This document shows positions 1 through 64,000 of a stretch of DNA of 64,000 bases, piece by piece. A model generated the notes under the pieces. It searched no databases. It had not been told where the DNA came from and saw only the letters and a list, made by a program, of their open reading frames with translations. Within the stretch, counting starts at the first letter, position 1. Each line of letters starts with the position of its first letter. The translations under genes and the position numbers were made by a program. Location of the stretch: assembly GCF_000211835.1 (NCBI RefSeq), contig NZ_AEGR01000109.1, positions 1-64,000 on the forward strand, given 5' to 3'. This stretch comes from Hylemonella gracilis ATCC 19624. GTDB lineage: Bacteria; Pseudomonadota; Gammaproteobacteria; Burkholderiales; Burkholderiaceae_C.

Positions 1-47
1 GCCCCCTCGGGGGGCAGCGAACCTCGCGCAGCGGGGAGCGTGGGGGC
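1..47. repeat. 47-base dispersed repeat, copy 1
   Basis: Imperfect inverted-repeat element. Its first 20 bases and last 12 bases are identical to a second 47-base copy at 49643-49689; I count 37 of 47 identical positions overall. The outer ends (GCCCCC and GGGGGC) are complementary, so the unit can fold into a hairpin. Here it lies at the extreme 3' end of the ABC ATPase reading frame, which stays open through it. I recall similar short repeats scattered in Comamonadaceae genomes, but that is memory, not a search. Confidence 0.75.
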
Positions 48-1568
48 CTTATTTTCCGGCCACAGCCCCGACATCCATTCGCCGATCTGCTCCCGCGTGG
101 CCTGCGCGGTCGGCAGGCCGGGGCTCAGGCGCCCCTGCGCGATGACGACCAGGCGGTCGCAGATTTCGAACAGCTCGTCCAGCTCCTCGCTGACCACCAG
201 CACCGCGCACCCCGCGTCACGCAAGGCCAGCAGCTCCGCGCGGATCTGCGCCGCCGCGCCGACATCCACGCCCCAAGTCGGTTGCGAGACGATCAGCAAT
301 TTCGGGGCCGCGTCAATCTCGCGTCCGACAATGAATTTCTGCAGATTGCCGCCCGACAGCGACTTGGCGGCAGCACCCGCGCCACCATGAGGACCACCGG
401 CCTTCACCTTGAAGCGCGCGATCACCGAGGCCGCCTGGGCGCGCAGCGCGCCATGGCGCAACCAGCCCCCCCTGACGTGTTCGCGGCGGGTGAGCGGCAG
501 GTTGTCCGCCAGGCTGAGCACGGGCACCGCGCCCCGTCCCAGCCGTTCCTCGGGCACGAAATGCAAGCCCAGCCCACGGCGCTTGTCCGGTCCCAAGGCA
601 CCTGCGGCGCGGCCGAAGATCTGAATGGCGTGCGGCACGGCGCGACGGTCTTCACCGGACAGCGCGTACAGCAACTCCTTCTGGCCATTGCCCGACACCC
701 CCGCGATGCCCAGCACCTCGCCCGCGCGCAGCTCGAAACCCACGCCGTCCAAGTCGACGCCGAATTGGTCTTCGCGCGGCAAGCTCAGGCCCGACACGCG
801 CAGCACCACCTCGCCGGGCACGCGCGCACGGTGCTCAAGTGCGGGCGGCTCCGCGCCGATCATCATGCGGCTCAGCGAGGCATTGCTCTCCTGGCGCGGG
901 TCGCATACGCCCGTAACCTTGCCCCCGCGCAGCACCGTGCAGGCGGTGCACAGGGCGCGGATTTCGTGCAGCTTGTGGCTGATGTAGAGGATGCTGCAGC
1001 CCTGCGCCGACAACTGGCGCAGCACGACGAAGAGGCGCTCCACCGCCTGGGGTGTCAGCACCGAGGTCGGCTCGTCGAGGATGAGCAACTGCGGTTCGCC
1101 CAACAGCGCGCGGATGATTTCCACCCGCTGCATCTCGCCCACCGAGAGCGTGTGCACCGGGCGCTGAGGGTCGATCTCGAGCCCGTATTCGGCCGCTTTC
1201 TCGCGGATGCGGGCCGTCACCTCGGCCAAGGTCTGGCGCTTGTCCAGGCCGATCCAGACGTTTTCCGCCACGCTCAAGGTGTCGAACAGGCTGAAGTGCT
1301 GGAACACCATGCTGATGCCCAGGGCACGCGCCTCCTGCGGATTGCGGATGCGCACCGGCTGGCCGTTGTAGCGGACCTCGCCCTCGTCGGCCTGCACCGC
1401 GCCGTAGACGATCTTCATCAGCGTGGACTTGCCCGCGCCGTTCTCGCCCAGCAAGGCGTGGATTTCACCCGGCTGCACGGTGAGCGACACACCGTCGTTG
1501 GCCACCACGGCGGGATAGCGCTTGGTGATGCCCTGGAGTTCAAGACGGGGAGGCGGAGGCAGCGGCAT
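1..1568 (-). CDS. ABC transporter ATP-binding protein, nucleoside/simple-sugar type (partial, 3' end outside window)
   Basis: Cytoplasmic ATPase carrying two fused ABC domains, as in sugar/nucleoside importers that work with BMP-family receptors. From the ATG at 1568 the protein begins MPLPPPPRLELQG. Its first domain has Walker A GENGAGKST, a Q-loop followed by FSLFDTLSVAEN, signature LSVGEMQR and Walker B LLILDEPT. The second domain keeps signature LSGGNLQK but has a degenerate Walker A region, which is usual for this family. The FSLFDTLSVAEN type is close to nucleoside (YufO-like) importers. Divergent xdhA-xdhB suggests that purines or nucleosides are the cargo; this is inference. The reading frame continues through a 47-base repeat at the left edge without a stop, so the C-terminus and the partner permeases lie outside. 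Confidence 0.88.
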   Translation of the reverse strand, partial: MPLPPPPRLELQGITKRYPAVVANDGVSLTVQPGEIHALLGENGAGKSTLMKIVYGAVQADEGEVRYNGQPVRIRNPQEARALGISMVFQHFSLFDTLSVAENVWIGLDKRQTLAEVTARIREKAAEYGLEIDPQRPVHTLSVGEMQRVEIIRALLGEPQLLILDEPTSVLTPQAVERLFVVLRQLSAQGCSILYISHKLHEIRALCTACTVLRGGKVTGVCDPRQESNASLSRMMIGAEPPALEHRARVPGEVVLRVSGLSLPREDQFGVDLDGVGFELRAGEVLGIAGVSGNGQKELLYALSGEDRRAVPHAIQIFGRAAGALGPDKRRGLGLHFVPEERLGRGAVPVLSLADNLPLTRREHVRGGWLRHGALRAQAASVIARFKVKAGGPHGGAGAAAKSLSGGNLQKFIVGREIDAAPKLLIVSQPTWGVDVGAAAQIRAELLALRDAGCAVLVVSEELDELFEICDRLVVIAQGRLSPGLPTAQATREQIGEWMSGLWPENKAPTLPAARGSLPPEG

Positions 1569-1698
1569 GACGTCGGTGAAAAGAGGCCTTAGCTTAAGCG
1601 ATATCTGTGCCAATTCAGACGCAGCCGCAGGGGTGGCGGCGGGCTGCGCAAGGCTCGGGAAGGCTGGTATGGTACGAGGCTTGCATCCCGTCCCCGCC

Positions 1699-3291
1699 AT
1701 GAAACACCCCGTTCTGCAGTTCGTCCATCGCGGCGACATCGTCCGCCTGAGCGACGTCCCCCCCAGCCGCACCCTGCTGGAAGTGCTGCGCGAAGACCTG
1801 CAGTGCACCGCCGTCAAGGAAGGCTGCGGCGAGGGCGACTGCGGGGCCTGCACCGTGGTGCTGGGCGAGACCGACAACGGCACGCTGCGCTACCGCGCCA
1901 TCAACAGCTGCATCCGCCTGGCGCATTCTGTGCAGGGCCAGGCGGTCTGGACCGCCGACGATTTGACGACCGGCATGGTGCCGGTGGCGACTGCGGCCCG
2001 GCCCAAGGCTGCATCTCAACCGGCATCTGCATCAGAGCCCGCACCAGCGTCTGCACCGGCACCTGGGCAAGACCGCCCTGCCCTGCACCCTTGCCAGCAG
2101 GCCATGGTGGACTGCCACGGCAGCCAGTGCGGCTTCTGCACCCCGGGTTTCGTGATGAGCCTGTTCGGCATGTACCAAGGCAAGGTGCTGAAGGGCGCGG
2201 CGATGGATCGCGCGACCGCCCAGGCCGACCTCTCGGGCAACCTCTGCCGCTGCACGGGCTACCGCCCCATCCTCGACGCGGCACAGCGCATGGCCGAGCT
2301 GCCGCGCGTGCGGGTGGACGAGGCGGCGGTGCTGCGGCAGCTGCAGTCGATCCCGACGGAACCGGCCCTGGACCCGGGGTCGAACCCGGACTACCTCGCC
2401 CCCGCCACGCTGGCCGAGCTGCTGGCCGCGCGCGCCGCGGTTCCCCTGGCGCAGATCGTCGCGGGCACGACAGACGTGGGCCTGTGGGTGACCAAGCAGC
2501 ATCGGCAATTCGAACGGGTTCTGGACGTGACACGCGCCGCCGAGCTGCGTCGCATCGAGCGTTACCCCCATCACATCGCCATCGGCGCGGCCGTGCCCCT
2601 GCAAGACGCCTACGCCGCGCTGGTGGCCGACCGGCCGCAACTGCGCAAGTTCGCCGAGCGCTTCGCGGGCCTGCCGGTGCGCAACTCGGGCACCCTGGGC
2701 GGCAACGTCGCCAACGGCTCACCCATCGGCGACTCCATGCCCTTGCTGATCGCGCTGGGCGCCAGCCTCGTGCTGATGGCTGCGCGCCAGGGCCGCCTCG
2801 TGTCCCGCGAACTGCCGCTCGAAAGTTTCTATACCGGCTACCGCAAGAACCAACTCGCGGCGGATGAATTGCTGGCCTGGATCAAGGTGCCCTTGCCTAC
2901 CGCTGGCGCAACGAGCGCCGCGCCGAGCGTGGGGGCTGAATATCTCAAGGTCTACAAGATTTCCAAGCGGCAAGACGACGACATCTCCGCCGTCTGCCTG
3001 GCGCTGAACCTGAGCGTGCGGGACGGCCTGATCACACAAGCCCGCATCGGCGCGGGCGGGGTGGCGGCCACGCCGGCGCGCGCTTGGCAAACGGAAGCTG
3101 CCCTGGAAGGCCAGCCCTGGTCGCGGGCCAGCCTGGAACAAGCCGCTCAGGTGCTGACCCAGGAATTCGCCCCGATCTCCGACATGCGCGCCAGCGCCGA
3201 CTACCGGCGCGGCCTGCTGGCGCAACTGCCGCTGCGCTACTGGGAGGAATTCGAGGTCAGCGAGCCCGTGCGCCTGGAGGATCTGTCATGA
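1699..3291 (+). CDS. xdhA: Xanthine dehydrogenase small subunit (2Fe-2S / FAD)
   Basis: Electron-transfer subunit of xanthine dehydrogenase, which oxidises hypoxanthine and xanthine to urate and passes electrons to NAD. The start at 1699 gives MKHPVLQFVHRG and 530 residues; the longer frame to 1522 overlaps the divergent gene. A plant-type 2Fe-2S site uses Cys43, 48, 51 and 71 (EGCGEGDCGAC). The second cluster uses Cys144 and 147 (QCGFCTPG) and Cys183 and 185 (CRCTGY). An FAD domain follows from about residue 225, with RNSGTLGGNVANGSP. An Ala/Pro/Ser-rich stretch at about residues 101-127 interrupts the segment between the two cluster domains and looks like a flexible linker insertion. The stop overlaps the xdhB start (ATGA), so the two are translationally coupled. 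Confidence 0.96.
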   Translation: MKHPVLQFVHRGDIVRLSDVPPSRTLLEVLREDLQCTAVKEGCGEGDCGACTVVLGETDNGTLRYRAINSCIRLAHSVQGQAVWTADDLTTGMVPVATAARPKAASQPASASEPAPASAPAPGQDRPALHPCQQAMVDCHGSQCGFCTPGFVMSLFGMYQGKVLKGAAMDRATAQADLSGNLCRCTGYRPILDAAQRMAELPRVRVDEAAVLRQLQSIPTEPALDPGSNPDYLAPATLAELLAARAAVPLAQIVAGTTDVGLWVTKQHRQFERVLDVTRAAELRRIERYPHHIAIGAAVPLQDAYAALVADRPQLRKFAERFAGLPVRNSGTLGGNVANGSPIGDSMPLLIALGASLVLMAARQGRLVSRELPLESFYTGYRKNQLAADELLAWIKVPLPTAGATSAAPSVGAEYLKVYKISKRQDDDISAVCLALNLSVRDGLITQARIGAGGVAATPARAWQTEAALEGQPWSRASLEQAAQVLTQEFAPISDMRASADYRRGLLAQLPLRYWEEFEVSEPVRLEDLS

Positions 3292-5720
3292 GCGCCCACG
3301 ACATGCTGAACCTCCAGGTCACCGCTAGCGGCCAATCGCTGGTCCACGAGAGCGCGCGCCTGCAGGTGCAGGGCCTGGCGCCCTACATTGATGACCTGCC
3401 CGAGCTGCGCGGCACGCTGCACGCCGCGCCCATCCTGTCGCCCATCGCGCATGGGCGTTTGCGCGGCATCGACCCCCAAGCCGCGCTGGCCATGCCCGGC
3501 GTGGTCGACGTGGTGCTGGCGGCAGACATCCCCGGTGACCGCTACCTGGCAACCCCCGCGCACGACGAGCCCATCTTCGCCGTCGACACCGTGCAACACG
3601 TCGGCCAAGTCGTGGGCCTGGTGGTGGCCCGCACCGTGATGCAGGCCCGCCGCGCGGCCCGCGCTATTCAACAGCAATTGGCCAGCCGCATCGAGGCCCT
3701 GCCCGCCGTGCTGGACGCGCGCACCGCGCACGCGCAGCAAAGCTATGTGCTGCCGCCCGTGACCGTGCAGCGCGGCGCACCCGACGAAGCCCTGGCCCAG
3801 GCCGAGCACCGCCTGAGCGGTCGCTTCGAGGTCGGTGGCCAGGAGCATTTCTACCTCGAAGGCCAAATCGCCTACGCCCAGCCGCAGGAGGGCGAGCGCG
3901 GCCGCCGGCAATGGCTGATCCACAGCAGCAGCCAGCACCCCGGCGAGGTGCAGCACTGGGTGGCGCATGCGCTGGGCCTCGACGGCCACGACGTGCAGGT
4001 GGTCTGCCGCCGCATGGGCGGGGGTTTCGGCGGCAAGGAAACCCAGGCCGGGCACCTCGCCGTCTGGACCGCGCTGGCCGCGCGCAAGACGGGCGCGCCG
4101 GTCAAGCTGCGGCTGGACCGAGACGATGATTTCATGGTCACCGGCAAGCGCCATCCCTTCGCCTACGACTACGAAGCGGGCTTTGACGGCAGCGGGCGCC
4201 TCACGGCGCTCAAGCTCACCATGCTGGTGAACTGCGGCTTCTCCGCTGATCTCTCCGGCCCCGTGGCCGACCGCGCCATCTTCCACAGCGACAACGCCTA
4301 TTACCTCAGCGACGTGTGCATCCGCAGCTACCGCTGCAAGACGAACACCCAGAGCCACACGGCCTTTCGCGGCTTCGGCGGGCCGCAGGGCGTGATCGCC
4401 ATCGAGACCATCCTGGGCGACATCGCGCGCCACCTCGGGCTGGACGCGCTGGACGTGCGGCTGCGCAATCTGTACAGCGACGAAGTCATCCCGCCGCGCA
4501 ACGCGACCGAGCCTGTGCAGCGCCGCGACACCACGCACTACCAGATGCGCGTGGAAGACAACATCCTGCAGCCCCTGATGGACGAGCTGGCCAGGACCTC
4601 GCGCTACCGCGAGCGCCGCGCCGAGATCGCCACGTGGAACCGCACGCACGCGGTGATCAAGAAAGGCCTGGCGCTCACGCCCGTGAAGTTCGGCATCAGC
4701 TTCACCGCCACGCTCTTCAACCAGGCCGGCGCGCTGGTGCATGTCTACGCGGACGGCAGCGTGCTGGTCAACCACGGCGGCACCGAGATGGGCCAGGGTC
4801 TGCACACCAAGATCGGGCAGATCGTGGCCGACGAACTGGGCGTGCCGAACGACTGGGTGCGGCTCTCGGCCAGCGACACCGCGCGCGTGCCCAACGCCAG
4901 CGCCACGGCGGCGTCCAGCGGCACCGACCTCAACGGCCGCGCCGCGCAGTTCGCCGCGAGGCAGGTGCGCGACAACCTGGCGGCCTTCGTCGCCGGGCTG
5001 GACCATTGCGGCGCGGGCGAGATCCGTTTCATGGGTGGGCGGGTCTTGGGCCCGGGCCGTGACGGTCAGCCGTCGACGCGCGATTTCCGCGAGGTGGTCA
5101 AGGTGGCTTACGCCAACCGCATCCAGCTTTGGAGCGACGGTTTCTACCGCACGCCCAAGATCCACTACGACAAGACCACGTTGACCGGCCGTCCCTTTTA
5201 TTACTTCGCCTATGGCGCCGCGTGCAGCGAGGTCGCCATCGACACCCACACCGGCGAGACCCGCGTGCTGGCCGTGGACATCCTGCACGACGTAGGCCGC
5301 AGCATCAACCCGGCCATTGACTTGGGCCAGGTGGAAGGCGGCTTCATTCAGGGCATGGGATGGCTCACGAGCGAGGAACTGGTGTGGGACCAGAGCGGCA
5401 AACTGGCCACGCACGCGCCCAGCACCTACAAGATCCCCGCCACTGGGGACCTGCCACCGCGCTGGCGCGTGGACTTCTGGCCCGAGGCCAACCGCGAAGA
5501 CAATGTGCATGGCAGCAAGGCCGTGGGCGAACCGCCCTTCATGCTGGCCATCAGCGTGTGGGAAGCGATCCGCGATGCGATCGCGGCGGCTCGCCATGCG
5601 TCACGGGGCCAGCCCATGGCGCGACCGGACGGCGACTCCGCCCGCTCAGACCAGCATGCCCAGGTGCCCATCGATGCCCCGGCGACGCCCGAGCGCGTGT
5701 TCAAGGCACTGCGTGCCTGA
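3288..5720 (+). CDS. xdhB: Xanthine dehydrogenase large subunit (molybdopterin-binding)
   Basis: Catalytic molybdenum-cofactor subunit of xanthine dehydrogenase, 810 residues from the ATG at 3288 that overlaps the xdhA stop. It carries the family's cofactor and substrate motifs: GGGFGGKETQ, FRGFGGPQG, GTEMGQGLHTK and, near the C-terminus, VGEPPFML, which holds the catalytic glutamate. Together with XdhA it forms the split two-chain enzyme used by proteobacteria. The sulfuration and cofactor-insertion chaperone xdhC is not in this operon but lies about 8.6 kb away on the other strand (14292-15176). There is no signal peptide, so it is cytoplasmic. Identification is firm; the physiological substrate (hypoxanthine/xanthine) is inferred from family and context. 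Confidence 0.96.
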   Translation: MSAHDMLNLQVTASGQSLVHESARLQVQGLAPYIDDLPELRGTLHAAPILSPIAHGRLRGIDPQAALAMPGVVDVVLAADIPGDRYLATPAHDEPIFAVDTVQHVGQVVGLVVARTVMQARRAARAIQQQLASRIEALPAVLDARTAHAQQSYVLPPVTVQRGAPDEALAQAEHRLSGRFEVGGQEHFYLEGQIAYAQPQEGERGRRQWLIHSSSQHPGEVQHWVAHALGLDGHDVQVVCRRMGGGFGGKETQAGHLAVWTALAARKTGAPVKLRLDRDDDFMVTGKRHPFAYDYEAGFDGSGRLTALKLTMLVNCGFSADLSGPVADRAIFHSDNAYYLSDVCIRSYRCKTNTQSHTAFRGFGGPQGVIAIETILGDIARHLGLDALDVRLRNLYSDEVIPPRNATEPVQRRDTTHYQMRVEDNILQPLMDELARTSRYRERRAEIATWNRTHAVIKKGLALTPVKFGISFTATLFNQAGALVHVYADGSVLVNHGGTEMGQGLHTKIGQIVADELGVPNDWVRLSASDTARVPNASATAASSGTDLNGRAAQFAARQVRDNLAAFVAGLDHCGAGEIRFMGGRVLGPGRDGQPSTRDFREVVKVAYANRIQLWSDGFYRTPKIHYDKTTLTGRPFYYFAYGAACSEVAIDTHTGETRVLAVDILHDVGRSINPAIDLGQVEGGFIQGMGWLTSEELVWDQSGKLATHAPSTYKIPATGDLPPRWRVDFWPEANREDNVHGSKAVGEPPFMLAISVWEAIRDAIAAARHASRGQPMARPDGDSARSDQHAQVPIDAPATPERVFKALRA

Positions 5721-5885
5721 GCGGCCCCGTCGCGACACGCTGTCCCAACCCATCCAAGTGCTAGCGCGGACGGGCATGCGGAGAACCTGGGACAAACACC
5801 TGAGGAAACTCGTCAACTGCGCGACATCCAACGGTCAAATGCGGCGCATACCATCGCGGACCCGCCTCGTTACCAGGAGCGTCCC

Positions 5886-7298
5886 ATGCTGTTCACACGC
5901 CGTGCCGTCACCGCCGCGGCCCTCATGCTGGCCACGGCCCTGAGCCTGCTTACCGGCTGCGCCGCGCCCAGCGCCAAGTCCTCCATGTCAGACTCCTCCG
6001 CGACTTACCCGCCCATCGTCTTCGTGCACGGCAACGGCGACAGCGCCGCGCTGTGGCTGACCACGCTCTGGCGCTTTGAATCCAACGGTTGGCCGCGCGA
6101 GCGCCTGCATGTCATCGAGCTGCCTTACCCGCTGGCGCGCGACAACGACAGCAAGGCCCAGCCGGGCCGCAGCGGGACCGCCGAGCACATGGCCTATCTG
6201 AAGGGCGAAGTCGAGCGGGTGCTGCGCAGCAACGGTGCCTCGCAGGTGGTGCTGATGGGCAATTCACGCGGCGGTTACGCCATCCGCAACTACATCCAGA
6301 ATGGCGGCGCCGCCACGGTCTCGCACGCGGTCCTGGGCGGCACGCCCAACCACGGCGTCTGGGCCATCCAGGGCTACAACGAAGGCAGCGAGTTCTCGGG
6401 CACGGGTGCATTTCTCAAAGGCCTGAACGCGCCCAAGAACGCCAACGGCGACGAGGTCACGAGCCCGGTGCGCTGGATGACCGTGCGCAGCGACAAGAAC
6501 GACAAGTACGCGCAACCGGACGGCCTCTGGATCGGCGCCAAGGGCACGCCAACGAACGTGGGCTACGACGGCCCCGAGCTGATGGGCGCGCGCAACGTGG
6601 TCATCGCGGGCCTGGACCATCGGGAAACGTCGTTTGCGCCCACGGCGTTCGCAGCGGCCTTCGAGTTCCTGACCGGCCGCGCGCCCAAGGTGGACATCGT
6701 GCCCGAGGCCCAGGTGGCACTCAGCGGTGTCGTCACCGGCCTGGGCTTGAACCCCAATGACCCCGCCAGCGGTGACTATGTGAACAACCTGCCGCTTGCG
6801 GGCGCTGAGCTGAGCATCTACGAAACCGATGCCGCCACGGGCCAGCGTCTGGGTGCGCCGGTCTACACCCGCAAGACCGGACCCGACGGGCGCTGGGGGC
6901 CGTTCAGCCCCCGCGCCGGTGTGACCCATGAATTCGAACTCAAGGCCACGGGATACGCCACCACACACTTCTACCGTAGCCCCTTCCCGCGTTCCAGCAG
7001 CATCCTCAATCTGCGCCCTGAACGCGTGACGGCTGCTGCCGACAAAGAGGCTCAGGCGCTGGTGATCTTCACGCGCCCGCGTGGCTACTTCGACGCCCAG
7101 CGCGACACCCTGCGCTTCGATGGGCGGACTCCGCCGCCGGGCGTTCCGCCCGCGGGCGCGGGTGTGTCCAGTTCACGCCTGCGCCTGGACAACGCGGCCG
7201 ACCGCGCGATCACGGCCGAGTTCAACGGCGAGCGGCTCGCGGGCCGTGTCTGGCCCGCGGCGGCGGGCCATGTGTCGGTGCTGGAACTGACGTACTGA
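5886..7298 (+). CDS. Exported lipase-like alpha/beta hydrolase lipoprotein
   Basis: Predicted lipoprotein of 470 residues: an N-terminal hydrophobic signal ends in the lipobox LLTGC (Cys25), so it should be membrane-anchored outside the cytoplasm. The hydrolase domain starts with IVFVHGNGDSAALW (oxyanion region) and has the nucleophile elbow GNSRGG (Ser127), followed by GGTPNHG. From about residue 275 onward there is a beta-rich C-terminal part with carboxypeptidase-regulatory-like features (LAGAELSIYETDAATG), possibly a substrate- or surface-binding module. A good ribosome site (CAGGAG) precedes the ATG. It stands alone between xdhB and the convergent LytTR gene. The natural substrate (lipid ester, polyester or other) cannot be told from sequence. 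Confidence 0.8.
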   Translation: MLFTRRAVTAAALMLATALSLLTGCAAPSAKSSMSDSSATYPPIVFVHGNGDSAALWLTTLWRFESNGWPRERLHVIELPYPLARDNDSKAQPGRSGTAEHMAYLKGEVERVLRSNGASQVVLMGNSRGGYAIRNYIQNGGAATVSHAVLGGTPNHGVWAIQGYNEGSEFSGTGAFLKGLNAPKNANGDEVTSPVRWMTVRSDKNDKYAQPDGLWIGAKGTPTNVGYDGPELMGARNVVIAGLDHRETSFAPTAFAAAFEFLTGRAPKVDIVPEAQVALSGVVTGLGLNPNDPASGDYVNNLPLAGAELSIYETDAATGQRLGAPVYTRKTGPDGRWGPFSPRAGVTHEFELKATGYATTHFYRSPFPRSSSILNLRPERVTAAADKEAQALVIFTRPRGYFDAQRDTLRFDGRTPPPGVPPAGAGVSSSRLRLDNAADRAITAEFNGERLAGRVWPAAAGHVSVLELTY

Positions 7299-7354
7299 AT
7301 GATTCGAGGCCTGGCGCGCACCTGTGCGGCCCGACACCGAAGCGCAAGCGGTGC

Positions 7355-8155
7355 TCACATGGCCTTGAACAACTGCGCGTAAAGGCGGCTGACCGGTAAT
7401 TTTTCCGGTCGCGTCTTCAAGGCCAGGGACAGTTTGCCCGCCTCATCGCGCAACACACTCTCGATCGCGGTGGCGCGCACCACGGTACCACGGTGCACTT
7501 GCCAGAAGACAGCAGGGTCCAGCTGCGGCAGCAACTCTTTGAGCGGCGTGCGGATCAGTACCTCGCCCGCCTCGGTCACGACGCGCAGGTACTTGTCCGC
7601 GGCCTCGACATAGACCACGTCCTCCACCGGCACCAGGCGCAGAGAGTTGCCCACGCTGGCCTGGATCACCTTGAGCGGCGCCTGCGCGGCACCCGCCGGC
7701 ACCGACGAGCTGGAGGCCAGCAACTGGCGCAGCTGTTCCAGCGTGGCGTCCATCGGCAGTGTGGCGCGCCGAGCCAGCAGACCGCGCACCCTCTCCACCG
7801 TCTTGCGCAAACGCTCAGGCTGAACCGGCTTGAGCACGTAGTCGACCGCCTGCGCGTCGAAGGCCTGCACGGCGTACTGGTCGTAGGCGGTGACGAACAC
7901 CAGCGCCGGGAAAGGCCATTCCAGTGGCCAGGCCTCGGCCAGGTCGGCTGCGGCCTCCAGGCCACCCTGGCCCGGCATGCGGATGTCGAAGAACAGCACA
8001 TCGGGACGGTGCAGCAAGGCGGCCTGAACCGCCGCCGCGCCATCGCCCACGATGGACACGATGGACAGCTCGGGCCAGGCCCGGGCCAGTTCCGCTTGCA
8101 GCGCCTGCGCCAGCAGGGGTTCGTCTTCGGCGATCAGGGCGGTGGGCCGGGTCAT
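7355..8155 (-). CDS. LytTR-family response regulator
   Basis: Cytoplasmic DNA-binding response regulator of the LytR/AlgR type, 266 residues. The receiver domain has acidic residues in IAEDEP and the phospho-acceptor Asp57 in FFDIRMPG. The C-terminal half is a LytTR DNA-binding domain (LRLVPVEDVVYVEA ... IRTPLKELLPQL). I chose the ATG at 8155 (MTRPTALIAEDEP). A GTG at 8227 is in frame and would add 24 residues made of a four-residue tandem repeat, which is not part of the receiver fold. It lies 65 bases after the sensor-kinase stop in the same operon, so the two are very likely cognate partners. Confidence 0.92.
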   Translation of the reverse strand: MTRPTALIAEDEPLLAQALQAELARAWPELSIVSIVGDGAAAVQAALLHRPDVLFFDIRMPGQGGLEAAADLAEAWPLEWPFPALVFVTAYDQYAVQAFDAQAVDYVLKPVQPERLRKTVERVRGLLARRATLPMDATLEQLRQLLASSSSVPAGAAQAPLKVIQASVGNSLRLVPVEDVVYVEAADKYLRVVTEAGEVLIRTPLKELLPQLDPAVFWQVHRGTVVRATAIESVLRDEAGKLSLALKTRPEKLPVSRLYAQLFKAM

Positions 8156-8176
8156 GGGGTGGTACGGGTTGTGATG

Positions 8177-8224
8177 CGTGGACTCTTGGGCGGACTCTTG
8201 TGCTGATTCATGCGCCGATTCATG
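8177..8224 (-). repeat. Four 12-base degenerate tandem repeats between kinase and regulator
   Basis: Read on the minus strand there are four adjacent 12-base units (8224-8213, 8212-8201, 8200-8189, 8188-8177). The first two begin CATGAATC and the last two CAAGAGTCC. They separate the kinase stop (8220) from the regulator ATG (8155). They keep an open frame from the GTG at 8227 that would encode HESA/QESA-type tetrapeptides in front of the receiver domain. Confidence 0.8.
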
Positions 8225-9287
8225 CACTCAGAGGCAAGGTGATCCGGGTGCGTGCGCCCATGCCTGGGGCACTCTCGAATTCATACCGGGCCGACTCGCC
8301 ATACTGAGTTGCCAGGCGCTCGCGCACTTGCGCGAGCCCAAAGCCGCCGCTTCCACCGTCAGGACCACCAGCAGCACCTTGTGCCGCCTCAGTCTGTCCG
8401 ACGCCGCTGTCGCTGACCTCCAGCACCAGCCACGCGCTCTCCCGGCTCGCCCGCACTTCGATGCGTCCGCCTCGCACCTGGGGCTCCAGCCCATGCCGGA
8501 TGCTGTTTTCCACGATGGGCTGCAACAGCAAGGGCGGCACCGCCTGTGCGGCCAGTTCCGGCGGCAGCACCAGCTCGTAGCTCAGGCGCGGCCCCATGCG
8601 GATCGCCATCAAAGCGAGGTAGTCGCGCAGGCGGTCGAATTCGAACTGCAAGGCATGGGTGGTGGCGCGGGAAGCGTCCAGCGTCGCGCGCAGGTAGGCG
8701 ATCATGTGGTCCAGCATTTGCTGGGCGCGCGGCGGATCGAGCGCGATCAGCGCGCGCAAATTGGCCAGCGTGTTGAACAGCATGTGCGGCTCCAGCTGTG
8801 TTTCCAGCAGCTTCAAGCGTGCCTCGTTGGCATGCCGTTGCACCTCACCCATCCTGCGTTCGAGGTGGCTGCGTCGCCCCGCGTTGTAGAAGTAGTAGCT
8901 GCCCGCGATGCCGGCCAGGGCGGTGATCAGCACCGACTGGCGCGCCAGCACCACGGGGTCGGGCCGCGGCCCCGTGTGCAAGCCGAGCGTCCTGCAAAGG
9001 ATGTCCCCCAGCGCCGTGCCAGCGAAGTAGCCGATCGCGATGGCCGTGGCCACCAGCGCCACGCCCGCCAGCCCCTTGGGCCAGCCGGTCTCGGCGGACG
9101 AAGGCAAGAGATGACGCGGAAAATCGACGCAGGCCCAGGTGATGAGGCCAACGCACAAGGAATAGACGAGTTGCGCGCCATAGCCGCGTTCAGGCAGAAA
9201 GGCGTATTGAATGGTCGCGATCGCCAGGCAGAAAGCCAGCACCTGCAACAGGTGCCGCAGTTTCGCGACCGGATCGATCCCCCTCAT
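8220..9287 (-). CDS. LytS/YehU-type sensor histidine kinase
   Basis: Membrane sensor kinase of 355 residues. The N-terminal part (about residues 15-150) is hydrophobic with several likely membrane helices. It is followed by the His_kinase-type phospho-acceptor segment LETQLEPHMLFNTLANL and an ATP-binding domain with VENSIRHGLEP (N box) and DSGVG and FGLAQVRERL (G boxes). This arrangement is typical of kinases that pair with LytTR regulators, here the next gene. Its ATG overlaps the stop of the upstream 2TM gene by four bases, so expression is coupled. The signal is unknown; the small membrane proteins in the same operon are candidates for sensing partners (inference). Confidence 0.92.
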   Translation of the reverse strand: MRGIDPVAKLRHLLQVLAFCLAIATIQYAFLPERGYGAQLVYSLCVGLITWACVDFPRHLLPSSAETGWPKGLAGVALVATAIAIGYFAGTALGDILCRTLGLHTGPRPDPVVLARQSVLITALAGIAGSYYFYNAGRRSHLERRMGEVQRHANEARLKLLETQLEPHMLFNTLANLRALIALDPPRAQQMLDHMIAYLRATLDASRATTHALQFEFDRLRDYLALMAIRMGPRLSYELVLPPELAAQAVPPLLLQPIVENSIRHGLEPQVRGGRIEVRASRESAWLVLEVSDSGVGQTEAAQGAAGGPDGGSGGFGLAQVRERLATQYGESARYEFESAPGMGARTRITLPLSA

Positions 9288-9574
9288 CGACCGGTGCGCC
9301 GCAGGCGCTCACGCTCGTGCTCGATCAAACGCTCGCGCACGCCACTGCCGCCACCCAGCACGAACACGGCGATGCCATGCAGCACCACGCCCAGGCCCCA
9401 GCCCAGCGCGGGGTAGATGCTCCAATGCCGATGACCCACGCCCAACTCGGAGAGGACAAAGAAGGCGCCGTTGAACAGCAGGTAGACGCCAACATGGACG
9501 TACCAGCCCAGCTTGGCGCCGGCGCGGCGGCGAGCGAGTCGTTCAATCTGTTCGGGGCTGAGAGGGGTGGACAT
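9284..9574 (-). CDS. Small 2TM-domain membrane protein, copy 1
   Basis: Protein of 96 residues starting MSTPLSPEQIERLARRR (ATG at 9574). A basic N-terminal helix (RRRAGAKLGWYVHVGVYLLFN) runs into two membrane segments with a short loop containing YPALGWGLGVVLHG, then a charged tail (RERLIEHERERLRR). This is the layout of the 2TM-domain family often found beside LytS-type kinases. It is clearly paralogous to the gene at 10661-10954, sharing RRRAGAKLGWY and the YPA-GWG-G---HG motif. The stop overlaps the kinase start, so a regulatory or accessory role for the kinase is plausible but unproven. Confidence 0.8.
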   Translation of the reverse strand: MSTPLSPEQIERLARRRAGAKLGWYVHVGVYLLFNGAFFVLSELGVGHRHWSIYPALGWGLGVVLHGIAVFVLGGGSGVRERLIEHERERLRRTGR

Positions 9575-9605
9575 CGTGGCGATTCTAGGTTTTGGAAACC
9601 AGGTT

Positions 9606-10664
9606 CTAGGGCAGCAAATGGTTAACCAAGTATTGAATGATGCGCTCGTGGGCCTGGGGCACTTGAGCGCGGTCAAAACCGGGCGGATCGGCCAGCAAGC
9701 GCGCCACTTGGCCGCTCAGATCTGGGACTTGCGGAGAGATGAGCGAGCCATGCCCAGCCATCGGCAAGTCGACCACCAGTGTGCAAGAGACGCAGGCTTT
9801 CAACACCGGCTCAACGTGATACACAGGCTTGAGCCAAGCGTCCTGGCCATTGCGCACCAAGCCCAGCGGCACGGCGGGCCGCGCCAGGGAAGCTGGGTCG
9901 AAGTCCGCGGCAAAAGGCACTTCGGCCACGGTGGCCGCGATGCGCGGATCGGTATGACCGTACCACTGCGTGTCGTCCAGCAAGAAGCCGATGAAGAAAC
10001 GCGCCACCGATTTCTTCATGCCATCGGCCCAGTTGCCTTTGAGTTCCAGCGTCAGACCCACGCAGGCTGTGAAATCATCGTCGATGTGGGCCTCGCAGTG
10101 CGCGCGCAACGCGGAAGGCGACCAGCGCCCGCCCGCCAGCGCGAGCGCGGTGTGCCCGCCCGCGGACATGCCCCACATGCCCACGCGATCCAGCCGCACC
10201 AGCGGGGCCAGCTGCGGATCGGCGCCCACGGCGTCGATGGCGCGGGACACCTCGTGCGGACGCCGCTTCCAGGACGGAGGACCGATCATGCCGTGGTCGT
10301 GCCAGTTGTCCCCTTTGTGTTCGGGCAGCGCGACGACAAAACCCGCACGGACCAGTCGGATCGCGAAGTCGCTGTAGATCCAGGGCGAACCACCAGAGCC
10401 ATGCGAGAGCACCACCAGCCGGCCATTGCCACGCACCGGCACGACATCGGGAGCGACGTGCAAGGTGAAGGGCCCGCGCACCGTGGCTTGGGCCGGTGCA
10501 TCGCTGGGGTAAAAGACCGTGACCGGCCCGTCGCCCGACAGGCCGGGCAACTCACGCAGGCCCACTTGGGCTTGGGCGTGGAGTTGGGTTTGCGCCGCGA
10601 TGGCCGTGAGGACAGCGAGACCGGGCAGGATGCCTCGCACTCGGCGCCAGGATGGGAAGCTCAT
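9606..10664 (-). CDS. Exported alpha/beta hydrolase (PAF-acetylhydrolase/dienelactone-hydrolase-like)
   Basis: Protein of 352 residues from the ATG at 10664, which overlaps the stop of the upstream 2TM gene. An N-terminal signal (about residues 1-30, ending near HAQAQ) predicts export. The hydrolase core shows LVVLSHGSGGSPWIY (oxyanion loop), LPEHKGDNWHDH, and the nucleophile elbow GMSAGG. The conserved pattern resembles the platelet-activating-factor acetylhydrolase / dienelactone hydrolase group. An acid and a His late in the chain (MAGHGSL) would complete the triad. It is flanked on both sides by paralogous 2TM genes and is in the two-component operon. The substrate is unknown. Confidence 0.78.
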   Translation of the reverse strand: MSFPSWRRVRGILPGLAVLTAIAAQTQLHAQAQVGLRELPGLSGDGPVTVFYPSDAPAQATVRGPFTLHVAPDVVPVRGNGRLVVLSHGSGGSPWIYSDFAIRLVRAGFVVALPEHKGDNWHDHGMIGPPSWKRRPHEVSRAIDAVGADPQLAPLVRLDRVGMWGMSAGGHTALALAGGRWSPSALRAHCEAHIDDDFTACVGLTLELKGNWADGMKKSVARFFIGFLLDDTQWYGHTDPRIAATVAEVPFAADFDPASLARPAVPLGLVRNGQDAWLKPVYHVEPVLKACVSCTLVVDLPMAGHGSLISPQVPDLSGQVARLLADPPGFDRAQVPQAHERIIQYLVNHLLP

Positions 10665-10954
10665 GAGGGCGTGCCTCCGCGCTGCGCCTGCAGCCGGCGA
10701 CGCTCCCGCTGCACCAGACGCTCGTGCACGCCGCTGGTGAGCACGAACACCACCGCGCCGTGGATCGCGAGACCGATGCCCCAGCCCATCGCGGGATAGA
10801 TGGCCCAGCCGCGCGGGCTCTGCGCCGACAAGATCATCAGCAACAGGTTGACGGCAACGTAGACGGTGGCGTGGATGTACCAACCGAGCTTGGCGCCGGC
10901 GCGGCGGCGGGCCCGGCGTTCGAGGTCGTGCGTTTCAGTGTCATGGAATCGCAT
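10661..10954 (-). CDS. Small 2TM-domain membrane protein, copy 2
   Basis: Protein of 97 residues (MRFHDTETHDLERRAR; ATG at 10954). It has the same plan as the copy at 9284-9574: a basic amphipathic N-terminus with RRRAGAKLGWY, two membrane helices, the motif YPAMGWGIGLAIHG, then a charged C-terminal helix (HERLVQRERRRL). The stop overlaps the start of the hydrolase gene (ATGA). The pair brackets the hydrolase, which suggests tandem duplication within the operon. Function is unknown; association with the downstream LytS kinase is inferred from position only. Confidence 0.78.
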   Translation of the reverse strand: MRFHDTETHDLERRARRRAGAKLGWYIHATVYVAVNLLLMILSAQSPRGWAIYPAMGWGIGLAIHGAVVFVLTSGVHERLVQRERRRLQAQRGGTPS

Positions 10955-11008
10955 GGTGCTTCTCCTGGAGACGAGCATGGAAGGGAAAGATGAGGTGACC
11001 CGTCGAAC

Positions 11009-11554
11009 TCAGGCGGCGAGGATGGGCCGGCTCCTCAGGGCCAATTTCCAGAGCCGGGCAGCACGACCGACGAACAGCCCGGTGAAGGCGCCATACAGTA
11101 CGGCGACGGTCAGCGCATAGGACGACTCGTTCATGAGCTGCGGGGCCATGGCACGGTCCACACCCACCCCATACTTGACCAAGAAGATGCCCAGCATGAG
11201 CAGCAGGGGCACCACGCTGCCGGGAATGGCATAAGTGCGGGTGGAAGCGTCATAGCGCGCTCGTGCCGGCAAGCGCGCCACGACGGCAAAGACCGCGAGG
11301 GCGGTCACGATCCAGACCGCCAGGGCCTCGGCCAGCAGGGTGGACGCGCCGAAGGCAGACACCGTGCCCCAGATGGAGAACGCCGTCATGGCCAACGGGG
11401 TCACGGAAACGCGGGCCAGACTGGCCTGGCGATCCTTAAGTTGACTGGCGCCGAGGACAGCCAGGCCAGCAGCAATGCCCCAAACCCAGCCCGGCGTGGC
11501 GCTAACGACCGATGGCAAGGCTTCAGGGTGTTGAGAGAGCAGTTGAATCAGCAT
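11009..11554 (-). CDS. Integral membrane protein, DUF6622-like
   Basis: Hydrophobic protein of 181 residues from the ATG at 11554 (MLIQLLSQHPEALP). An upstream extension to 11764 would overlap the divergent lipoprotein gene and is not hydrophobic. It shows about five membrane segments: ATPGWVWGIAAGLAVLGASQ near the N-terminus, a middle pair around AFSIWGTVSAFGAST and AVWIVTALAVFAVVARL, and two near the C-terminus. The N-terminal pattern resembles the DUF6622 family of Burkholderiales membrane proteins, recognised from memory and so tentative. It is the first gene of the minus-strand run leading to the two-component system. Role unknown. Confidence 0.62.
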   Translation of the reverse strand: MLIQLLSQHPEALPSVVSATPGWVWGIAAGLAVLGASQLKDRQASLARVSVTPLAMTAFSIWGTVSAFGASTLLAEALAVWIVTALAVFAVVARLPARARYDASTRTYAIPGSVVPLLLMLGIFLVKYGVGVDRAMAPQLMNESSYALTVAVLYGAFTGLFVGRAARLWKLALRSRPILAA

Positions 11555-11703
11555 GACGTACTCCTGGTGGGTTGATGGCGGCACTGTGCAGCGCCAGCTG
11601 CGGGAATACAAACGGACTGTGACCAAACGCGGAAAGCGAGGAGTGAAATGCAGCCCACGCGGTGCGGAAGGTGAGGGAGGTGCGGTGCCCCTGATATTGC
11701 ACA

Positions 11704-13194
11704 ATGGTGCACATGCGAGAAAAAAGCATTCAGGGACGTGATTCAGATTCAGTAGGGGAGACACCGGCCACCCGCTGGCGCGGGAGGCTCCTTCCCCTCG
11801 TGCTGCTGGCCAGCTTGCTCGCGGGCTGCGCGGGCAGTTCGATCTTCATCCCCTACCCCAACACGGCGCAGGCCTACCGGCAAGCCCTGGATACGGGTAA
11901 ACCCGAAAACGGTGTCAAAGCCATCGGCAGCAAGACCCAAAGTGCCGACGGCATGCTCTACCTGCTAGAGCGCGCGCGCATCCAGCAGCTGGAAGGTCGC
12001 ACCGATGGCAGCAAGACCGATTTCGACGCCGCCATCGCGCGCTTCCAGGCCCAGGACGAACGCGCCACCATTTCGGCCTCGGCCCTGGCGGCCTCGGGGC
12101 TCAGCCTCTACAGCAACGACAACGCTCGGCCTTACCAGGGGCGCACCTATGAACGGGTGTTTGTCCACCAGTACCAAGCCCTGAATTACCTGGCCAAGGG
12201 CGACGTGCAAGGTGCGCTGGTGGAAGTGCGCAGGGCCAACCTCGTGCAGGTGGAGGCGCTGGCCAAGAAGGCGGACGCGGTCGACGAAGCGCGGGAAAAA
12301 TCCGAACGGGACGCCCGGTCCAAGGGGCTCAACCCCGAAAACTACGACAAGTTCTTCAACGAGATGGACCTCGCGGCCGGCCGCGTCAAGTCCAGTTTCC
12401 AAAACGCGGCCACCTTCTACCTGTCGGCCCTGATCTACGAGGCCACGGGCCAGACCAACGACGCCTACATTGACTACCGCAAGGCGCTCGAAATCGCACC
12501 CGACAACCCCTACCTGCAAAAAGACGTGGTGCGCACGGGCCTGCGGTCCGGCATGGACGATGCCAAGAAGCTGGCCCAGCAGCTCAAGCTACCGACCACG
12601 GCGGCAGCGGTCGCCCCGGCCGAGGGCGAGGGTGAACTGGTGGTCTATTTGGAAGAAGGGTTGGCACCGGTCAAGCAGCCCGTGACCATCCCGGTCTACA
12701 CCGTCAACACGGCCAACTACGTCAGCTTCCCTGTGTACCGCTCGGTACCGGCGCCGCAAGCCTATTCCCTGGCCGTGAACGGTGTCACGCACCAGACCCA
12801 GCTGTTGACCGACACGCGCGCGCTGGCCGTGCGCACGCTCAAGGACGAAGTGTGGGATCTGCTGGTGCACTCCTTCCTGCGCTTGATCGCCAAGCAGGAA
12901 CTGCAACGCAATGCCGCGCGCAAGAGCCAGAAAAGCGACGAGGCCTTGATACTGGGCCTCGCGACGATGCTGTTCACCGTGGCCACCGACCAGGCCGACC
13001 TACGTTCCTGGCTTACCCTGCCAGGCAGCGCGCAGGTGATGCGTCTGTCCCTCGCCGAAGGCGAACACCAAATTGCCCTGCCTAACCGGCCGGGGCAGGC
13101 ACCGATCACGGTACAGATTCGCAAGGGCAAGCCGACCTTGCTGCACCTGACCGTTTTGCCGGGTAGTATCTACAGCCGGGTTTATCCTCTGTGA
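11704..13194 (+). CDS. COG3014-like lipoprotein with TPR-like region
   Basis: Lipoprotein of about 496 residues with signal and lipobox ASLLAGC. The ATG at 11704 is used here; another at 11713 is equally possible. Helical repeat-like segments (QYQALNYLAKGDVQGALVEVRRA, then AATFYLSALIYEATGQTNDAYIDYRKAL) resemble TPR hairpins. The C-terminal half carries a compact domain ending in GKPTLLHLTVLPGS. It is the first gene of a three-gene unit with YcfL- and LpoB-like lipoproteins. That combination is known from other proteobacteria, where LpoB activates the peptidoglycan synthase PBP1B. A role for this protein in the envelope is inferred from context. Confidence 0.75.
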   Translation: MVHMREKSIQGRDSDSVGETPATRWRGRLLPLVLLASLLAGCAGSSIFIPYPNTAQAYRQALDTGKPENGVKAIGSKTQSADGMLYLLERARIQQLEGRTDGSKTDFDAAIARFQAQDERATISASALAASGLSLYSNDNARPYQGRTYERVFVHQYQALNYLAKGDVQGALVEVRRANLVQVEALAKKADAVDEAREKSERDARSKGLNPENYDKFFNEMDLAAGRVKSSFQNAATFYLSALIYEATGQTNDAYIDYRKALEIAPDNPYLQKDVVRTGLRSGMDDAKKLAQQLKLPTTAAAVAPAEGEGELVVYLEEGLAPVKQPVTIPVYTVNTANYVSFPVYRSVPAPQAYSLAVNGVTHQTQLLTDTRALAVRTLKDEVWDLLVHSFLRLIAKQELQRNAARKSQKSDEALILGLATMLFTVATDQADLRSWLTLPGSAQVMRLSLAEGEHQIALPNRPGQAPITVQIRKGKPTLLHLTVLPGSIYSRVYPL

Positions 13195-13205
13195 TGGAGT
13201 TCCTC

Positions 13206-13613
13206 ATGAAACAAGTCTTGTCCTACCTCACCCCCGCGGGCGCCGCGCGCCTCGGCGTGCCCCTGCTCCTGAGCCTGGTGCTGGCCGCTTGCAGCTCGTC
13301 CTCCTTGATCGACTACCGCGGTGGCGCGTTCGAGGACGACATCGAAGTCGAAAAGACCTCCCTCTCGCTGGTCGAAGGCGGCTTGCCCCAAGCCCGCGCC
13401 GTTCTGAAGAACGACACCAGCAAGGACCTGAAGTTCGAATACAAGTTTGTCTGGCTCGACACCGAAGGCGTGCCGCTCGACGAGACCGACCGTCCCTGGC
13501 GGCCCGCCAAGCTGTCCGGCAAGGACCGCATGACCGTCACCGGCACGGCACCGTTTGACCGCGCCCGCCGTTTCCAGATCCAGATCCGCGAACCGCAGGA
13601 AATCAAGAAGTGA
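13206..13613 (+). CDS. ycfL: YcfL-like (DUF1425) lipoprotein
   Basis: Lipoprotein of 135 residues starting MKQVLSYLTPAG (ATG 13206, with GGAG a few bases upstream). The lipobox is VLAAC. The mature part is a single beta-sandwich-like domain (ARAVLKNDTSKDLKFEYKFVW ... TVTGTAPFDRARRFQIQIREP) matching the YcfL/DUF1425 family. It sits between the COG3014-like gene and lpoB, with gaps of only 11 and 8 bases, so it is one operon. In E. coli ycfL is also next to lpoB (ycfM). Molecular function is not established; envelope assembly is the likely setting. Confidence 0.82.
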   Translation: MKQVLSYLTPAGAARLGVPLLLSLVLAACSSSSLIDYRGGAFEDDIEVEKTSLSLVEGGLPQARAVLKNDTSKDLKFEYKFVWLDTEGVPLDETDRPWRPAKLSGKDRMTVTGTAPFDRARRFQIQIREPQEIKK

Positions 13614-13621
13614 GACTTCAC

Positions 13622-14254
13622 ATGAACCACAGCCTTTCCCACACGATCAAAACCTCCACGTCCACGGTCTTGCTGGCCGCCGCAGCGCTGGGCCTGCTCG
13701 GCCTGTCTGGCTGCGCCTCCAAGGTTCAGTACGGCGACGCCACCGGCGTGGAAACCGTGAACACCGACTTCGGCTCCAGCGATCTGCAGATGATCGCCGA
13801 GAAGATGGTGGACGACCTGCTCTCCTCGCCCGCGATGCGCGACATCGCGCCCAATGGTGAGCGCCCGATCCTCTTCATCGAGAGCATCAAGAACAAGACC
13901 GTCGAGCACATCGACACCGAGTCGATCACCGACACCATCTCGACCAAGCTGCTGAACTCCCGCCGCTTCCGCTTCGTGGACATGACCCGCATGGATGCGG
14001 TGCAGAAGCAACTGGACTACCAGAAGAACAGCGGCCTGGTGGATGAAACCAAGGCAGCGCAGATGGGTCGCCAACTGGGCGCGAAGTTCATGCTCTACGG
14101 CAACCTGGCCTCGATCACCAAGTCGGCCGGCTCGACCAAGGACATCTACTACAAGTTCACGCTCAAGCTGTCCAACATCGAGAGCGGCATCGTGGAGTTC
14201 CAGAGCGAGAAGGAAATCCGCAAGACCCGCACGAAGAGCTTGTTCGGCGGTTGA
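13622..14254 (+). CDS. lpoB: Penicillin-binding protein activator LpoB-like lipoprotein
   Basis: Lipoprotein of 210 residues (MNHSLSHTIKTSTSTV; lipobox LGLSGC). The mature domain has the LpoB/CsgG-like alpha-beta pattern: a segment IAEKMVDDLL, then RPILFIESIKNKTVEHID, then LNSRRFRFVDMTRMDAVQKQ and LGAKFMLYGNLASI. In Enterobacteriaceae LpoB is an outer-membrane lipoprotein that stimulates the bifunctional peptidoglycan synthase PBP1B; that role is family knowledge. It lacks the long Pro-rich linker of the E. coli protein, so its reach through the periplasm may differ. Last gene of the lipoprotein operon; a long hairpin follows the stop. Confidence 0.82.
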   Translation: MNHSLSHTIKTSTSTVLLAAAALGLLGLSGCASKVQYGDATGVETVNTDFGSSDLQMIAEKMVDDLLSSPAMRDIAPNGERPILFIESIKNKTVEHIDTESITDTISTKLLNSRRFRFVDMTRMDAVQKQLDYQKNSGLVDETKAAQMGRQLGAKFMLYGNLASITKSAGSTKDIYYKFTLKLSNIESGIVEFQSEKEIRKTRTKSLFGG

Positions 14255-14261
14255 TCCTCCC

Positions 14262-14295
14262 CTGAGCGCGCCCCCGGTCCGGGGCGCGCGCTCAG
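14262..14295. terminator. Long GC hairpin between convergent lpoB and xdhC
   Basis: Left arm at 14262-14274 and right arm at 14281-14295 pair over about 13 bases with a two-base bulge. The hairpin sits between the lpoB stop and the xdhC stop, and the xdhC stop codon lies inside the right arm. No clear T-tract follows on either strand, so it may be a weak terminator or an mRNA-stabilising hairpin serving both genes. Confidence 0.5.
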
Positions 14296-15176
14296 CGCGG
14301 CCCCTGCGCAGGCAGTTGCAGGAGTTGCGCGGCGACCGCGACCGCGATCACCTCAGGCTGCTTGCGGAATTCGCCCGCGATGCCCTGCACCCCGATGGGG
14401 CAGGTCACGCGGGCGAAGTCTTGTTCGCCAAATCCACGTGCCTCCAAACGGTGTCGGAAGGTCGCCCACTTGCTGCGGCTGCCAATCAAACCGATGTAGG
14501 GCAGATCGTTCTGACGCCGCGCGCGCGTCAAGCAGGCAGCCAGGATGTCCAGGTCTTCCGCGTGGCTGAAGCTCATGATCAGCACGGCGCTGCCTGGCGT
14601 CAGATCGCCCACGGCGGCCTGCACGGGCTCCGAATGTTCACAGCGCAAGCGCCCGGTGCTCGCCAGGATGTCGGCTGGAAAGATGCCTTCCCGGCTGTCG
14701 ATCCAGTGCAAGGCGAAAGGCAGATCCGCGAGCAAGCGGGCCAAGGCTTGCCCCACATGGCCACCGCCGAAGAGGGCCACCGGCAAGGCGGACACGGCGT
14801 CGGTGCGCGGTCCAGCGGCCAGGGCCTGCGCCTCGCTGGCGTCCAACACGTCGTACCGCAGCCAAACCACCCCCCCGCAGCATTGACCCAGACTGGGGCC
14901 CAATGCCTTGCGCTGGTCAAGTTCAGAAAGCGCGGTCTGGCCGGACAGCAAGGCCTGGGCGTGGGCGATGGCCTCGAATTCCAGGTGTCCCCCGCCGATG
15001 GTGCCCGTCACCTTGGTGTTGATCAGCGGGCCGTCCTTCGGCACCTTCAGCTCACGTGCCAGGGCAGCGGAGGGGACTGGCTCGACCAACATCCAGGCGC
15101 CCACTTCGCGCGGGGCTGAGCCCTCGGTGCGCACGATGCGCACCCGCACTGCGGCGTCATTCAAGACCGTGGCCAT
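14292..15176 (-). CDS. xdhC: Xanthine dehydrogenase accessory protein XdhC
   Basis: Molybdenum-cofactor chaperone of 294 residues that binds cofactor, supports its sulfuration and inserts it into XdhB. Recognisable features are GSAPREVGAWMLV near the N-terminus, VTGTIGGGHLEFEAI, LGPSLGQCCGG with the conserved Cys pair, and a Rossmann-like C-terminal domain (ALFGGGHVGQALARLL ... YIGLIGSRSKW). It lies opposite to and about 8.6 kb from xdhAB; many relatives keep xdhABC together. The downstream end is shared with lpoB's terminal hairpin. No other molybdenum gene is adjacent, though a bisC-like molybdoenzyme occurs at 52.3 kb. Confidence 0.93.
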   Translation of the reverse strand: MATVLNDAAVRVRIVRTEGSAPREVGAWMLVEPVPSAALARELKVPKDGPLINTKVTGTIGGGHLEFEAIAHAQALLSGQTALSELDQRKALGPSLGQCCGGVVWLRYDVLDASEAQALAAGPRTDAVSALPVALFGGGHVGQALARLLADLPFALHWIDSREGIFPADILASTGRLRCEHSEPVQAAVGDLTPGSAVLIMSFSHAEDLDILAACLTRARRQNDLPYIGLIGSRSKWATFRHRLEARGFGEQDFARVTCPIGVQGIAGEFRKQPEVIAVAVAAQLLQLPAQGPR

Positions 15177-15295
15177 GCGCGGTGCCGCCGGTCAGATCCG
15201 CCGCGAGGCGGCTACGGGGCACGCGAGAACCCAGGTCACCCCGCCACGGCTGAATGACGATGACATTGGCGCACCCGCCTCGGGCACGGGCCGCG

Positions 15296-15964
15296 TCAGC
15301 GGCCCTTCTTGACCTCGCCGGCCAAGTAATCGACCACCTGGAGCGAGCGCTCCATGCTGCGGGTGAGCGAGGCATCGGTGTAGTAACGGCCGGCGACGCC
15401 CAAGGCCGGCACACCATCCACCTGGTAAGCGCTGACCAGTTGATTGGCCCGCCCGACCTTGGCCGCGACGCTGAAGGAGTTGTAGGCGTCGGTGAACTGC
15501 TTCTTGTCCACGCCCTGGGTCGCGAGCCAGTCGGCCATGCCGGCGGGATCTTCGAGGCGCTGGCGGTCCACATGCACGGCGCGGAACACCTTGGCATGCA
15601 GCTGGTTCAACTGGCCCAGGGCCTCCAGCGCGTAATACAGCCGCTGGCGAGTTTCCGGGCGCGGACCCACGAAGGCCACGGGCACGCGGCGCAGCACCAC
15701 GTCCTTGGGCAGGCGGCGGCTCCAGGCCTCCAACGTGGGCTCGAAGGCGTTGCAGTGCGGGCAGTAGTACGAGAAGAATTCAACCACCTCAACCTGACCC
15801 GCGGGCGTTTCCACGGGCGCGGGCTGCTTGAGCGGCAGGTAGTCACGGCCGCTCTCGAAACCCGGACCCTGGGCCGCGGCGTTCAGTGGAAACGTGGCCG
15901 GCAAAGCGACGGCACTGCCCAGGCCAGCGGCGGTCAAGGCGCGGTTGAATTCACGGCGTTGCAT
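15296..15964 (-). CDS. dsbA: Periplasmic thiol:disulfide interchange protein DsbA
   Basis: Periplasmic oxidase of 222 residues that introduces disulfides into exported proteins. An N-terminal signal peptide (MQRREFNRALTAAGLG...) precedes a thioredoxin fold. The active site is Cys68-Pro-His-Cys71 in FFSYYCPHCNAFEP, the DsbA-type CPHC. The cis-Pro loop is in VDGVPALGVAGRYYTD. The Arg pair near the N-terminus is weakly Tat-like, but Sec export is the norm. It follows the SPOR-protein gene on the same strand, with argS further upstream, an order I know from related Burkholderiales. Electron acceptor DsbB is not in the window. Confidence 0.94.
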   Translation of the reverse strand: MQRREFNRALTAAGLGSAVALPATFPLNAAAQGPGFESGRDYLPLKQPAPVETPAGQVEVVEFFSYYCPHCNAFEPTLEAWSRRLPKDVVLRRVPVAFVGPRPETRQRLYYALEALGQLNQLHAKVFRAVHVDRQRLEDPAGMADWLATQGVDKKQFTDAYNSFSVAAKVGRANQLVSAYQVDGVPALGVAGRYYTDASLTRSMERSLQVVDYLAGEVKKGR

Positions 15965-16040
15965 GGTGAGGGGACTCCTGGTCGCAATGGGGTTGGCGGG
16001 TTAAGGCGCGGACTGGGCGCGTGGACTGAGGCGAGCGGTC

Positions 16041-16634
16041 TCAGCGCTGGCCACGGACCTGGGCGGTCTGCTGGCCGGACGCCTTGAGTTGGCTCTCGGC
16101 GCGGTCGGCGTCTTCCTTGCGTTCGTAGGGGCCCACGCGCACGCGGTAGATCAGACGGCCCGAGGCATCCTCGGCCCGCAGCACGCGCGCCTGTACTCCC
16201 GACAAGGACAGGCGCGCGCGCTGCGCTTCGGCGTCCTCGGGCTTGTAATAGGCACCGACCTGGATGAAATAGGCCAGCGTGTTGGGGTTGTTGGTGTTGG
16301 TGGCCGCCTTGTTGTCTTCGCTGATCTTGGCGCGCGCCAGGTCACCCAGGGGATCGGCCGACTTGGCGGGCACCGTCACCGGCGCGGGCACGGGGGCCTC
16401 GGGCTCGGCGGGCGGCGGCGCGGGCCGGGTCTTGGTCGCCAGGGGGGCGTTAGGCTTCCAGTCCTTGTTGCGCTCCAGCTCGGCCGCGTCCTGTTCGGGC
16501 GTGCGGTTCTGGCCCTTGTTCATGAAGGGCACGGGCGTCTTGGTCACGTAAAGCGCCACCAGCAGCGCCACGGCCAAGCCGACGACGACGCCGATGATGA
16601 AACCGAGGAGCGTGCTGCCGCGTTGCTTGTTCAT
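16041..16634 (-). CDS. SPOR-domain (FtsN-like) membrane protein
   Basis: Single-pass membrane protein of 197 residues: a short basic cytoplasmic start (MNKQRGST), one membrane helix (LLGFIIGVVVGLAVALLVAL), then a Pro/Ala-rich periplasmic linker. The C-terminal SPOR domain (about residues 122-197; YFIQVGAYYKPEDAEAQRARL ... RVGPYERKEDADRAESQL) binds denuded glycan strands at the division septum in this family. The topology and size resemble FtsN, but the essential FtsN motif region is not something I can confirm. It lies between argS and dsbA on the same strand. Confidence 0.88.
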   Translation of the reverse strand: MNKQRGSTLLGFIIGVVVGLAVALLVALYVTKTPVPFMNKGQNRTPEQDAAELERNKDWKPNAPLATKTRPAPPPAEPEAPVPAPVTVPAKSADPLGDLARAKISEDNKAATNTNNPNTLAYFIQVGAYYKPEDAEAQRARLSLSGVQARVLRAEDASGRLIYRVRVGPYERKEDADRAESQLKASGQQTAQVRGQR

Positions 16635-16721
16635 ATCGCAGGAATGGGTTGCAGAAAATTCAAAGGAGCGTCAGACGCAGGGCAGGCGCGACCAGCCCAT
16701 CAAGGTCGGTCGCGCAGGCAT

Positions 16722-18407
16722 TCACATCTTCTCAGGGGCGCTCACGCCCAGCACGGCCAGGCCGTTGCGCAGCACTTGCGCGGTGGCGGCCACCAGGGCC
16801 AGGCGAGCACGCTTGACGGCCTCGTCGTCCACCAGAATGCGCTCGGCATCATAGTAGCTGTGGTAGCTGGAGGCGAGATCGCGCAGGTAAAAAGCCACAT
16901 CGTGCGGGGCGAAATCACGCGCCGCTCCCGTCAGCATGTCGGGGTATTGGGCCAACTTGAGCATCAGCGTGTGCGCGGCTGACGTGTCCAGCGCAGTCAG
17001 GTCGGCGTCGCGCAGGGTCACCGGATCGCCGCCGTCCTTCTCGCGCCAGGCCGCCAACACGGAACAGATGCGCGCGTGCGCGTACTGCACGTAGTAAACC
17101 GGGTTGTCGTTGTTCTTCTGCACGGCCAGGTCGACGTCGAAGGTGTACTCTGTGTCGGGCTTGCGGCTAAGCAGGAAGAAGCGCACAGCGTCCTTGCTGG
17201 TCCATTCGATCAGGTCGCGCAGCGTGACGTAGCTGCCCGCGCGCTTGCTGATCTTCACCTCTTCGCCGCCGCGCACCACGCGCACCATGGTGTGCAGCAC
17301 GTAGTCGGGATAGCCCTGCGGAATGCCGACGCCCGCCGCCTGCAAGCCGGCGCGCACGCGGGCAATGGTGCCGTGGTGGTCCGTGCCCTGGATGTTGACG
17401 ACCTTCTGGAAACCGCGCTCCCACTTGCTGATGTGGTAGGCCACGTCCGGCACGAAGTAGGTGTACGTGCCGTCGCCCTTGCGCATGACGCGGTCCTTGT
17501 CATCGCCGTAGTCGGTGCTGCGCAGCCAGAGCGCGCCGTCTTGTTCGTAGGTCTTACCGGCGGCACGCAGCTTCTCGACCGCCGCGTCGACCCGACCGCT
17601 GGTGTAGAGGCTGGACTCGAGGTAGTAGTTATCGAAACGCAGGTTGAAGGCTTGCAAGTCCAGGTCCTGCTCGTGGCGCAGGTAAGCCACGGCGAACAGG
17701 CGCATGCCATCGAGGTCATCCACCTTGCCGCTGGCCGTGTAGCTGCGGTCATCGGCTTGCACGGTCTTGCCCGCCATGAAGTCGGCCGCGATGTCGGCGA
17801 TGTAGTCACCGTTGTAGGCGCTCTCGGGCCAGCCCGCGTCGCCGGGCTTGAGGCCGCGCGCGCGTGCCTGCACGCTGACCGCGAGGGTCTGGATCTGCAC
17901 CCCCGCGTCGTTGTAATAAAACTCTCGGTACACCTCCCAGCCCTGGGTGGCGTAGAGGTTGGAGATGGCGTCGCCCAGGGCGGCCTGGCGTCCATGGCCC
18001 ACGTGCAGTGGCCCGGTCGGGTTGGCAGAGACGAACTCCACCATCATGCGCTGGCCCTTGGGCGTCTGGCGCCCATAGCGCTCACCCGCGCCCAGCACCT
18101 CGCGCACGATTTCCTGCTTGGCGGCGGGCTTGAGTCGGATGTTGATGAAGCCGGGGCCAGCGATTTCCACCGCATCGACCCAAATGGAAAAGGCGGGCAT
18201 GGCCAGCAGCGCGCGGCGCAGATCCTCGGCGACCTGACGCGGAGGTTGTTTGAGCGGCTTGGCGATCTGCATGGCCGCGGTGGTGGCCAGATCGCCGTGT
18301 TCGGCCAACTTGGGAGATTCGAACGCGGCGCGGGCGCCCGCACCGGGCAACAACTGTTCCAGCACGATGGACAAGGTCTGGAGCAGCTCGTTTTTGACGG
18401 ACAACAT
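16722..18407 (-). CDS. argS: Arginyl-tRNA synthetase
   Basis: Class I aminoacyl-tRNA synthetase that charges tRNA-Arg, 561 residues, cytoplasmic. The N-terminal additional domain begins [20 protein letters not shown]. The HIGH-equivalent motif is in [14 protein letters not shown], and the KMSKS-equivalent is [10 protein letters not shown], as usual in ArgRS. The C-terminal DALR anticodon-binding domain ends with [19 protein letters not shown]. Length is normal for the family. It is followed, 87 bases on, by the SPOR gene and then dsbA on the same strand. The 290-base upstream gap separates it from argP. Confidence 0.97.
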
Positions 18408-18578
18408 AGTGGGCCGATTCTACTGACCGGGCTCCACGCGCCCTGCTCGGGCAGCACGCCTGTGCCCAACGCACACCAAATTTACGCTTGGACGCAGAAA
18501 GCATGGAGGGTCGCCAAAGGGCACACAATCAAAACTGGCCGACCCTTACGGCGGAACGCCAAATGCCTATGCTGAGTC

Positions 18579-18686
18579 GCGGTTCTGAGCCCGTTCCCTC
18601 CCTGAGCGAGGTTCGAACCGCTTCTGTCCTTGACCCCCGCCGCGGCGCTCCTCCCATTCCTCCTCCAGCCCGGCGGGGATTTTTTG
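18579..18686 (+). ncRNA. Candidate small RNA 3' end with intrinsic terminator in argS-argP gap
   Basis: Two hairpins lie in tandem on the plus strand. The first has arms at 18579-18585 and 18615-18621 (7 perfect pairs). The second has arms at 18635-18642 and 18671-18678 (8 pairs) and is followed directly by a T-run at 18680-18685, i.e. a Rho-independent terminator pointing rightward. No plus-strand gene ends here; both flanking genes are on the minus strand. The simplest reading is a small RNA starting somewhere in 18410-18560, but no promoter is convincing and no known RNA family was recognised. Confidence 0.35.
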
Positions 18687-18699
18687 GGGCCCTCCTCGC

Positions 18700-19617
18700 T
18701 CAATCCAGCTTGCCCGCCGCCTGCTTGACGGCAGCGGTCAGCATCTGCGCCGAAGGCGATTCACGTGCCCAGTGCTGCCAGTACAGCGCGACATCCACCG
18801 TGGCGCCTGGCAGCAGTTCCTCGAAGGCGCCCTCGGCCTTGTCCCGCCGCGCCGCCAGGGTGTGCGCGGGCACCATGCCCCAGCCCAGGCCCAGGGCGAT
18901 GGCCGTGTCGAAAGCTTCGACCGAGGGCGCGTAGTGGCGCGGGTAGGGTGGCTGGCGCAGGCCAAAGTGCTGCTCCAGGTAAGTGTCCTGCAGCGCGTCC
19001 TTGCGGTTGAAGATGATGGCGGGCTGCGCCAACAGCTGGTGGATGGACAGTCGTCCTTGACTGTCACGGCACTCGCGCGCCAGCGCGGGCGCGGCCACGC
19101 CGTGGTAGCGCAGCACGCCCAACGGTTCGGCCAGGCAGCCGCGCAGCGGCTCGGCCAGGGTGGTGACGCAGCCCAGCACGTCTCCGCTCTTGAGCGCGTC
19201 GTGCGTGTGGTCCTGGTCGTCGATCACGATGTCGAGCAGCAAGCGGTGGCGCGCCAGCACCGGCGCGACGCCGGGCAGGAACCAGCTCGCCACCGAGTCG
19301 GCGTTGATGGCCACCGGCAAGGTCTGCCAGGCGCGGCTGCCAGCGCCGCCGTCCACGCTGCCTGCGCCCTGCAAATTGGCCAGCAGGTCCGCCTCCATGG
19401 CCCGCACCTGCTTCACATGCGCCAGCAATGCCTGCCCCGCAGCGGTGGCGCGCACGGTCTTGCCGCGCACCAGCAGGCGGCGGCCCAGCTCGGCCTCCAG
19501 CGACTTGATGCGCAGGGAGATGGCCGCCAGCGTCAGGTGCAAGGCCTGAGCGGCCGGGCCAAAGCCGCCGTGTTCGACCACGGCGGCGAGGGCATCCAGT
19601 TGTTTCGCGTCCAGCAT
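18700..19617 (-). CDS. argP: LysR-type regulator ArgP (lysine/arginine exporter activator)
   Basis: LysR-family DNA-binding regulator of 305 residues. The N-terminal winged helix is MLDAKQLDALAAVVEHGGFGPAAQAL, where the start MLDxKQLxAL is characteristic of ArgP/LysG. The effector domain covers roughly residues 95-300. It diverges from an argO/lysE exporter across a 162-base AT-rich gap, the standard ArgP-ArgO arrangement. In E. coli ArgP responds to lysine and arginine and controls argO; that regulatory role is taken from the family and supported by position. Confidence 0.93.
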   Translation of the reverse strand: MLDAKQLDALAAVVEHGGFGPAAQALHLTLAAISLRIKSLEAELGRRLLVRGKTVRATAAGQALLAHVKQVRAMEADLLANLQGAGSVDGGAGSRAWQTLPVAINADSVASWFLPGVAPVLARHRLLLDIVIDDQDHTHDALKSGDVLGCVTTLAEPLRGCLAEPLGVLRYHGVAAPALARECRDSQGRLSIHQLLAQPAIIFNRKDALQDTYLEQHFGLRQPPYPRHYAPSVEAFDTAIALGLGWGMVPAHTLAARRDKAEGAFEELLPGATVDVALYWQHWARESPSAQMLTAAVKQAAGKLD

Positions 19618-19779
19618 GGTCCGGTTCCGGGCAAGGCGGCCGAACGCCGCAAAAGATCAATTAATTCTTGAGTTTATCTAATTTAAATCAAAAGTATTAA
19701 ACAAAACAAAGGCCACCGGCATACTGCCAGCCATCGTGTCCCCGACGCCCTGGCGCCGGTTTTTCTTCCAGGTGCTCTC
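19618..19779. promoter_or_regulatory. Divergent argP/argO control region
   Basis: This 162-base gap between divergent regulator and exporter contains an AT-rich core at about 19657-19710 that stands out from the GC-rich surroundings. Family knowledge places an ArgP operator and the argO promoter here. I see T-N11-A-like spacing in the core but cannot assign a unique operator or -35/-10 pair. Confidence 0.6.
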
Positions 19780-20427
19780 ATGTCTTTCGCCCTGCCTGTT
19801 TCCCCCGCCTTTCTGTCCGGCATGGTGCTGAGCCTGTCTCTCATCATGGCCATCGGCCCGCAGAACGCGCACGTGCTGCGCATGGGCCTGCAGCGGCAAC
19901 ACCTCGCGCTGACCGTCGCCGTCTGCGTGCTGGCCGACGTGGTGCTGATCGCGCTGGGCGTGGCGGGCCTGGCCCAGCTCGGTGGTTTGTCCGACAAGCT
20001 GCACGGGGCGCTGATCGGCGCGGGCGTGCTCTTCCTCGCGGTCTATGGCTGGCAAGCGCTGCGGCGCTTTCTGCGTCCAGCCCCAGTGAACCTGGAGGCG
20101 GCCAACCTCCAGCCCCCGACCATGACGCGCCGCCAAGCCGTGCTGTCCGCGCTGGCCTTTTCCTGGCTCAACCCGCACGCTTGGCTGGACACTGCGGTGC
20201 TGATCGGCACAGCTTCGCTGGCCTACGGCCTGGACGGCGGCCCCGGTCGCGCGGTCTTTGGCCTGGGCGCCGCCACCGGGTCGCTGCTCTGGTTCGCGGG
20301 TCTGGGCCTGGCCCTGTTCTGGCTCGGCCGGCGCTTGAACTCCGTGGCGGTCTGGCGCGCGCTGGATGGCCTGGTGGCGCTGATGATGTGGGGCACGGCG
20401 CTGTGGCTGGTGCTCAGCCTGTTCTGA
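19780..20427 (+). CDS. argO: LysE/ArgO-type basic amino acid exporter
   Basis: Inner-membrane exporter of 215 residues with about six membrane helices. The N-terminal motif GMVLSLSLIMAIGPQNAHVLRMGL is the LysE-family signature, and SWLNPHAWLDT in the second half contains the paired conserved Asn-Pro. It exports arginine and/or lysine, protecting against overload. Divergence from argP supports the identification over other LysE/RhtB subfamilies. The exact substrate (Arg vs Lys) is not decidable from sequence. Confidence 0.9.
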   Translation: MSFALPVSPAFLSGMVLSLSLIMAIGPQNAHVLRMGLQRQHLALTVAVCVLADVVLIALGVAGLAQLGGLSDKLHGALIGAGVLFLAVYGWQALRRFLRPAPVNLEAANLQPPTMTRRQAVLSALAFSWLNPHAWLDTAVLIGTASLAYGLDGGPGRAVFGLGAATGSLLWFAGLGLALFWLGRRLNSVAVWRALDGLVALMMWGTALWLVLSLF

Positions 20428-20550
20428 TGGCCTGAACGTGACCGGACTGTGCCCCGGTTGCGGTGCGACATCGGCCACCGCCACGGGGGGCCGCGCTGGC
20501 GAGCAGCCACCGACTCTCGCAAGGGCTTAGCCCGCCACGGAAAAGGCCGC

Positions 20551-21225
20551 ATGCGCACAATGCCGCGCATGCGCCGCCGACTCCTCATCAGCTCCGCCTT
20601 GACTGCTGCTGCCAGCGTGGCCGCGCCCGCGCTGGCCTCACCTGCGCGCACGCGTTTGCCCCGCATGACGGAAGGCCCGTTTTATCCGCCTCGCAGCTGG
20701 CGCGCCGACAGCGCCCTCTGGCCCGACCAGGACGCCGACCTCACCACCGTGCGCCGCAAGGACGGCGTGTCGCGCGCGCAAGGCGAGGGGCTGGGACTGG
20801 AAGCCCAGGTGCTGGACAGCGCGGGCCGCGCCATCGATGGCGCTGAGATCGAGATCTGGCAATGCGACACGCTCGCCGCCTACCGCCACCCCAGCGTGCC
20901 CGCCACCACTGGCCGGTTTGACCCCGGCTTCCAGGGGTACGGCGCCACCGTCAGCGGCAAAGGCGGCGAATTGCGCTTTCGCACCATCCGCCCCGTGGCC
21001 TACCCCGGGCGCACGCCCCACATCCACCTCAAGATCACGCACACCAGTTTCGGCACGCTGACAACGCAGCTCTTCGTCGCGGGTGATCCGGGCAACGCAG
21101 GTGATTTCCTCTGGCGCCAGCTCGATGCGGCGGCGCGCCAGGCTGCGGCGATGCAGCTGCAGCCCGCACCGGAGGCCAGCGGCCTGCGCTGGCTGGCGCG
21201 GCACCCGCTGATCGTGCCCGCCTGA
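20551..21225 (+). CDS. Exported intradiol ring-cleavage dioxygenase-like protein
   Basis: Protein of 224 residues if started at 20551; ATGs at 20560 and 20569 are alternatives. The N-terminus has MRRRLLISSALTAAASVAAPALA, a signal with a twin-arginine-like start. The domain matches protocatechuate 3,4-dioxygenase-type enzymes. Likely non-haem Fe(III) ligands are Tyr111 (CDTLAAYRHP), Tyr151, His157 and His159 (YPGRTPHIHL), with the usual TEGPFYPP entry segment. Canonical catechol or protocatechuate dioxygenases are cytoplasmic and sit in aromatic operons. This one is solitary and exported, so its substrate is open; extracytoplasmic aromatic oxidation is plausible. Confidence 0.85.
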   Translation: MRTMPRMRRRLLISSALTAAASVAAPALASPARTRLPRMTEGPFYPPRSWRADSALWPDQDADLTTVRRKDGVSRAQGEGLGLEAQVLDSAGRAIDGAEIEIWQCDTLAAYRHPSVPATTGRFDPGFQGYGATVSGKGGELRFRTIRPVAYPGRTPHIHLKITHTSFGTLTTQLFVAGDPGNAGDFLWRQLDAAARQAAAMQLQPAPEASGLRWLARHPLIVPA

Positions 21226-21378
21226 GAGGGCAGCACCACCCGACCCATCCCCGCAGCGCGGCGCACCGCTGCATCGCAGCATTGCCGCTGGCGGCCTGTC
21301 ATGGCGAAGCGCTAGACTCCCGCCCCGGGTATCCATCCCGGATGCCCCCAGCATCCATTCCTTGAGACAACAGACACC

Positions 21379-21675
21379 ATGAAAAAACTGCTCTCCCTGC
21401 TCGCCCTCGGTCTGGCCCTGAGCTTCGGCACCGCCGCTCAGGCCCAGGACGCCGCCGCCACCTGCGCAGCCCAGTCCGCCGAGAAGAAACTGGCCGGTGC
21501 CGCCAAGACCAGCTTCGAGAAGAAGTGCGTGGCCGACCAGCAAGCCGCCGCCGAAGCCAATGCCAACGCGGTCTGCGAAAAGTCCGCCGCCGACAAGAAG
21601 CTGGCGGGCGCCGCGAAGACCAGCCATGTGAAGAAGTGCTTGGCCGACCAGCAAGCCGCCCCCGCGAAGAAGTAA
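21379..21675 (+). CDS. psiF: PsiF-family periplasmic protein
   Basis: Small exported protein of 98 residues: signal peptide (MKKLLSLLALGLALSFGTAAQA) then two tandem copies of the PsiF repeat. Each copy has the pattern C-x-x-x-S-A-x-K-K-L-A-G-A-A-K-T-S-x-x-K-K-C (residues about 29-51 and 66-88). The paired Cys in each unit may form disulfides in the periplasm. In E. coli psiF is phosphate-starvation inducible; no Pho box was identified here. It is monocistronic, ending at a strong terminator. Confidence 0.88.
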   Translation: MKKLLSLLALGLALSFGTAAQAQDAAATCAAQSAEKKLAGAAKTSFEKKCVADQQAAAEANANAVCEKSAADKKLAGAAKTSHVKKCLADQQAAPAKK

Positions 21676-21700
21676 GCGTTCCGCTGCCTCTCACGGCACA

Positions 21701-21737
21701 AACCCCGGCCGCGTGAGCGGTCGGGGTTTGTTTTTTT
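21701..21737 (+). terminator. Rho-independent terminator of psiF
   Basis: Arms 21701-21712 and 21717-21728 pair with a four-base loop, followed by a T-run through 21737. It lies 25 bases after the psiF stop. Confidence 0.88.
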
Positions 21738-21785
21738 GGGCGCGCGCCGAGACCTGGGGCCGGTTCACGCTCAACAAGCCCTCGC

Positions 21786-22853
21786 TCAGCGGCGCGACTG
21801 CCAGAACGCGGGCTGGCCGTAGTGGTGCTTGAGGAAGTCCAGCCACAGGCGCAGGCGCAGCGGCAGATGCTTGCGCTGCGGAAAGACCACGTAGATGCCG
21901 TTGGGCGGCGCGGCGTAGTCTTCCAGCACCGGTACCAGGCGGCCCGCGCTCACGTCTTCCTCCACCTCCCAGGTGCTGCGCCAGGCAATGCCGTAACCGG
22001 CCAGGCACCAGTCGTGCAGCACCTGCCCGTCGGAACAATCCAGTGGCCCTTGGGGGCGGTAGTAGATGAGTTCTCCTTCGGCCTGCGCCCCGTTCACGAG
22101 CGGCGTGTCCGACAGGCCCGCGCCCGCGAGGTCTGCGCCTGCCAAGCCCGTGCCAGTGAGGTCTGCGTTCAGAACTGTCTCGCCCTCCGGCCTGTCCAGA
22201 AGCTCCTCCTGATGCAGTCCCTGGGCTTTGCGTGGAACGCGGAACGCCCAGCCCCGCGTCTGCGAGGCCTCGCTGGACAGCACCAGGCAATCGAAACGCG
22301 CCAGGTCCTGCGGCGTCTGCGGCGTGCCGTGGCGCTTCAGGTATTCCGGCGTGGCGACGCAGAGCCGCCGGTTGTCCGCCAGGCGCACGCTGACCAGGGA
22401 TGAATCCGGCAGATCGCCCACGCGCACGGCGCAGTCGTAACCCTCGCGCGCCATGTCCACCACCCGGTCGCTCAGGTTGAGCGAGATCGTCACGTCGGTG
22501 TGCAGCTCACGAAAGCGCGGCACCAGGGGCGCCACATGCCGGCGCCCGAAACCCGCCGGGGCCGTCACGCGCAAATGACCGCTGGCCTTCACGCCCCCCG
22601 CCGACACCCCGGCCTCGGCATTGGCGATGTCGGCCAGCAGGCGCTGGCAATCCTCCAGAAAGGCGCTGCCCTCGTGCGTGAGCGAGAGCCTTCGTGTGGT
22701 GCGCAGCAGCAGCTTGACGCCCAGGCGTTCTTCCAGCGCGTCCAGCCGACGCCCCATGATGGCCGGCGCCACACCCTCGGCCCGGGCCGCCGCCGTCAGG
22801 CTGCCGCGCGTGGCCACCGCCACGAAAGATTCCATCTGCTTGAGTTTGTCCAT
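21786..22853 (-). CDS. LysR-family regulator with internal low-complexity insertion
   Basis: LysR-type regulator of 355 residues, about 50-60 longer than usual. The winged helix ([28 protein letters not shown]) and effector domain ([19 protein letters not shown]) are normal. Between about residues 209 and 270 there is extra sequence containing a Gly/Ala/Leu repeat ([18 protein letters not shown]), encoded by a 30-base tandem duplication. It diverges from glcB across 185 bases with a clear inverted repeat, so control of malate synthase is the likely role. The insertion lies where LysR effector subdomains meet and could alter ligand response or be tolerated as a surface loop. Confidence 0.87.
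22111..22170. repeat. Two-unit 30-base tandem repeat inside LysR gene
   Basis: Units 22111-22140 and 22141-22170 agree at 22 of 30 positions by my count, including an identical 10-base block (GAGGTCTGCG). They encode the repeated Ala-Asp-Leu-x-Gly-x-Gly-Leu unit of the LysR insertion, so replication slippage is the likely origin. Confidence 0.7.
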
Positions 22854-23038
22854 GCCCGCCTCAGTCCCGCTTCGCGCTCAACACGCCTGATTCGATACTT
22901 TTTGTTCCGAATATCGAGATTATTTATTGGTTAATGGATTACGAAGTATCAAATACAGTTCGTCATCCCAAAAAAGGCGCTCCCTGCGCGCTGCGCCCTG
23001 TCCACCCCCTTTCTGTCTTTGCCCCCTGGAGGTCCGCC
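22854..23038. promoter_or_regulatory. Divergent LysR / glcB control region with inverted repeat
   Basis: AT-rich core at about 22890-22960. An interrupted inverted repeat has arms GATACTT (22894-22900) and AAGTATC (22944-22950) separated by 43 bases, consistent with paired LysR-type sites. Nearer to glcB there is a strong ribosome site (GGAGG, about 23026-23030) that fixes the start at 23039. Confidence 0.5.
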
Positions 23039-25315
23039 ATGACGACGCCCGCCCCCGAATTCACCCGTGTCCACGGCCTGCAGGTCGCGACCGCGCTGCA
23101 CCGTTTCGTTGAACAGAAAGTGCTGCCCGGCACGGGCGTGGAAAGCGCCAAGTTCTGGGCCGGTTTCGACGCCATCGCGCGCGACCTCGGCCCCAAGAAC
23201 GCGGCCTTGCTGAGGAAGCGCGACCGCCTGCAAGCAGAGCTGGATGCCTGGCACAAAGCCAACCCCGGGCCCATCACGGCCGGGAAAAACATGAAGGCCT
23301 ACCAAGCCTTCCTGGAAAAAATCGGCTACCTCGTGCCCGCGCCCAAGGACGTGCACTGCGACACGACCAACGTCGACGCCGAACTGGCCGTGCAAGCCGG
23401 CCCGCAACTCGTGGTGCCCATCCTGAACGCGCGCTACGCGCTCAACGCGGCCAACGCACGCTGGGGCTCGCTCTATGACGCGCTCTACGGCACGGACGCG
23501 CTGCCCGAGGACGGCCCCGGCTACAAGGGCGCCACCAAGACCGGCCCGGACGGCCAGGGCTACAACCCGGTGCGCGGCGCCAAGGTGATCGAGTACGCGC
23601 GCCATGTGCTGGACCGCGTGGCCCCGCTGGCCGCAGCGCAAGGCAAGCCCGCGTCGCACGTGGGCTCCAAGGGCTATGCCGTGCTGGGCGGCAAGCTGAT
23701 CGTCACGCTGAAGGACGGCCGGCAGGCCACGCTGGCCGAGACGGGCAAGTTCATCGGTTATCAGGGCAGCGCCGCCGCGCCCAGCGCCATCCTGCTGCGC
23801 AACAACGGCATCCACATCGAGATCCAGATCGACCGCAGCACGCCCATCGGCAAGACCGACCCGGCGGGCGTGAGCGACCTGCTGGTCGAGGCCGCGCTCT
23901 CGACCATCCTCGACCTGGAAGACTCCGTGGCCGTGGTGGACGCCGAAGACAAGGTGCTGGCCTACGAGAACTGGCTGGGCATCCTCAAGGGCACGCTGAC
24001 CGAAACGGTCAACAAAGGCGGCAAGAGCTTCACGCGCCGCCTCAACGCCGACCGCGTCTACCAGGGCGCGAACGGCGAAGAGATCAAGCTGCACGGCCGC
24101 AGCCTGCTCTTCGTGCGCAATGTGGGCCACCTGATGACGCACCCGGCCATGCGCTACGCCGATGGCAGCGACATGCACGAAGGCATCATGGACGCGGTCA
24201 TCACCACGGCCATTGCGCTGCACGACCTGCAAGGCCTCACCAAGAACGGCATCCGCAACTCGCGCACCGGCAGCATCTACATCGTCAAGCCCAAGATGCA
24301 CGGCCCCGAGGAAGCCGCCTTCGCTTCCGAGCTATTCGCCCGTGTCGAGACCCTGCTGGGTCTGCCCGAGAACACGGTGAAGCTGGGCATCATGGACGAA
24401 GAGCGCCGCACCAGCGTCAACCTCAAGGCCTGCATCGCCGCCGCCAAGAGCCGCGTGGCCTTCATCAACACCGGCTTCCTCGATCGCACGGGCGACGAGA
24501 TGCACACCGCCATGCACGCCGGCCCCATGATCCGCAAGGCCGCGATGAAGGGCACCGCCTGGATCGACGCCTACGAAAAACTCAATGTGCTGGTCGGGCT
24601 GGCCACCGGCCTCAAGGGCCGCGCACAGATCGGCAAGGGCATGTGGGCCATGCCCGACCTGATGGCCGCCATGCTCAAGCAGAAGATCGTGCACCCGCTG
24701 GCCGGTGCCAACACCGCCTGGGTGCCCAGCCCCACCGCCGCCACCCTGCACGCGCTGCACTACCACCAGGTCAACGTGGCCGCTATTCAAGACCAACTGG
24801 AAAAGCAAGCTCAGGCCAAGAACTTCAAGCAGACCGAAGCCAAGGAACTGGCCCGCCTGCTGACCGTGCCCGTGGCCGGCAAGCCCGGCATGAAGGCCCC
24901 CTGGACCGCCACCGAGATCCAGCAGGAAATCGACAACAACTGCCAGGGTATCCTGGGCTACGTGGTGCGCTGGATCGACCAGGGCGTGGGCTGCTCCAAG
25001 GTGCCCGACATCCACAACATCGGCCTGATGGAAGACCGCGCCACCCTGCGCATCAGCAGCCAGCACATCGCCAACTGGCTGCTGCACGGCGTGGTGACCG
25101 AGAACCAAGTGCGCGCCGCGTTTGAACGCATGGCCGCCGTGGTGGACGAGCAGAACAAGAGTGACCCGCTCTACAAGCCCATGGCCGGCAACTTTGAAAC
25201 GTCCATGGCCTACAAGGCCGCGACCGACCTGGTGTTCAAGGGCCTGGAACAGCCCAACGGCTACACCGAGCCACTGCTGCATGCGTGGCGCTTGAAGGTC
25301 AAGGCCGCGGCCTGA
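23039..25315 (+). CDS. glcB: Malate synthase G
   Basis: Glyoxylate-cycle enzyme condensing glyoxylate and acetyl-CoA to malate, 758 residues, cytoplasmic monomer type. The start at 23039 ([17 protein letters not shown]) is set by the GGAGG site; an upstream ATG at 22934 lies within the control region. Family features include [15 protein letters not shown] and [13 protein letters not shown] near the N-terminus, [17 protein letters not shown] in the TIM-barrel core (acidic metal ligands), [17 protein letters not shown] and, near the C-terminus, [16 protein letters not shown]. No isocitrate lyase gene is in the window. Likely regulated by the divergent LysR protein. Confidence 0.97.
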
Positions 25316-25340
25316 TCCCACAAGAAGCGACCTGAGGAGA

Positions 25341-25368
25341 AAACGGCGCCCGCGGGCGCCGTTTTTTT
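25341..25368 (+). terminator. Rho-independent terminator of glcB
   Basis: Ten-pair GC hairpin with arms 25341-25350 and 25355-25364, a four-base loop and a seven-T run. It lies 26 bases after the glcB stop. Confidence 0.93.
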
Positions 25369-25420
25369 GCACCTCGCCAACGTGAAGCGTACGCGCGCCC
25401 CTGGGTCATACTCGCCGTTG

Positions 25421-25436
25421 GCGCCCCTTCGGGCGC
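25421..25436 (+). other. Short hairpin in methyltransferase leader
   Basis: Six-pair stem GCGCCC/GGGCGC closed by a CTTC loop, 20 bases upstream of the methyltransferase start. It could influence translation or be chance in GC-rich DNA. Confidence 0.3.
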
Positions 25437-25456
25437 AGCGGCAACAAGGAACGAGC

Positions 25457-26065
25457 GTGCAATCTGCCAGTGAAACATGGTTCGACGAGGTCTATTACCA
25501 ACGCTACTACTTCGACAAGAAGACCCGCGTGGTGGACCCCAGCCATCTTGAGCGGCTGGGCACCTTTGTGTGCAGCTACCTCAAGTACCTGCGCGTGCCG
25601 GTGCGGCGCGTGCTGGATGTGGGCTGTGGCGTCGGCCTGTGGCGCGACGTGGTGGCCCGGCACTACCCTGAAGCGCATTACCACGGCGTGGAGTACAGCG
25701 AGTACCTGTGCGCGCGCTACGGCTGGGAGCGCGGCTCCGTGGTTGACTACCGCAGCACCGAGCCTTTTGACCTGGTGATCTGCCAGGGCGTGCTGCCCTA
25801 CCTGAGCGCCGCCGACCTCAAGCTGGCGCTGCACAACCTCGCCACGCTGAGCCGCGGCGCCTTGTACCTGGAGGCCGTGACGCGCGAGGACTATGAGCGC
25901 GACATCGTCGACGACACGCTGACCGACCCGCGCCTGTTTCGCCACCGCGCCCAGCTCTACCGGCGCGGCCTGCTCGAAGGGTTCACCGAGCTGGGCGGCG
26001 GCGTCTGGCTCAGTCGACAGACCACGACGCCGCTGTTTGAACTGGAATACGCGAGCGGGCGCTGA
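25457..26065 (+). CDS. Class I SAM-dependent methyltransferase
   Basis: Protein of 202 residues from a GTG at 25457, preceded by AAGGA. An in-frame ATG at 25367 lies inside the glcB terminator and is unlikely. The SAM-binding motif I is VRRVLDVGCGVGLWRDV, followed by the acidic motif HGVEYSEYL and FDLVICQGVLPYL (motif IV-like). The rest has no diagnostic substrate domain. It sits alone between the glcB terminator and a DUF1624-type gene, so the acceptor molecule is unknown. Confidence 0.82.
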   Translation: MQSASETWFDEVYYQRYYFDKKTRVVDPSHLERLGTFVCSYLKYLRVPVRRVLDVGCGVGLWRDVVARHYPEAHYHGVEYSEYLCARYGWERGSVVDYRSTEPFDLVICQGVLPYLSAADLKLALHNLATLSRGALYLEAVTREDYERDIVDDTLTDPRLFRHRAQLYRRGLLEGFTELGGGVWLSRQTTTPLFELEYASGR

Positions 26066-26136
26066 GCGCGGCGGCCTGACGATGACGGCCGCTGCGTGAT
26101 GCCGCGACACGGAATGCCGCGCGCTACAGTGCGCGC

Positions 26137-26928
26137 ATGAAGCCAGCACGTTCATCCGCCTCTGCCTCATCGCGCACCGCGTCTTCCTCCAAATCACCGC
26201 TGCGCCTGCCGCGCCTGGACGCTCTGCGCGGCGCGGCCTTGTTGTGGATGGCAGCGTTCCACGTCTGCTTTGACCTGGCCTACTTCGGCTGGCTGCAAGC
26301 CGACTTCTACCGCGACCCGTTCTGGACCACGCAGCGCACGCTGATCGTCAGCCTCTTCCTGCTGTGCGCGGGCCTGGGGCAGGCGCTGGCCCACACACAA
26401 AACATCGGCTGGCCGCGCTTCTGGAAACGCTGGGCGCAGATCGCAGGCTGCGCGCTGCTCGTGTCTCTGGGGTCATGGTTCATGTTCCCGGGCAGCTACA
26501 TCAGCTTCGGCGTGCTGCACGGCATGGCCGTGATGCTGCTGATCCTGCGCTGGGTCGGGCCGCGCCTGCGGCCCTGGCACTGCGCCCTGCTCGGCCTGCT
26601 GGCCGTCCTGCTGCCGCATTTCGTGCAGCACCCCTTCTTTGACACGCGCTGGACCAACTGGCTGGGCCTGGTGACGCGCAAACCCATCACCGAAGACTAC
26701 GTGCCCGTCCTGCCCTGGCTGGGCGTGATGCTCTGGGGTTACGGGCTGGGTCGTTGGCTGCTGGCGCGCACGCAGGGCAAGCGCACCGCGCCGATCCTCG
26801 GCGGCGCGGTGCCTAAAGGACTGACCCCGCTGGCGCTGCTGGGGCGCTGGTCCTTGAGCTTTTACATGCTGCACCAGCCGGTGTTGATGGGGGTGATGCT
26901 GGGGGTGGCGGCGGTGTGGGGCCGGTGA
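26137..26928 (+). CDS. DUF1624 / heparan-alpha-glucosaminide acetyltransferase-like membrane protein
   Basis: Integral membrane protein of 263 residues with a Ser/Ala-rich cytoplasmic start and about seven membrane helices. The opening RLPRLDALRGAALLWMAAFHVCFDLAYFG resembles the DUF1624 (HGSNAT-like) acyltransferase family, with the conserved His in AAFHVCFD and later SWFMFPGSYISFGVLHGMAV. Such proteins are thought to move acyl groups across the membrane. No partner enzyme lies next to it. Function beyond the family is not assignable. Confidence 0.78.
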   Translation: MKPARSSASASSRTASSSKSPLRLPRLDALRGAALLWMAAFHVCFDLAYFGWLQADFYRDPFWTTQRTLIVSLFLLCAGLGQALAHTQNIGWPRFWKRWAQIAGCALLVSLGSWFMFPGSYISFGVLHGMAVMLLILRWVGPRLRPWHCALLGLLAVLLPHFVQHPFFDTRWTNWLGLVTRKPITEDYVPVLPWLGVMLWGYGLGRWLLARTQGKRTAPILGGAVPKGLTPLALLGRWSLSFYMLHQPVLMGVMLGVAAVWGR

Positions 26929-26980
26929 AGAGAGGGCAGTCCCGGCCCGTGAGTAAAACAGCGCGGTGCTGACTCAGCCC

Positions 26981-28453
26981 TCACAAACCGCCTGCGTCAA
27001 AAGCGGCGGCCGCAGGATTTTCCTTGCGCATGCTGCCCGCGCTTGGCAGTGGCATTTGCAGCAAAGCGGCGACATCCAGAACACCCGATCCGTAGTTGCC
27101 CTTCTCTTCACCAGACCACTTCCCCGGTTTCGCGCTTTTCATCGCCAAGTATTTGAACGCCTTGGGAATTTGCCAGAGCCCCGTCTGCGCGTACTTGTCA
27201 TGGAGTGCGTCAACACCATGCCAAGCCAGCCACAACGCCGCCGCGCCGGAACAGCACGCTGTTGCATGGGAAGTGCCATGTCCGCTTTCCGCGGCCATGC
27301 TTGCTGGGGTCACGCCACCCGGTTTCCACGGCTCGGCACGAACGTGTCGAATGCCGTCCGCCGGGCCGCAGAGATCCACGTACGGGCCCTTGGCAGCGCG
27401 GCGCCATGGCTTGAGTCGAGGACCGACACCGCCCAGGGTGACGCATCGATTCAAACGGCCCGGGTAAATGACTTCCCCCCAACCCTGGCCTGCGGCACAG
27501 ACCACGATCAACCCTTTTTCATACGCGATATCGAGTGCCGTGGACAAATGGTCCGATGGAAATAGCGCACCAAGAGAAATATTGACGACGTGACACTGCT
27601 GCTCTATCGCCAGAATCACCGCGTCATGAACGTGCTCCTTGACATGGTCAATGATGACTGAATCGGTCACGCGGAATGGGATGATCTGCGCGCCAGGCGC
27701 CACGCCATAGAAAGGGCCGCCTTGCGCGGTCGGGTCGTACCCCGCAATCGTTGCGCTGATGCGAGTCCCGTGCCCTGGAAATCCAGGCAGAAATGGATCA
27801 CGTGGACCATCCGTGTCTTTGAGGCCATCCAGGAGATCAGCGCCTTCGTTTGGAAAGACCGTCCCGCTGGATCCCCCGCTCCATCCCAAGGCTTTGTGCT
27901 CTGTGTACCCCGTATCGATGTGGGCGATGCGCACATCTTTCCACGGGAGCGCATTTGCAAACTTCTCTTGCCCGGCGAACATGCGCCAGGCTGCAACGGC
28001 ATTGACCCCTCTTTCATCAATGTGCCAGTCGTAAGGTCCAGCAAAAGACCCCGGCAGAAATCCCAAAGACTTGTCTTCCAATTGCTCTGGTATTTGCCCG
28101 GGTATCAACTGCGACAAGGCTGCTGATGGCGCGTCAACATGCACGCCGCTTGTCATCCACTCAACATACTCTTTCAATGAAAGAACGCCAACGGATGCAG
28201 CGCCCCAGGATGAGAGTTTTTTGATCCATTCATCCGGCGCAGCGAGGCCCAGTTTCGCTCGCACGATCTGCTCCACGCCATGCGGTATCAAAAACTGCTT
28301 CGAAGAAACCACTCCCTCCAAGGCAGAGAGTGTGTCTGAGGACTCTAGAACCGCTTGCAATTGCTGGTGAAACTCACGCTGTTTCATCGTGTCGTCCGAC
28401 AAAGTCACCGTGGTGATTTGGCTTTCCGACAGGCTACTGAATTGGTCATTCAT
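26981..28453 (-). CDS. Cytoplasmic subtilisin-like (S8) serine protease with novel N-terminal domain
   Basis: Protein of 490 residues (MNDQFSSLSESQ) with a strong site GGAGGTTC before the ATG at 28453. The S8 domain starts at about residue 143. Its triad is Asp180 (RIAHIDTGY), His229 (GFPGHGTRIS) and Ser395 (GHGTSHATACCSG). At the oxyanion position, where subtilases normally have Asn in AAGN, this protein reads CAAGQGWG (Gln323). There is no signal peptide or propeptide-like export region, so it should act inside the cell. The first ~140 residues are unrecognised. It starts 38 bases after the mod stop on the same strand, making it the last gene of the restriction-type operon. Composition is AT-richer than the core chromosome. 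Confidence 0.88.
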   Translation of the reverse strand: MNDQFSSLSESQITTVTLSDDTMKQREFHQQLQAVLESSDTLSALEGVVSSKQFLIPHGVEQIVRAKLGLAAPDEWIKKLSSWGAASVGVLSLKEYVEWMTSGVHVDAPSAALSQLIPGQIPEQLEDKSLGFLPGSFAGPYDWHIDERGVNAVAAWRMFAGQEKFANALPWKDVRIAHIDTGYTEHKALGWSGGSSGTVFPNEGADLLDGLKDTDGPRDPFLPGFPGHGTRISATIAGYDPTAQGGPFYGVAPGAQIIPFRVTDSVIIDHVKEHVHDAVILAIEQQCHVVNISLGALFPSDHLSTALDIAYEKGLIVVCAAGQGWGEVIYPGRLNRCVTLGGVGPRLKPWRRAAKGPYVDLCGPADGIRHVRAEPWKPGGVTPASMAAESGHGTSHATACCSGAAALWLAWHGVDALHDKYAQTGLWQIPKAFKYLAMKSAKPGKWSGEEKGNYGSGVLDVAALLQMPLPSAGSMRKENPAAAAFDAGGL

Positions 28454-28491
28454 GACAAGAACCTCCAGCGGCAATCAACGACCTTGCGTCC

Positions 28492-31464
28492 TCACACCCT
28501 GAACACCTTCATCACCTCATCCCCTAAATGGTTGATGACCTTCACGGCGATGCGCCCACTGCTCGGCTTGTCGAAGGGGCGGGACACGTCGCTGTTGAGC
28601 GAATCCCAGGCTTCCTGGTTGATTTCAGCCTTGAGTGTGGTCTTGAGCGACTTGTAGGGATCGTTGGCGCCGAGGAAGTAGGCGTGGCGGACGAAGAAAC
28701 TTTCTTCGTTGTAGTCGGTGTCGATGAACCAGCAGGCGATGCCGTCGGCGCCGTCGCTGCGCACTTCGCCTGTGCTGGGGTCGAACACGTCCACGCCGTT
28801 GACCTTGACTTTCAGTTCGCCGGTGGCCCGCTCACCGGCCTTGAACGGCTGGTCGGTGGCGGCATCCAGGATGGTGATGTCTGGCTCGCCAAAGATCACG
28901 AAGAGGTTGCCCTTGCCCGTGTTCTTCAGGTCTTCGGCCATGTGCAGGTCGGCGTTCATGCGCGCCTTCAGCACGGGGATGCGACCCAGCTTCTCGAACT
29001 CGCTGCTGTGCGCGTCGTAGTTGAAGGCGCAAGCCACCAGCACGTCAAAACCGGCGTCACCCGCCTCCTTGGCTGCGCTCACCAGATCAGGCCGCGAGAC
29101 GGTGCCAAACTCGGGGCCGATGAAGATGGCAGCGCGCTTTTCGGCGCCGCCTTCACCTTCGGTGTAGCGGCCTTCACCACACACATAACTGCCCGGCCAG
29201 GGCGTGAGGGCGGTGAAACTGATGCGGTCCTGCTTGTGCGCCTGCTGCACGCCCGCCGTGCGCAGGTTTTCCAGGATGATGGCGGCGAAGTCGCGTACGC
29301 TGGTGCCGCCGTAGCCGGCTTCGGGTTCGGCGGCTTTATTGCCGTCCATCACATCGCCGTTTTCGTCCACACCCAGGGTGCGGTGGGGCGAGAGGCTTTC
29401 CACGGTGAAGGGGCCGGCCACGCGCACCTTCTTCTTGTCCTCGTACGGCTTGTCGTAGAGAAATTCGAACTCGGCCTTGGCTGCAATCGAGGCGTCGATT
29501 TCCTTTTGCCGGGCGATGCGCTGCGCCCACCAGTCGGCGTGCAGCTTCCTGATTTCTTGTACGCGTGCGTTGCGGTCCACCGGTGTTGTCGTGACCCGTT
29601 GCTGGAAGCCACTGGTCAACCAGGTGGGAATATGAGGCTCGATGTCGCGAGGCACCTCCCACTCCTGCCATTGCTGCTCGGTCAATTCGTTGAGTTTGAA
29701 GCGCAGCGGTTCCAGCACAGCTTGGAACTTTTCCCAGATCACGTCGATCTCGATGTTGTTGGCAATATCTCCCGAAGTTGTGTTTGTGACATGCTCATAG
29801 ACGAATCCAAGCCTCACATCGCTGCGCACGGGGGAAGACGCAGGCGCTCGTTGCGTTACCTCAGCAACCTTTAGTTGGCCTTCGCGGCTGTCTGCAAGCA
29901 GATAGTAGGGGTAGCGGGCACCCATGATGCGGGCGCGAGCCAAGGCAAGTGCAACACGTGAGGTATCGATAGTGATCCAGCGACGCCCCCATTGCTCGGC
30001 AACGTAGGCCGTCGTTCCTGATCCGCAAGTAATGTCAAGAACAAGGTCACCTGGGTCAGTCGCCAAAAGCAAGCATCGTTGTACGACACGTTCATTTGTC
30101 TGGACAACGTAGATTTGATTCGACGCGCCTCCGAAGCCATCCCACCAATTCGAAATTTCGCGTATTGATGGCTGCGGTGAGTGCCGAACAAACCGCACGT
30201 CCGTGTTTTGAGGATGAAGTCGATCTGCTCGCCCGAGCCGCTCCATACCTGGCGTGCTTCCATCGTCTTCAATCACCGTGTGCTTCCAACACTGCCCTGG
30301 TTTGATCGGGAAAGTACGCCCGCGGAACTTGAAGTCATGTGACTGCTGCCGCCGATTTCCTCCACTCTTCAGCGGATTAGCGGCAAATAACTTCGAGGCC
30401 GGATACCGCCTTTCGAGAGCGGCGAGATCATCGCTGTACTTAAATCCATCCAGCTCTTCGAGCTCAGTCAATCGAAGCCTTCGGCCATCGCTTAACTCAA
30501 TGAAAGGGAAATCCTCAAGAAGCTCGAATTGGCTACGCACCTCATAGATAGGTCGAATCTTGAGTTGGTTCGATGATTTCTTTTGCTTGCCATACCAAAG
30601 AATGAAGTCATTTACAGGGTCCAATGTTCCGCCCTTCTGGCTCCCTTTTTTCTTCACCAGAATCTCAGTAATACAGTTCTCATCCCCAAACACCTCATCC
30701 ATCACCGCCCGCACCCGGTGCACGTTCTCATCCCCGATCTGCACAAAGATCGAGCCGCTGTCGGTCAGCAGATCGCGCGCCACGGTCAGGCGGTCGCGCA
30801 GGTAGGTGAGGTAGGAGTGGATGCCATCGCGCCAGGTATCGCGGAAGGCTTTGACCTGCTCGGGCTCGCGGGTGATGTGACCGGCGTTGCCGTCTTTCAC
30901 GTCCCGGCTGGTGGTGCTCCACTGGAAGTTGCTGTTGAATTTGATGCCGTAGGGCGGGTCGAAGTAGATGCATTGCACCTTGCCACGCAGACCCTCGCGC
31001 TCGGCCAGGCTGGCCATGACGGCCAGGCTGTCGCCCAGGATCATGCGGTTGGCCCAGTGGGCGTCGTGCTGGTAGAACTCGGTCTTGGCCTCGTTGCTGG
31101 GCAGGCCGTTGAAGTCGGCAAACAAATCCGCCACGAACCCCTGCTGCTGGGTGGCGGCCGCGGCCTGGGCCGCCTCGGTCTGGCGCTTCAGGTCGTCGAT
31201 CAGCACCTTGGGGTGGACTTTTTCCTGGATGTAGAGCGGCGGGGCATGGACGACCAGATCGCTCCAGTCCTGCACGTCCTTGCCGCGCCAGACGAGCTGC
31301 GGGTCCAGGTCCTGGTTGCGGCGCTCGTAGGCCACGCGGATGGGGGCCTTGTCCTCGTCGCGCAGGATGCTCTGGTATTCCGCCGTGGGAATGTTCTTGC
31401 GCGTGGCGTCGTCGTGCTTGAGGGTTTCGACCTGAAGCGGTGCTTTGGGTTTGCGGGTGGCCAT
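28492..31464 (-). CDS. Type III-like DNA methyltransferase (Mod)
   Basis: Site-specific adenine (or N4-cytosine) methyltransferase of 990 residues. I start it at 31464 (MATRKPKAPLQ), one base after the stop of the preceding nuclease gene; the frame extends to 31665 but would overlap that gene. Catalytic motif IV is Asp169-Pro-Pro-Tyr172 (CIYFDPPYGIKF). SAM motif I comes later (VLDITCGSGTTAY, about residue 480), so the order is that of beta-class Mod enzymes. The target-recognition region lies between, roughly residues 250-470, in strikingly AT-richer DNA. A long C-terminal part (about 300 residues) exceeds classical Mod proteins. It should protect host DNA from the Res protein and set recognition specificity. 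Confidence 0.9.
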   Translation of the reverse strand: MATRKPKAPLQVETLKHDDATRKNIPTAEYQSILRDEDKAPIRVAYERRNQDLDPQLVWRGKDVQDWSDLVVHAPPLYIQEKVHPKVLIDDLKRQTEAAQAAAATQQQGFVADLFADFNGLPSNEAKTEFYQHDAHWANRMILGDSLAVMASLAEREGLRGKVQCIYFDPPYGIKFNSNFQWSTTSRDVKDGNAGHITREPEQVKAFRDTWRDGIHSYLTYLRDRLTVARDLLTDSGSIFVQIGDENVHRVRAVMDEVFGDENCITEILVKKKGSQKGGTLDPVNDFILWYGKQKKSSNQLKIRPIYEVRSQFELLEDFPFIELSDGRRLRLTELEELDGFKYSDDLAALERRYPASKLFAANPLKSGGNRRQQSHDFKFRGRTFPIKPGQCWKHTVIEDDGSTPGMERLGRADRLHPQNTDVRFVRHSPQPSIREISNWWDGFGGASNQIYVVQTNERVVQRCLLLATDPGDLVLDITCGSGTTAYVAEQWGRRWITIDTSRVALALARARIMGARYPYYLLADSREGQLKVAEVTQRAPASSPVRSDVRLGFVYEHVTNTTSGDIANNIEIDVIWEKFQAVLEPLRFKLNELTEQQWQEWEVPRDIEPHIPTWLTSGFQQRVTTTPVDRNARVQEIRKLHADWWAQRIARQKEIDASIAAKAEFEFLYDKPYEDKKKVRVAGPFTVESLSPHRTLGVDENGDVMDGNKAAEPEAGYGGTSVRDFAAIILENLRTAGVQQAHKQDRISFTALTPWPGSYVCGEGRYTEGEGGAEKRAAIFIGPEFGTVSRPDLVSAAKEAGDAGFDVLVACAFNYDAHSSEFEKLGRIPVLKARMNADLHMAEDLKNTGKGNLFVIFGEPDITILDAATDQPFKAGERATGELKVKVNGVDVFDPSTGEVRSDGADGIACWFIDTDYNEESFFVRHAYFLGANDPYKSLKTTLKAEINQEAWDSLNSDVSRPFDKPSSGRIAVKVINHLGDEVMKVFRV

Positions 31465-31465
31465 T

Positions 31466-32104
31466 TCAGATCTGCGTGGAGTTGTTTGAGTTGCGGCCCG
31501 GGTGAAGGTTGCATGCGACATGTTCAACAGCCAACGCTTCTCCACAGGAATGTAGATGCTTGGAAAGGAACGACCACCTGATTGGGTGATCGATCGTCGC
31601 TCCTTGCTGCTGCAGCGGCAATTCCTCGTCCATACGTTCACGAAGTCTGTCGACCAGGCCTGCAATGTTCTGGCTCAGAAAATAGGCAATCAGCAAGCCA
31701 CGCCCCTCACGCCCCGTCGTATACCTGACGAGCAATTGCTCCAAGCCATCGAAGTGCTTCTGAGGCCCGTCATAAATCTTGGCTTCTCCCAGCCGCTTGC
31801 GCATTGGATAGGAGTGATCCGCAACAATGGTCATATCGACGTGACCATTGGAATTTGCTTCTTGTGTGACTGTCAGCCCTGGAATCGACAGGGCCATTGC
31901 AAGCACACCGGTCAGCCCCACTTCGCCAAGCCCTGCAAAATTCCTGCTGTTCGCTTCAAGCCCTGCAATCGCTTGCGCCAAGAGAACATCGAGGGCGGCA
32001 TCAAACTCCTCGTCGTTCCTGGCTGTCAGGAGGGCCAAATACTCGGGCGCTTTTCTCTGCAAAGCTTCCACATATCCTGCAACACTGTCGACTCTATTCA
32101 CCAC
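31466..32104 (-). CDS. Small PD-(D/E)XK nuclease-like protein between res and mod
   Basis: Protein of 212 residues from overlapping GTG codons at 32104/32101. The start overlaps the res stop by 11 bases, and the stop is one base before mod, so it is translationally locked into the operon. The pattern fits the PD-(D/E)XK fold: helix Glu61 (GLGEVGLTG), Asp90 (NGHVDMTIV), Glu107-x-Lys109 (RLGEAKIYDG), then Gln/Tyr in GLEQLLVRY. I do not recognise a named family. It is separate from the nuclease site in the C-terminal part of Res, so the system has two candidate nuclease active sites. Base composition matches the adjoining 3' end of res rather than most of mod. Confidence 0.75.
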   Translation of the reverse strand: MVNRVDSVAGYVEALQRKAPEYLALLTARNDEEFDAALDVLLAQAIAGLEANSRNFAGLGEVGLTGVLAMALSIPGLTVTQEANSNGHVDMTIVADHSYPMRKRLGEAKIYDGPQKHFDGLEQLLVRYTTGREGRGLLIAYFLSQNIAGLVDRLRERMDEELPLQQQGATIDHPIRWSFLSKHLHSCGEALAVEHVACNLHPGRNSNNSTQI

Positions 32105-35100
32105 GAGGCCCCCCCTTTCCCACGCTCGGCTTCCATCGCATACTTACAGTGGAAGCCCATTGATCCCATTCTTCGTCCGACAACGTCTTTTTCCTGTGCC
32201 AGGCCGTGAGTTTGTCAATGAACTCTTTCAGTGGAACCGGCGTATTGGTCGACTGCGCAACCAGCCCCAAAGCAAGTGTGCCAGCGCCTTGTCTTGTGAG
32301 CGCTGCCAGGACCGCAAGCACATCCCCCTCTGAACAACCAACGGTTTGCGAAATGCGCCGCAAATCACTGATCCGTAATTCATGGTTATCGGTCTTAGAG
32401 AGAATGCTCCAGATGGCTTGGTTCACACCGGTGGGAATCGGAAGTGCACCGAAACTTTGTTGAATTAGTGCACTGGATCGATTGCGCAACATCTCCAGTT
32501 CAGAGGATATTCCTTCGGACAACTGGTCAACTATCCTGGCAAGTTCGGCTTTCAATTTCTCAGCCAAGTCTTGCTCCATCGCATAGACCTCGCTGAATTC
32601 GGCAAACGCCCAGCGGCCATGGGTGCCCAGGGCGTTGACGCCGGGCAGCCAATAGACCTGCATCGTCTCTTTCTTGACCTTGGCGTCTTCGCCCCGATAG
32701 CCCTTGATTTCGACAATGAGGTTCAGCGGTTTGTCCGGCCCATGGCCATCGTCCACACGCAAAATGAAATCCGGCCGGTAACGGCGTGCCTCGCCCGCCA
32801 TGAGGTAGGGCACTTCAAAACCAAGGTTGTGGTTCTTCACATAGGCCAGCACTTGAGGGTGGGCCTCGGCGACGCGGCAGAACTCGGCCTCCCAGTCGCT
32901 GTCGGTGATGATCCAGTTGAGGTGGCACTTGGGGCCACCCACCGACATCCCACTCGTGTCCCAGCGCGTCGTCTTGGAAGTGTTGAAGTTCACATAACGA
33001 GTCGTGCCCACCGGGTTGTACGGGTCAAGCAGGGCACGAATGCGGCTGTCACCCGCCTCGATGTGCGCCCGATTGATGGCTGCCGTGATCTTCTCGCAGG
33101 CCATATCGGCCAACTGAAAGTACATCAGCTGGGCTGGGAAGGTATTGCCCAGGCAGACAAGGTGCTGGTCCAACCACTCCTTGGCAATGCGCCTGAGTTG
33201 ACCGAAGAGGTGCAGCTTCAACTCACCATTGGGATCGCGGTACTGGGTGCTGAGCAGATGCTTGGTGAGGTGCATGAGCAGCGTGGGCTGTCGCATACCT
33301 TCTAGATGACTCAGATCCAGATCAACACCTTCCCCGATGATCCCGGCGTTGTGTACGCGGGACGGCCCCACCAGCTCAGGCGTGAGTCTGAGCATGGAGT
33401 CTTCCGTGAAATGCGCGGTGATGCGCTCTTCGGGCAACTCCACCCGATAACCCTCCACGCGAGGGAACCGTATTTCCAGATGCTCCCGATCAGGTTTGAC
33501 AGCCTTGACCTGCACCGTGTCGCGCGGCGGTTGCGGCGGGGCGACGACCGGCTCAGCGTTGAAGTTGAAGGGGATGCCGAGCACATCGGCGTATTCGACG
33601 TTGAACAGCCCCTCGTCATTGAGGTCGTAAGACTGACGGCGCAAGGCGCGGCCAATCACCTGTTCACACAGCAACTGGGTGCCGAAGGCACGCACGCCCA
33701 AGACATGCGTCACGTTGTTGGCGTCCCACCCCTCGGTGAGCATGGAGACGGAGACCACGCAGCGGATGGATTCGCCCAGCCTGCCGGGTTTGCCCACCGT
33801 GTTCATCACTTCGCGGAGGATGGCCGCGTCGTCCAGTTCCTTGCCGCTCTTCAACTCATCGGCCAGTTTGCCGCCGCGTTCCAAGATTTCATGACGAAAC
33901 TGCTCAATCTCCGGCCCCGCCATGGCACGGAAGTTGTCATCCAAGGCCTCACCGGATTCCAGTTGCGTGCTATCAATCAGAAGTGTCCGCGGACGCGGCA
34001 GTGGCCGGTTCGCATCGTCATAGTTGCGGAACAGGCTCAAGCGACCGTTGACCACAGTGGGGGTGCCGTCGGCGTTCTGGCGCTGAAAGCCAGATATGTA
34101 GTCGTAGACCAGCTTGGATGTGGACGTGTTGTTGCACACCACGATGAAGCAAGGGGGCACGGTGATGCCCGCCTTGCTCCACAACTCGTAAGTCAGTTGG
34201 TAGTGGCCGTACAGAGCTTCCAGCGCGGTCTGCAGGCGGGTGGGCAACTTGAGCGGGTCCAGCCCCTCGGACTTGCCCCGGCCCTTTTTGGGCATGTCCT
34301 TGCGAATGTTTTCCCAAAGGTTGCGGAACACCGGCAGATCATCCTTGCTGGCACCGGGCAGATTGTCGGCAACGGGCACGCGGGGTAGTTTGACAATGCC
34401 GCATTCGATGGCATCCATGAGGGAGAAGTCGCTCATGGTCCAGGGGAAAAGAGTGCCCTCCACATAACCCGATCCGCGCAGGAAGAAGGGCGTGGCCGAG
34501 AGGTCCATGACACGCGTGACGCTCAGCTTGCGGTTCACGGCTTCCAAACCGGAAATCCACAGGCGAGCGGCTTCGTTGTTCTCCTCGGCTTCTTTCTTCT
34601 CGTCGCCAGAAAGTTCCTCGTCCGTCTCGGCGACTTCCGCCTTAGGCTTTTCGCGGTAGCAGTGATGGGCCTCGTCGTTGATGACCATGACGCTGGACAA
34701 GCCCATGAGTTCAGGCATGACACGTTGCAGCATCTGGCCCTCGGTCTCCAGCGTATTGAGCTCTTCACCACCTCGGCCTTGCAACAGCAGGCGCCCGCCC
34801 TTGGACAACTCCATGCGCTCGCGCAACTTGAAGGCGTGGTAGTTGGTGATGACGATCTTGGCTTTGCCCAGGTCGGCCATCATGTCACTGGGCACGAGTT
34901 CGCGGCTGGCGTAGTAGCTATTCGGGTCATGCGGCTGCAGGACTTGCAGCCGATCCTTGATGGTGAGTCCCGGAGCCACCACCAGGAATCCGCGCGTGAA
35001 CTTCTTGCTGGTGGGGCGCCGCACGGCGTTGACGGTCTGCCAGGCGATGAGCATGGCCATGACCGTGGTCTTGCCGGCACCGGTGGCCAGCTTGAGCGCG

Positions 35101-35603
35101 AGTCGCATCAAACCTGGGTTGGCGTCGGCGTTGGCGCCTTGCAGATGGTCTAGAAAGGTCTGCCCGGCCTTCCCCCGGTTGGGGGCGACTTCGGTCAGCC
35201 AAATCGCGGTTTCCACCGCCTCCACCTGGCAGAAGAAGGGCCGCACCCCGCTGAATGGATGGCTCCGCCAGTGCTGGAGCAGGCGGGCGGTTTCGGGCGT
35301 CACACCCCAATCGGCGGGATTGGGAATGGCGCGCCATTTGTCCACTTCGGCTCGCACGCCGTTGATGATGGCCGAGTGATATTGCTGATGCTCATCCGAA
35401 ACCTCGCTGCCCAGCCCAAGCTCGGTCTGCTGGGCCTGGCCCTTCAGCTTTTTGGGTTTGGGAATGGGGGTGATGAACTCAGCCCTACGCCGGGAATCCT
35501 TGATGCGCTGGGTAGGTTGCCCACTGGCGTCCAACTCCCAATGCCGCCCAGGATAGGCGTACGGCGAGTTGAGGATGGGCTTGTTGAAGAATTCTGACGA
35601 CAC
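32094..35603 (-). CDS. Type III-like restriction subunit (Res): SF2 helicase plus PD-(D/E)XK nuclease
   Basis: Protein of 1169 residues from a GTG at 35603 with AAGGGAG about ten bases upstream. SF2 motifs are Walker A LATGAGKTTV (172-181), Walker B/DEAH INDEAHHCY (Asp310), motif III MDLSATPFF, and motif VI EQVIGRALRRQ. A C-terminal nuclease site follows at about residues 945-966 (RYRPDFIL ... LIVEIKGYRG). The last ~150 residues form a small helical domain after the nuclease. The N-terminus (FFNKPILNSPY ... HWELDASGQPT) resembles Res-like proteins I recall as the BPTD_3080 group. With Mod it would translocate on and cleave unmethylated foreign DNA. It is the first large gene of the operon, preceded by a palindrome. 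Confidence 0.9.
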   Translation of the reverse strand: MSSEFFNKPILNSPYAYPGRHWELDASGQPTQRIKDSRRRAEFITPIPKPKKLKGQAQQTELGLGSEVSDEHQQYHSAIINGVRAEVDKWRAIPNPADWGVTPETARLLQHWRSHPFSGVRPFFCQVEAVETAIWLTEVAPNRGKAGQTFLDHLQGANADANPGLMRLALKLATGAGKTTVMAMLIAWQTVNAVRRPTSKKFTRGFLVVAPGLTIKDRLQVLQPHDPNSYYASRELVPSDMMADLGKAKIVITNYHAFKLRERMELSKGGRLLLQGRGGEELNTLETEGQMLQRVMPELMGLSSVMVINDEAHHCYREKPKAEVAETDEELSGDEKKEAEENNEAARLWISGLEAVNRKLSVTRVMDLSATPFFLRGSGYVEGTLFPWTMSDFSLMDAIECGIVKLPRVPVADNLPGASKDDLPVFRNLWENIRKDMPKKGRGKSEGLDPLKLPTRLQTALEALYGHYQLTYELWSKAGITVPPCFIVVCNNTSTSKLVYDYISGFQRQNADGTPTVVNGRLSLFRNYDDANRPLPRPRTLLIDSTQLESGEALDDNFRAMAGPEIEQFRHEILERGGKLADELKSGKELDDAAILREVMNTVGKPGRLGESIRCVVSVSMLTEGWDANNVTHVLGVRAFGTQLLCEQVIGRALRRQSYDLNDEGLFNVEYADVLGIPFNFNAEPVVAPPQPPRDTVQVKAVKPDREHLEIRFPRVEGYRVELPEERITAHFTEDSMLRLTPELVGPSRVHNAGIIGEGVDLDLSHLEGMRQPTLLMHLTKHLLSTQYRDPNGELKLHLFGQLRRIAKEWLDQHLVCLGNTFPAQLMYFQLADMACEKITAAINRAHIEAGDSRIRALLDPYNPVGTTRYVNFNTSKTTRWDTSGMSVGGPKCHLNWIITDSDWEAEFCRVAEAHPQVLAYVKNHNLGFEVPYLMAGEARRYRPDFILRVDDGHGPDKPLNLIVEIKGYRGEDAKVKKETMQVYWLPGVNALGTHGRWAFAEFSEVYAMEQDLAEKLKAELARIVDQLSEGISSELEMLRNRSSALIQQSFGALPIPTGVNQAIWSILSKTDNHELRISDLRRISQTVGCSEGDVLAVLAALTRQGAGTLALGLVAQSTNTPVPLKEFIDKLTAWHRKKTLSDEEWDQWASTVSMRWKPSVGKGGPRGE

Positions 35604-35677
35604 GCGAATTTGACTCCCTTAAAGTTTGCCGCCACCCCGGACGCCAAATGAGATCGTTTGTTTTGTTTTCCATTCTA

Positions 35678-35698
35678 AGTAAACGACCTACGTTTACT
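35678..35698. promoter_or_regulatory. Perfect 8-base palindrome upstream of res
   Basis: Arms AGTAAACG (35678-35685) and CGTTTACT (35691-35698) with a five-base spacer. The site contains the stop codon of the KTSC-like gene and lies about 75 bases before the res start. No T-run follows on the minus strand, so an operator for a repressor or control protein fits better than a terminator. Confidence 0.45.
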
Positions 35699-35987
35699 CC
35701 CCAAACAACCCTCTGAGTTTCTGCGCCACTTCCGATTCCTCGCCGCTACCTCCCTTGCCGTCACTCCTCCCCATCGCCACCTCCTTCGGATACTCCTCCG
35801 CAATCCGGTCCTCCCAATACGTGGTCGGGTTCGGCGCGCTGCACAGCCGGCGGAAGACTTCCTTCGGCACTTGTTTGTAGACCAGCACCGTCTTGTCGTC
35901 GCGGTGCAGGTCCAGTTGCTGGCTGGTGTCGTCGTAATCGGCCCGTCGGATGCGGCCGCTGGTGAAGGTGCGGGTGTGCAGGGTCAT
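35694..35987 (-). CDS. KTSC-domain-like small protein
   Basis: Protein of 97 residues (MTLHTRTFTSGRIRRADYDD). The segment RRADYDDTSQQLDLHRDDKTVLVYKQVPKEVFRRL ends in a KTSC-type pattern (tyrosine-aspartate start, short beta hairpin, VPxxVxxxL, then AEEYPKEV). The C-terminal 25 residues are charged and Gly/Ser-rich. It is on the same strand as res with a 90-base gap and may be the first gene of the defence operon. KTSC proteins have no settled function, though they often occur as small stand-alone genes in accessory regions. A regulatory or nucleic-acid-binding role is speculation. Confidence 0.7.
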   Translation of the reverse strand: MTLHTRTFTSGRIRRADYDDTSQQLDLHRDDKTVLVYKQVPKEVFRRLCSAPNPTTYWEDRIAEEYPKEVAMGRSDGKGGSGEESEVAQKLRGLFGE

Positions 35988-36171
35988 GAGGTGTGTAGGG
36001 GTTTAGATGTCGAGCGCAAGCTGTGCGGTGCTGAAAGGGGCTGTATCGGACTTGGCCGCCATTCTCCGCCGCCATGGCAAACTCTCGCCCCACCATGGCC
36101 CGCCGTGACGACGAACCACACCGCCCCCCGCAGGCGCGGATCGGCCGCGGCGGCGCAACCGAGGCTTGCAC

Positions 36172-37767
36172 ATGAGCACCACCCCAACGACCCCACGCCC
36201 GGCCACGCTGGCCGAGATGCAAGCCCATTACGGCGAGAACTACCGCTGGCGCTTGCTGCTGGCCGTGATGATCGGGACGATGGCGTCCATCATGTCGTCC
36301 ACCATCATCAACGTGGCGATTCCTGATCTGAGCCACCACTTCCACCTGGGGCAGGAGCGCGCGCAATGGGCCAGCTCGGGTTTCATGATCGCGACCACGG
36401 TGTCCATGCTGTGCACGCCCTGGCTGCTCTCGGCGTTCGGTTACCGGCGCACCTACGTGGTCGCGATGGTGATGCTGCTGGGCGGAGGCGTGGTGGGCGG
36501 CTTGTCCAACACCTTTGAGCTGGTGCTGGCCTCGCGCGTGGTGGAAGGCATCGCGGCGGGCGTGGTGCAGCCGATTCCACCCATCATCATCATGCGTGCT
36601 TTCGCGCCGCACGAACGCGGGCGAGCGGGCGGCATCTTCGGCATGGGCGTGGTGCTGGCGCCGGCCATTGGCCCCAGCATCGGCGGCTTGTTGGTCAGCG
36701 GCTTCGGCTGGCGTTCCATCTTCTTCATGGTCGTGCCCTTCTGCATCGCGGCGCTGTGGTTGGCCTACCGTTACGTGCCCGTCTCGGCGCCGGGCGGCGT
36801 GGCGCCGGACCGGCACGGCAACCGGCTGGATTGGCCGGGACTGCTGGTGTCGGGCGTGGGCACGGTGGCGCTGATCAACGGCATGGTGGCGCTGCATGGC
36901 ACGGACCACACCCAGGCCTGGACGCTGCTGGGCCTGGCCGCGGTCTGCCTGAGTGTCTTTTGGGCTTGGCAGCACCGGCAGGTGCGGAGCGCCGCGCAGG
37001 GGGACGCCGTGGGTAGCGCGACAGGTAGCGCAACGGGGGCCACAACGGGCGGCGCGGGTGGCGGCAAGGGCGGTGGCCAACCGCTGATGCACCCGGCGTT
37101 GTTCAGTTCACGCTCTTTCGCGGCGGGCAGCCTGGTGGCCTTCATCTACGGCACGGCCTTGTTCGGTTCCACCTACTTGCTGCCGCTCTACATCCAGATG
37201 GCGCAGGGCCTGTCGGCGGCCTACGTGGGCACCATCATGCTGCCGGCAGGTCTGGTGCTGGCGGTGACGATTCCGCTGGCGGGGCGCCTGTCGGACCGCG
37301 TGCCGATTCGCGTGCTGATCTGCGCGGGTCTGGGCCTGCTGGCGGCGTCTTTCGCGCTGATGCTCACGCTGGGCATGGGCGCGGCCATCTTCTCGCTGGT
37401 GACTTGGGCGGTGCTGGGGCGCATTGGCCTGGGCTTCATCCTGCCCTCGCTGAACAACGGCGCCATGTCCGGGCTGGAGCCCAAGCTGATCTCGCAGGCG
37501 TCCAGCGCCATCAACTTCATCCGCATGCTGGGCGGCTCCATCGGCGTCAGCTTGTGCGGCATCGTGCTGGAGTGGCGCATCGCCGTGCACGGCGACAGCC
37601 TCAAGCAGGCGGGCAGCAGCCCGGCCCGGCTGGCGGCGTTCGACGAAGCCTTTCTGATGCTGGCCCTGCTCTGCGTGGTGGCCATGGTGGCGGCCTGGCG
37701 CATGAAGAGCACGCCGCGCCCGGCCGCACCCCCGCCCACACCCACCTCGCCATCTGGCGCGAACTGA
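36172..37767 (+). CDS. DHA2-family (EmrB/QacA-like) multidrug MFS exporter
   Basis: Inner-membrane proton-coupled exporter of 531 residues with about 14 helices. The ATG at 36172 is chosen over a TTG at 36166. DHA2 features are IMSSTIINVAIPDLSHHF in helix 1, QWASSGFMIATTVSML, and the motif-C region GMGVVLAPAIGPSIGGLLV. A central loop (about residues 280-300) is a Gly/Ala/Thr/Ser repeat (GSATGSATGATTGG) of variable-looking low complexity. It lies just right of the defence operon, transcribed away from it, and marks the return to GC-rich chromosomal DNA. The substrate is not predictable. Confidence 0.9.
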   Translation: MSTTPTTPRPATLAEMQAHYGENYRWRLLLAVMIGTMASIMSSTIINVAIPDLSHHFHLGQERAQWASSGFMIATTVSMLCTPWLLSAFGYRRTYVVAMVMLLGGGVVGGLSNTFELVLASRVVEGIAAGVVQPIPPIIIMRAFAPHERGRAGGIFGMGVVLAPAIGPSIGGLLVSGFGWRSIFFMVVPFCIAALWLAYRYVPVSAPGGVAPDRHGNRLDWPGLLVSGVGTVALINGMVALHGTDHTQAWTLLGLAAVCLSVFWAWQHRQVRSAAQGDAVGSATGSATGATTGGAGGGKGGGQPLMHPALFSSRSFAAGSLVAFIYGTALFGSTYLLPLYIQMAQGLSAAYVGTIMLPAGLVLAVTIPLAGRLSDRVPIRVLICAGLGLLAASFALMLTLGMGAAIFSLVTWAVLGRIGLGFILPSLNNGAMSGLEPKLISQASSAINFIRMLGGSIGVSLCGIVLEWRIAVHGDSLKQAGSSPARLAAFDEAFLMLALLCVVAMVAAWRMKSTPRPAAPPPTPTSPSGAN

Positions 37768-37785
37768 GACCGAGACCCGTCCGCC

Positions 37786-38547
37786 ATGTGCCAGCTCTTG
37801 GGGATGAATTGCATCGCGCCCACGGACGTGATGTTCAGCTTTTCCGGCTTCGCCGAGCGCGGCGGGCGCACCGACCACCACAAGGACGGCTGGGGCATCG
37901 CCTTCTTCGAAGACAAGGGCGTGCGCCATTTCGTGGACCATCAAGCCGCGGCCGAATCGCCCGTGGCCGAGCTGATCCGCCGTTACCCCATCAAGAGTCG
38001 CAACGTCATCGCCCACATCCGCAAGGCCACCCAGGGCGCGGTGACGCTGCAAAACTGCCACCCCTTCGTGCGCGAGCTGTGGGGCCGCTACTGGGTGTTC
38101 GCCCATAACGGGGACCTGAAGGACTACGCGCCGCGCCTGCACGGCGGCTTTCGCCCGGTGGGCGAGACCGACAGCGAGCGCGCCTTTTGCTGGCTGATGC
38201 AGGAACTGGCCAAGGCGCACGCCACCGTGCCCAGCGTGGCCGACCTCACCCTGACCCTGGGCGAGCTGGTGCCGCGCATCGCGCGCCACGGCGTCTTCAA
38301 CTTCCTGTTCAGCAACGGCGAAGCGCTCTGGGCGCATGCCTCGACCAAGCTTTGCTACGCGCTGCGCCAGCACCCTTTCGGGCGCGTGACGCTGAGCGAC
38401 GACGACCTGAGCCTGAACCTGGCCGAGCTGACCACGCCGGCCGACCGGGTGGCCGTGGTGGCGACCACGCCGCTGACCCAGGACGAAACCTGGATACCCC
38501 TGACCCCAGGCGAATTGAAAGTGTTCGTGGACGGCGCACCGGTGTGA
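37786..38547 (+). CDS. Class II glutamine amidotransferase (YafJ-like)
   Basis: Ntn-type glutaminase domain protein of 253 residues. After Met removal Cys2 (MCQLLGMNCIAPTD) would be the nucleophile. Other family signatures are DGWGIAFFED, VIAHIRKATQGAV (Arg/His binding of glutamine), and FAHNGDLKDYAPR. There is no synthetase domain, so the acceptor of the ammonia is unknown; related stand-alone proteins are annotated YafJ. It begins 18 bases after the MFS stop, and pgpA follows 33 bases on. Confidence 0.9.
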   Translation: MCQLLGMNCIAPTDVMFSFSGFAERGGRTDHHKDGWGIAFFEDKGVRHFVDHQAAAESPVAELIRRYPIKSRNVIAHIRKATQGAVTLQNCHPFVRELWGRYWVFAHNGDLKDYAPRLHGGFRPVGETDSERAFCWLMQELAKAHATVPSVADLTLTLGELVPRIARHGVFNFLFSNGEALWAHASTKLCYALRQHPFGRVTLSDDDLSLNLAELTTPADRVAVVATTPLTQDETWIPLTPGELKVFVDGAPV

Positions 38548-38580
38548 AGACGGCCGTTTTCGCTTTCATAATTCACCCCC

Positions 38581-39192
38581 ATGGCTACACCCCAAGAATC
38601 CGCGCCGGATTCGGACTTCCAAGATTCCCTGCCCACGCTGCCGAACTGGCATGAAGGCGCGCAACTGCGCGCGGTGCGCGCCAATGGGCGCTTTCTGCTG
38701 ACACACCCGGCCCACGTGCTGGCGCTGGGCCTGGGCTCGGGCTTGTCGCCCAAGGCGCCCGGCACGGTGGGCACGCTCTGGGCCTGGGCGGCCTTCCTGG
38801 TGCTGCAGCCCTGGATGACCGAGGCCCGCTGGGCCCTGCTGCTGGCGATTGCCTTGCCGGTGGCTTGGTGGGCGGGCGCGCTCACGGCCAAGCACCTGCA
38901 CAACAGCGACCCGCGCTGCGTGGTCATCGACGAGATCGTGGCCTTCTGGCTGGTGCTGTGGCTACTGATGCCCGCCAACATCTGGGAACAACTGGCGGCC
39001 TTCGGGCTGTTCCGCTTCTTCGACGCGGTCAAGCCCGGCCCCGTGGGCTGGGCCGACCGCCTGTACGAGCACCTCAAGCCCGCGCGGGCGCGCTGGGGCT
39101 GGACCAAGGTGGGCTGGGGCATCCTGCTCGACGACCTGGTGGCGGCCTTCTGCACGCTGATGCTGTTGGCGCTCTGGCGTTACTTTTTCTGA
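38581..39192 (+). CDS. pgpA: Phosphatidylglycerophosphatase A
   Basis: Inner-membrane phosphatase of 203 residues that makes phosphatidylglycerol from phosphatidylglycerophosphate. The characteristic start of the domain is LALGLGSGLSPKAPGTVGTLW, followed by HNSDPRCVVIDEIVAFWLVL with acidic metal/phosphate residues and FRFFDAVKPGPVGWADR. About four membrane helices are visible. The downstream pncC/cinA-type gene starts 12 bases after the stop, an arrangement I recall from many beta-proteobacteria, so they are likely cotranscribed. Confidence 0.95.
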   Translation: MATPQESAPDSDFQDSLPTLPNWHEGAQLRAVRANGRFLLTHPAHVLALGLGSGLSPKAPGTVGTLWAWAAFLVLQPWMTEARWALLLAIALPVAWWAGALTAKHLHNSDPRCVVIDEIVAFWLVLWLLMPANIWEQLAAFGLFRFFDAVKPGPVGWADRLYEHLKPARARWGWTKVGWGILLDDLVAAFCTLMLLALWRYFF

Positions 39193-39204
39193 ACGGCTGA
39201 ACGC

Positions 39205-39711
39205 ATGAGCCTGCCGCCCACCTTGGTCGAACAAGTCGCGGCGCAACTGCAGGCGCGCGGCTGGATGCTGGCCACGGCGGAAAGCTGCACCGGGGGCTTG
39301 GTGGCCGCGGCCTGCACGGACCTGGCCGGGTCGAGCGCTTGGTTTGAACGCGGCTTCGTCACTTATTCCAACGCGGCCAAGACCGAACTGCTGGGCGTGG
39401 ACGCGGCGCTGATCGAAGCGCACGGCGCCGTCAGCGAGCCGGTGGCGCGGGCCATGGCGGCGGGGGCCCTGGCCCGTTCGGGCGCCCAACTCTCCGTCGC
39501 CATCACGGGCATTGCTGGCCCCACGGGGGGCAGCGCCGACAAGCCGGTGGGCACGGTCTGGTTCGGCTGGGGCGCCCGGCTAGGTACCGACACGCCCCTG
39601 CTGCTGCGCACCGAGCGGCGGCAACTGCCCGGGGATCGCGCCGCCGTGCGCGCCGCCGCCACCGAACACGCCTTGCGTGGCCTGCTCGCCACCCTGGCTG
39701 AATTTGCCTGA
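39205..39711 (+). CDS. pncC: Nicotinamide-nucleotide amidohydrolase, CinA C-terminal type
   Basis: Cytoplasmic amidase of 168 residues that converts NMN to nicotinate mononucleotide in pyridine-nucleotide recycling. The stand-alone CinA-C domain is recognised by LATAESCTGGLVAAACTD (catalytic Ser), FVTYSNAAKTELLGV, AHGAVSEPVARAMA and ITGIAGPTGGS with GTVWFGW. There is no N-terminal molybdopterin-binding-like CinA domain. It follows pgpA closely. Confidence 0.92.
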   Translation: MSLPPTLVEQVAAQLQARGWMLATAESCTGGLVAAACTDLAGSSAWFERGFVTYSNAAKTELLGVDAALIEAHGAVSEPVARAMAAGALARSGAQLSVAITGIAGPTGGSADKPVGTVWFGWGARLGTDTPLLLRTERRQLPGDRAAVRAAATEHALRGLLATLAEFA

Positions 39712-39742
39712 GAACACCCACCCAACGCGCAAGGAGATGGCC

Positions 39743-41467
39743 ATGCGCCAAGCGATCAACGAGCACATCCGCCTGCTGCTGCGCCATGCCACGCTCGGCC
39801 TGAGCCTGCTGGCCCTGCTGATCGGCCTGGGGCTGTGCGCGCGGGACTGGGCGGCTTTCATGGAGTTCAGCGCCGAGGCCCCCGGCAACGCGGGCCTGGG
39901 CAGCGGAGCGGCGGCGCTGGGCTGGCTGCAGGTGCTGGGCCTGCTGGGCTGGCCGCTGTGGCTCGCCATCGTGGGCGGGGTGCTGTCGGCCATCGGCCTG
40001 CGCGACCTGGTGCAGACGCGCCACGCGGTGTTGCGCAACTACCCGCTGCTGGGCCATCTGCGTTTTCTGCTGGAGTTCATCCGGCCCGAGATCCGCCAGT
40101 ACTTCATCGAGGGCGAGAACGAGGCGGCGCCTTTTTCGCGCGCGCAGCGCTCCCTGGTCTACCAGCGCGCCAAGGGCGTGCCGGACAACCGCCCCTTCGG
40201 CACGCTGCTGGACGTGTCGCGCAATGGGCACGAGTGGATCAACCACTCCATGGCGCCCACGCGCATCGAGGGCCAAGACTTCCGCGTGCTCATCGGCGAG
40301 GGGCGCAAGCGCCCCTACAACGCCAGCGTCTACAACATCTCGGCCATGAGCTTCGGCTCGCTCTCGGCCAACGCCATCCTCGCGCTCAACGCGGGCGCCC
40401 AGCGCGGCGGCTTCGCGCACGACACGGGCGAGGGCTCCATCTCCGCGCACCACCGCGTGCATGGCGGTGACCTGATCTGGCAGATCGCCTCGGGCTACTT
40501 CGGCTGCCGCCACCCCGATGGCACCTTCGACCCGCAGAGCTTCGCGGCCCAAGCACGCGACCCGCAGGTGAAGCTGATCGAGGTCAAGCTCAGCCAAGGC
40601 GCCAAGCCCGGGCACGGTGGCATCCTGCCGGCGGCCAAGGTGACGGCGGAAATCGCTGCCGCGCGCGGGGTGCCACAAGGCCAAGCCTGCATTTCACCGC
40701 CGTCGCACAGCGCGTTTTCGTCGCCGCTGGGGCTGCTGCAGTTCATCGAGCAGTTGCGTGAACTTTCGGGCGGCAAGCCGGTGGGCTTCAAGTTCTGCGT
40801 GGGCCACCCCTGGGAGTGGTTCGGCATCGTCAAGGCCATGCTGGAATCGGGCATCCTGCCGGACTTCATCGTGGTCGATGGCGCCGAGGGCGGCACGGGC
40901 GCTTCGCCGCTGGAGTTTTCCGACCACGTGGGCGCGCCGCTGCAAGAGGGCCTGCTGCTGGTGCACAACACACTCAAGGGCGCGGGCCTGCGCGGGCGCA
41001 TCCGCGTGGGCGCGGCGGGCAAGGTGGTCAGCGCCTTTGACATCGCGCGCACCCTGGCCATGGGCGCGGACTGGTGCAACGCGGCGCGCGGCTTCATGTT
41101 CGCGCTGGGCTGCATCCAGGCGCAGGCCTGCCACACCGGCCATTGCCCCACGGGCGTGACCACGCAAGACCCGCTGCGCCAGCGCGCCCTGGTGGTGCCG
41201 GACAAGGCCGAGCGGGTCTACCGCTTCCACCACAACACGATGCACGCGCTCAAGGAGCTGGTGCAGGCCGCCGGGCTGCGGCACCCCAACGAAATCACGG
41301 CCCACCACATCGTGCGCCGGGTGGACGAGAACGACGTGCGCCTGCTGTCCAACCTGGTCACCCAGCTGGAAGAGGGCGCCCTGCTGGACGCGTCCAAGCT
41401 GGACAAACTGCACAACGTCTACCGCTACTACTGGCCGCGCGCCCGCTCGGACCGGTTCACGCTCTGA
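39743..41467 (+). CDS. Membrane-anchored FMN-binding glutamate-synthase-like protein
   Basis: Protein of 574 residues; the ATG at 39743 is preferred because AAGGAG at 39731-39736 is then correctly spaced (an ATG at 39737 is too close). Two N-terminal membrane helices (about residues 15-35 and 55-80) precede a GltB-type FMN barrel: NISAMSFGSLSANAI, GEGSISAHHR, KPGHGGILPAAKVT, and FIVVDGAEGGTGASPLEF. An iron-sulfur Cys set (CIQAQACHTGHCPTG) follows. It lacks the amidotransferase and C-terminal domains of true glutamate synthase. The family is widespread, and its physiological reaction is not settled. Confidence 0.87.
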   Translation: MRQAINEHIRLLLRHATLGLSLLALLIGLGLCARDWAAFMEFSAEAPGNAGLGSGAAALGWLQVLGLLGWPLWLAIVGGVLSAIGLRDLVQTRHAVLRNYPLLGHLRFLLEFIRPEIRQYFIEGENEAAPFSRAQRSLVYQRAKGVPDNRPFGTLLDVSRNGHEWINHSMAPTRIEGQDFRVLIGEGRKRPYNASVYNISAMSFGSLSANAILALNAGAQRGGFAHDTGEGSISAHHRVHGGDLIWQIASGYFGCRHPDGTFDPQSFAAQARDPQVKLIEVKLSQGAKPGHGGILPAAKVTAEIAAARGVPQGQACISPPSHSAFSSPLGLLQFIEQLRELSGGKPVGFKFCVGHPWEWFGIVKAMLESGILPDFIVVDGAEGGTGASPLEFSDHVGAPLQEGLLLVHNTLKGAGLRGRIRVGAAGKVVSAFDIARTLAMGADWCNAARGFMFALGCIQAQACHTGHCPTGVTTQDPLRQRALVVPDKAERVYRFHHNTMHALKELVQAAGLRHPNEITAHHIVRRVDENDVRLLSNLVTQLEEGALLDASKLDKLHNVYRYYWPRARSDRFTL

Positions 41468-41640
41468 CACGCCGCGGCGACGGTACAGGGCGGGCACCCT
41501 TCGGGCTCGGCGATTTCGGTGTCTAATTTCGTCCGTGCCCGCCCTGCAACCCAGGACGGGTGCCCCGTTGTCCGACCTGCGGCCCACCCGGCCGCACCCT
41601 GTTGCTTATCCCGCAGCTGCCCCAGGCTCACGAACCCGTC

Positions 41641-42303
41641 ATGAAAATCGACCCTGCGTCCCCGGCCTCCCCAGGCTCGGCCCCCAACGCCGCCCCCAGC
41701 CCCCTGCCCGCCGTGCCCCACACCTGGCTGGAAGACGCCATCGCCCTGACCACGGGCGTGCTCTTCGTCGCCCTGGGGCTGGTGATGTTCAAGCACGCTG
41801 GCATCCTGATCGGCGGCGTGGCCGGTCTGGCCTTCCTGGCCAGTTATGCCTTTGGCTGGAACCTGGGTCTGTGCTTCTTCCTGTTCAGCCTGCCCTTCTT
41901 CTGGTTGTCCTGGAAGCAATTGGGGCTGGAGTTCACGCTCAAGAGCCTGGGCTCGGTGGCGGCGGTGTCCATCTTCACGGCGCTGGCGCCCAAGGTGCTG
42001 CAGTTCGACCAGATCAATCCCTGGCTGGCCGCCGTGCTGGGCGGCCTGCTGATCGGCTTCGGCCTATTGGCCCTGCTGCGCCACCACGCCAGCGTGGGCG
42101 GCGTCAACATCCTGGCCCAGTGGGCGCAACAGAAGCACGGCTTCTCGGCCGGCAAGGTGCAGCTCGCGGTGGACCTGCCCGTCGTGCTGATGGCCTTCTT
42201 CGTCGTCACGCCCGAGCGCGTGGTGCAGTCCGTGCTGGGCGCGCTGGCGCTAGGGGCCTTCCTGGCCTTGAACCACAAGCCCGGGCGCTATCTGGGTGTG
42301 TGA
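41641..42303 (+). CDS. YitT-family membrane protein
   Basis: Integral membrane protein of 220 residues (ATG 41641) with a Pro/Ala-rich cytoplasmic start and about five to six helices. The first helix region, DAIALTTGVLFVALGLVMFKHAGILIGG, and the later GFGLLALLRHHASVGGVNILAQW match the YitT/DUF161 pattern, including the Gly-Gly-x-x turn. The family has no established transport substrate. It stands alone between the FMN protein and a LysR gene. Confidence 0.82.
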   Translation: MKIDPASPASPGSAPNAAPSPLPAVPHTWLEDAIALTTGVLFVALGLVMFKHAGILIGGVAGLAFLASYAFGWNLGLCFFLFSLPFFWLSWKQLGLEFTLKSLGSVAAVSIFTALAPKVLQFDQINPWLAAVLGGLLIGFGLLALLRHHASVGGVNILAQWAQQKHGFSAGKVQLAVDLPVVLMAFFVVTPERVVQSVLGALALGAFLALNHKPGRYLGV

Positions 42304-42465
42304 CGGCCCGCGTGGGGCATCACGTTCTCGTGCGCTCCTCCATCCCAAGCGCGGGTGCCGATCAGACGTGTGTGGACGTATGGACGTGTGGAAGTGACGT
42401 GCTGACCTGTGGTGCTGTCCCGTCGTGCCGCAGGGCGACTGGCCACTGAGCCGCGTGGCCGCGAC

Positions 42466-43398
42466 TCAGCGCCCACCCATCACGGCATTGACTTCGGTCA
42501 GACGTTGTTCGAGTCGCGGCGCGGCAAAGTCCAGGAAGGCGCGCAACTTCAGCGGTATCAGCCGTTTGCTGGGATACACCAAACTCACGGGCAGCGGCTC
42601 GCTGTCATGGGCCGTCAGCACTGGCACCAGACGTCCGGCCGCGACGTGCGGCGCCACCTGGTAGCTGGTGGCCTGCACCAGGCCCAGACCGGCGATGGCG
42701 GCTTGCAGGGCGGACTCCGGCGTGCTCGTGGCCAGGCGCACCGGCACCGGCACTTGCTGCTCCCTGAGCTGGCCGCCCTGGCGCAGCGTGAACGTCCAGC
42801 TCTTGTGCAAGCCCAGGCCCGTCCAGCTGATGCCGTCGTGGACCGCGAGGGCTGACAACTCCAGCGGCGTTCCGCGCGCTTCCAGGTACGCGGGCGCGGC
42901 ACACACCACGAGCCGGATACTGCCCAGTTCGCGCGCCACCAAACTGCTGTCGGCCAGGGTGCCGATGCGCAAGGCACAGTCCACATGCTCCTCCACCAGC
43001 GGCAGGACACGGTCATCCAATTGCAGTTGGACATTCACCTGCGGGTAGGCACGCAAGAACTCGTGCACCACCGGCTGCAGATGCTGCTGGCCGAAGCCCA
43101 GCGGCGCCGTGATCACCAAATCACCCTTGGGTTCCCGGTACTCGCCGCTCACCTCCTCGTCGGCCTCCCGCATGGCATCGATGACCCGGCTGCAGGTCTC
43201 GAAGTAACGCTTGCCGCCGTCGGTCAGCGCCACGTGGCGGGTGGTCCGCACGAATAAGCGCACCCCCAGCGCCTCTTCGAGCAGGGCCACCTTGCGGCTC
43301 ACATTGGCCACCGGGATGCCCAAGGCACGGCTCGCGGCCGAGAAGCCGCCACTGCGGGCCACCGCCACAAAGGCGGTGATGGCGTCGAAGCGGTCCAT
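42466..43398 (-). CDS. LysR-family transcriptional regulator
   Basis: Regulator of 310 residues. The winged-helix start MDRFDAITAFVAVARSGGFSAASRALGIPVANVSRKVALLEE is typical, followed by the effector domain (LVITAPLGFGQQHLQPVV ... VDCALRIGTLADSSLVARELG). It resembles the DNA-binding regulators that sit beside oxidoreductases. It diverges from a pyridoxamine-phosphate-oxidase-like flavoprotein with a 114-base gap, so that gene is its likely target. Effector unknown. Confidence 0.92.
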   Translation of the reverse strand: MDRFDAITAFVAVARSGGFSAASRALGIPVANVSRKVALLEEALGVRLFVRTTRHVALTDGGKRYFETCSRVIDAMREADEEVSGEYREPKGDLVITAPLGFGQQHLQPVVHEFLRAYPQVNVQLQLDDRVLPLVEEHVDCALRIGTLADSSLVARELGSIRLVVCAAPAYLEARGTPLELSALAVHDGISWTGLGLHKSWTFTLRQGGQLREQQVPVPVRLATSTPESALQAAIAGLGLVQATSYQVAPHVAAGRLVPVLTAHDSEPLPVSLVYPSKRLIPLKLRAFLDFAAPRLEQRLTEVNAVMGGR

Positions 43399-43512
43399 AT
43401 CTTTCCAAGTAATGAGAAAGTGATTCTGTATTTGGACGAATTATCAAATTGGACGGCATGAAAAACAATGCTCCTGACGCCCGCCCCTGCTGGATTCATC
43501 CTGGAGATCGAC

Positions 43513-44100
43513 ATGAGCAACGCCTACGCCAACATCACGTTCACCCCCGCCGTGCGCGCGGCCCAAGCCCGCGACGGCAGCCGCGCGCAATACGCTTGGG
43601 CCTTCGAGCCCGACGGCGAGCTGGACCATGCCGAACTCGGGCCGCAGGAAGCCGCCTTCATCCAGGCCCAGCGCAGCTTCTACCTGGCCACCGTGTCGGA
43701 AACGGGTTGGCCCTATGTGCAGCACCGAGGTGGCCGCCCAGGCTTCCTGCGCGTGGTCGACGCGCGGACCCTGGTGTTCACCGACGTGCCCGGCAACCGG
43801 CAGTTCATCAGCGTCGGCAACCTCGCGCGCAATGACCGCGTGGCCCTGATGCTGATGGACTACACGCGCCGCAGGCGCCTGAAACTGCTGGGCCGACTCA
43901 GCGTGCAGGCCTCCACGGACCCAGAATACCCCGGGCGCGAAATGACGATCCGGATCGAGGCCTACGACTGGAACTGCCCGCAGCACATTCCGCAGCGATT
44001 CGAGGCCGAGGATGTGCAGCGCGCGCTCGACGAACGTGACCAGCGCATCGCACAGCTGGAGGCTCAGCTCGCCCAAGCGGGCTCTACGCCGGGCGGCTGA
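43513..44100 (+). CDS. Pyridoxamine 5'-phosphate oxidase-family flavoprotein
   Basis: Protein of 195 residues from the ATG at 43513 (GGAG at 43503-43506). The split-barrel FMN-binding pattern is clear: FIQAQRSFYLATVSETGWPYVQHRGG, FTDVPGNRQFISVGNLARNDRVALMLMDY, and RRRLKLLGRL. The C-terminal 40 residues form a charged helix (ERDQRIAQLEAQLAQAG), probably a coiled coil. Not a true PdxH, as the substrate-binding tail is missing. Divergent LysR gene suggests inducible control. Function probably in redox or detoxification. Confidence 0.85.
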   Translation: MSNAYANITFTPAVRAAQARDGSRAQYAWAFEPDGELDHAELGPQEAAFIQAQRSFYLATVSETGWPYVQHRGGRPGFLRVVDARTLVFTDVPGNRQFISVGNLARNDRVALMLMDYTRRRRLKLLGRLSVQASTDPEYPGREMTIRIEAYDWNCPQHIPQRFEAEDVQRALDERDQRIAQLEAQLAQAGSTPGG

Positions 44101-44296
44101 TCACACCTGATCACGCTTGATCGCCCCTGTTCACACTGGCGCGTCGGGCTCAGCACGGCACGGCGGAGCGTGTCTCGCCGCCGTGTTCTACGATCACACC
44201 CGTCAAGGCAGAGACCCCCAGACACCCGCTTGAAAATTCCCCGCGCGGGGCCATGTGCAGAGACTCCGCCCCACCTCGAAAGGAAATGGAATCCAG

Positions 44297-44740
44297 ATGA
44301 CGTACACCAAGTCACCCGAAGCCATCGCCCGACTCACCCCGGAGCAATTCCGGGTGACCCAGCACAACGGAACAGAGTACCCAGGCACCGGTGAATACCT
44401 GCACAACCACGAGCCGGGCATTTACGTCGACATCGTCTCGGGCGAGCCCTTGTTCGCGTCATCGGACAAATTCGAGTCGGGCTGCGGCTGGCCGAGCTTC
44501 ACACAACCCATCGTTCCCGCGCACGTGAACGAACTGCGCGACGTCAGCCACGGCATGGTGCGCACCGAGGTGCGCTCGGCGCATGGCGACAGCCATCTCG
44601 GCCATGTCTTTCCCGATGGTCCGAAAGACCGCGGCGGGCTGCGATACTGCATCAATTCGGCCTCCTTGCGTTTCGTCCACCGTGACGACATGCAAGCGCA
44701 GGGCTATGGCGACTACCTGAACCAAGTCAAGGAGATCTGA
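44297..44740 (+). CDS. msrB: Peptide-methionine (R)-S-oxide reductase
   Basis: Repairs methionine-R-sulfoxide in proteins; 147 residues from the ATG at 44297 (AAAGGAAATGG upstream). Catalytic Cys118 is in [11 protein letters not shown], and a likely resolving Cys63 is in SGCGWPSF. The paired CxxC zinc sites of many MsrB proteins are absent, so this is the non-zinc form. Other motifs are [13 protein letters not shown] and [11 protein letters not shown]. msrA follows after one base, so the two stereospecific repair enzymes are made together. No signal peptide, hence cytoplasmic. Confidence 0.95.
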
Positions 44741-44741
44741 G

Positions 44742-45254
44742 ATGGCGACTGAACGCGCGGTGCTGGCTGGCGGCTGCTTCTGGGGCATGCAGGACCTGAT
44801 CCGCAAGATGCCTGGTGTGGTGTCGACCCGGGTGGGCTACTCGGGCGGCGACGTGCCGAACGCGACCTACCGCAACCACGGCACGCATGCCGAGGCGATC
44901 GAGATCGTCTTCGACCCGGCCGTGATGAGCTACCGGCGCTTGCTGGAATTCTTCTTCCAGATCCACGACCCCACCACGCCCAACCGGCAAGGCAATGACC
45001 GCGGAACCTCGTACCGCTCGGCGATCTATTTCACCTCGGACGCCCAACGGCGCGAAGCGCTCGACACCATCCAGGACGTCGAGGCCTCGGGCCTGTGGCC
45101 AGGCAAGGTGGTGACGCAGGTCGAAGCGGTCGGCGACTTCTGGGAAGCGGAGCCGGAGCACCAGGACTACCTGGAAAAACACCCGGGGGGCTACACCTGC
45201 CACTACGCGCGGCCAGACTGGGTGCTGCCGCGCAGGACCTCGGCAGCGGCCTGA
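44742..45254 (+). CDS. msrA: Peptide-methionine (S)-S-oxide reductase
   Basis: Repairs methionine-S-sulfoxide; 170 residues. Catalytic Cys12 is in the invariant GGCFWG near the N-terminus, followed by [19 protein letters not shown] and the C-terminal [14 protein letters not shown], which has a potential resolving Cys. It starts immediately after the msrB stop. A shared hairpin terminator lies just beyond the stop. Confidence 0.96.
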
Positions 45255-45269
45255 GCCAGTCAAAAAGAA

Positions 45270-45298
45270 AAGCCCTTGCTCGTGCAGAGCAAGGGCTT
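45270..45298 (-). terminator. Terminator between convergent msrA and ssb
   Basis: Twelve-pair hairpin, arms 45270-45281 and 45287-45298 with a five-base loop. On the minus strand it is followed by a T-rich run (complement of 45261-45270), giving a classical terminator for ssb. On the plus strand there is no T-run, but it still lies right after msrA. Confidence 0.88.
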
Positions 45299-45329
45299 GG
45301 CGGATGACGAACTGCCGGATCTCTTGGGC

Positions 45330-45884
45330 TTAGAACGGGATATCGTCGTCCATGTCATCAAAGCCCGAACCCGCGGCCGGCGCGGGCTTGGCGGCGGGGG
45401 CCGGACGCTGCTGGGGCGCGGCCGCGGGACGGGGGTACCCGCCGCCCTGCTGACCACCCCCCGACGGGGCCGCGCTGCGCGCGGGTGCACGGCTAGCGCC
45501 GCCACCATAGCCCCCGCCCCCGCCTTCTTCGTCCGGGCTGCCCATGCCTTGGCGCCCACCGAGCAGCTGCATTTCGCTGGCGATGATGTCGGTGGCGTTC
45601 TTCTCGATGCCGTCCTTGTCGGTGTACTTGCGGTAGGTCAGGCGACCTTCAACGTAGATGGGGGTGCCCTTCTTGACGTATTCGCCCACGATCTCGGCCA
45701 GGCGCTCGAAAAAGGTGACGCGGTGCCACTGCGTTTCTTCCACCATCTCCCCGGAATTGCGGTCCTTGCGGCGGCTGGTGGTGGCGATGCTGATGTTGGC
45801 CACGGCACCGCCCGAGGGCAGGTAGCGGATTTCGGGGTCGCGGCCGCAGTTGCCGACCAGGATGACTTTGTTGACGGATGCCAT
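45330..45884 (-). CDS. ssb: Single-stranded DNA-binding protein
   Basis: Tetrameric OB-fold protein of 184 residues protecting ssDNA in replication, recombination and repair. The N-terminal OB domain is [26 protein letters not shown] ... [20 protein letters not shown] Gly/Ala/Pro-rich disordered linker (about residues 115-172) follows, then the acidic protein-interaction tip ending DDMDDDIPF. Linker composition is typical for beta-proteobacteria. It is the gene after the MFS exporter on the same strand and ends at a strong terminator. Confidence 0.97.
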
Positions 45885-46021
45885 GGCTAACTCCTAATTC
45901 CTACGGGATTCCTGAATATGCGGGGTCTGGGGTGATGGGGGGCGATTATCCCGCCAACGGCCCGATGGCCGGCAGGTCTGATGTTTCACACTCGGCGCAC
46001 TTTGAGCCCGCGCCGGCGGCC

Positions 46022-47287
46022 TCAACGGTTTGCCGCGTCGCCACGCCCCGGCGCCTGCATGGGCCAGGCCACCCAGAGCCACAGGACCATGGCCACGGTG
46101 CAGGCGATGAACAGGGCCGACGCCCCACCCTGGCGGGCCAGCCAGCCCCCGCCCGCGCCCCCCACGAAGAGGCCCAGCGACTGCACCGCGTTGTAGACCC
46201 CCAGCGCCGTGCCGCGCGCGTGCGCCGGCGCGATGCGCGAGACCAGGCTGGGCTGGGTGGCTTCGAGCACGTTGAAACCACAGAAGAAAACAAACAGCAG
46301 CAAGCCCAGCAGGAGCACGCCCAGCAACTCGCGCCAGGCGCTGGCGCTGACCAGCGAGACGGACTCGGGCAGCACCGCGACGGCCGCCAGCAGGCCCAAT
46401 TGAGTCAGGCCGATCAGGCCGATGGCGGCGAGGAACACCGCGCGCAGGTACCCGCGTTTTTCGAGCGGAAAGAGGGTGGCCATCATCACGAAGAAGGAGG
46501 CCAGCACCGCGGGCAGGTACACCCACCAATGGTGAGCGGCCACCAGGCCCGCGCGCACCAGCAGGGCGGGCACGGCCATCCACATCGCGAGTTGCACGGC
46601 GTGCAGGAGGAAGACGCCCGCGTCCAGCCTCAGCAGACCGGGATGGCGCAACACCTCGCGCAGACCCGCGCGCAACGACACTGGGGCAGCCGCGCCTTCT
46701 CGTGCCTGCGCGCCCTGGGGCACAGCCGGCACCTCGGGCGGCACGACCCAGATCACCACGGCCACACCGCCCAGGGCCAGCAGGGCGGTGAACCAGAACA
46801 GGCCGCCCAGGCCGATCCAGGCCGTGAGCACCGGCGCCAGCACGAGAGACAGCGCGAACATCAGCCCGATGCTGGCGCCGACCAAGGCCATGGCCTTGGT
46901 GCGCACCGCGTCGCGGGTCTGGTCGGCCAGCAGGGCCGACACGGCCGCCGACACCGCGCCCGCGCCTTGCAAGGCACGGCCCACCAGCAGGCCCAGCAAA
47001 TGGTCGGCCAACGCGGCGACCAAGCTGCCCAGCGCGAACACCAGCAGCCCCAGCACGATGACGCGCTTGCGACCGTAACGGTCCGAGGCCAGACCGTAGG
47101 GCAATTGCAGCAGGGCCTGCGTGAGGCCATAGATGCCCATGGCCAGACCGACCAGGGCCACGTCCTCGCCGCCGGGATAGCGCCGGGCCTCCAGCGCGAA
47201 GACGGGCAGCACCAGGAACAGGCCCAACATGCGCAGGGCGAAGATGCCGGCCAGTGAGAAGCTGGCGCGCCGCTCCGTGGCCGTCAT
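46022..47287 (-). CDS. MFS transporter (YajR-like drug/metabolite exporter)
   Basis: Inner-membrane protein of 421 residues from the ATG at 47287 (MTATERRASFSLAGIFALRM). A GTG at 47383 would add a Ser/Pro-rich, poorly supported tail. Twelve helices are evident, with motif A GLASDRYGRKRVIVLG between helices 2 and 3 and GASIGLMFALSLVLAPVLTAW (motif C) in helix 5. There is no C-terminal YAM domain as in E. coli YajR. Located between ssb and divergent clcA, with uvrA beyond; uvrA-MFS-ssb is a common beta-proteobacterial neighbourhood. Confidence 0.87.
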   Translation of the reverse strand: MTATERRASFSLAGIFALRMLGLFLVLPVFALEARRYPGGEDVALVGLAMGIYGLTQALLQLPYGLASDRYGRKRVIVLGLLVFALGSLVAALADHLLGLLVGRALQGAGAVSAAVSALLADQTRDAVRTKAMALVGASIGLMFALSLVLAPVLTAWIGLGGLFWFTALLALGGVAVVIWVVPPEVPAVPQGAQAREGAAAPVSLRAGLREVLRHPGLLRLDAGVFLLHAVQLAMWMAVPALLVRAGLVAAHHWWVYLPAVLASFFVMMATLFPLEKRGYLRAVFLAAIGLIGLTQLGLLAAVAVLPESVSLVSASAWRELLGVLLLGLLLFVFFCGFNVLEATQPSLVSRIAPAHARGTALGVYNAVQSLGLFVGGAGGGWLARQGGASALFIACTVAMVLWLWVAWPMQAPGRGDAANR

Positions 47288-47553
47288 GGCGTTGGACCCC
47301 GCCCCAGGCACCGCATCGCCCGCTGGCACGGAGGCGGCGGGTGATGACGCGGAAGACACGGGAGGCAGGGAAGAACTCGACACGGGCAGACGGTGAACAG
47401 CGGGGGCGCGGATGCGCGACGAAAGCGCAGCCCGCCATTGTCCATGATCTCGCCTGTCACAATGGACCGGCGCAGGGGCCCTGCGCGGAGGATCGACGCC
47501 GAGGCTCGGCAGCACCCCCATCCATCCGATTTCGCCCGTTTCCCCCGATCCCG

Positions 47554-49026
47554 ATGCATGACGCCCAGCCCCCCGGTCCGAACCCAGGCCAGCGCCTGAG
47601 CGGCGCGCACGACACGCCGAACCACGACCCGCAGACCGACTTCCTGCAGAACTTCCAGAACGAGCTGTCCAACGGCAGGCAGTGGATGGAGCGCGCCATC
47701 GTGCTGGCCCACGCCGTGGTGGCGGGACTGGCCGTGGTGGGCTTCACGCTGTTGTCGGACGGGGCCTTCAGCCTCTTTCAGGCCCTGTACGCCGCCTGGC
47801 CCTGGGCGGTGCTGCTGTGGATGCCGCTGCTCACAGGCGGCATCGTCTGGCTGACCCGGCGTTACGCGCCGGGCGCGGCCGGTTCGGGCATCCCTCAGGT
47901 GATGGCGGCGCTGGACCCGATGCTGCCGCCCGGCGCGCATCGCCGTTTCGTGTCGCTCCGCTTGGCGATCAGCAAGATCGGACTGGGCGCGGCAGGCCTG
48001 CTGGCCGGCCTGTCGCTCGGCCGCGAGGGCCCCTCGGTGCAGGTGGCCGCGGGCGTGATGCAGAACGCGCAGCGGTGGTTGCGCCCGGGGTCGGGCATCG
48101 ACCGTCAGGCCCTTCTGGTGGCGGGCGGCGCGGCCGGCATCGCGGCGGCCTTCAACGCGCCGCTGGCCGGCGTGGTGTTCGCCATCGAAGAACTGTCGCG
48201 CAAGCTGGAGTCGCGCAGCAGCGGCTTGGTGCTGGCGGCCATCGTGCTGGCGGGGCTGATGAGCGTGTCGGCCTTCGGCAACCTGAGCTACTTCGGCGTG
48301 ATCCGCGTGCCGCGCCAGGGTTGGGACATGCTACTGCCCGGCCTGCTGGTGACGGTGACGTGTGGCCTGCTGGGTGGGCTGTTCGCCCGCCTGCTGATCG
48401 CCTCGCTCACGGGCGCGCCCAGCCGCTTCAACCGCTGGCGCGCGCGCTGGCCCGTGCGTTTCGGCATGGCGCTCGGCCTGGTGCTGGCGGTGATCGGCCT
48501 GGTCACCGGCGGCGCCACCTTCGGCGCCGGCTCGGAAACGGTGCGCCAAATGCTAGCCGGCGAGGAGCAGGCCGTGGCCGCGCCCTTTTACGTGACGCTG
48601 AAGTTCGTCGCCACCTGGCTCACGTCCTGGGCCGGGGTGCCGGGCGGCATCTTCGCGCCGGCCTTGTCCATCGGCGCGGGCATCGGCCACAACGTGGCCC
48701 AGTTTCCGCTGGACGGCGCCACCAGCTTGGCGCCGGCGCTGATCGCCATGGGCATGGCGGCCTTCCTGGCCGCCGTGACGCAAGCGCCGCTGACCGCCTT
48801 CATCATCGTGATGGAGATGGTGGACGGGCACGCCATGGTGCTCAGCCTGATGGCTGCGGCCATGCTGGCCAGTCTGATTTCGCGCTTGATCAGCCGCTCG
48901 CTCTACCTGGCCTTGGCAGAGTACATGGTGAAGGCGGTGCTGGGGCCGCCGCCGGACACTGTGACCACTGCGGCCGCCCCGGCCTCGGCGCCACCGCGCC
49001 CGTGCGCGGACCTGCCGCGCCGTTGA
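47554..49026 (+). CDS. clcA: ClC-family chloride channel/transporter
   Basis: Membrane anion transporter of 490 residues; the ATG at 47554 opens MHDAQPPGPNPGQR and a 45-residue soluble N-terminus. Selectivity-filter motifs are GSGIPQVMAAL, GREGPSVQVAAG (the gating glutamate) and GGIFAPALSIGAG. The last two motifs and ten or more helices place it in the bacterial ClC group. No CBS domains at the C-terminus, which ends in an Ala/Pro-rich tail. It could exchange Cl-/H+ for acid resistance or pass fluoride; true fluoride ClC proteins have a different filter, so chloride is more likely. Confidence 0.92.
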   Translation: MHDAQPPGPNPGQRLSGAHDTPNHDPQTDFLQNFQNELSNGRQWMERAIVLAHAVVAGLAVVGFTLLSDGAFSLFQALYAAWPWAVLLWMPLLTGGIVWLTRRYAPGAAGSGIPQVMAALDPMLPPGAHRRFVSLRLAISKIGLGAAGLLAGLSLGREGPSVQVAAGVMQNAQRWLRPGSGIDRQALLVAGGAAGIAAAFNAPLAGVVFAIEELSRKLESRSSGLVLAAIVLAGLMSVSAFGNLSYFGVIRVPRQGWDMLLPGLLVTVTCGLLGGLFARLLIASLTGAPSRFNRWRARWPVRFGMALGLVLAVIGLVTGGATFGAGSETVRQMLAGEEQAVAAPFYVTLKFVATWLTSWAGVPGGIFAPALSIGAGIGHNVAQFPLDGATSLAPALIAMGMAAFLAAVTQAPLTAFIIVMEMVDGHAMVLSLMAAAMLASLISRLISRSLYLALAEYMVKAVLGPPPDTVTTAAAPASAPPRPCADLPRR

Positions 49027-49125
49027 AGCCCGGCGCGTGCCGAGCGCCCGCGATGTCTCTATCATGGTGGGTTTCGCCGTCTCCACCCACCGCCCGGTTC
49101 GCCGTGCGAATTGCGCCCACGCCCC

Positions 49126-52100
49126 ATGAACCAGCCTGTCACGCCCGATGAAGGGCGCTACCTCGCCAGCGCCTTGCAGCAACAGGCCATCCACATCCGT
49201 GGGGCGCGCACGCACAACCTCAAGAACATCGACCTCGACATCCCGCGCAACCAGCTGGTGGTGATCACCGGCCTGTCGGGCTCGGGCAAGTCCAGCCTGG
49301 CCTTCGACACGCTGTACGCCGAGGGCCAGCGCCGTTACGTCGAAAGCCTGTCGACCTACGCGCGGCAGTTCTTGCAGATGATGGACAAGCCGGAAGTGGA
49401 CCTGATCGAAGGTCTGTCGCCCGCCATCGCCATCGAGCAGAAGGCCACCAGCCACAACCCGCGCTCCACCGTCGGCACGGTGACGGAAATCCACGACTAC
49501 CTGCGCCTGCTCTACGCCCGCGCCGGCACCCCGCACTGCCCCGAGCACAACCTTCCGCTGCAGGCCCAGACCGTGAGCCAGATGGTCGACGCGGTGCTGG
49601 GGCTGGCGCCCGAGGAGCGCCGGGCCGCCCCAAGCGACGAGCGCCCCCTCGGGGGGCAGCGAGGACACGGCAGTGCCGAGCGTGGGGGCGAACAATCCTT
49701 AAGGGTCATGTTGGTCGCGCCCGTCGCGCGGCAAAAGAAAGGCGAGTTCACCGAACTCTTCACCGACATGCAGGCGCGGGGCTATGTGCGCTTTCGCGTC
49801 GACGGCCAGGTGCATGACTTCAACGATCTGCCCACGCTCAAGAAAACCGAGAAGCACGACATCGACGTGGTGATCGATCGGCTGCGCGTGCGTTTGGCAG
49901 CGGAGGGCGATGACGCCGAACAGGTCCGCGAAGCCGCGGCGCTGCGCCAGCGGCTGGCCGAGAGCTTCGAGGCGGCGCTCAACCTGGCCGAGGGCCGCGC
50001 CATCGTCGTGGAGATGGACGGGGCGCAGAAAGAGCACCTCTTCAACGCACGCTACGCCTGCCCGCTGTGCAACTACTCCATCGGCGAGCTGGAACCTCGC
50101 CTGTTCTCCTTCAACTCGCCGCAAGGCGCCTGTCCGGAGTGCGACGGCATCGGTCAGCAGGAGTTCTTCGACCCGGCACGCGTGGTCGCCTTCCCGTCCC
50201 TGAGCCTCGCGAGTGGCGCCATCAAGGGCTGGGACCGGCGCAACAGCGTGGCCTTCGCCATGGTGGAAAGCCTGGCCAAGCACTACAAGTTCAACGTCGA
50301 GGCGCCCTTCGAGGAACTGCCCGCGCATGTCCAACATGTGCTGTTGCACGGCTCGGGCGAGGACGAAATCAAGTTCAGCTACACCATGGGCTCCGGCAGT
50401 TTCGCGGGCAAGAAGGTCAGCAAGACCCACGCCTTCGAGGGCATCCTGCCGAACATGCTGCGGCGCTGGCGCGAGACCGACTCGGCCCTGGTGCGCGAGG
50501 ACCTGGGCCGGCTGCGCAGCATGCAGCCTTGCCCGGCCTGCGCGGGCACGCGCCTGCGCACCGAGGCACGCTTCGTGCGCATCGGCGAAGGCGAGCAATC
50601 TCGCGCCATCTACGAGGTCAGCCGCGCCACCCTGCGCGAGGCGCAAACCTACTTTGAATCCCTGCAGCTGCAAGGCGCCAAGGCCGAGATCGCTGCCAAG
50701 GTGGTGCGCGAAATCCGCCTGCGCCTGCAGTTCCTCAACGACGTGGGACTGTCTTACCTCAGCCTGGACCGCAGCGCGGACACGCTGTCGGGCGGCGAGT
50801 CGCAACGCATCCGCCTGGCCAGCCAGATCGGCAGCGGCCTCACGGGCGTGATGTACGTGCTGGACGAGCCCAGCATTGGCCTGCACCAGCGCGACAACGA
50901 CCGCCTGATTGCCACGCTGCAGCACCTGCGCAACCTGGGCAACAGCGTGCTGGTGGTCGAGCACGACGAAGACATGATCCGCGCCGCCGACCACGTGATC
51001 GACCTCGGCCCCGGTGCCGGTGTGCATGGTGGCCGCATCCTGGCCCAGGGCACGCCGGGCGAGGTGGAAGCCAACCCGGCCTCGCTGACCGGTCAGTACC
51101 TGAGCGGCGCGCGCGGCATTGCCGTGCCCGCCGAACGGCACAAGGCCACGAAGGAAGTGCTGCGCATCGTGAACGCCACGGGCAACAACCTCAAGGGCGT
51201 GACGGTGGAGATTCCCGTGGGCCTGTTGACCTGCGTGACGGGCGTCAGCGGCTCGGGCAAGAGCACCTTGGTCAACGACACGCTCTACACGGCGGCGGCC
51301 AAGCAGATCCACCGCGCGCACGACGAACCTGCGCCGCATGAAACCATCGAAGGCCTGGATGGCTTCGACAAGGTCATCAACGTCGACCAATCCCCCATCG
51401 GCCGCACGCCACGCAGCAACCCGGCCACCTACACCGGCCTGTTCACCGCCATCCGCGACCTGATGGCCGAAACGCCCACGGCGCGCGAGCGCGGCTACGG
51501 CCCGGGACGTTTCTCCTTCAACGTCGCGGGCGGCCGCTGCGAGGCCTGCCAGGGCGACGGCGTGGTGAAGGTGGAGATGCACTTCCTGCCCGACGTCTAC
51601 GTGCCCTGCGATGTCTGCCATGGCCAGCGCTACAACCGCGAGACCCTGGAAGTGCAGTGGAAGGGCCTGAACATCGCGCAGGTGCTCAACCTGACGGTGG
51701 AACAGGCCCACGCCTTCTTCAAGGACGTGCCCGCCATCGCGCGCAAGCTGCAGACCCTGCTGGACGTGGGCTTGAGCTACATCCAGCTCGGCCAGAGCGC
51801 CACCACGCTGTCGGGCGGCGAAGCGCAGCGCGTCAAGCTCGCACTCGAGCTGTCCAAGCGCGACACCGGCCGCACGCTCTACATCCTGGACGAACCCACC
51901 ACCGGCCTGCACTTCGCCGACATCGAACTGCTGCTCAAGGTGCTGCACCAGCTGCGCGACGCGGGCAACACCATCGTCATCATCGAACACAACCTCGACG
52001 TCATCAAGACCGCGGACTGGCTGATCGACATGGGGCCGGAAGGCGGCTCGGGCGGCGGGATGGTGGTGGGGATGGGGACGCCGGAAGATTTGGCGACGAA

Positions 52101-52146
52101 CCCCGCCAGCCATACGGGCAAGTATTTGGCGCGGCTACTCAAGTGA
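49126..52146 (+). CDS. uvrA: Excinuclease ABC subunit A with in-frame repeat insertion
   Basis: DNA-damage recognition ATPase of nucleotide-excision repair, 1006 residues versus a usual ~940-950. Start at 49126 ([13 protein letters not shown]). Two ABC modules are present: Walker [10 protein letters not shown] (about 49-57) and [10 protein letters not shown], and signatures LSGGESQR and TLSGGEAQR. Zinc-finger Cys sets are at CPLCNYS...CPECDG and CEACQGDG...CDVCHGQRY. Between about residues 166 and 191, just before the UvrB-binding region ([14 protein letters not shown]), there is an unusual polar stretch encoded by a 47-base dispersed repeat. The frame is intact, so the protein is probably functional. 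Confidence 0.96.
49643..49689. repeat. 47-base dispersed repeat, copy 2, inside uvrA
   Basis: Exactly 47 bases, matching the copy at 1-47 at 37 positions, with identical outer ends (first 20 and last 12 bases). It is read in frame within uvrA and encodes the Gly/Arg-rich insert around residues 173-188. Complementary ends allow a hairpin. Confidence 0.8.
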
Positions 52147-52327
52147 GCGCGCAAAGTACAGCAGATGCGCAGATGCAAGCGTCTTCGTCGCACAAGCCGC
52201 GTCGCCTCAGGGGTGGCGCGACTCGACAGCCACGGTCAATTGATCAAGGCCTTCTCGAAGGCAATCTTGGAGGCATCTCTGCTTTTGCCCCCCGCTAGAC
52301 TCGCATACTGATTTTTAGCCTGCGCAC

Positions 52328-54619
52328 ATGTCTCAGCAACGTTTTCCCTCGCTCTCCCATTGGGGCGCTTTTCATGCGGTGGTTGAAAGCGGCCGGCTGC
52401 TGCGCTGCGATCCTTTTCCAGGCGACACGCACCCTTCTCCCATCCTGCAGTCCATGCCGGGCATGGTGCACTCACCGTTGCGCATTCAAAAGCCCGCGGT
52501 TCGCGAGGGCTGGTTGCGTCAGCGTGCGCAAAGCGACCGCGCCGCGCGGGGGTCTGAGCGTTTCGTCGAGGTGGACTGGGACACCGCGCTTGGACTCGTC
52601 GCCGAGGAGCTGGCCCGCGTGCGCAGCGCGCATGGGGGCGAAGCGATCTTCGGCGGCTCGTATGGTTGGTCCTCTGCGGGCGGCTTGCATCACGCGCGCA
52701 CGCTGGTGCAGCGCTTCTTGCACGGCGCGGGCGGCTGTGTGGGTCAGGTAGGTAACTACAGCTGGGGGGCGGCTCAGTTTCTCTTGCCCCATGTGATCGG
52801 CACCTTTGCGCCGGTGACCGGGCGGGTGACCGATTGGCGCAATGTGCTGGCGCACACCCAGCTCTTCCTGGCGTTCGGCGGCTTGCCGATGCGCAATCTG
52901 CAGGTGACCTCCGGCGGTGCGGGCGAGCACAGCAGTGCGGCGTGGATCGCGCAAGCGGCGCAGGCGGGTATTGAGTTTGTCGTCATCAGCCCCACCCGTG
53001 CGGACATGCCCGAGGGCGTGCGTGGGCGCTGGATACCGATACGCCCCAACACCGACACCGCGCTCATGCTGGCCATGGCCCACACCTTGGTGGCGGAAGG
53101 CTTGCACGATGCCGCGTTTCTGCGCACGCACTGCACCGGCTTCGATGCGTGGAAACGCTATCTCGATGGTGCGGTGGATGGTCAGGTGAAAGACGCAGCC
53201 TGGGCTGCCAAGGTCTGCGGCATTGACGCAGCCACCATTGTTGAGCTGGCTCGCGCCTGCGCGCGCCAACGCACGATGATCAACTGCACCTGGTCGCTGC
53301 AGCGCGCGCACCACGGCGAGCAGCCATACTGGGCCAGTATTGCGCTGGCGGCTGTGCTGGGGCAGATCGGCTCGCCTGGGGGTGGCTTTGCGTTTGGGCA
53401 CGGCTCGATCAATGGCGCGGGCACGCCACGCCCCGATGTGGCCGCGCCGCGTTTGTCCGCTGGAACGAATCCCCTGCGCCGGAACATCCCGGCCGCGCGC
53501 TTGGCCGACATGCTGCTGCACCCTGGGGAGGCTTTTGAGTTCAACGGCCAGCGCGATACCTATCCGAACATACGGCTGGTGTACTGGGCCGGTGGCAACC
53601 CCTTTCACCACCATCAGGATTTGAATCGCCTGCTGCGTGCCTGGCAAAAGCCCGAGACCATCGTCGTGCACGACAGCTGGTGGACGCCCACCGCGCGCCG
53701 GGCCGACATCGTGCTGCCTGCCACGACCACGCTGGAGCGTGACGATGTGGGCGGTTCTTCGCGTGATCGGTATTTGATCGCCATGAAGCAAGCCATCGCG
53801 CCCGTGGCGCAAAGCCGCAACGATTTCGACATCTTCCGCGAGCTGGCTGCGCGCCTGGGTTGCGAATCTGTGTTCACCGAGGGGCGCAGCGAAGCCGCGT
53901 GGGTGCGCCATCTGTACGCGCAGACTGCCGTCGATTGGGAGCGCGCGGGTTGTGCCATGCCGAGCTTTGAAGAATTTTGGGCGCGTGAGCAAGTGGTCTT
54001 GCCCGAGCCCGAGCGGCACATGGTCTTGATGGAAGCGTTTCGCGCGCAGCCCGAGCAGGCGCCGCTGGCCACGCCTTCGGGGCGCATTGAGCTTTATTCA
54101 CAAGCCATCGCGGGCTTTGGCTACGACGATTGCCCACCGCATCCGGCCTGGCTGGCGCCGCATGAGTGGCTGGGTGCGCCTGCGGCTCGGCGTTGGCCGC
54201 TGCACCTGATCAGCTCGCAACCCGCGGACAAGCTGCATTCTCAGCTCGATGCGGGCACGCTTTCGCGAGCGGCCAAGGTGCAAGGTCGGCAGGCGGTGCG
54301 CCTGCATTCCTCTGAAGCCCAGTCACGTGGCATTGCCCACGGACAACTGGTGCGCGTACACAACGAGCGGGGCGGTTGCCTGGGTGGCGCGGTGGTGGAC
54401 GACACGGTGATGCCTGGCGTGATCGTGATGTCGACCGGTGCGTGGTTCGACGGCGAGGTCGGTGCGCTTGAACGCCACGGCAACCCCAATGTGCTGACCG
54501 CCGACTTGGGTACCTCGCGCCTCACTCAGGGCTGCGCCGCCATGTCGGCGTTGGTGGATGTGGAGCCTTGGATCGATGCCGCGCCCGAGGTGCGGGCTTA
54601 CGCGACGCCGGTGGTGTGA
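52328..54619 (+). CDS. bisC: Molybdopterin-guanine-dinucleotide oxidoreductase, biotin-sulfoxide-reductase-like
   Basis: DMSO-reductase-family enzyme of 763 residues. There is no Tat signal, so it is cytoplasmic, which fits BisC rather than periplasmic TorA or DorA. Opening SHWGAFHAVVESGRLLRCDPF is typical; there is no N-terminal iron-sulfur Cys set. The molybdenum ligand is likely Ser116 in GGSYGWSSAGG. Further motifs: GGVGQVGNYSWGAA-like segment near residue 140, NCTWSLQRAHHGEQPYW, VVHDSWWTPTARRADIVLPATTTLERDD, and a C-terminal NVLTADLGTSRLTQGCAA. It would reduce biotin sulfoxide, methionine sulfoxide or related S/N-oxides; msrAB elsewhere does the protein-bound counterpart. Confidence 0.83.
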   Translation: MSQQRFPSLSHWGAFHAVVESGRLLRCDPFPGDTHPSPILQSMPGMVHSPLRIQKPAVREGWLRQRAQSDRAARGSERFVEVDWDTALGLVAEELARVRSAHGGEAIFGGSYGWSSAGGLHHARTLVQRFLHGAGGCVGQVGNYSWGAAQFLLPHVIGTFAPVTGRVTDWRNVLAHTQLFLAFGGLPMRNLQVTSGGAGEHSSAAWIAQAAQAGIEFVVISPTRADMPEGVRGRWIPIRPNTDTALMLAMAHTLVAEGLHDAAFLRTHCTGFDAWKRYLDGAVDGQVKDAAWAAKVCGIDAATIVELARACARQRTMINCTWSLQRAHHGEQPYWASIALAAVLGQIGSPGGGFAFGHGSINGAGTPRPDVAAPRLSAGTNPLRRNIPAARLADMLLHPGEAFEFNGQRDTYPNIRLVYWAGGNPFHHHQDLNRLLRAWQKPETIVVHDSWWTPTARRADIVLPATTTLERDDVGGSSRDRYLIAMKQAIAPVAQSRNDFDIFRELAARLGCESVFTEGRSEAAWVRHLYAQTAVDWERAGCAMPSFEEFWAREQVVLPEPERHMVLMEAFRAQPEQAPLATPSGRIELYSQAIAGFGYDDCPPHPAWLAPHEWLGAPAARRWPLHLISSQPADKLHSQLDAGTLSRAAKVQGRQAVRLHSSEAQSRGIAHGQLVRVHNERGGCLGGAVVDDTVMPGVIVMSTGAWFDGEVGALERHGNPNVLTADLGTSRLTQGCAAMSALVDVEPWIDAAPEVRAYATPVV

Positions 54620-54664
54620 ACTGAGGCACGAGCTCAATCAGCGCGGCGGACTTACCCGATCACG

Positions 54665-55927
54665 CTAGAGTTTGTAGCGCTCCCCGGTCAGACCTTCCAG
54701 GCCCACCTCGGGCCGTCGCCCACTCACGAGGTCGGCGACGATGCGGCTGGTGCCGCAGGCTTGCGTCCAGCCATTCGATCCATGCCCCGCATTGAGGAAC
54801 AGGCCCCGCCAACGGGTCGGCCCCAAGATCGGCGGCCCATCGGGTGTCATCGGTCGCAGGCCTGCCCAGAATTCAATTTGACGCTCGTCCAGCCCGGTGG
54901 GGATGAATTCGCGCACCACGCGCAGCAGCAAGTCGCGCTGGGCCACGTCGGCATCTAGGCCATAGCCGCCGAGCTCGGCCATGCCGGCGGCGCGTATGCG
55001 TGAGCCCAGGCGCGAGATCATGACCTTGTTGTGCTCGTCCATCAGCGCGGGACGAACGTCGGGCGCTGTCGACGACGCCAGGGGGACGGTGATTGAGTAG
55101 CCCTTGAGCGGATAGACCGGCAGGTTCAGCCCCAAAGGACGGAGCAGAAAGGGCGCTTGGTTGCCCAGCGCCAGCACGAAGGCGTCGGCGGTCAGGCGTC
55201 CGGCCGAAGTGCGTACCGCAATGATGCGATCGCCCTCGGTGTCGAAGCCCTCGACCGTGGTGTTGAAGCGCAGCTTCACGCCACGGGCGCTCAGGAGACG
55301 TGTGAGGGATTGCGTGAAGAGGTGGCTGTCACCCGATGCATCAGCCGGGAGAAAGATGGCTCCCGTGATCGCCGCGCTGCGTGCGGCGAGACCGGGCTGA
55401 TGCGCGTTGATTTCATGCGGCTCCAACCAGCGCCAGGGCACACCGAACTCATCCAGAGCCAACGCGGCGAGCCGACCATGGGCCAACTCTTGCGGTGTTC
55501 GAAAGAGCCAAAGCGTGCCATCGGCGTGGAAATCAAAGTCATGCAGCCCCTCGCGCTCGGCCAGCGAGCGCAGGCAGGCCAGGCTGTAGTGCGCCACCCG
55601 CTGCATGCGCAGCTTGTTGCGGCGGAAGTTCTGGGCATTGCATTCGCCCAACCACCGCACGATCCAGCGCCACTGGTGCGCACTCCACCGCGGGCGAAAG
55701 CGGATGGGCGCATGAGACTGCCACATCATCCGCAACACCTTGGACACCATGCCCGGCGCGGCCCACGGGCCGGCGAAGCTGGGGCACAGCCCGCCTGCAT
55801 TCCCGTAGCTGGTTTCGTTGGCTGCGCGCGCATGGCGCTCGACCACCGCCACCTCATGGCCATCGCGCTCGAGGTAATAGGCGGTGGTCATGCCCACCAC
55901 ACCCGCTCCCAGCACCACCACTTTCAT
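54665..55927 (-). CDS. FAD-dependent D-amino acid dehydrogenase (DadA-like)
   Basis: Flavoprotein of 420 residues oxidising D-amino acids (or D-hydroxyproline) to imino/keto acids. The FAD fingerprint is VVVLGAGVVGMTTAYYLERDG, followed by SYGNAGGLCPSFAGPW, typical of DadA. The C-terminal half has FWAGLRPMTPDGPPILGP and LFLNAGHGSNGWTQACGT. It is the last gene of an operon with a DHDPS-family lyase, an SDR and a Bug-type receptor. Position with a DHDPS-type enzyme makes D-hydroxyproline dehydrogenase a serious alternative to DadA. Confidence 0.85.
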   Translation of the reverse strand: MKVVVLGAGVVGMTTAYYLERDGHEVAVVERHARAANETSYGNAGGLCPSFAGPWAAPGMVSKVLRMMWQSHAPIRFRPRWSAHQWRWIVRWLGECNAQNFRRNKLRMQRVAHYSLACLRSLAEREGLHDFDFHADGTLWLFRTPQELAHGRLAALALDEFGVPWRWLEPHEINAHQPGLAARSAAITGAIFLPADASGDSHLFTQSLTRLLSARGVKLRFNTTVEGFDTEGDRIIAVRTSAGRLTADAFVLALGNQAPFLLRPLGLNLPVYPLKGYSITVPLASSTAPDVRPALMDEHNKVMISRLGSRIRAAGMAELGGYGLDADVAQRDLLLRVVREFIPTGLDERQIEFWAGLRPMTPDGPPILGPTRWRGLFLNAGHGSNGWTQACGTSRIVADLVSGRRPEVGLEGLTGERYKL

Positions 55928-55978
55928 GCATGAACCTCCGTGGGGGCTTGAAATGATCGCGTTGGGTGGCGATGCAAC

Positions 55979-56980
55979 TCACTCAATGGTGATGCCGGCT
56001 TTGTCGATGATGGCTTGGTACTTGGCGGTTTCGCTCACGATGTACTTGTTGAAGTCCACCGAATTGCGGAAGACCGCGTCGAAGCCCAAGCCGTTGAGCT
56101 TGGTTTTGAAGGGCTCTGATTTGACGGCTTGCTCCGTGGCGCTCTCCAGTGCCTTGAGCACCGGCGCAGGGAGCTTGGCCGGGGCCCAGATGCCATACCA
56201 GGAATAGAACTCAAAGTCCTTGAAGCCGGCTTCCTTGACGGTGGGTACATCGGGCAGCAAGGCGCTGCGGGTGCTGCCCGTTTGCGCGATGGCGCGCAGC
56301 TTGCCGCTCTTCACTTGCGGCAGCGAGGAAAGGAAGGGATCCATCATGGCGTGCACCTGGCCGCCAATCAGGTCTTGCAAGGCAGGCGCCGCGCCCTTGT
56401 AGAGCACGATGGGGATGTTCTTGTCGTTCAAACCGGCTTCGGCTGCAAACTGCGCGATACCCAGGTGACCCGCGGAGCCAAAGCCGCTGGTCGCAAAGCT
56501 GTATTTGCTTGGGTTCGTCTTGAGAAGCTGCGTCAGCTCTTGCACGGTGTGCGCGGGCACTTGCGGGTTCACGCTGAAGATCAAGGCGCCTTGCGCGACC
56601 ATGCCGATGGGAGTGAAGTCTTTGATCGGGTCGAACTTCACCTGGCTCTTGTAGAGCAGGGGCGCTGCCGCGTGGATGGAGGCATTGAAGTACAGCGTGT
56701 AGCCATCGGGTTCGGCGCGTGCGACCAGGGCGGTGCCAATCAGGCCCGAAGCGCCGGGACGGTTATCCACCACCACGCTCTGTTTGAGCTCTGCGCTCAA
56801 GCGCTCCGCCAGGGAGCGTGCCACACCGTCCACCGCGCCACCGGCGGCATGAGGAACCACGATGGTGATGGTCTTGGCGGCGGGCCAAGCCGCTTGGGCG
56901 TGTGCGATTGGAGCCTGCAGCAGGCTGGTGACCAGGGCTGCGCCATAGAAGGCGAGCATGCGGCGGTTGAGGTGAGTCAT
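55979..56980 (-). CDS. Bug-family tripartite tricarboxylate transporter receptor
   Basis: Periplasmic solute-binding protein of 333 residues, start ATG 56980 (MTHLNRRMLAFYGAA); the N-terminal signal ends near IAHAQA. The Bug pattern is clear: PAAKTITIVVPHAAGGAVDGVARSLAERL, VVDNRPGASGLIGTALVARAEPDGYTL, and DLIGGQVHAMMDPFLSSLPQVKSGKLRAIAQTG. Such receptors bind small carboxylates or amino-acid-like acids and deliver them to TctAB permeases, none of which are here. Embedded in a catabolic operon, it probably supplies the pathway's substrate. Confidence 0.92.
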   Translation of the reverse strand: MTHLNRRMLAFYGAALVTSLLQAPIAHAQAAWPAAKTITIVVPHAAGGAVDGVARSLAERLSAELKQSVVVDNRPGASGLIGTALVARAEPDGYTLYFNASIHAAAPLLYKSQVKFDPIKDFTPIGMVAQGALIFSVNPQVPAHTVQELTQLLKTNPSKYSFATSGFGSAGHLGIAQFAAEAGLNDKNIPIVLYKGAAPALQDLIGGQVHAMMDPFLSSLPQVKSGKLRAIAQTGSTRSALLPDVPTVKEAGFKDFEFYSWYGIWAPAKLPAPVLKALESATEQAVKSEPFKTKLNGLGFDAVFRNSVDFNKYIVSETAKYQAIIDKAGITIE

Positions 56981-57065
56981 CGAATACCTAAAGTCGTTGA
57001 TGCTTGATAAACAGGGATGAAGGATGTCTCCATGAGCAGCCAATCTGCGTCGGCTCGGAGTGAAT

Positions 57066-57845
57066 CTAGAAAGTACCGGGGTACGCGCCTCCGTCGATGA
57101 GGAAGTTTTGACCGGTGATGTAGCCTGCGCGGGCCGAGCAGATGAAACCGCAGAGCGCGGCGAGCTCGTGCGCTTCTCCATAACGACCCGCGGGGTTTTG
57201 CGTGCCGCGCTCGTGCCAGAGCTGCTCAAACGATTTGCCGGTGGACTCCACCATGCCCAGGATGTGCTGACGCTGTGCGTCGGTGGCGAAGACGCCGGGC
57301 AGCAGGTTGTTGATGGTCACGTTGTGGCGCACGGTCTGTCGCGCCAGACCGGCGACAAAACCCACCAGGCCCGAGCGTGCGCCGTTCGACAGGCCGAGCT
57401 CCAGCTGCGGCGTTTTGACGCTGCGCGAGACGATGTTGACGATGCGCCCGAAGCGACGCTCGATCATGCCGTCGACCGTGCGACGCATCATCTCGATGGG
57501 GCCGATCATCATGGCATCCACGGCCTGATGCCAAATGGCGGGCGTCCAGTCGCGAAAGTCGCCCGGAGGAAATCCATCGGCGTTGTTGATCAGGATGTCC
57601 GGCGCGGGGCAGGCCGCCAGAGCCGCATCGCGCCCGGCTTCGGTGGTGATGTCCGCCGAGACCCAGCGCACCGAGCGCCCCGTTTCGGCAGAGAGCTCGG
57701 CGGCGGCTTGTTCTAGCGTGGCGACCGTGCGCGCCGCGATCACGACGTCGACCCCTTCACGCGCAAGCTCCAGGGCGCAGGCGCGGCCCATGCCGCGGCT
57801 CGCACCAAACACCAGGGCCTTGCGACCCGCAATACCCAAGTCCAT
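57066..57845 (-). CDS. Short-chain dehydrogenase/reductase with altered YxxxK site
   Basis: NAD(P)-binding SDR of 259 residues. Rossmann motif GASRGMGRACALEL (about 14-27) and the NNAD motif (DILINNAD) are intact, and a catalytic Ser is available in NIVSRS. The usual Tyr-x-x-x-Lys is replaced: aligning ARSGLVGF to the classical KAGLxGF puts Ser153 at the Tyr position and Arg157 at the Lys position. Related SDR-like proteins with such changes exist, so it may use different chemistry. It starts two bases from the DHDPS-family gene stop and lies upstream of the Bug and DadA-like genes, so it is part of that pathway. Confidence 0.85.
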   Translation of the reverse strand: MDLGIAGRKALVFGASRGMGRACALELAREGVDVVIAARTVATLEQAAAELSAETGRSVRWVSADITTEAGRDAALAACPAPDILINNADGFPPGDFRDWTPAIWHQAVDAMMIGPIEMMRRTVDGMIERRFGRIVNIVSRSVKTPQLELGLSNGARSGLVGFVAGLARQTVRHNVTINNLLPGVFATDAQRQHILGMVESTGKSFEQLWHERGTQNPAGRYGEAHELAALCGFICSARAGYITGQNFLIDGGAYPGTF

Positions 57846-57846
57846 C

Positions 57847-58782
57847 TCAGGCGGCTTTCAGTTCGGGCGAGCTCCAGCCGTATTTCTTGTCGAGTCCGAG
57901 TTCCTTGACAATGCGCAGGCCCTTGAGCAAGGGTTCGCCTTCCAGATTCTTGAGCGGCTTGCGCAGATTGCCCGCGGGTAGACCCACGGCCTTCATCAGT
58001 GACTTGATGGCGACCGGGTTGATGGCGGAGTAGGAGTAATGCAGCATCGGCAGCAGGCCGAGGTAGGCATCACGGAAGCTCACCGACACATCGGGCGTGG
58101 TCCAGGGCTTGGAGATGGTGGCGAGCTCGGCCGGCGCGATGTTGCCGGTCATATTGGCCGTGCCGTGCCCACCCAGGCTCATGGTGGGCACCACGAGGCC
58201 CAGGTTGGGCGAATCGCAGCACATCACCGAGACGTCCGGGCGCGCCTTGAGCACTTGGGCCACCTGGCCCACGCGCGTGGTCGATTCCTTGTGCACCACG
58301 TAGTTGGGGTGCTTGAAGATGCGCAGCAGGTTGTCCCAGTGCAGATCGGTTTTCACGCGCGGGGGGTTGTTGTAGAGACCCAGCGGCAGATCGGTGGCGT
58401 CAGCGACTTCGAGGAAATACTCTTCCAGGTCGGCTTCCGGTCCGCAGATGTAGGCGGGTGCCGCCAGGATCGCCCCATCGGCCCCGTTGGCGCGCGCAAA
58501 GCGCAGATAGTCGATGGTGGTCTGGGTGTTGTTGCCCGTGCAGCCGTAAAAGAACTTCATCTTCCCGGTCTTGAAGCGAGCGGTCTCGGCAATGATGGTT
58601 TCGCGCTCTTTTTGCGAGAGCATCGAGACTTCACCGGTGGAGCCCATGATGAGCACGGCTTTGGTGCCGTTGTCTTCCTGGAATTTGAGGAGGCTGCGGA
58701 AAGCGCCAAAGTCTGGGCTACCGTCTTGATTGAAAGGGGTGATCAGAGCAACGAAGGAGCCCTCGATTTTTTCTTTGGTCAT
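57847..58782 (-). CDS. DHDPS/N-acetylneuraminate-lyase-family enzyme
   Basis: Class I aldolase-fold protein of 311 residues. Schiff-base Lys165 is in YVVHKESTTR, and catalytic Tyr137 is in LGLYNNPPRV; GSTGEVSMLSQKER matches the family loop. Members include dihydrodipicolinate synthase, 5-dehydro-4-deoxyglucarate dehydratase, KDG aldolase and 1-pyrroline-4-hydroxy-2-carboxylate deaminase. It is the first gene of the operon with an SDR, Bug receptor and DadA-like oxidase. A biosynthetic DapA role is unlikely in that setting; hydroxyproline or sugar-acid catabolism is more plausible. Confidence 0.88.
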   Translation of the reverse strand: MTKEKIEGSFVALITPFNQDGSPDFGAFRSLLKFQEDNGTKAVLIMGSTGEVSMLSQKERETIIAETARFKTGKMKFFYGCTGNNTQTTIDYLRFARANGADGAILAAPAYICGPEADLEEYFLEVADATDLPLGLYNNPPRVKTDLHWDNLLRIFKHPNYVVHKESTTRVGQVAQVLKARPDVSVMCCDSPNLGLVVPTMSLGGHGTANMTGNIAPAELATISKPWTTPDVSVSFRDAYLGLLPMLHYSYSAINPVAIKSLMKAVGLPAGNLRKPLKNLEGEPLLKGLRIVKELGLDKKYGWSSPELKAA

Positions 58783-58981
58783 GAATTGCCGCGCGAAACA
58801 GTGAACGTATGCTCCAGAAGATTTTTCAGAGCGGAGGCCGATGCTATCGATGCGCGCGCCAAATCAAACTACATTTTTTTATATTAGCTTGTGTGTCATT
58901 GGAATAAAGAGCCGACTTCATGCAGGGCTCCATCGATTTCTGATGACTCATCTTGCCCCTGGCCTTTGACTGTGAGACCGA
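58783..58981. promoter_or_regulatory. Divergent control region of catabolic operon and DMT exporter
   Basis: AT-rich tract at about 58860-58915 in an otherwise GC-rich area, between two divergent start codons. It must hold promoters for both the DHDPS-family operon and the DMT gene. I cannot assign individual -35/-10 boxes with confidence, and no regulator gene lies adjacent. Confidence 0.5.
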
Positions 58982-59920
58982 ATGACTCAGCCTAACTCGC
59001 TCTATACGCAACGCAACGTTGTGTTTTTACTGGCCACCCTCTGCTGCCTGCTCTGGGGCAGCGCCTACCCGGCCATCAAGAATGGCTACGCGCTGTTCCA
59101 GATCGCGCCTGATGACATTCCGTCCAAGCTGGTGTTCGCGGGCTGGCGTTTTGTCTTCGCCGGGCTGGTGCTGCTCATCGTGGCGGCAGCCACTCGCAAG
59201 CCGGTGTTCGCGCTAGACCGGCGCGGCGTGGGCCAAGTGACCCTGGTGGGCCTGGCGCAGACCACAGCGCAGTACGTGTTCTTCTACATTGGTCTGGCCT
59301 ACGCCACGGGCGTGAAGAGTTCCATCATGAACGCCACCGGCACCTTCTTCAGCGTGCTGCTGGCGCACTTCATCTACCGCAACGACCGCCTCAGCGGCAA
59401 CAAGGCCCTGGGCTGCCTGGTGGGTTTCCTGGGCGTGATGGTCGTGAACTTCCACGACAGCCTGCTCAGCCTGGACTTCACCCTGCTGGGCGAGGGCTTC
59501 GTCGTGATCGCGGCCTTCGTGCTTTCGGCCGCGAGCATCTATGGCAAGAAGGTGTCGCAGCGCATCGACTCGGTGGTGCTGACCGGCTGGCAACTCGCCA
59601 TCGGCGGCGTCGGCCTGCTGGTGTTGGGCTTTGCCTTCGGCGGACACCTCAGCCTGCCGAGCGCGGCCGCGCTGGGCATCCTGACCTACCTGGTGGCGCT
59701 GTCGGCGATTGCCTTCTCGCTCTGGACCATCCTGCTCAAGCACAACCGCGTGAGCATGATCACGGTCTTCAACTTCATGATCCCGATCTTCGGCACGGCG
59801 CTTTCGGCCCTGTTCCTCGACGAAACCTTCCTGGAATGGAAGAACGGCATAGCCTTGGTGCTGGTCTGCGTCGGCATCTGGCTGGTCACCAAGGAAGAAA
59901 AAACGCCCGGCCGTGCGTGA
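58982..59920 (+). CDS. DMT-superfamily (EamA) transporter
   Basis: Inner-membrane exporter of 312 residues with ten helices in two EamA halves. Opening LATLCCLLWGSAYPAIKNGYALF has the EamA start motif; TGVKSSIMNATGTFFSVLLAHFIY and the second-half FNFMIPIFGTALSALFLDE are typical. Family members export amino acids or metabolites. It diverges from the DHDPS operon, possibly relieving pathway intermediates. Its stop codon lies in the loop of a terminator hairpin. Confidence 0.87.
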   Translation: MTQPNSLYTQRNVVFLLATLCCLLWGSAYPAIKNGYALFQIAPDDIPSKLVFAGWRFVFAGLVLLIVAAATRKPVFALDRRGVGQVTLVGLAQTTAQYVFFYIGLAYATGVKSSIMNATGTFFSVLLAHFIYRNDRLSGNKALGCLVGFLGVMVVNFHDSLLSLDFTLLGEGFVVIAAFVLSAASIYGKKVSQRIDSVVLTGWQLAIGGVGLLVLGFAFGGHLSLPSAAALGILTYLVALSAIAFSLWTILLKHNRVSMITVFNFMIPIFGTALSALFLDETFLEWKNGIALVLVCVGIWLVTKEEKTPGRA

Positions 59921-59933
59921 CGGTCGGGCGTTT
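59901..59933. terminator. Hairpin terminator overlapping the DMT stop codon
   Basis: Arms 59901-59913 and 59921-59933 pair with a seven-base loop that contains the DMT gene's TGA. A-run on the left and T-run on the right of the stem suggest bidirectional function for the convergent DMT and nitroreductase genes. Confidence 0.8.
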
Positions 59934-59962
59934 CGGGTCAGCGTGCCGTCGCTGACGGCGGC

Positions 59963-60601
59963 TCAGCGAACTTCGGTGACGAAGTCCTTGCGGCTGCGGC
60001 GCACCTTCTTCTGGTTCACCAGCCAGTCGCCTTCATCGGCGCGGTAACCCAGCGGCATGATCACCACGCTGCGCAGACCACGCGCCTTCAGGCCCAGGAT
60101 CTCGTCCAGGGCGGCGGGGTCAAACCCTTCCATGGGTGTGCTGTCGACCTTTTCGGCGGCCGCGGCGATCAGCGCCGTGCCCACGCCGATGTAGGCCTGG
60201 CGCGCCGCGTGCGCGTAGTTCTCTTCGGCGGGACGCGGGGGGTACAAGCTCAACAGCTTCTGACGGTAGGCCTCGAAACCTTCGTTGGTGGAACCCCGTT
60301 CGCTGTTGGTGAGGTCGAACATGGCATTGATGCGCTCGGCGGTGTAGTTGTCCCACGCGGCGAACACCAGCAGGTGCGAGCCATCGGTGACCTGCGCCTG
60401 GTTCCAGGCGATGGCCTTGATCTTCTCGCGCACCTCCTTGTTGGTGACGAGGATCACCTCATAGGGCTGCAGGCCGCTGGAGGTGGCGGTCAGGCGGACG
60501 GCTTCCAAAATGCGGTCCACCTTCTCTTGGGGAACAGCCTTGGCCGGGTTCATTTTTTTGGTGGCGTAGCGCCACTGAAGTTGTTCGATCAGCTGGGACA
60601 T
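59963..60601 (-). CDS. Nitroreductase-family NAD(P)H oxidoreductase
   Basis: FMN oxidoreductase of 212 residues from the ATG at 60601 (MSQLIEQLQWRYATKK). The family start WRYATKKMNPAKAVPQEKVDRILEAVRLTATSSGLQPYEV and the C-terminal GLRSVVIMPLGYRADEGDWLVNQKKVRR place it with NfsB/YdjA-type enzymes. It likely reduces quinones, nitroaromatics or flavin-accepting substrates. The frame extends far upstream antisense to arginase, but that part is a shadow. Shares a terminator with the convergent DMT gene; arginase diverges upstream. Confidence 0.9.
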   Translation of the reverse strand: MSQLIEQLQWRYATKKMNPAKAVPQEKVDRILEAVRLTATSSGLQPYEVILVTNKEVREKIKAIAWNQAQVTDGSHLLVFAAWDNYTAERINAMFDLTNSERGSTNEGFEAYRQKLLSLYPPRPAEENYAHAARQAYIGVGTALIAAAAEKVDSTPMEGFDPAALDEILGLKARGLRSVVIMPLGYRADEGDWLVNQKKVRRSRKDFVTEVR

Positions 60602-60724
60602 GGAATGCACGCAAAAAGTTGGCGGTTCATGCATATGGGACCGAACCTGGCGATTGCAAGCCCATTTGCAAGCCCATTTCCATGTCGCCCATGAAAAGTT
60701 GGCGGGCCGCGATAATCCCGGCCC

Positions 60725-61675
60725 ATGTCTGCTTCTTTTGTTCCTGGCGCCACGCCCGCACGCACCGTGCGGCTGATCGGTGCGCCCACCGACATCGGCG
60801 CGGGCGCGCGCGGCGCCTCCATGGGGCCTGAAGCCCTGCGGGTGGCGGGCATCGCCGAGATGTTCACGCGACGCGGTCTGACCGTGCATGACACGGGCAA
60901 CCTGCACGGGCCGAACAACCCCTGCCTCCCGCCTCAGGGCGGCTACCGCCATCTGGACGAAGTGGTGGCCTGGAACCAGGCGGTGCACGATGCCGTCCAC
61001 ACCGCGCTCGCCGCGGGCGAGTTGCCGGTGCTGCTGGGCGGCGACCACAGTCTGGGCATCGGCTCCATCAGCGCGGTGGCGCGCCACTGCCGGGCCACGG
61101 GCCGCGCACTGCGGGTGCTGTGGCTGGACGCGCACGCGGACTTCAACACCCACGACATCACGCCCTCGGGCAATCTGCACGGCATGCCGGTGGCCTGCCT
61201 GTGCGGCGACGGACCTTCCGCCCTGGTGTCCATGGCGGGCCACGTGCCGGCGATCGCTGCGTCCAGCCTGCGGCAGATCGGCATTCGCAGCGTGGACGAA
61301 GGCGAGCGCCATCGCGTGCGCGAGGCCGGGCTGGAGGTCTATGACATGCGCTACATCGACGAAGTGGGCATGCGGGCCGCGATGGACAAGGCGCTGGCCG
61401 GACTGGACGACCACACCCACCTGCACGTGAGCTTCGACGTGGACTTTCTGGACCCGGAGATCGCCCCGGGCGTGGGCACCACGGTGCCCGGCGGACCGAC
61501 TTACCGCGAAGCCCAGCTGTGCATGGAAATGATCGCCGACACCGGCCGCGTGGCCTCGCTGGACATCGTGGAACTCAACCCCGCGCTGGACGTGCGCAAC
61601 CGCACGGCGCAGGTAGCGGTGGAGCTGGTGGAAAGCCTGTTTGGCAAATCCACGCTCATGCGCGACCGCGGTTAG
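60725..61675 (+). CDS. rocF: Arginase
   Basis: Mn-dependent ureohydrolase of 316 residues splitting arginine to ornithine and urea. Metal-binding motifs: GGDHSLGIGSI, DAHADFNTHDITPSGNLHGMP, and SFDVDFLDPEIAPGVGT, with GGPTYREAQLCME. The length and GNLHGMPVA segment fit arginase over agmatinase. It is a single gene, divergent from the nitroreductase. With argP/argO and argS elsewhere it is one of several arginine-related genes, but they are not clustered. Confidence 0.95.
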   Translation: MSASFVPGATPARTVRLIGAPTDIGAGARGASMGPEALRVAGIAEMFTRRGLTVHDTGNLHGPNNPCLPPQGGYRHLDEVVAWNQAVHDAVHTALAAGELPVLLGGDHSLGIGSISAVARHCRATGRALRVLWLDAHADFNTHDITPSGNLHGMPVACLCGDGPSALVSMAGHVPAIAASSLRQIGIRSVDEGERHRVREAGLEVYDMRYIDEVGMRAAMDKALAGLDDHTHLHVSFDVDFLDPEIAPGVGTTVPGGPTYREAQLCMEMIADTGRVASLDIVELNPALDVRNRTAQVAVELVESLFGKSTLMRDRG

Positions 61676-61836
61676 CGCGCTGCACACTGGCCCAGCTGGC
61701 CCGTTTTTTGCGCCACCTTGCCATGCACCCGCGCGATTGCGTTTCACCTCAACCGTTGGCCCACGGCACCGGACATCGCTGAATGGCTTCGACACGGCGC
61801 CGCGCCATACTCCCGACCTCTCTTGCAAGGAAACCC

Positions 61837-62277
61837 ATGTCCTCCATCACGCTCCGCTTCCTCGCCGAACCCAGCACCGTCAACTACGGCGGCAAGGTGC
61901 ACGGCGGCACCGTCATGAAATGGATCGACGAAGCCGGCTATGCCTGCGCCACCAGCTGGGCCAAGCGCTACTGCGTCACGGTCTATGTGGGCGGCATCCG
62001 CTTCCACCGCCCCATCATGATTGGCGACCTGGTGGAAGTGGAAGCCAAGCTGGCCTACACCGGCAGCACCAGCATGAACATCTCGGTCGAGGTGCGCAGC
62101 GGTGACATGAAGGGCGGGAACTTGGAAACCACGACCGAATGCCTGATCGTCTTCGTCTCGGTGGATTCTCACGGCAAGCCCATGCCGGTCCCGGCCTGGA
62201 CCCCCGATACACCCGAGGCCAACGCCCTGGCCAAGCGGGCCAAGGCCCAGCTGGACGCGTCGCGTTCGGCAGGCTGA
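61837..62277 (+). CDS. Acyl-CoA thioesterase (hotdog fold, YciA-like)
   Basis: Cytoplasmic thioesterase of 146 residues from the ATG at 61837 (AAGGAAA upstream); the ATG at 61783 would add an unsupported tail. A single hotdog domain is seen: NYGGKVHGGTVMKWIDEAGYACA with the catalytic Asp, GGIRFHRPIMIGDLVEVEAKLAYTGSTSM, and TTTECLIVFVSVD. Acts as a multimer on acyl-CoA esters; chain-length preference not predictable. Follows arginase after a 160-base gap with no visible terminator. Confidence 0.87.
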   Translation: MSSITLRFLAEPSTVNYGGKVHGGTVMKWIDEAGYACATSWAKRYCVTVYVGGIRFHRPIMIGDLVEVEAKLAYTGSTSMNISVEVRSGDMKGGNLETTTECLIVFVSVDSHGKPMPVPAWTPDTPEANALAKRAKAQLDASRSAG

Positions 62278-62353
62278 CATGGCAAGTCTGCGATGGCTCC
62301 AATCAGGATGCCATCGCCAGCGATCACGCACCGCGCCCGCGCCTTGAATGCAT

Positions 62354-63337
62354 TCAGAGCACGCGGCGACGCGCGAAACGCACGACCGTGACCCCGGCAC
62401 GCGCCTGGCGCGTGGATGGCATGACCAGCACGCAGTCGTCGTAGGGCGTCGTGACCGGAACCTCATCGTTCCAGCCAATGACGGTGCCTGCGTCGGCAAT
62501 CAACTCCAGCCCGGTGTAGGGTGCGGCGAAACGGAAGTTCGCGCTCGTGGCCACGACCGGCCCGGTGACTTCCAGCACCCATTGACGCGGTGCGTCGGGC
62601 TGGAGCCAGCCGGGCAGCAGGCGCGCGGCCGTGGTCATGTCCAAGGCGCCGGCGGCGACGAGGAAGCGACTGCAGATGTCTTGGGCGACGACCCGGCTGG
62701 CTGGATCACCATGGAAGCCGCATTCGACCAGCAGCGAATGCGTGCCGTTGTCGCCGAGTTCTCCAAAACGGCCGTAGTCGCGCATGCGCACGCCATCCTG
62801 ATGACCAGCATCGACCACCACATGCTCGGGCGTGCGCAGAATGCGCGCCAGGGCCAGGTTTCGCAACTGAATGCCGGTGAGCAGCAAGGGTGCCGAGGGT
62901 TCGTGCATGGAGTGCAGGTCCAGCAGCCAATCTGCGGCGGCAACAAAGGGCCGCAAGGCGGCGGCGCGGCGACGCTCCAAGCTGCCGCCTTCGTCCATGC
63001 GAGCATCGAGCCACTGGCGATTCAGGTCTTCTTCCACCAGGCGCGAGGCATCGTGATTCGCCGGGTCAAAGCGGTCGAAGGCTTCGAGGTTGCAGAAGGC
63101 CAGCGTGAGGCGGCCTTGGCGCGGGCGCACGCCCGCTTCCAGCAGCCCGAGCAGCGCCCAGGCACCGCACAGCTCGTTGCCGTGGACCAGGGCGCTGATC
63201 ATCACGTGCCGCCCAGGCAGCCCGGAATCAAATTGCCAAACACCGGCCGTGCCAGTGTTGCCAGCACGCCAGCCCCCCAGATCCGGGAGCGCCAACTCAA
63301 AAGCTGCGTGCGGTAAAAGTGTGGAGGCGATGCTCAT
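62354..63337 (-). CDS. Succinylglutamate desuccinylase/aspartoacylase-like zinc deacylase
   Basis: Protein of 327 residues with the AstE/AspA carboxypeptidase-like fold. Zinc ligands are likely His52 and Glu55 (SALVHGNELCGAW) and His142 (LLDLHSMHE); CNLEAFDRFDP and EEDLNRQWLD also fit. The substrate is probably an N-acyl amino acid. Its ATG overlaps the stop of a Bug-type receptor (ATGA), so uptake of an N-acyl compound and its deacylation are likely coupled. No other ast genes are present, so it is not a classical arginine-succinyltransferase operon. Confidence 0.85.
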   Translation of the reverse strand: MSIASTLLPHAAFELALPDLGGWRAGNTGTAGVWQFDSGLPGRHVMISALVHGNELCGAWALLGLLEAGVRPRQGRLTLAFCNLEAFDRFDPANHDASRLVEEDLNRQWLDARMDEGGSLERRRAAALRPFVAAADWLLDLHSMHEPSAPLLLTGIQLRNLALARILRTPEHVVVDAGHQDGVRMRDYGRFGELGDNGTHSLLVECGFHGDPASRVVAQDICSRFLVAAGALDMTTAARLLPGWLQPDAPRQWVLEVTGPVVATSANFRFAAPYTGLELIADAGTVIGWNDEVPVTTPYDDCVLVMPSTRQARAGVTVVRFARRRVL

Positions 63338-64000
63338 TCTTCGATCTTTGCGAATTCAACTATGCGTTTGTACTTCGCGACTTCAGCGGCCCAGTACTGG
63401 TCAATGTTCACGTTGGTGGACGCCACGGTGGATCCGGTGGCCACCATCTTCTCGCGGAACTCAGGGGATTGCAGGCAGTCGTTCAGCGCCTTCTTGAGCT
63501 TGTTGAACACTGGCTTGGGCAGATGGGCGGGGGCCATCAACGCGAACCACACGCCGATGTCCACGTTCTTGTACTGAGGCGTCTCCGCCAGTGCCGGAAT
63601 GTCGGGGGCGGCGGCCGAACGCCGGGCTTCGGTGGTGCCCAAGGCGATCACCTTGCCGCTGCGGATGTGCGGCAGGCCACTGGACAGCACGAACACGCCG
63701 AACTCCAGATTGTTGCCCATGAGGTCAGTGGTCAGCGGCGCCACGCCCCGGTAGGGAATGTGCGCCATCGAGAGATTGCCCTGCTCCTTGACCATCTCAG
63801 CGGCCAGGTGCAGTGAGGTGCCCACGCCGGAACTGCCATAGCTGAACTTGCCAGGGTTCTCACTCACCTTGCGGGTGAACTCAGCCACGTTCTTCACGCC
63901 GGAACCGGTAGACGCCACGAGCACCAGGGGCTGCGAGGCAATCAGACCAATGGCCGTGAAATCCTTGACGTCGTAGCGGACCGACTTGGTCACGAGCTTG
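63334..64000 (-). CDS. Bug-family tripartite tricarboxylate receptor (partial, 5' end outside window)
   Basis: C-terminal ~222 residues of a Bug solute-binding receptor; the frame stays open to the right edge, so the signal peptide and N-terminal lobe lie outside. Features: DFTAIGLIASQPLVLVAS, GKFSYGSSGVGTSLHLAAEMV, HIPYRGVAPLTTDLMGNNLEFG, and KVIALGTTEARRSAAAPDIPALAE, the family pattern. The second of two such receptors in the window. Its stop overlaps the AstE-like gene start, coupling transport with deacylation. No TctA/TctB membrane genes are seen. Confidence 0.92.
   Translation of the reverse strand, partial: KLVTKSVRYDVKDFTAIGLIASQPLVLVASTGSGVKNVAEFTRKVSENPGKFSYGSSGVGTSLHLAAEMVKEQGNLSMAHIPYRGVAPLTTDLMGNNLEFGVFVLSSGLPHIRSGKVIALGTTEARRSAAAPDIPALAETPQYKNVDIGVWFALMAPAHLPKPVFNKLKKALNDCLQSPEFREKMVATGSTVASTNVNIDQYWAAEVAKYKRIVEFAKIEE

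Follow-up and report, generated by a model that had tools for sequence, protein, structure and literature searches.

A probable BPTD_3080-family, Type III-like res-mod operon carrying interchangeable accessory genes at a defence hot-spot of Hylemonella gracilis

Results

The analysed DNA (the window) is a stretch of 64,000 nucleotides of Hylemonella gracilis ATCC 19624 (contig NZ_AEGR01000109.1, positions 1 to 64,000), which carries on its reverse strand five consecutive ORFs, those of a KTSC-domain protein, Res, a small PD-(D/E)XK-like protein, Mod and an S8 protease (Table 1). The order and the spacings of these genes, as claimed in the first-pass annotation, are borne out by the sequence: Res shares 11 bases (32094-32104) with the small ORF, a single base (31465) separates the stop codon of the small ORF from the start of mod, and the spacer ahead of the protease contains a GGAGG, in agreement with the ribosome site proposed there. 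A gap of 90 bases lies between KTSC and Res. Transcription as an operon is inferred from the spacing alone, since a promoter scan of positions 26850-36200 returned 0 sigma-70-like sites (mean of 2.0 in shuffles); an Rfam scan of 26000-37000 gave zero matches. The base composition falls into three layers, the host genes (GC3 0.85-0.90), the res core together with mod (0.75-0.78) and a cargo layer (0.49-0.62) made up of the extra tail of Res, the small ORF and the protease (0.62).

Table 1 Features of the restriction locus in the window
Feature	Position	Strand	Basis
KTSC-domain ORF	35694-35987	-	PF13619, 50.5 bits
Res ORF, whole	32094-35603	-	NF046055; ResIII PF04851
Res core (helicase + predicted nuclease), BPTD_3080 family	32563-35603	-	NF046055; 93% DNA identity to G003
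Res extra C-terminal tail, ~155 residues	32094-32562	-	relatives without it
Small ORF, PD-(D/E)XK-like	31466-32104	-	phrog_9664 (function unassigned), 66 bits
Mod ORF, Type III-like adenine methyltransferase	28492-31464 (ATG)	-	PADLOC MTase_III PDLC03632, 1338 bits; N6_N4_Mtase PF01555, 108.2 bits
mod stretch differing between congeneric alleles, predicted target recognition domain	30079-30675	-	DNA unmatched in G003
mod-protease spacer, 38 bases	28454-28491	-	GGAGG upstream of the protease ATG
S8 protease ORF	26981-28453 (ATG)	-	Peptidase_S8 PF00082, 70.1 bits (cut-off 21.8)

Res scores 1333.3 bits against the NCBIfam model of the BPTD_3080 family restriction endonucleases (curated cut-off 800) and possesses an SF2 helicase domain (37.4 bits against ResIII, cut-off 22.5). 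Its match to the C-terminal endonuclease profile RE_endonuc (PF19778), with 21.8 bits, is just below the cut-off of 23.4, and a PDFILR...EIKGY motif is visible in the translation. By sequence, Res has no relative among the solved structures at E values up to 1. Other Res proteins align with it only to residue ~1030, beyond which it has a tail of about 139-155 residues with a GC3 of 0.49 (32094-32514). This tail had escaped the first-pass annotation. Its homologues were found neither on plasmids and viral contigs nor in PHROGs, and besides the tail itself, a search of 230 genomes of the order gave one marginal match (E 0.005).

Mod matches the Type III Mod structures 6k0w and 4zcf. It has DPPY at residue 169 and CGSGTT at residue 480, with DPPY ahead of motif I, as in Type III enzymes, and the region between DPPY and motif I is variable, likewise in line with a Type III recognition region. 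In a genome of the same genus (G003), an allelic operon occupies the same site, with a flank 95% identical in DNA. The two pieces of mod that flank the unmatched stretch are 88% and 96% identical to G003 DNA, and at the protein level the identity falls to 17-53% by blocks within residues ~271-475, most other blocks being 80-100% identical; a second dip (37% and 73%) covers residues 536-595. We read the middle part of Mod as a putative recognition domain swapped between the window and G003.

The DNA of Res is 93% identical in the two alleles up to about base 32563, and the Res core shows a dN of 0.017 and a dS of 0.288 over 1010 codons. In G003, the gap between res and mod holds a gene with a NYN domain (PF01936, 41 bits), preceded by a 72-codon ORF, and no protease lies behind mod, where ~170 bases stand between the matching stretches. 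The window and G003 differ in the cargo and in the middle of Mod, the core being nearly the same. The nuclease with the Res tail, the protease and the recognition domain are therefore the exchangeable parts, whereas Res and the remainder of Mod stay constant.

A further congeneric genome (G007) lacks this res-mod operon at the site; between the corresponding flanks it has a Type I-like HsdR gene and a Fic gene, together with an intact KTSC gene. KTSC relatives are present in 16 of 26 genomes of the genus, that of the window included, and the GC3 of the KTSC gene (0.82) is intermediate between the host genes and res/mod. On account of the content of G007 and the distribution of KTSC, we consider the site to be a defence hot-spot and KTSC a genus-level flanking gene, which we judge not to be part of the operon: it is separated from Res by the 90-base gap and stands intact, without the operon, beside a Type I-like island. 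We therefore rejected its proposed membership.

Matches to Res at E values up to 0.001 occur in 53 of 300 genomes of the order, many of them being weak helicase matches. The gap between res and mod was compared in 15 operons, namely those of G003 and the window and 13 loci, drawn from 12 genomes, in which Res is at least 60% identical (L054 and L055 being from the same genome); truncated or fragmentary Res matches (e.g. L067 and L049) and more distant ones were left out of the 13 loci. A gene is found in this gap in 12 of the 15 operons, and these genes are of eight kinds: Bro-N (L054, L057, L062 and L065), Fic (L055 and L059), a YhcG nuclease (L053), ORF6N (L058), DUF4062 with HATPase (L060), a 308-residue protein without family assignment (L064), the NYN gene of G003 and the small nuclease of the window. 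The gap is empty in L056, L061 and L063. At the level of gene content, the comparison shows the res-mod gap to be a cargo slot, which holds unrelated genes in different genomes; in the window it is taken up by the small nuclease, next to the foreign tail of Res.

Two of these loci carry a damaged res, interrupted by a stop in L058 and by an insertion in L065, and in the latter mod is truncated. In a distant locus outside the 15 (L066), the slot is filled by a PIN gene.

Mod matches were also obtained on 27 plasmids, six records of which were read; these are supporting only, because the PLSDB annotation is incomplete. Where both res and mod were in view (n = 5), the slot was filled in three plasmids, by a REase-ARP/PDDEXK nuclease gene in Phenylobacterium, by a UPF0175 and DUF3368 pair in Picosynechococcus and by a hypothetical gene without a Pfam match in Rhizobium, and empty in two, from Pseudomonas avellanae and P. 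amygdali. The slot of plasmid L137 was scored as empty, as the short ORF seen there belongs to a broken mod, of which it forms the start. In the Chlorohelix plasmid (L140), a DUF4209 gene is directly ahead of mod, with res out of view.

Among the 12 operons that are readable behind mod (ten of the 13 Res loci, G003 and the window), only that of the window has a protease there; in L054, L055 and L059 at most 344 bases can be read past mod. No match to the protease was found in the six plasmid stretches. The first-pass annotation took the five genes for one defence unit and proposed to look for their conserved co-occurrence. When this check was run, none of the other operons read proved to carry the small nuclease or the protease, the latter as far as they are readable past mod, and the G003 allele lacks both at the very same site. 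The operon is genuine, and there is support for a Type III-like Res/Mod pair to which further genes (a predicted nuclease and a subtilase) are closely spaced, but as a five-gene unit it was over-read.

The triad residues D180, H228 and S395 of the protease are kept in 16 of 16 aligned proteins, which confirms Ser395 as the catalytic serine, and by eye no export signal is evident, in agreement with the proposal of an intracellular subtilase. The best match in the PDB is an intracellular serine protease chain (7y6m, 56 bits). The S8 domain is matched with 98 bits by phrog_3677 ("protease") of PHROGs, the match to the PADLOC "subtilase" PDLC03014 is weak (27 bits), and that to the T7SS mycosin profile TIGR03921 (110 bits) is below the cut-off of 278.75. 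The protein has an N-terminal domain of ~140 residues of its own. The Asn of the AAGN motif is the oxyanion-hole residue of subtilases. It is replaced by Gln (AAGQ) in 7/7 full-length members of the group, being Asn in 7/9 distant ones and Gln in the other two, and since all seven carry this change, proteolytic activity is not certain. A structural model built from five sequences was poor (mean pLDDT 52), and a fold search with it returned subtilisins, adding nothing beyond the sequence.

A scan of genome contigs for the protease (two-sequence alignment, narrow patterns) gave four loci. Profile searches detected relatives in 15 of 399 genomes of the family at E values up to 1e-30, and in 2 of 249 genomes of the order at E values up to 1e-60, each count including the window's own genome. 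In ten of the 15 family genomes the relatives are shorter or diverged at the N-terminus, and no res/mod trace was found in the stretches read around them (tblastn, E up to 1). A narrow-pattern search of viral contigs found no relative of the protease; tblastn with the protease domain matched 14 phage records with up to 33% identity.

Seven members are full-length and have the N-terminal domain, those of the window, L071, L072, L073, L091, L092 and L019 (G458 and L072 were counted once, as were L019 and L074). In five of these (L072, L073, L091, L092 and L019), the sequence read contains no res/mod, with only ~900 bp readable upstream in L073 and a contig of 7 kb in L092. No defence partners were recognised by eye in the ORF lists around the proteases of L072, L091 and L092. 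In L073, the genes after the protease are, in part by eye, those of an AAA ATPase, an HNH-like protein that has no Pfam match and a patatin, and in L019 its neighbours, judged likewise, are genes of a Tle1-like lipase, an Amidase_2 protein and a ParA/CbiA-like ATPase. The L072/L073 pair of proteases shows a dN of 0.066 and a dS of 0.62; for the window and L071 proteases, a usable dS was not obtained.

The protease of L071 is the closest relative of the window's (62% identity). Upstream of it are found a mod and a res that are only 35% and 33% identical to those of the window, and the ~230 bases between res and the protease preserve remnants of a window-type mod. These comprise 29 residues that correspond to Mod 962-990 (E 3e-6), 35 that correspond to Mod 649-683 (E 2e-5) and a piece of 51 bases that is 88% identical to the 3' end of the window mod. 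These remnants imply that the protease stood directly behind such a mod in two lineages, and that the link between the protease and mod is old. Around the other relatives of the protease, no mod trace was found (tblastn, E up to 1). In L071 the frame of the protease is intact, whereas only a relic is left of the window-type mod and the nearby res begins, by eye, out of frame, with the proviso that L071 is a metagenome assembly in which an assembly error is possible; an intact protease beside damaged RM genes argues against its dependence on the RM enzymes. Of the seven full-length members, five are without res/mod in the sequence read; the protease of L071, which stands behind mod and res, next to the mod relic, is the one result in favour of the first-pass annotation.

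The small ORF has no match in Pfam, PADLOC, NCBIfam or among solved structures. Its PD-(D/E)XK-like label is due to D90, E107-A-K109 and Q123, which are invariant in an alignment of five sequences. Relatives are rare, being found in 3 of 300 genomes of the order and 2 of 321 of the class (each count with the window's own genome), on two plasmids and, by tblastn, in three phage records; a narrow-pattern search of viral contigs found none. In L014, L020, L021 and L114 the gene of the small nuclease comes third, preceded by those of a 351-365-residue and a 126-152-residue protein. Where tested, these conform to a phrog_12777 - phrog_11490 - phrog_9664 module, in part in L014 and in full in L114, and the layout of L015 and of an Acinetobacter phage record is alike by size and order. 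The module is found on plasmids, in a phage record and on chromosomes, and its stretches contain no BPTD_3080-type res/mod at E values up to 1e-3. The window shares phrog_9664 with this module, but the first two genes are missing. In L114, a Type ISP restriction gene lies two genes away from the module.

The Res tail occupies the position of phrog_11490. Two profile comparisons by hhalign gave E values of 0.12 and 0.08, the latter with an end-to-end alignment. The idea that the tail is phrog_11490 fused to Res was tried and rejected, its support being the colinear position; with an E value of 0.08, homology between the two stays a guess.

Discussion

In the most probable reading, the locus is a BPTD_3080 (Type III-like) res-mod operon that lies in a defence hot-spot and whose accessory genes are exchangeable. 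The add-on genes look like exchangeable cargo because a close relative lacks both at the same spot. From knowledge of the family, Mod would be expected to methylate one type of adenine site and the Res/Mod complex to cut unmethylated DNA, and the cargo genes may supply further, second-line arms. For the protease, we propose by analogy a PrrC-like scheme, in which it would be made together with the RM enzymes, be unleashed on infection or on failure of RM, and cleave host or phage proteins. Such a second-line effector is the most likely role of the protease, a choice that we make tentatively.

Simple hitch-hiking of the protease is almost as likely. In its full form, which we hold to be possible albeit rather improbable, the protease and the small nuclease, as mobile or stand-alone genes, came to lie next to res/mod in a defence hot-spot, act independently and may function outside defence. 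It is consistent with the full-length protease relatives that occur without res/mod in L072, L091, L092 and L019, with the 15 of 399 family genomes that have a relative, ten of them shorter or diverged and devoid of res/mod trace in the stretches read, with the intact protease frame beside damaged RM genes in L071, and with the Type I-like and Fic genes that G007 has at the same site. Against it, 2/7 full-length members immediately follow mod or mod-res genes of the same strand, one of them with a relic of a window-type mod, and the 38-base spacing with its GGAGG fits co-expression.

The tight spacing and the overlap could also be taken for signs of a fixed five-gene defence system, in which the protease and the nuclease are needed for function. 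The near-identical Res/Mod core of G003, without either gene, the other operons read, which lack both (three being unreadable past mod), and the presence of KTSC without the operon make this very improbable. As a conserved unit, the five-gene system is ruled out by the G003 allele and the other operons, and relatives of the protease and of the small nuclease are scattered without res/mod in the sequence read, a finding that the first-pass annotation itself had named as its refutation; these genes may still be needed functionally in this one strain. A host protease is known to control Type I restriction subunits by proteolysis. This precedent, together with the position of the protease behind mod, could suggest a control of the RM enzymes by the protease, such as degradation of Res against self-restriction, but the near-identical res/mod pair of G003 does without it, as do the other operons readable past mod, and we regard such control as highly unlikely.

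More speculatively, and with considerable doubt, BPTD_3080 operons in general might be a platform composed of a DNA-cutting core and a swappable second-line effector that is exchanged together with the Mod recognition domain, the protease here serving as a back-up arm that cleaves proteins and stands guard over the RM enzymes. The main interest of the locus lies in the cargo slot, in the swap between congeneric alleles and in the fossil of mod next to the protease of L071. Should the res-mod gap be a permanent place for toxins and nucleases, every such operon would provide a pre-sorted list of candidate second-line effectors. The window and G003 constitute a natural swap experiment, with a near-identical Res and Mod core and a different recognition domain and cargo, which makes it testable whether accessory genes of R-M operons guard the RM enzymes like PrrC or merely travel along. 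A protease in an R-M operon would extend the effector types treated in PMC3710099 (RNA cutting and protein modification) to protein cleavage.

Among the matches listed in the open-licence literature, no title or abstract on a subtilase in a restriction operon or on a res-mod cargo slot was found. PMC3339403 contains both "type III restriction-modification" and "subtilase", at separate loci.

The order res-(X)-mod, with a BPTD_3080 protein and a Type III-like methyltransferase, is also seen in plasmid records that bear this family name. The operon of the window differs from the other BPTD_3080 operons in the extra tail of Res, and its small nuclease and S8 protease are found in no other operon read. 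In classical Type III systems the gene order is mod-res, whereas that of the window is res-(cargo)-mod. With the intracellular S8 serine proteases (7y6m), the protease shares the catalytic D/H/S, unlike them having an N-terminal domain of its own and Gln in place of the Asn of AAGN. The subtilase/AAA-ATPase pair of pTiC58, known as IetAS, is similar in that a subtilase occurs in a mobile conflict setting; in IetAS an AAA ATPase is adjacent, whereas the neighbours of the window protease are mod and an HGSNAT_cat gene. In PMC3339403, the pTiC58 pair is described as a toxin-antitoxin system.

Toxin genes, among them Doc/Fic and RhuM-like ones, are described in or beside R-M operons (PMC3710099), as are accessory toxins embedded in such operons (PMC12707154). 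According to PMC3874165, PrrC of EcoprrI is sequestered in the Type IC complex and released at infection by phage T4. PrrC is an ABC-HEPN anticodon nuclease encoded in a Type IC operon, whereas the accessory genes of the window encode a subtilase and a PD-(D/E)XK-like protein and belong to a Type III-like operon, and no ABC-HEPN anticodon nuclease domain was found in the five proteins of the locus with Pfam, PADLOC or NCBIfam. The likeness with EcoprrI lies in the presence of a non-RM effector gene within an R-M operon, represented in the window by the small predicted nuclease between res and mod.

Neighbours of the related res-mod operons

Downstream of mod there is often a gene for a UvrD-family helicase with a common N-terminus, found in 4 of the 12 readable genome operons and in 4 of the 6 plasmid stretches, family identity being based on Pfam for five of the eight genes and on the common start or on annotation for the remainder. 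This gene is absent downstream of mod from the operon of the window and from the allelic operon of G003, a genome of the same genus. In the window, GC3 falls to its minimum for the locus, 0.49, in the tail of Res. In G007, another genome of that genus, the chromosomal site of the operon is occupied by a Type I-like HsdR gene together with a Fic gene. The related operon in L065 is damaged: a putative transposase pair, recognized by eye, interrupts res, and a second transposase-like pair follows the truncated mod.

Coordinates of the features at the compared loci
Feature	Locus	Position	Strand
UvrD-family helicase gene	L053	153-2315	
UvrD-family helicase gene	L058	13140-14768	
UvrD-family helicase gene	L060	14643-16745	
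UvrD-family helicase gene	L064	11937-14063	
UvrD-family helicase gene	L136	8844-10937	
UvrD-family helicase gene	L137	8682-10760	
UvrD-family helicase gene	L138	10143-12200	
UvrD-family helicase gene	L139	6320-8437	
Res tail	window	32094-32562	-
Putative transposase pair in res	L065	7068-8314	
HsdR and Fic genes	L113 (G007)	9667-17167	
phrog_12777 - phrog_11490 - phrog_9664 module	L014	8512-10693	
phrog_12777 - phrog_11490 - phrog_9664 module	L114	9335-11520	
The same module, further loci	L020, L021, L015, L134		
Type ISP restriction-modification gene	L114	13935-17033	
S8 protease relative row	L019	5367-17389	

Surroundings of the small nuclease and S8 protease relatives

The small nuclease family also closes a three-gene module, phrog_12777 - phrog_11490 - phrog_9664, the last gene being PD-(D/E)XK-like (assignments tested in full for L114 and in part for L014; L015 and an Acinetobacter phage record by size and order). 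Its hosts are plasmids, one phage record and chromosomes, and it is a candidate defence or conflict module. Two genes away from it in L114 lies a Type ISP restriction-modification gene (Pfam match PF18135, 259 bits).

The full-length S8 protease relative in L019 belongs to a row of genes on one strand, together with those for a Tle1-like lipase, an Amidase_2 protein, a protein resembling carbon-nitrogen hydrolases (labelled by eye, with no Pfam match) and a ParA/CbiA-like ATPase. More distant S8 relatives, in L012, L013 and L101, are followed by a gene for a serine or trypsin-like protease and by another large gene, which encodes an AAA-type ATPase in L101 and an ATP-binding protein in L012; this arrangement is a different, putative protease-based conflict system.
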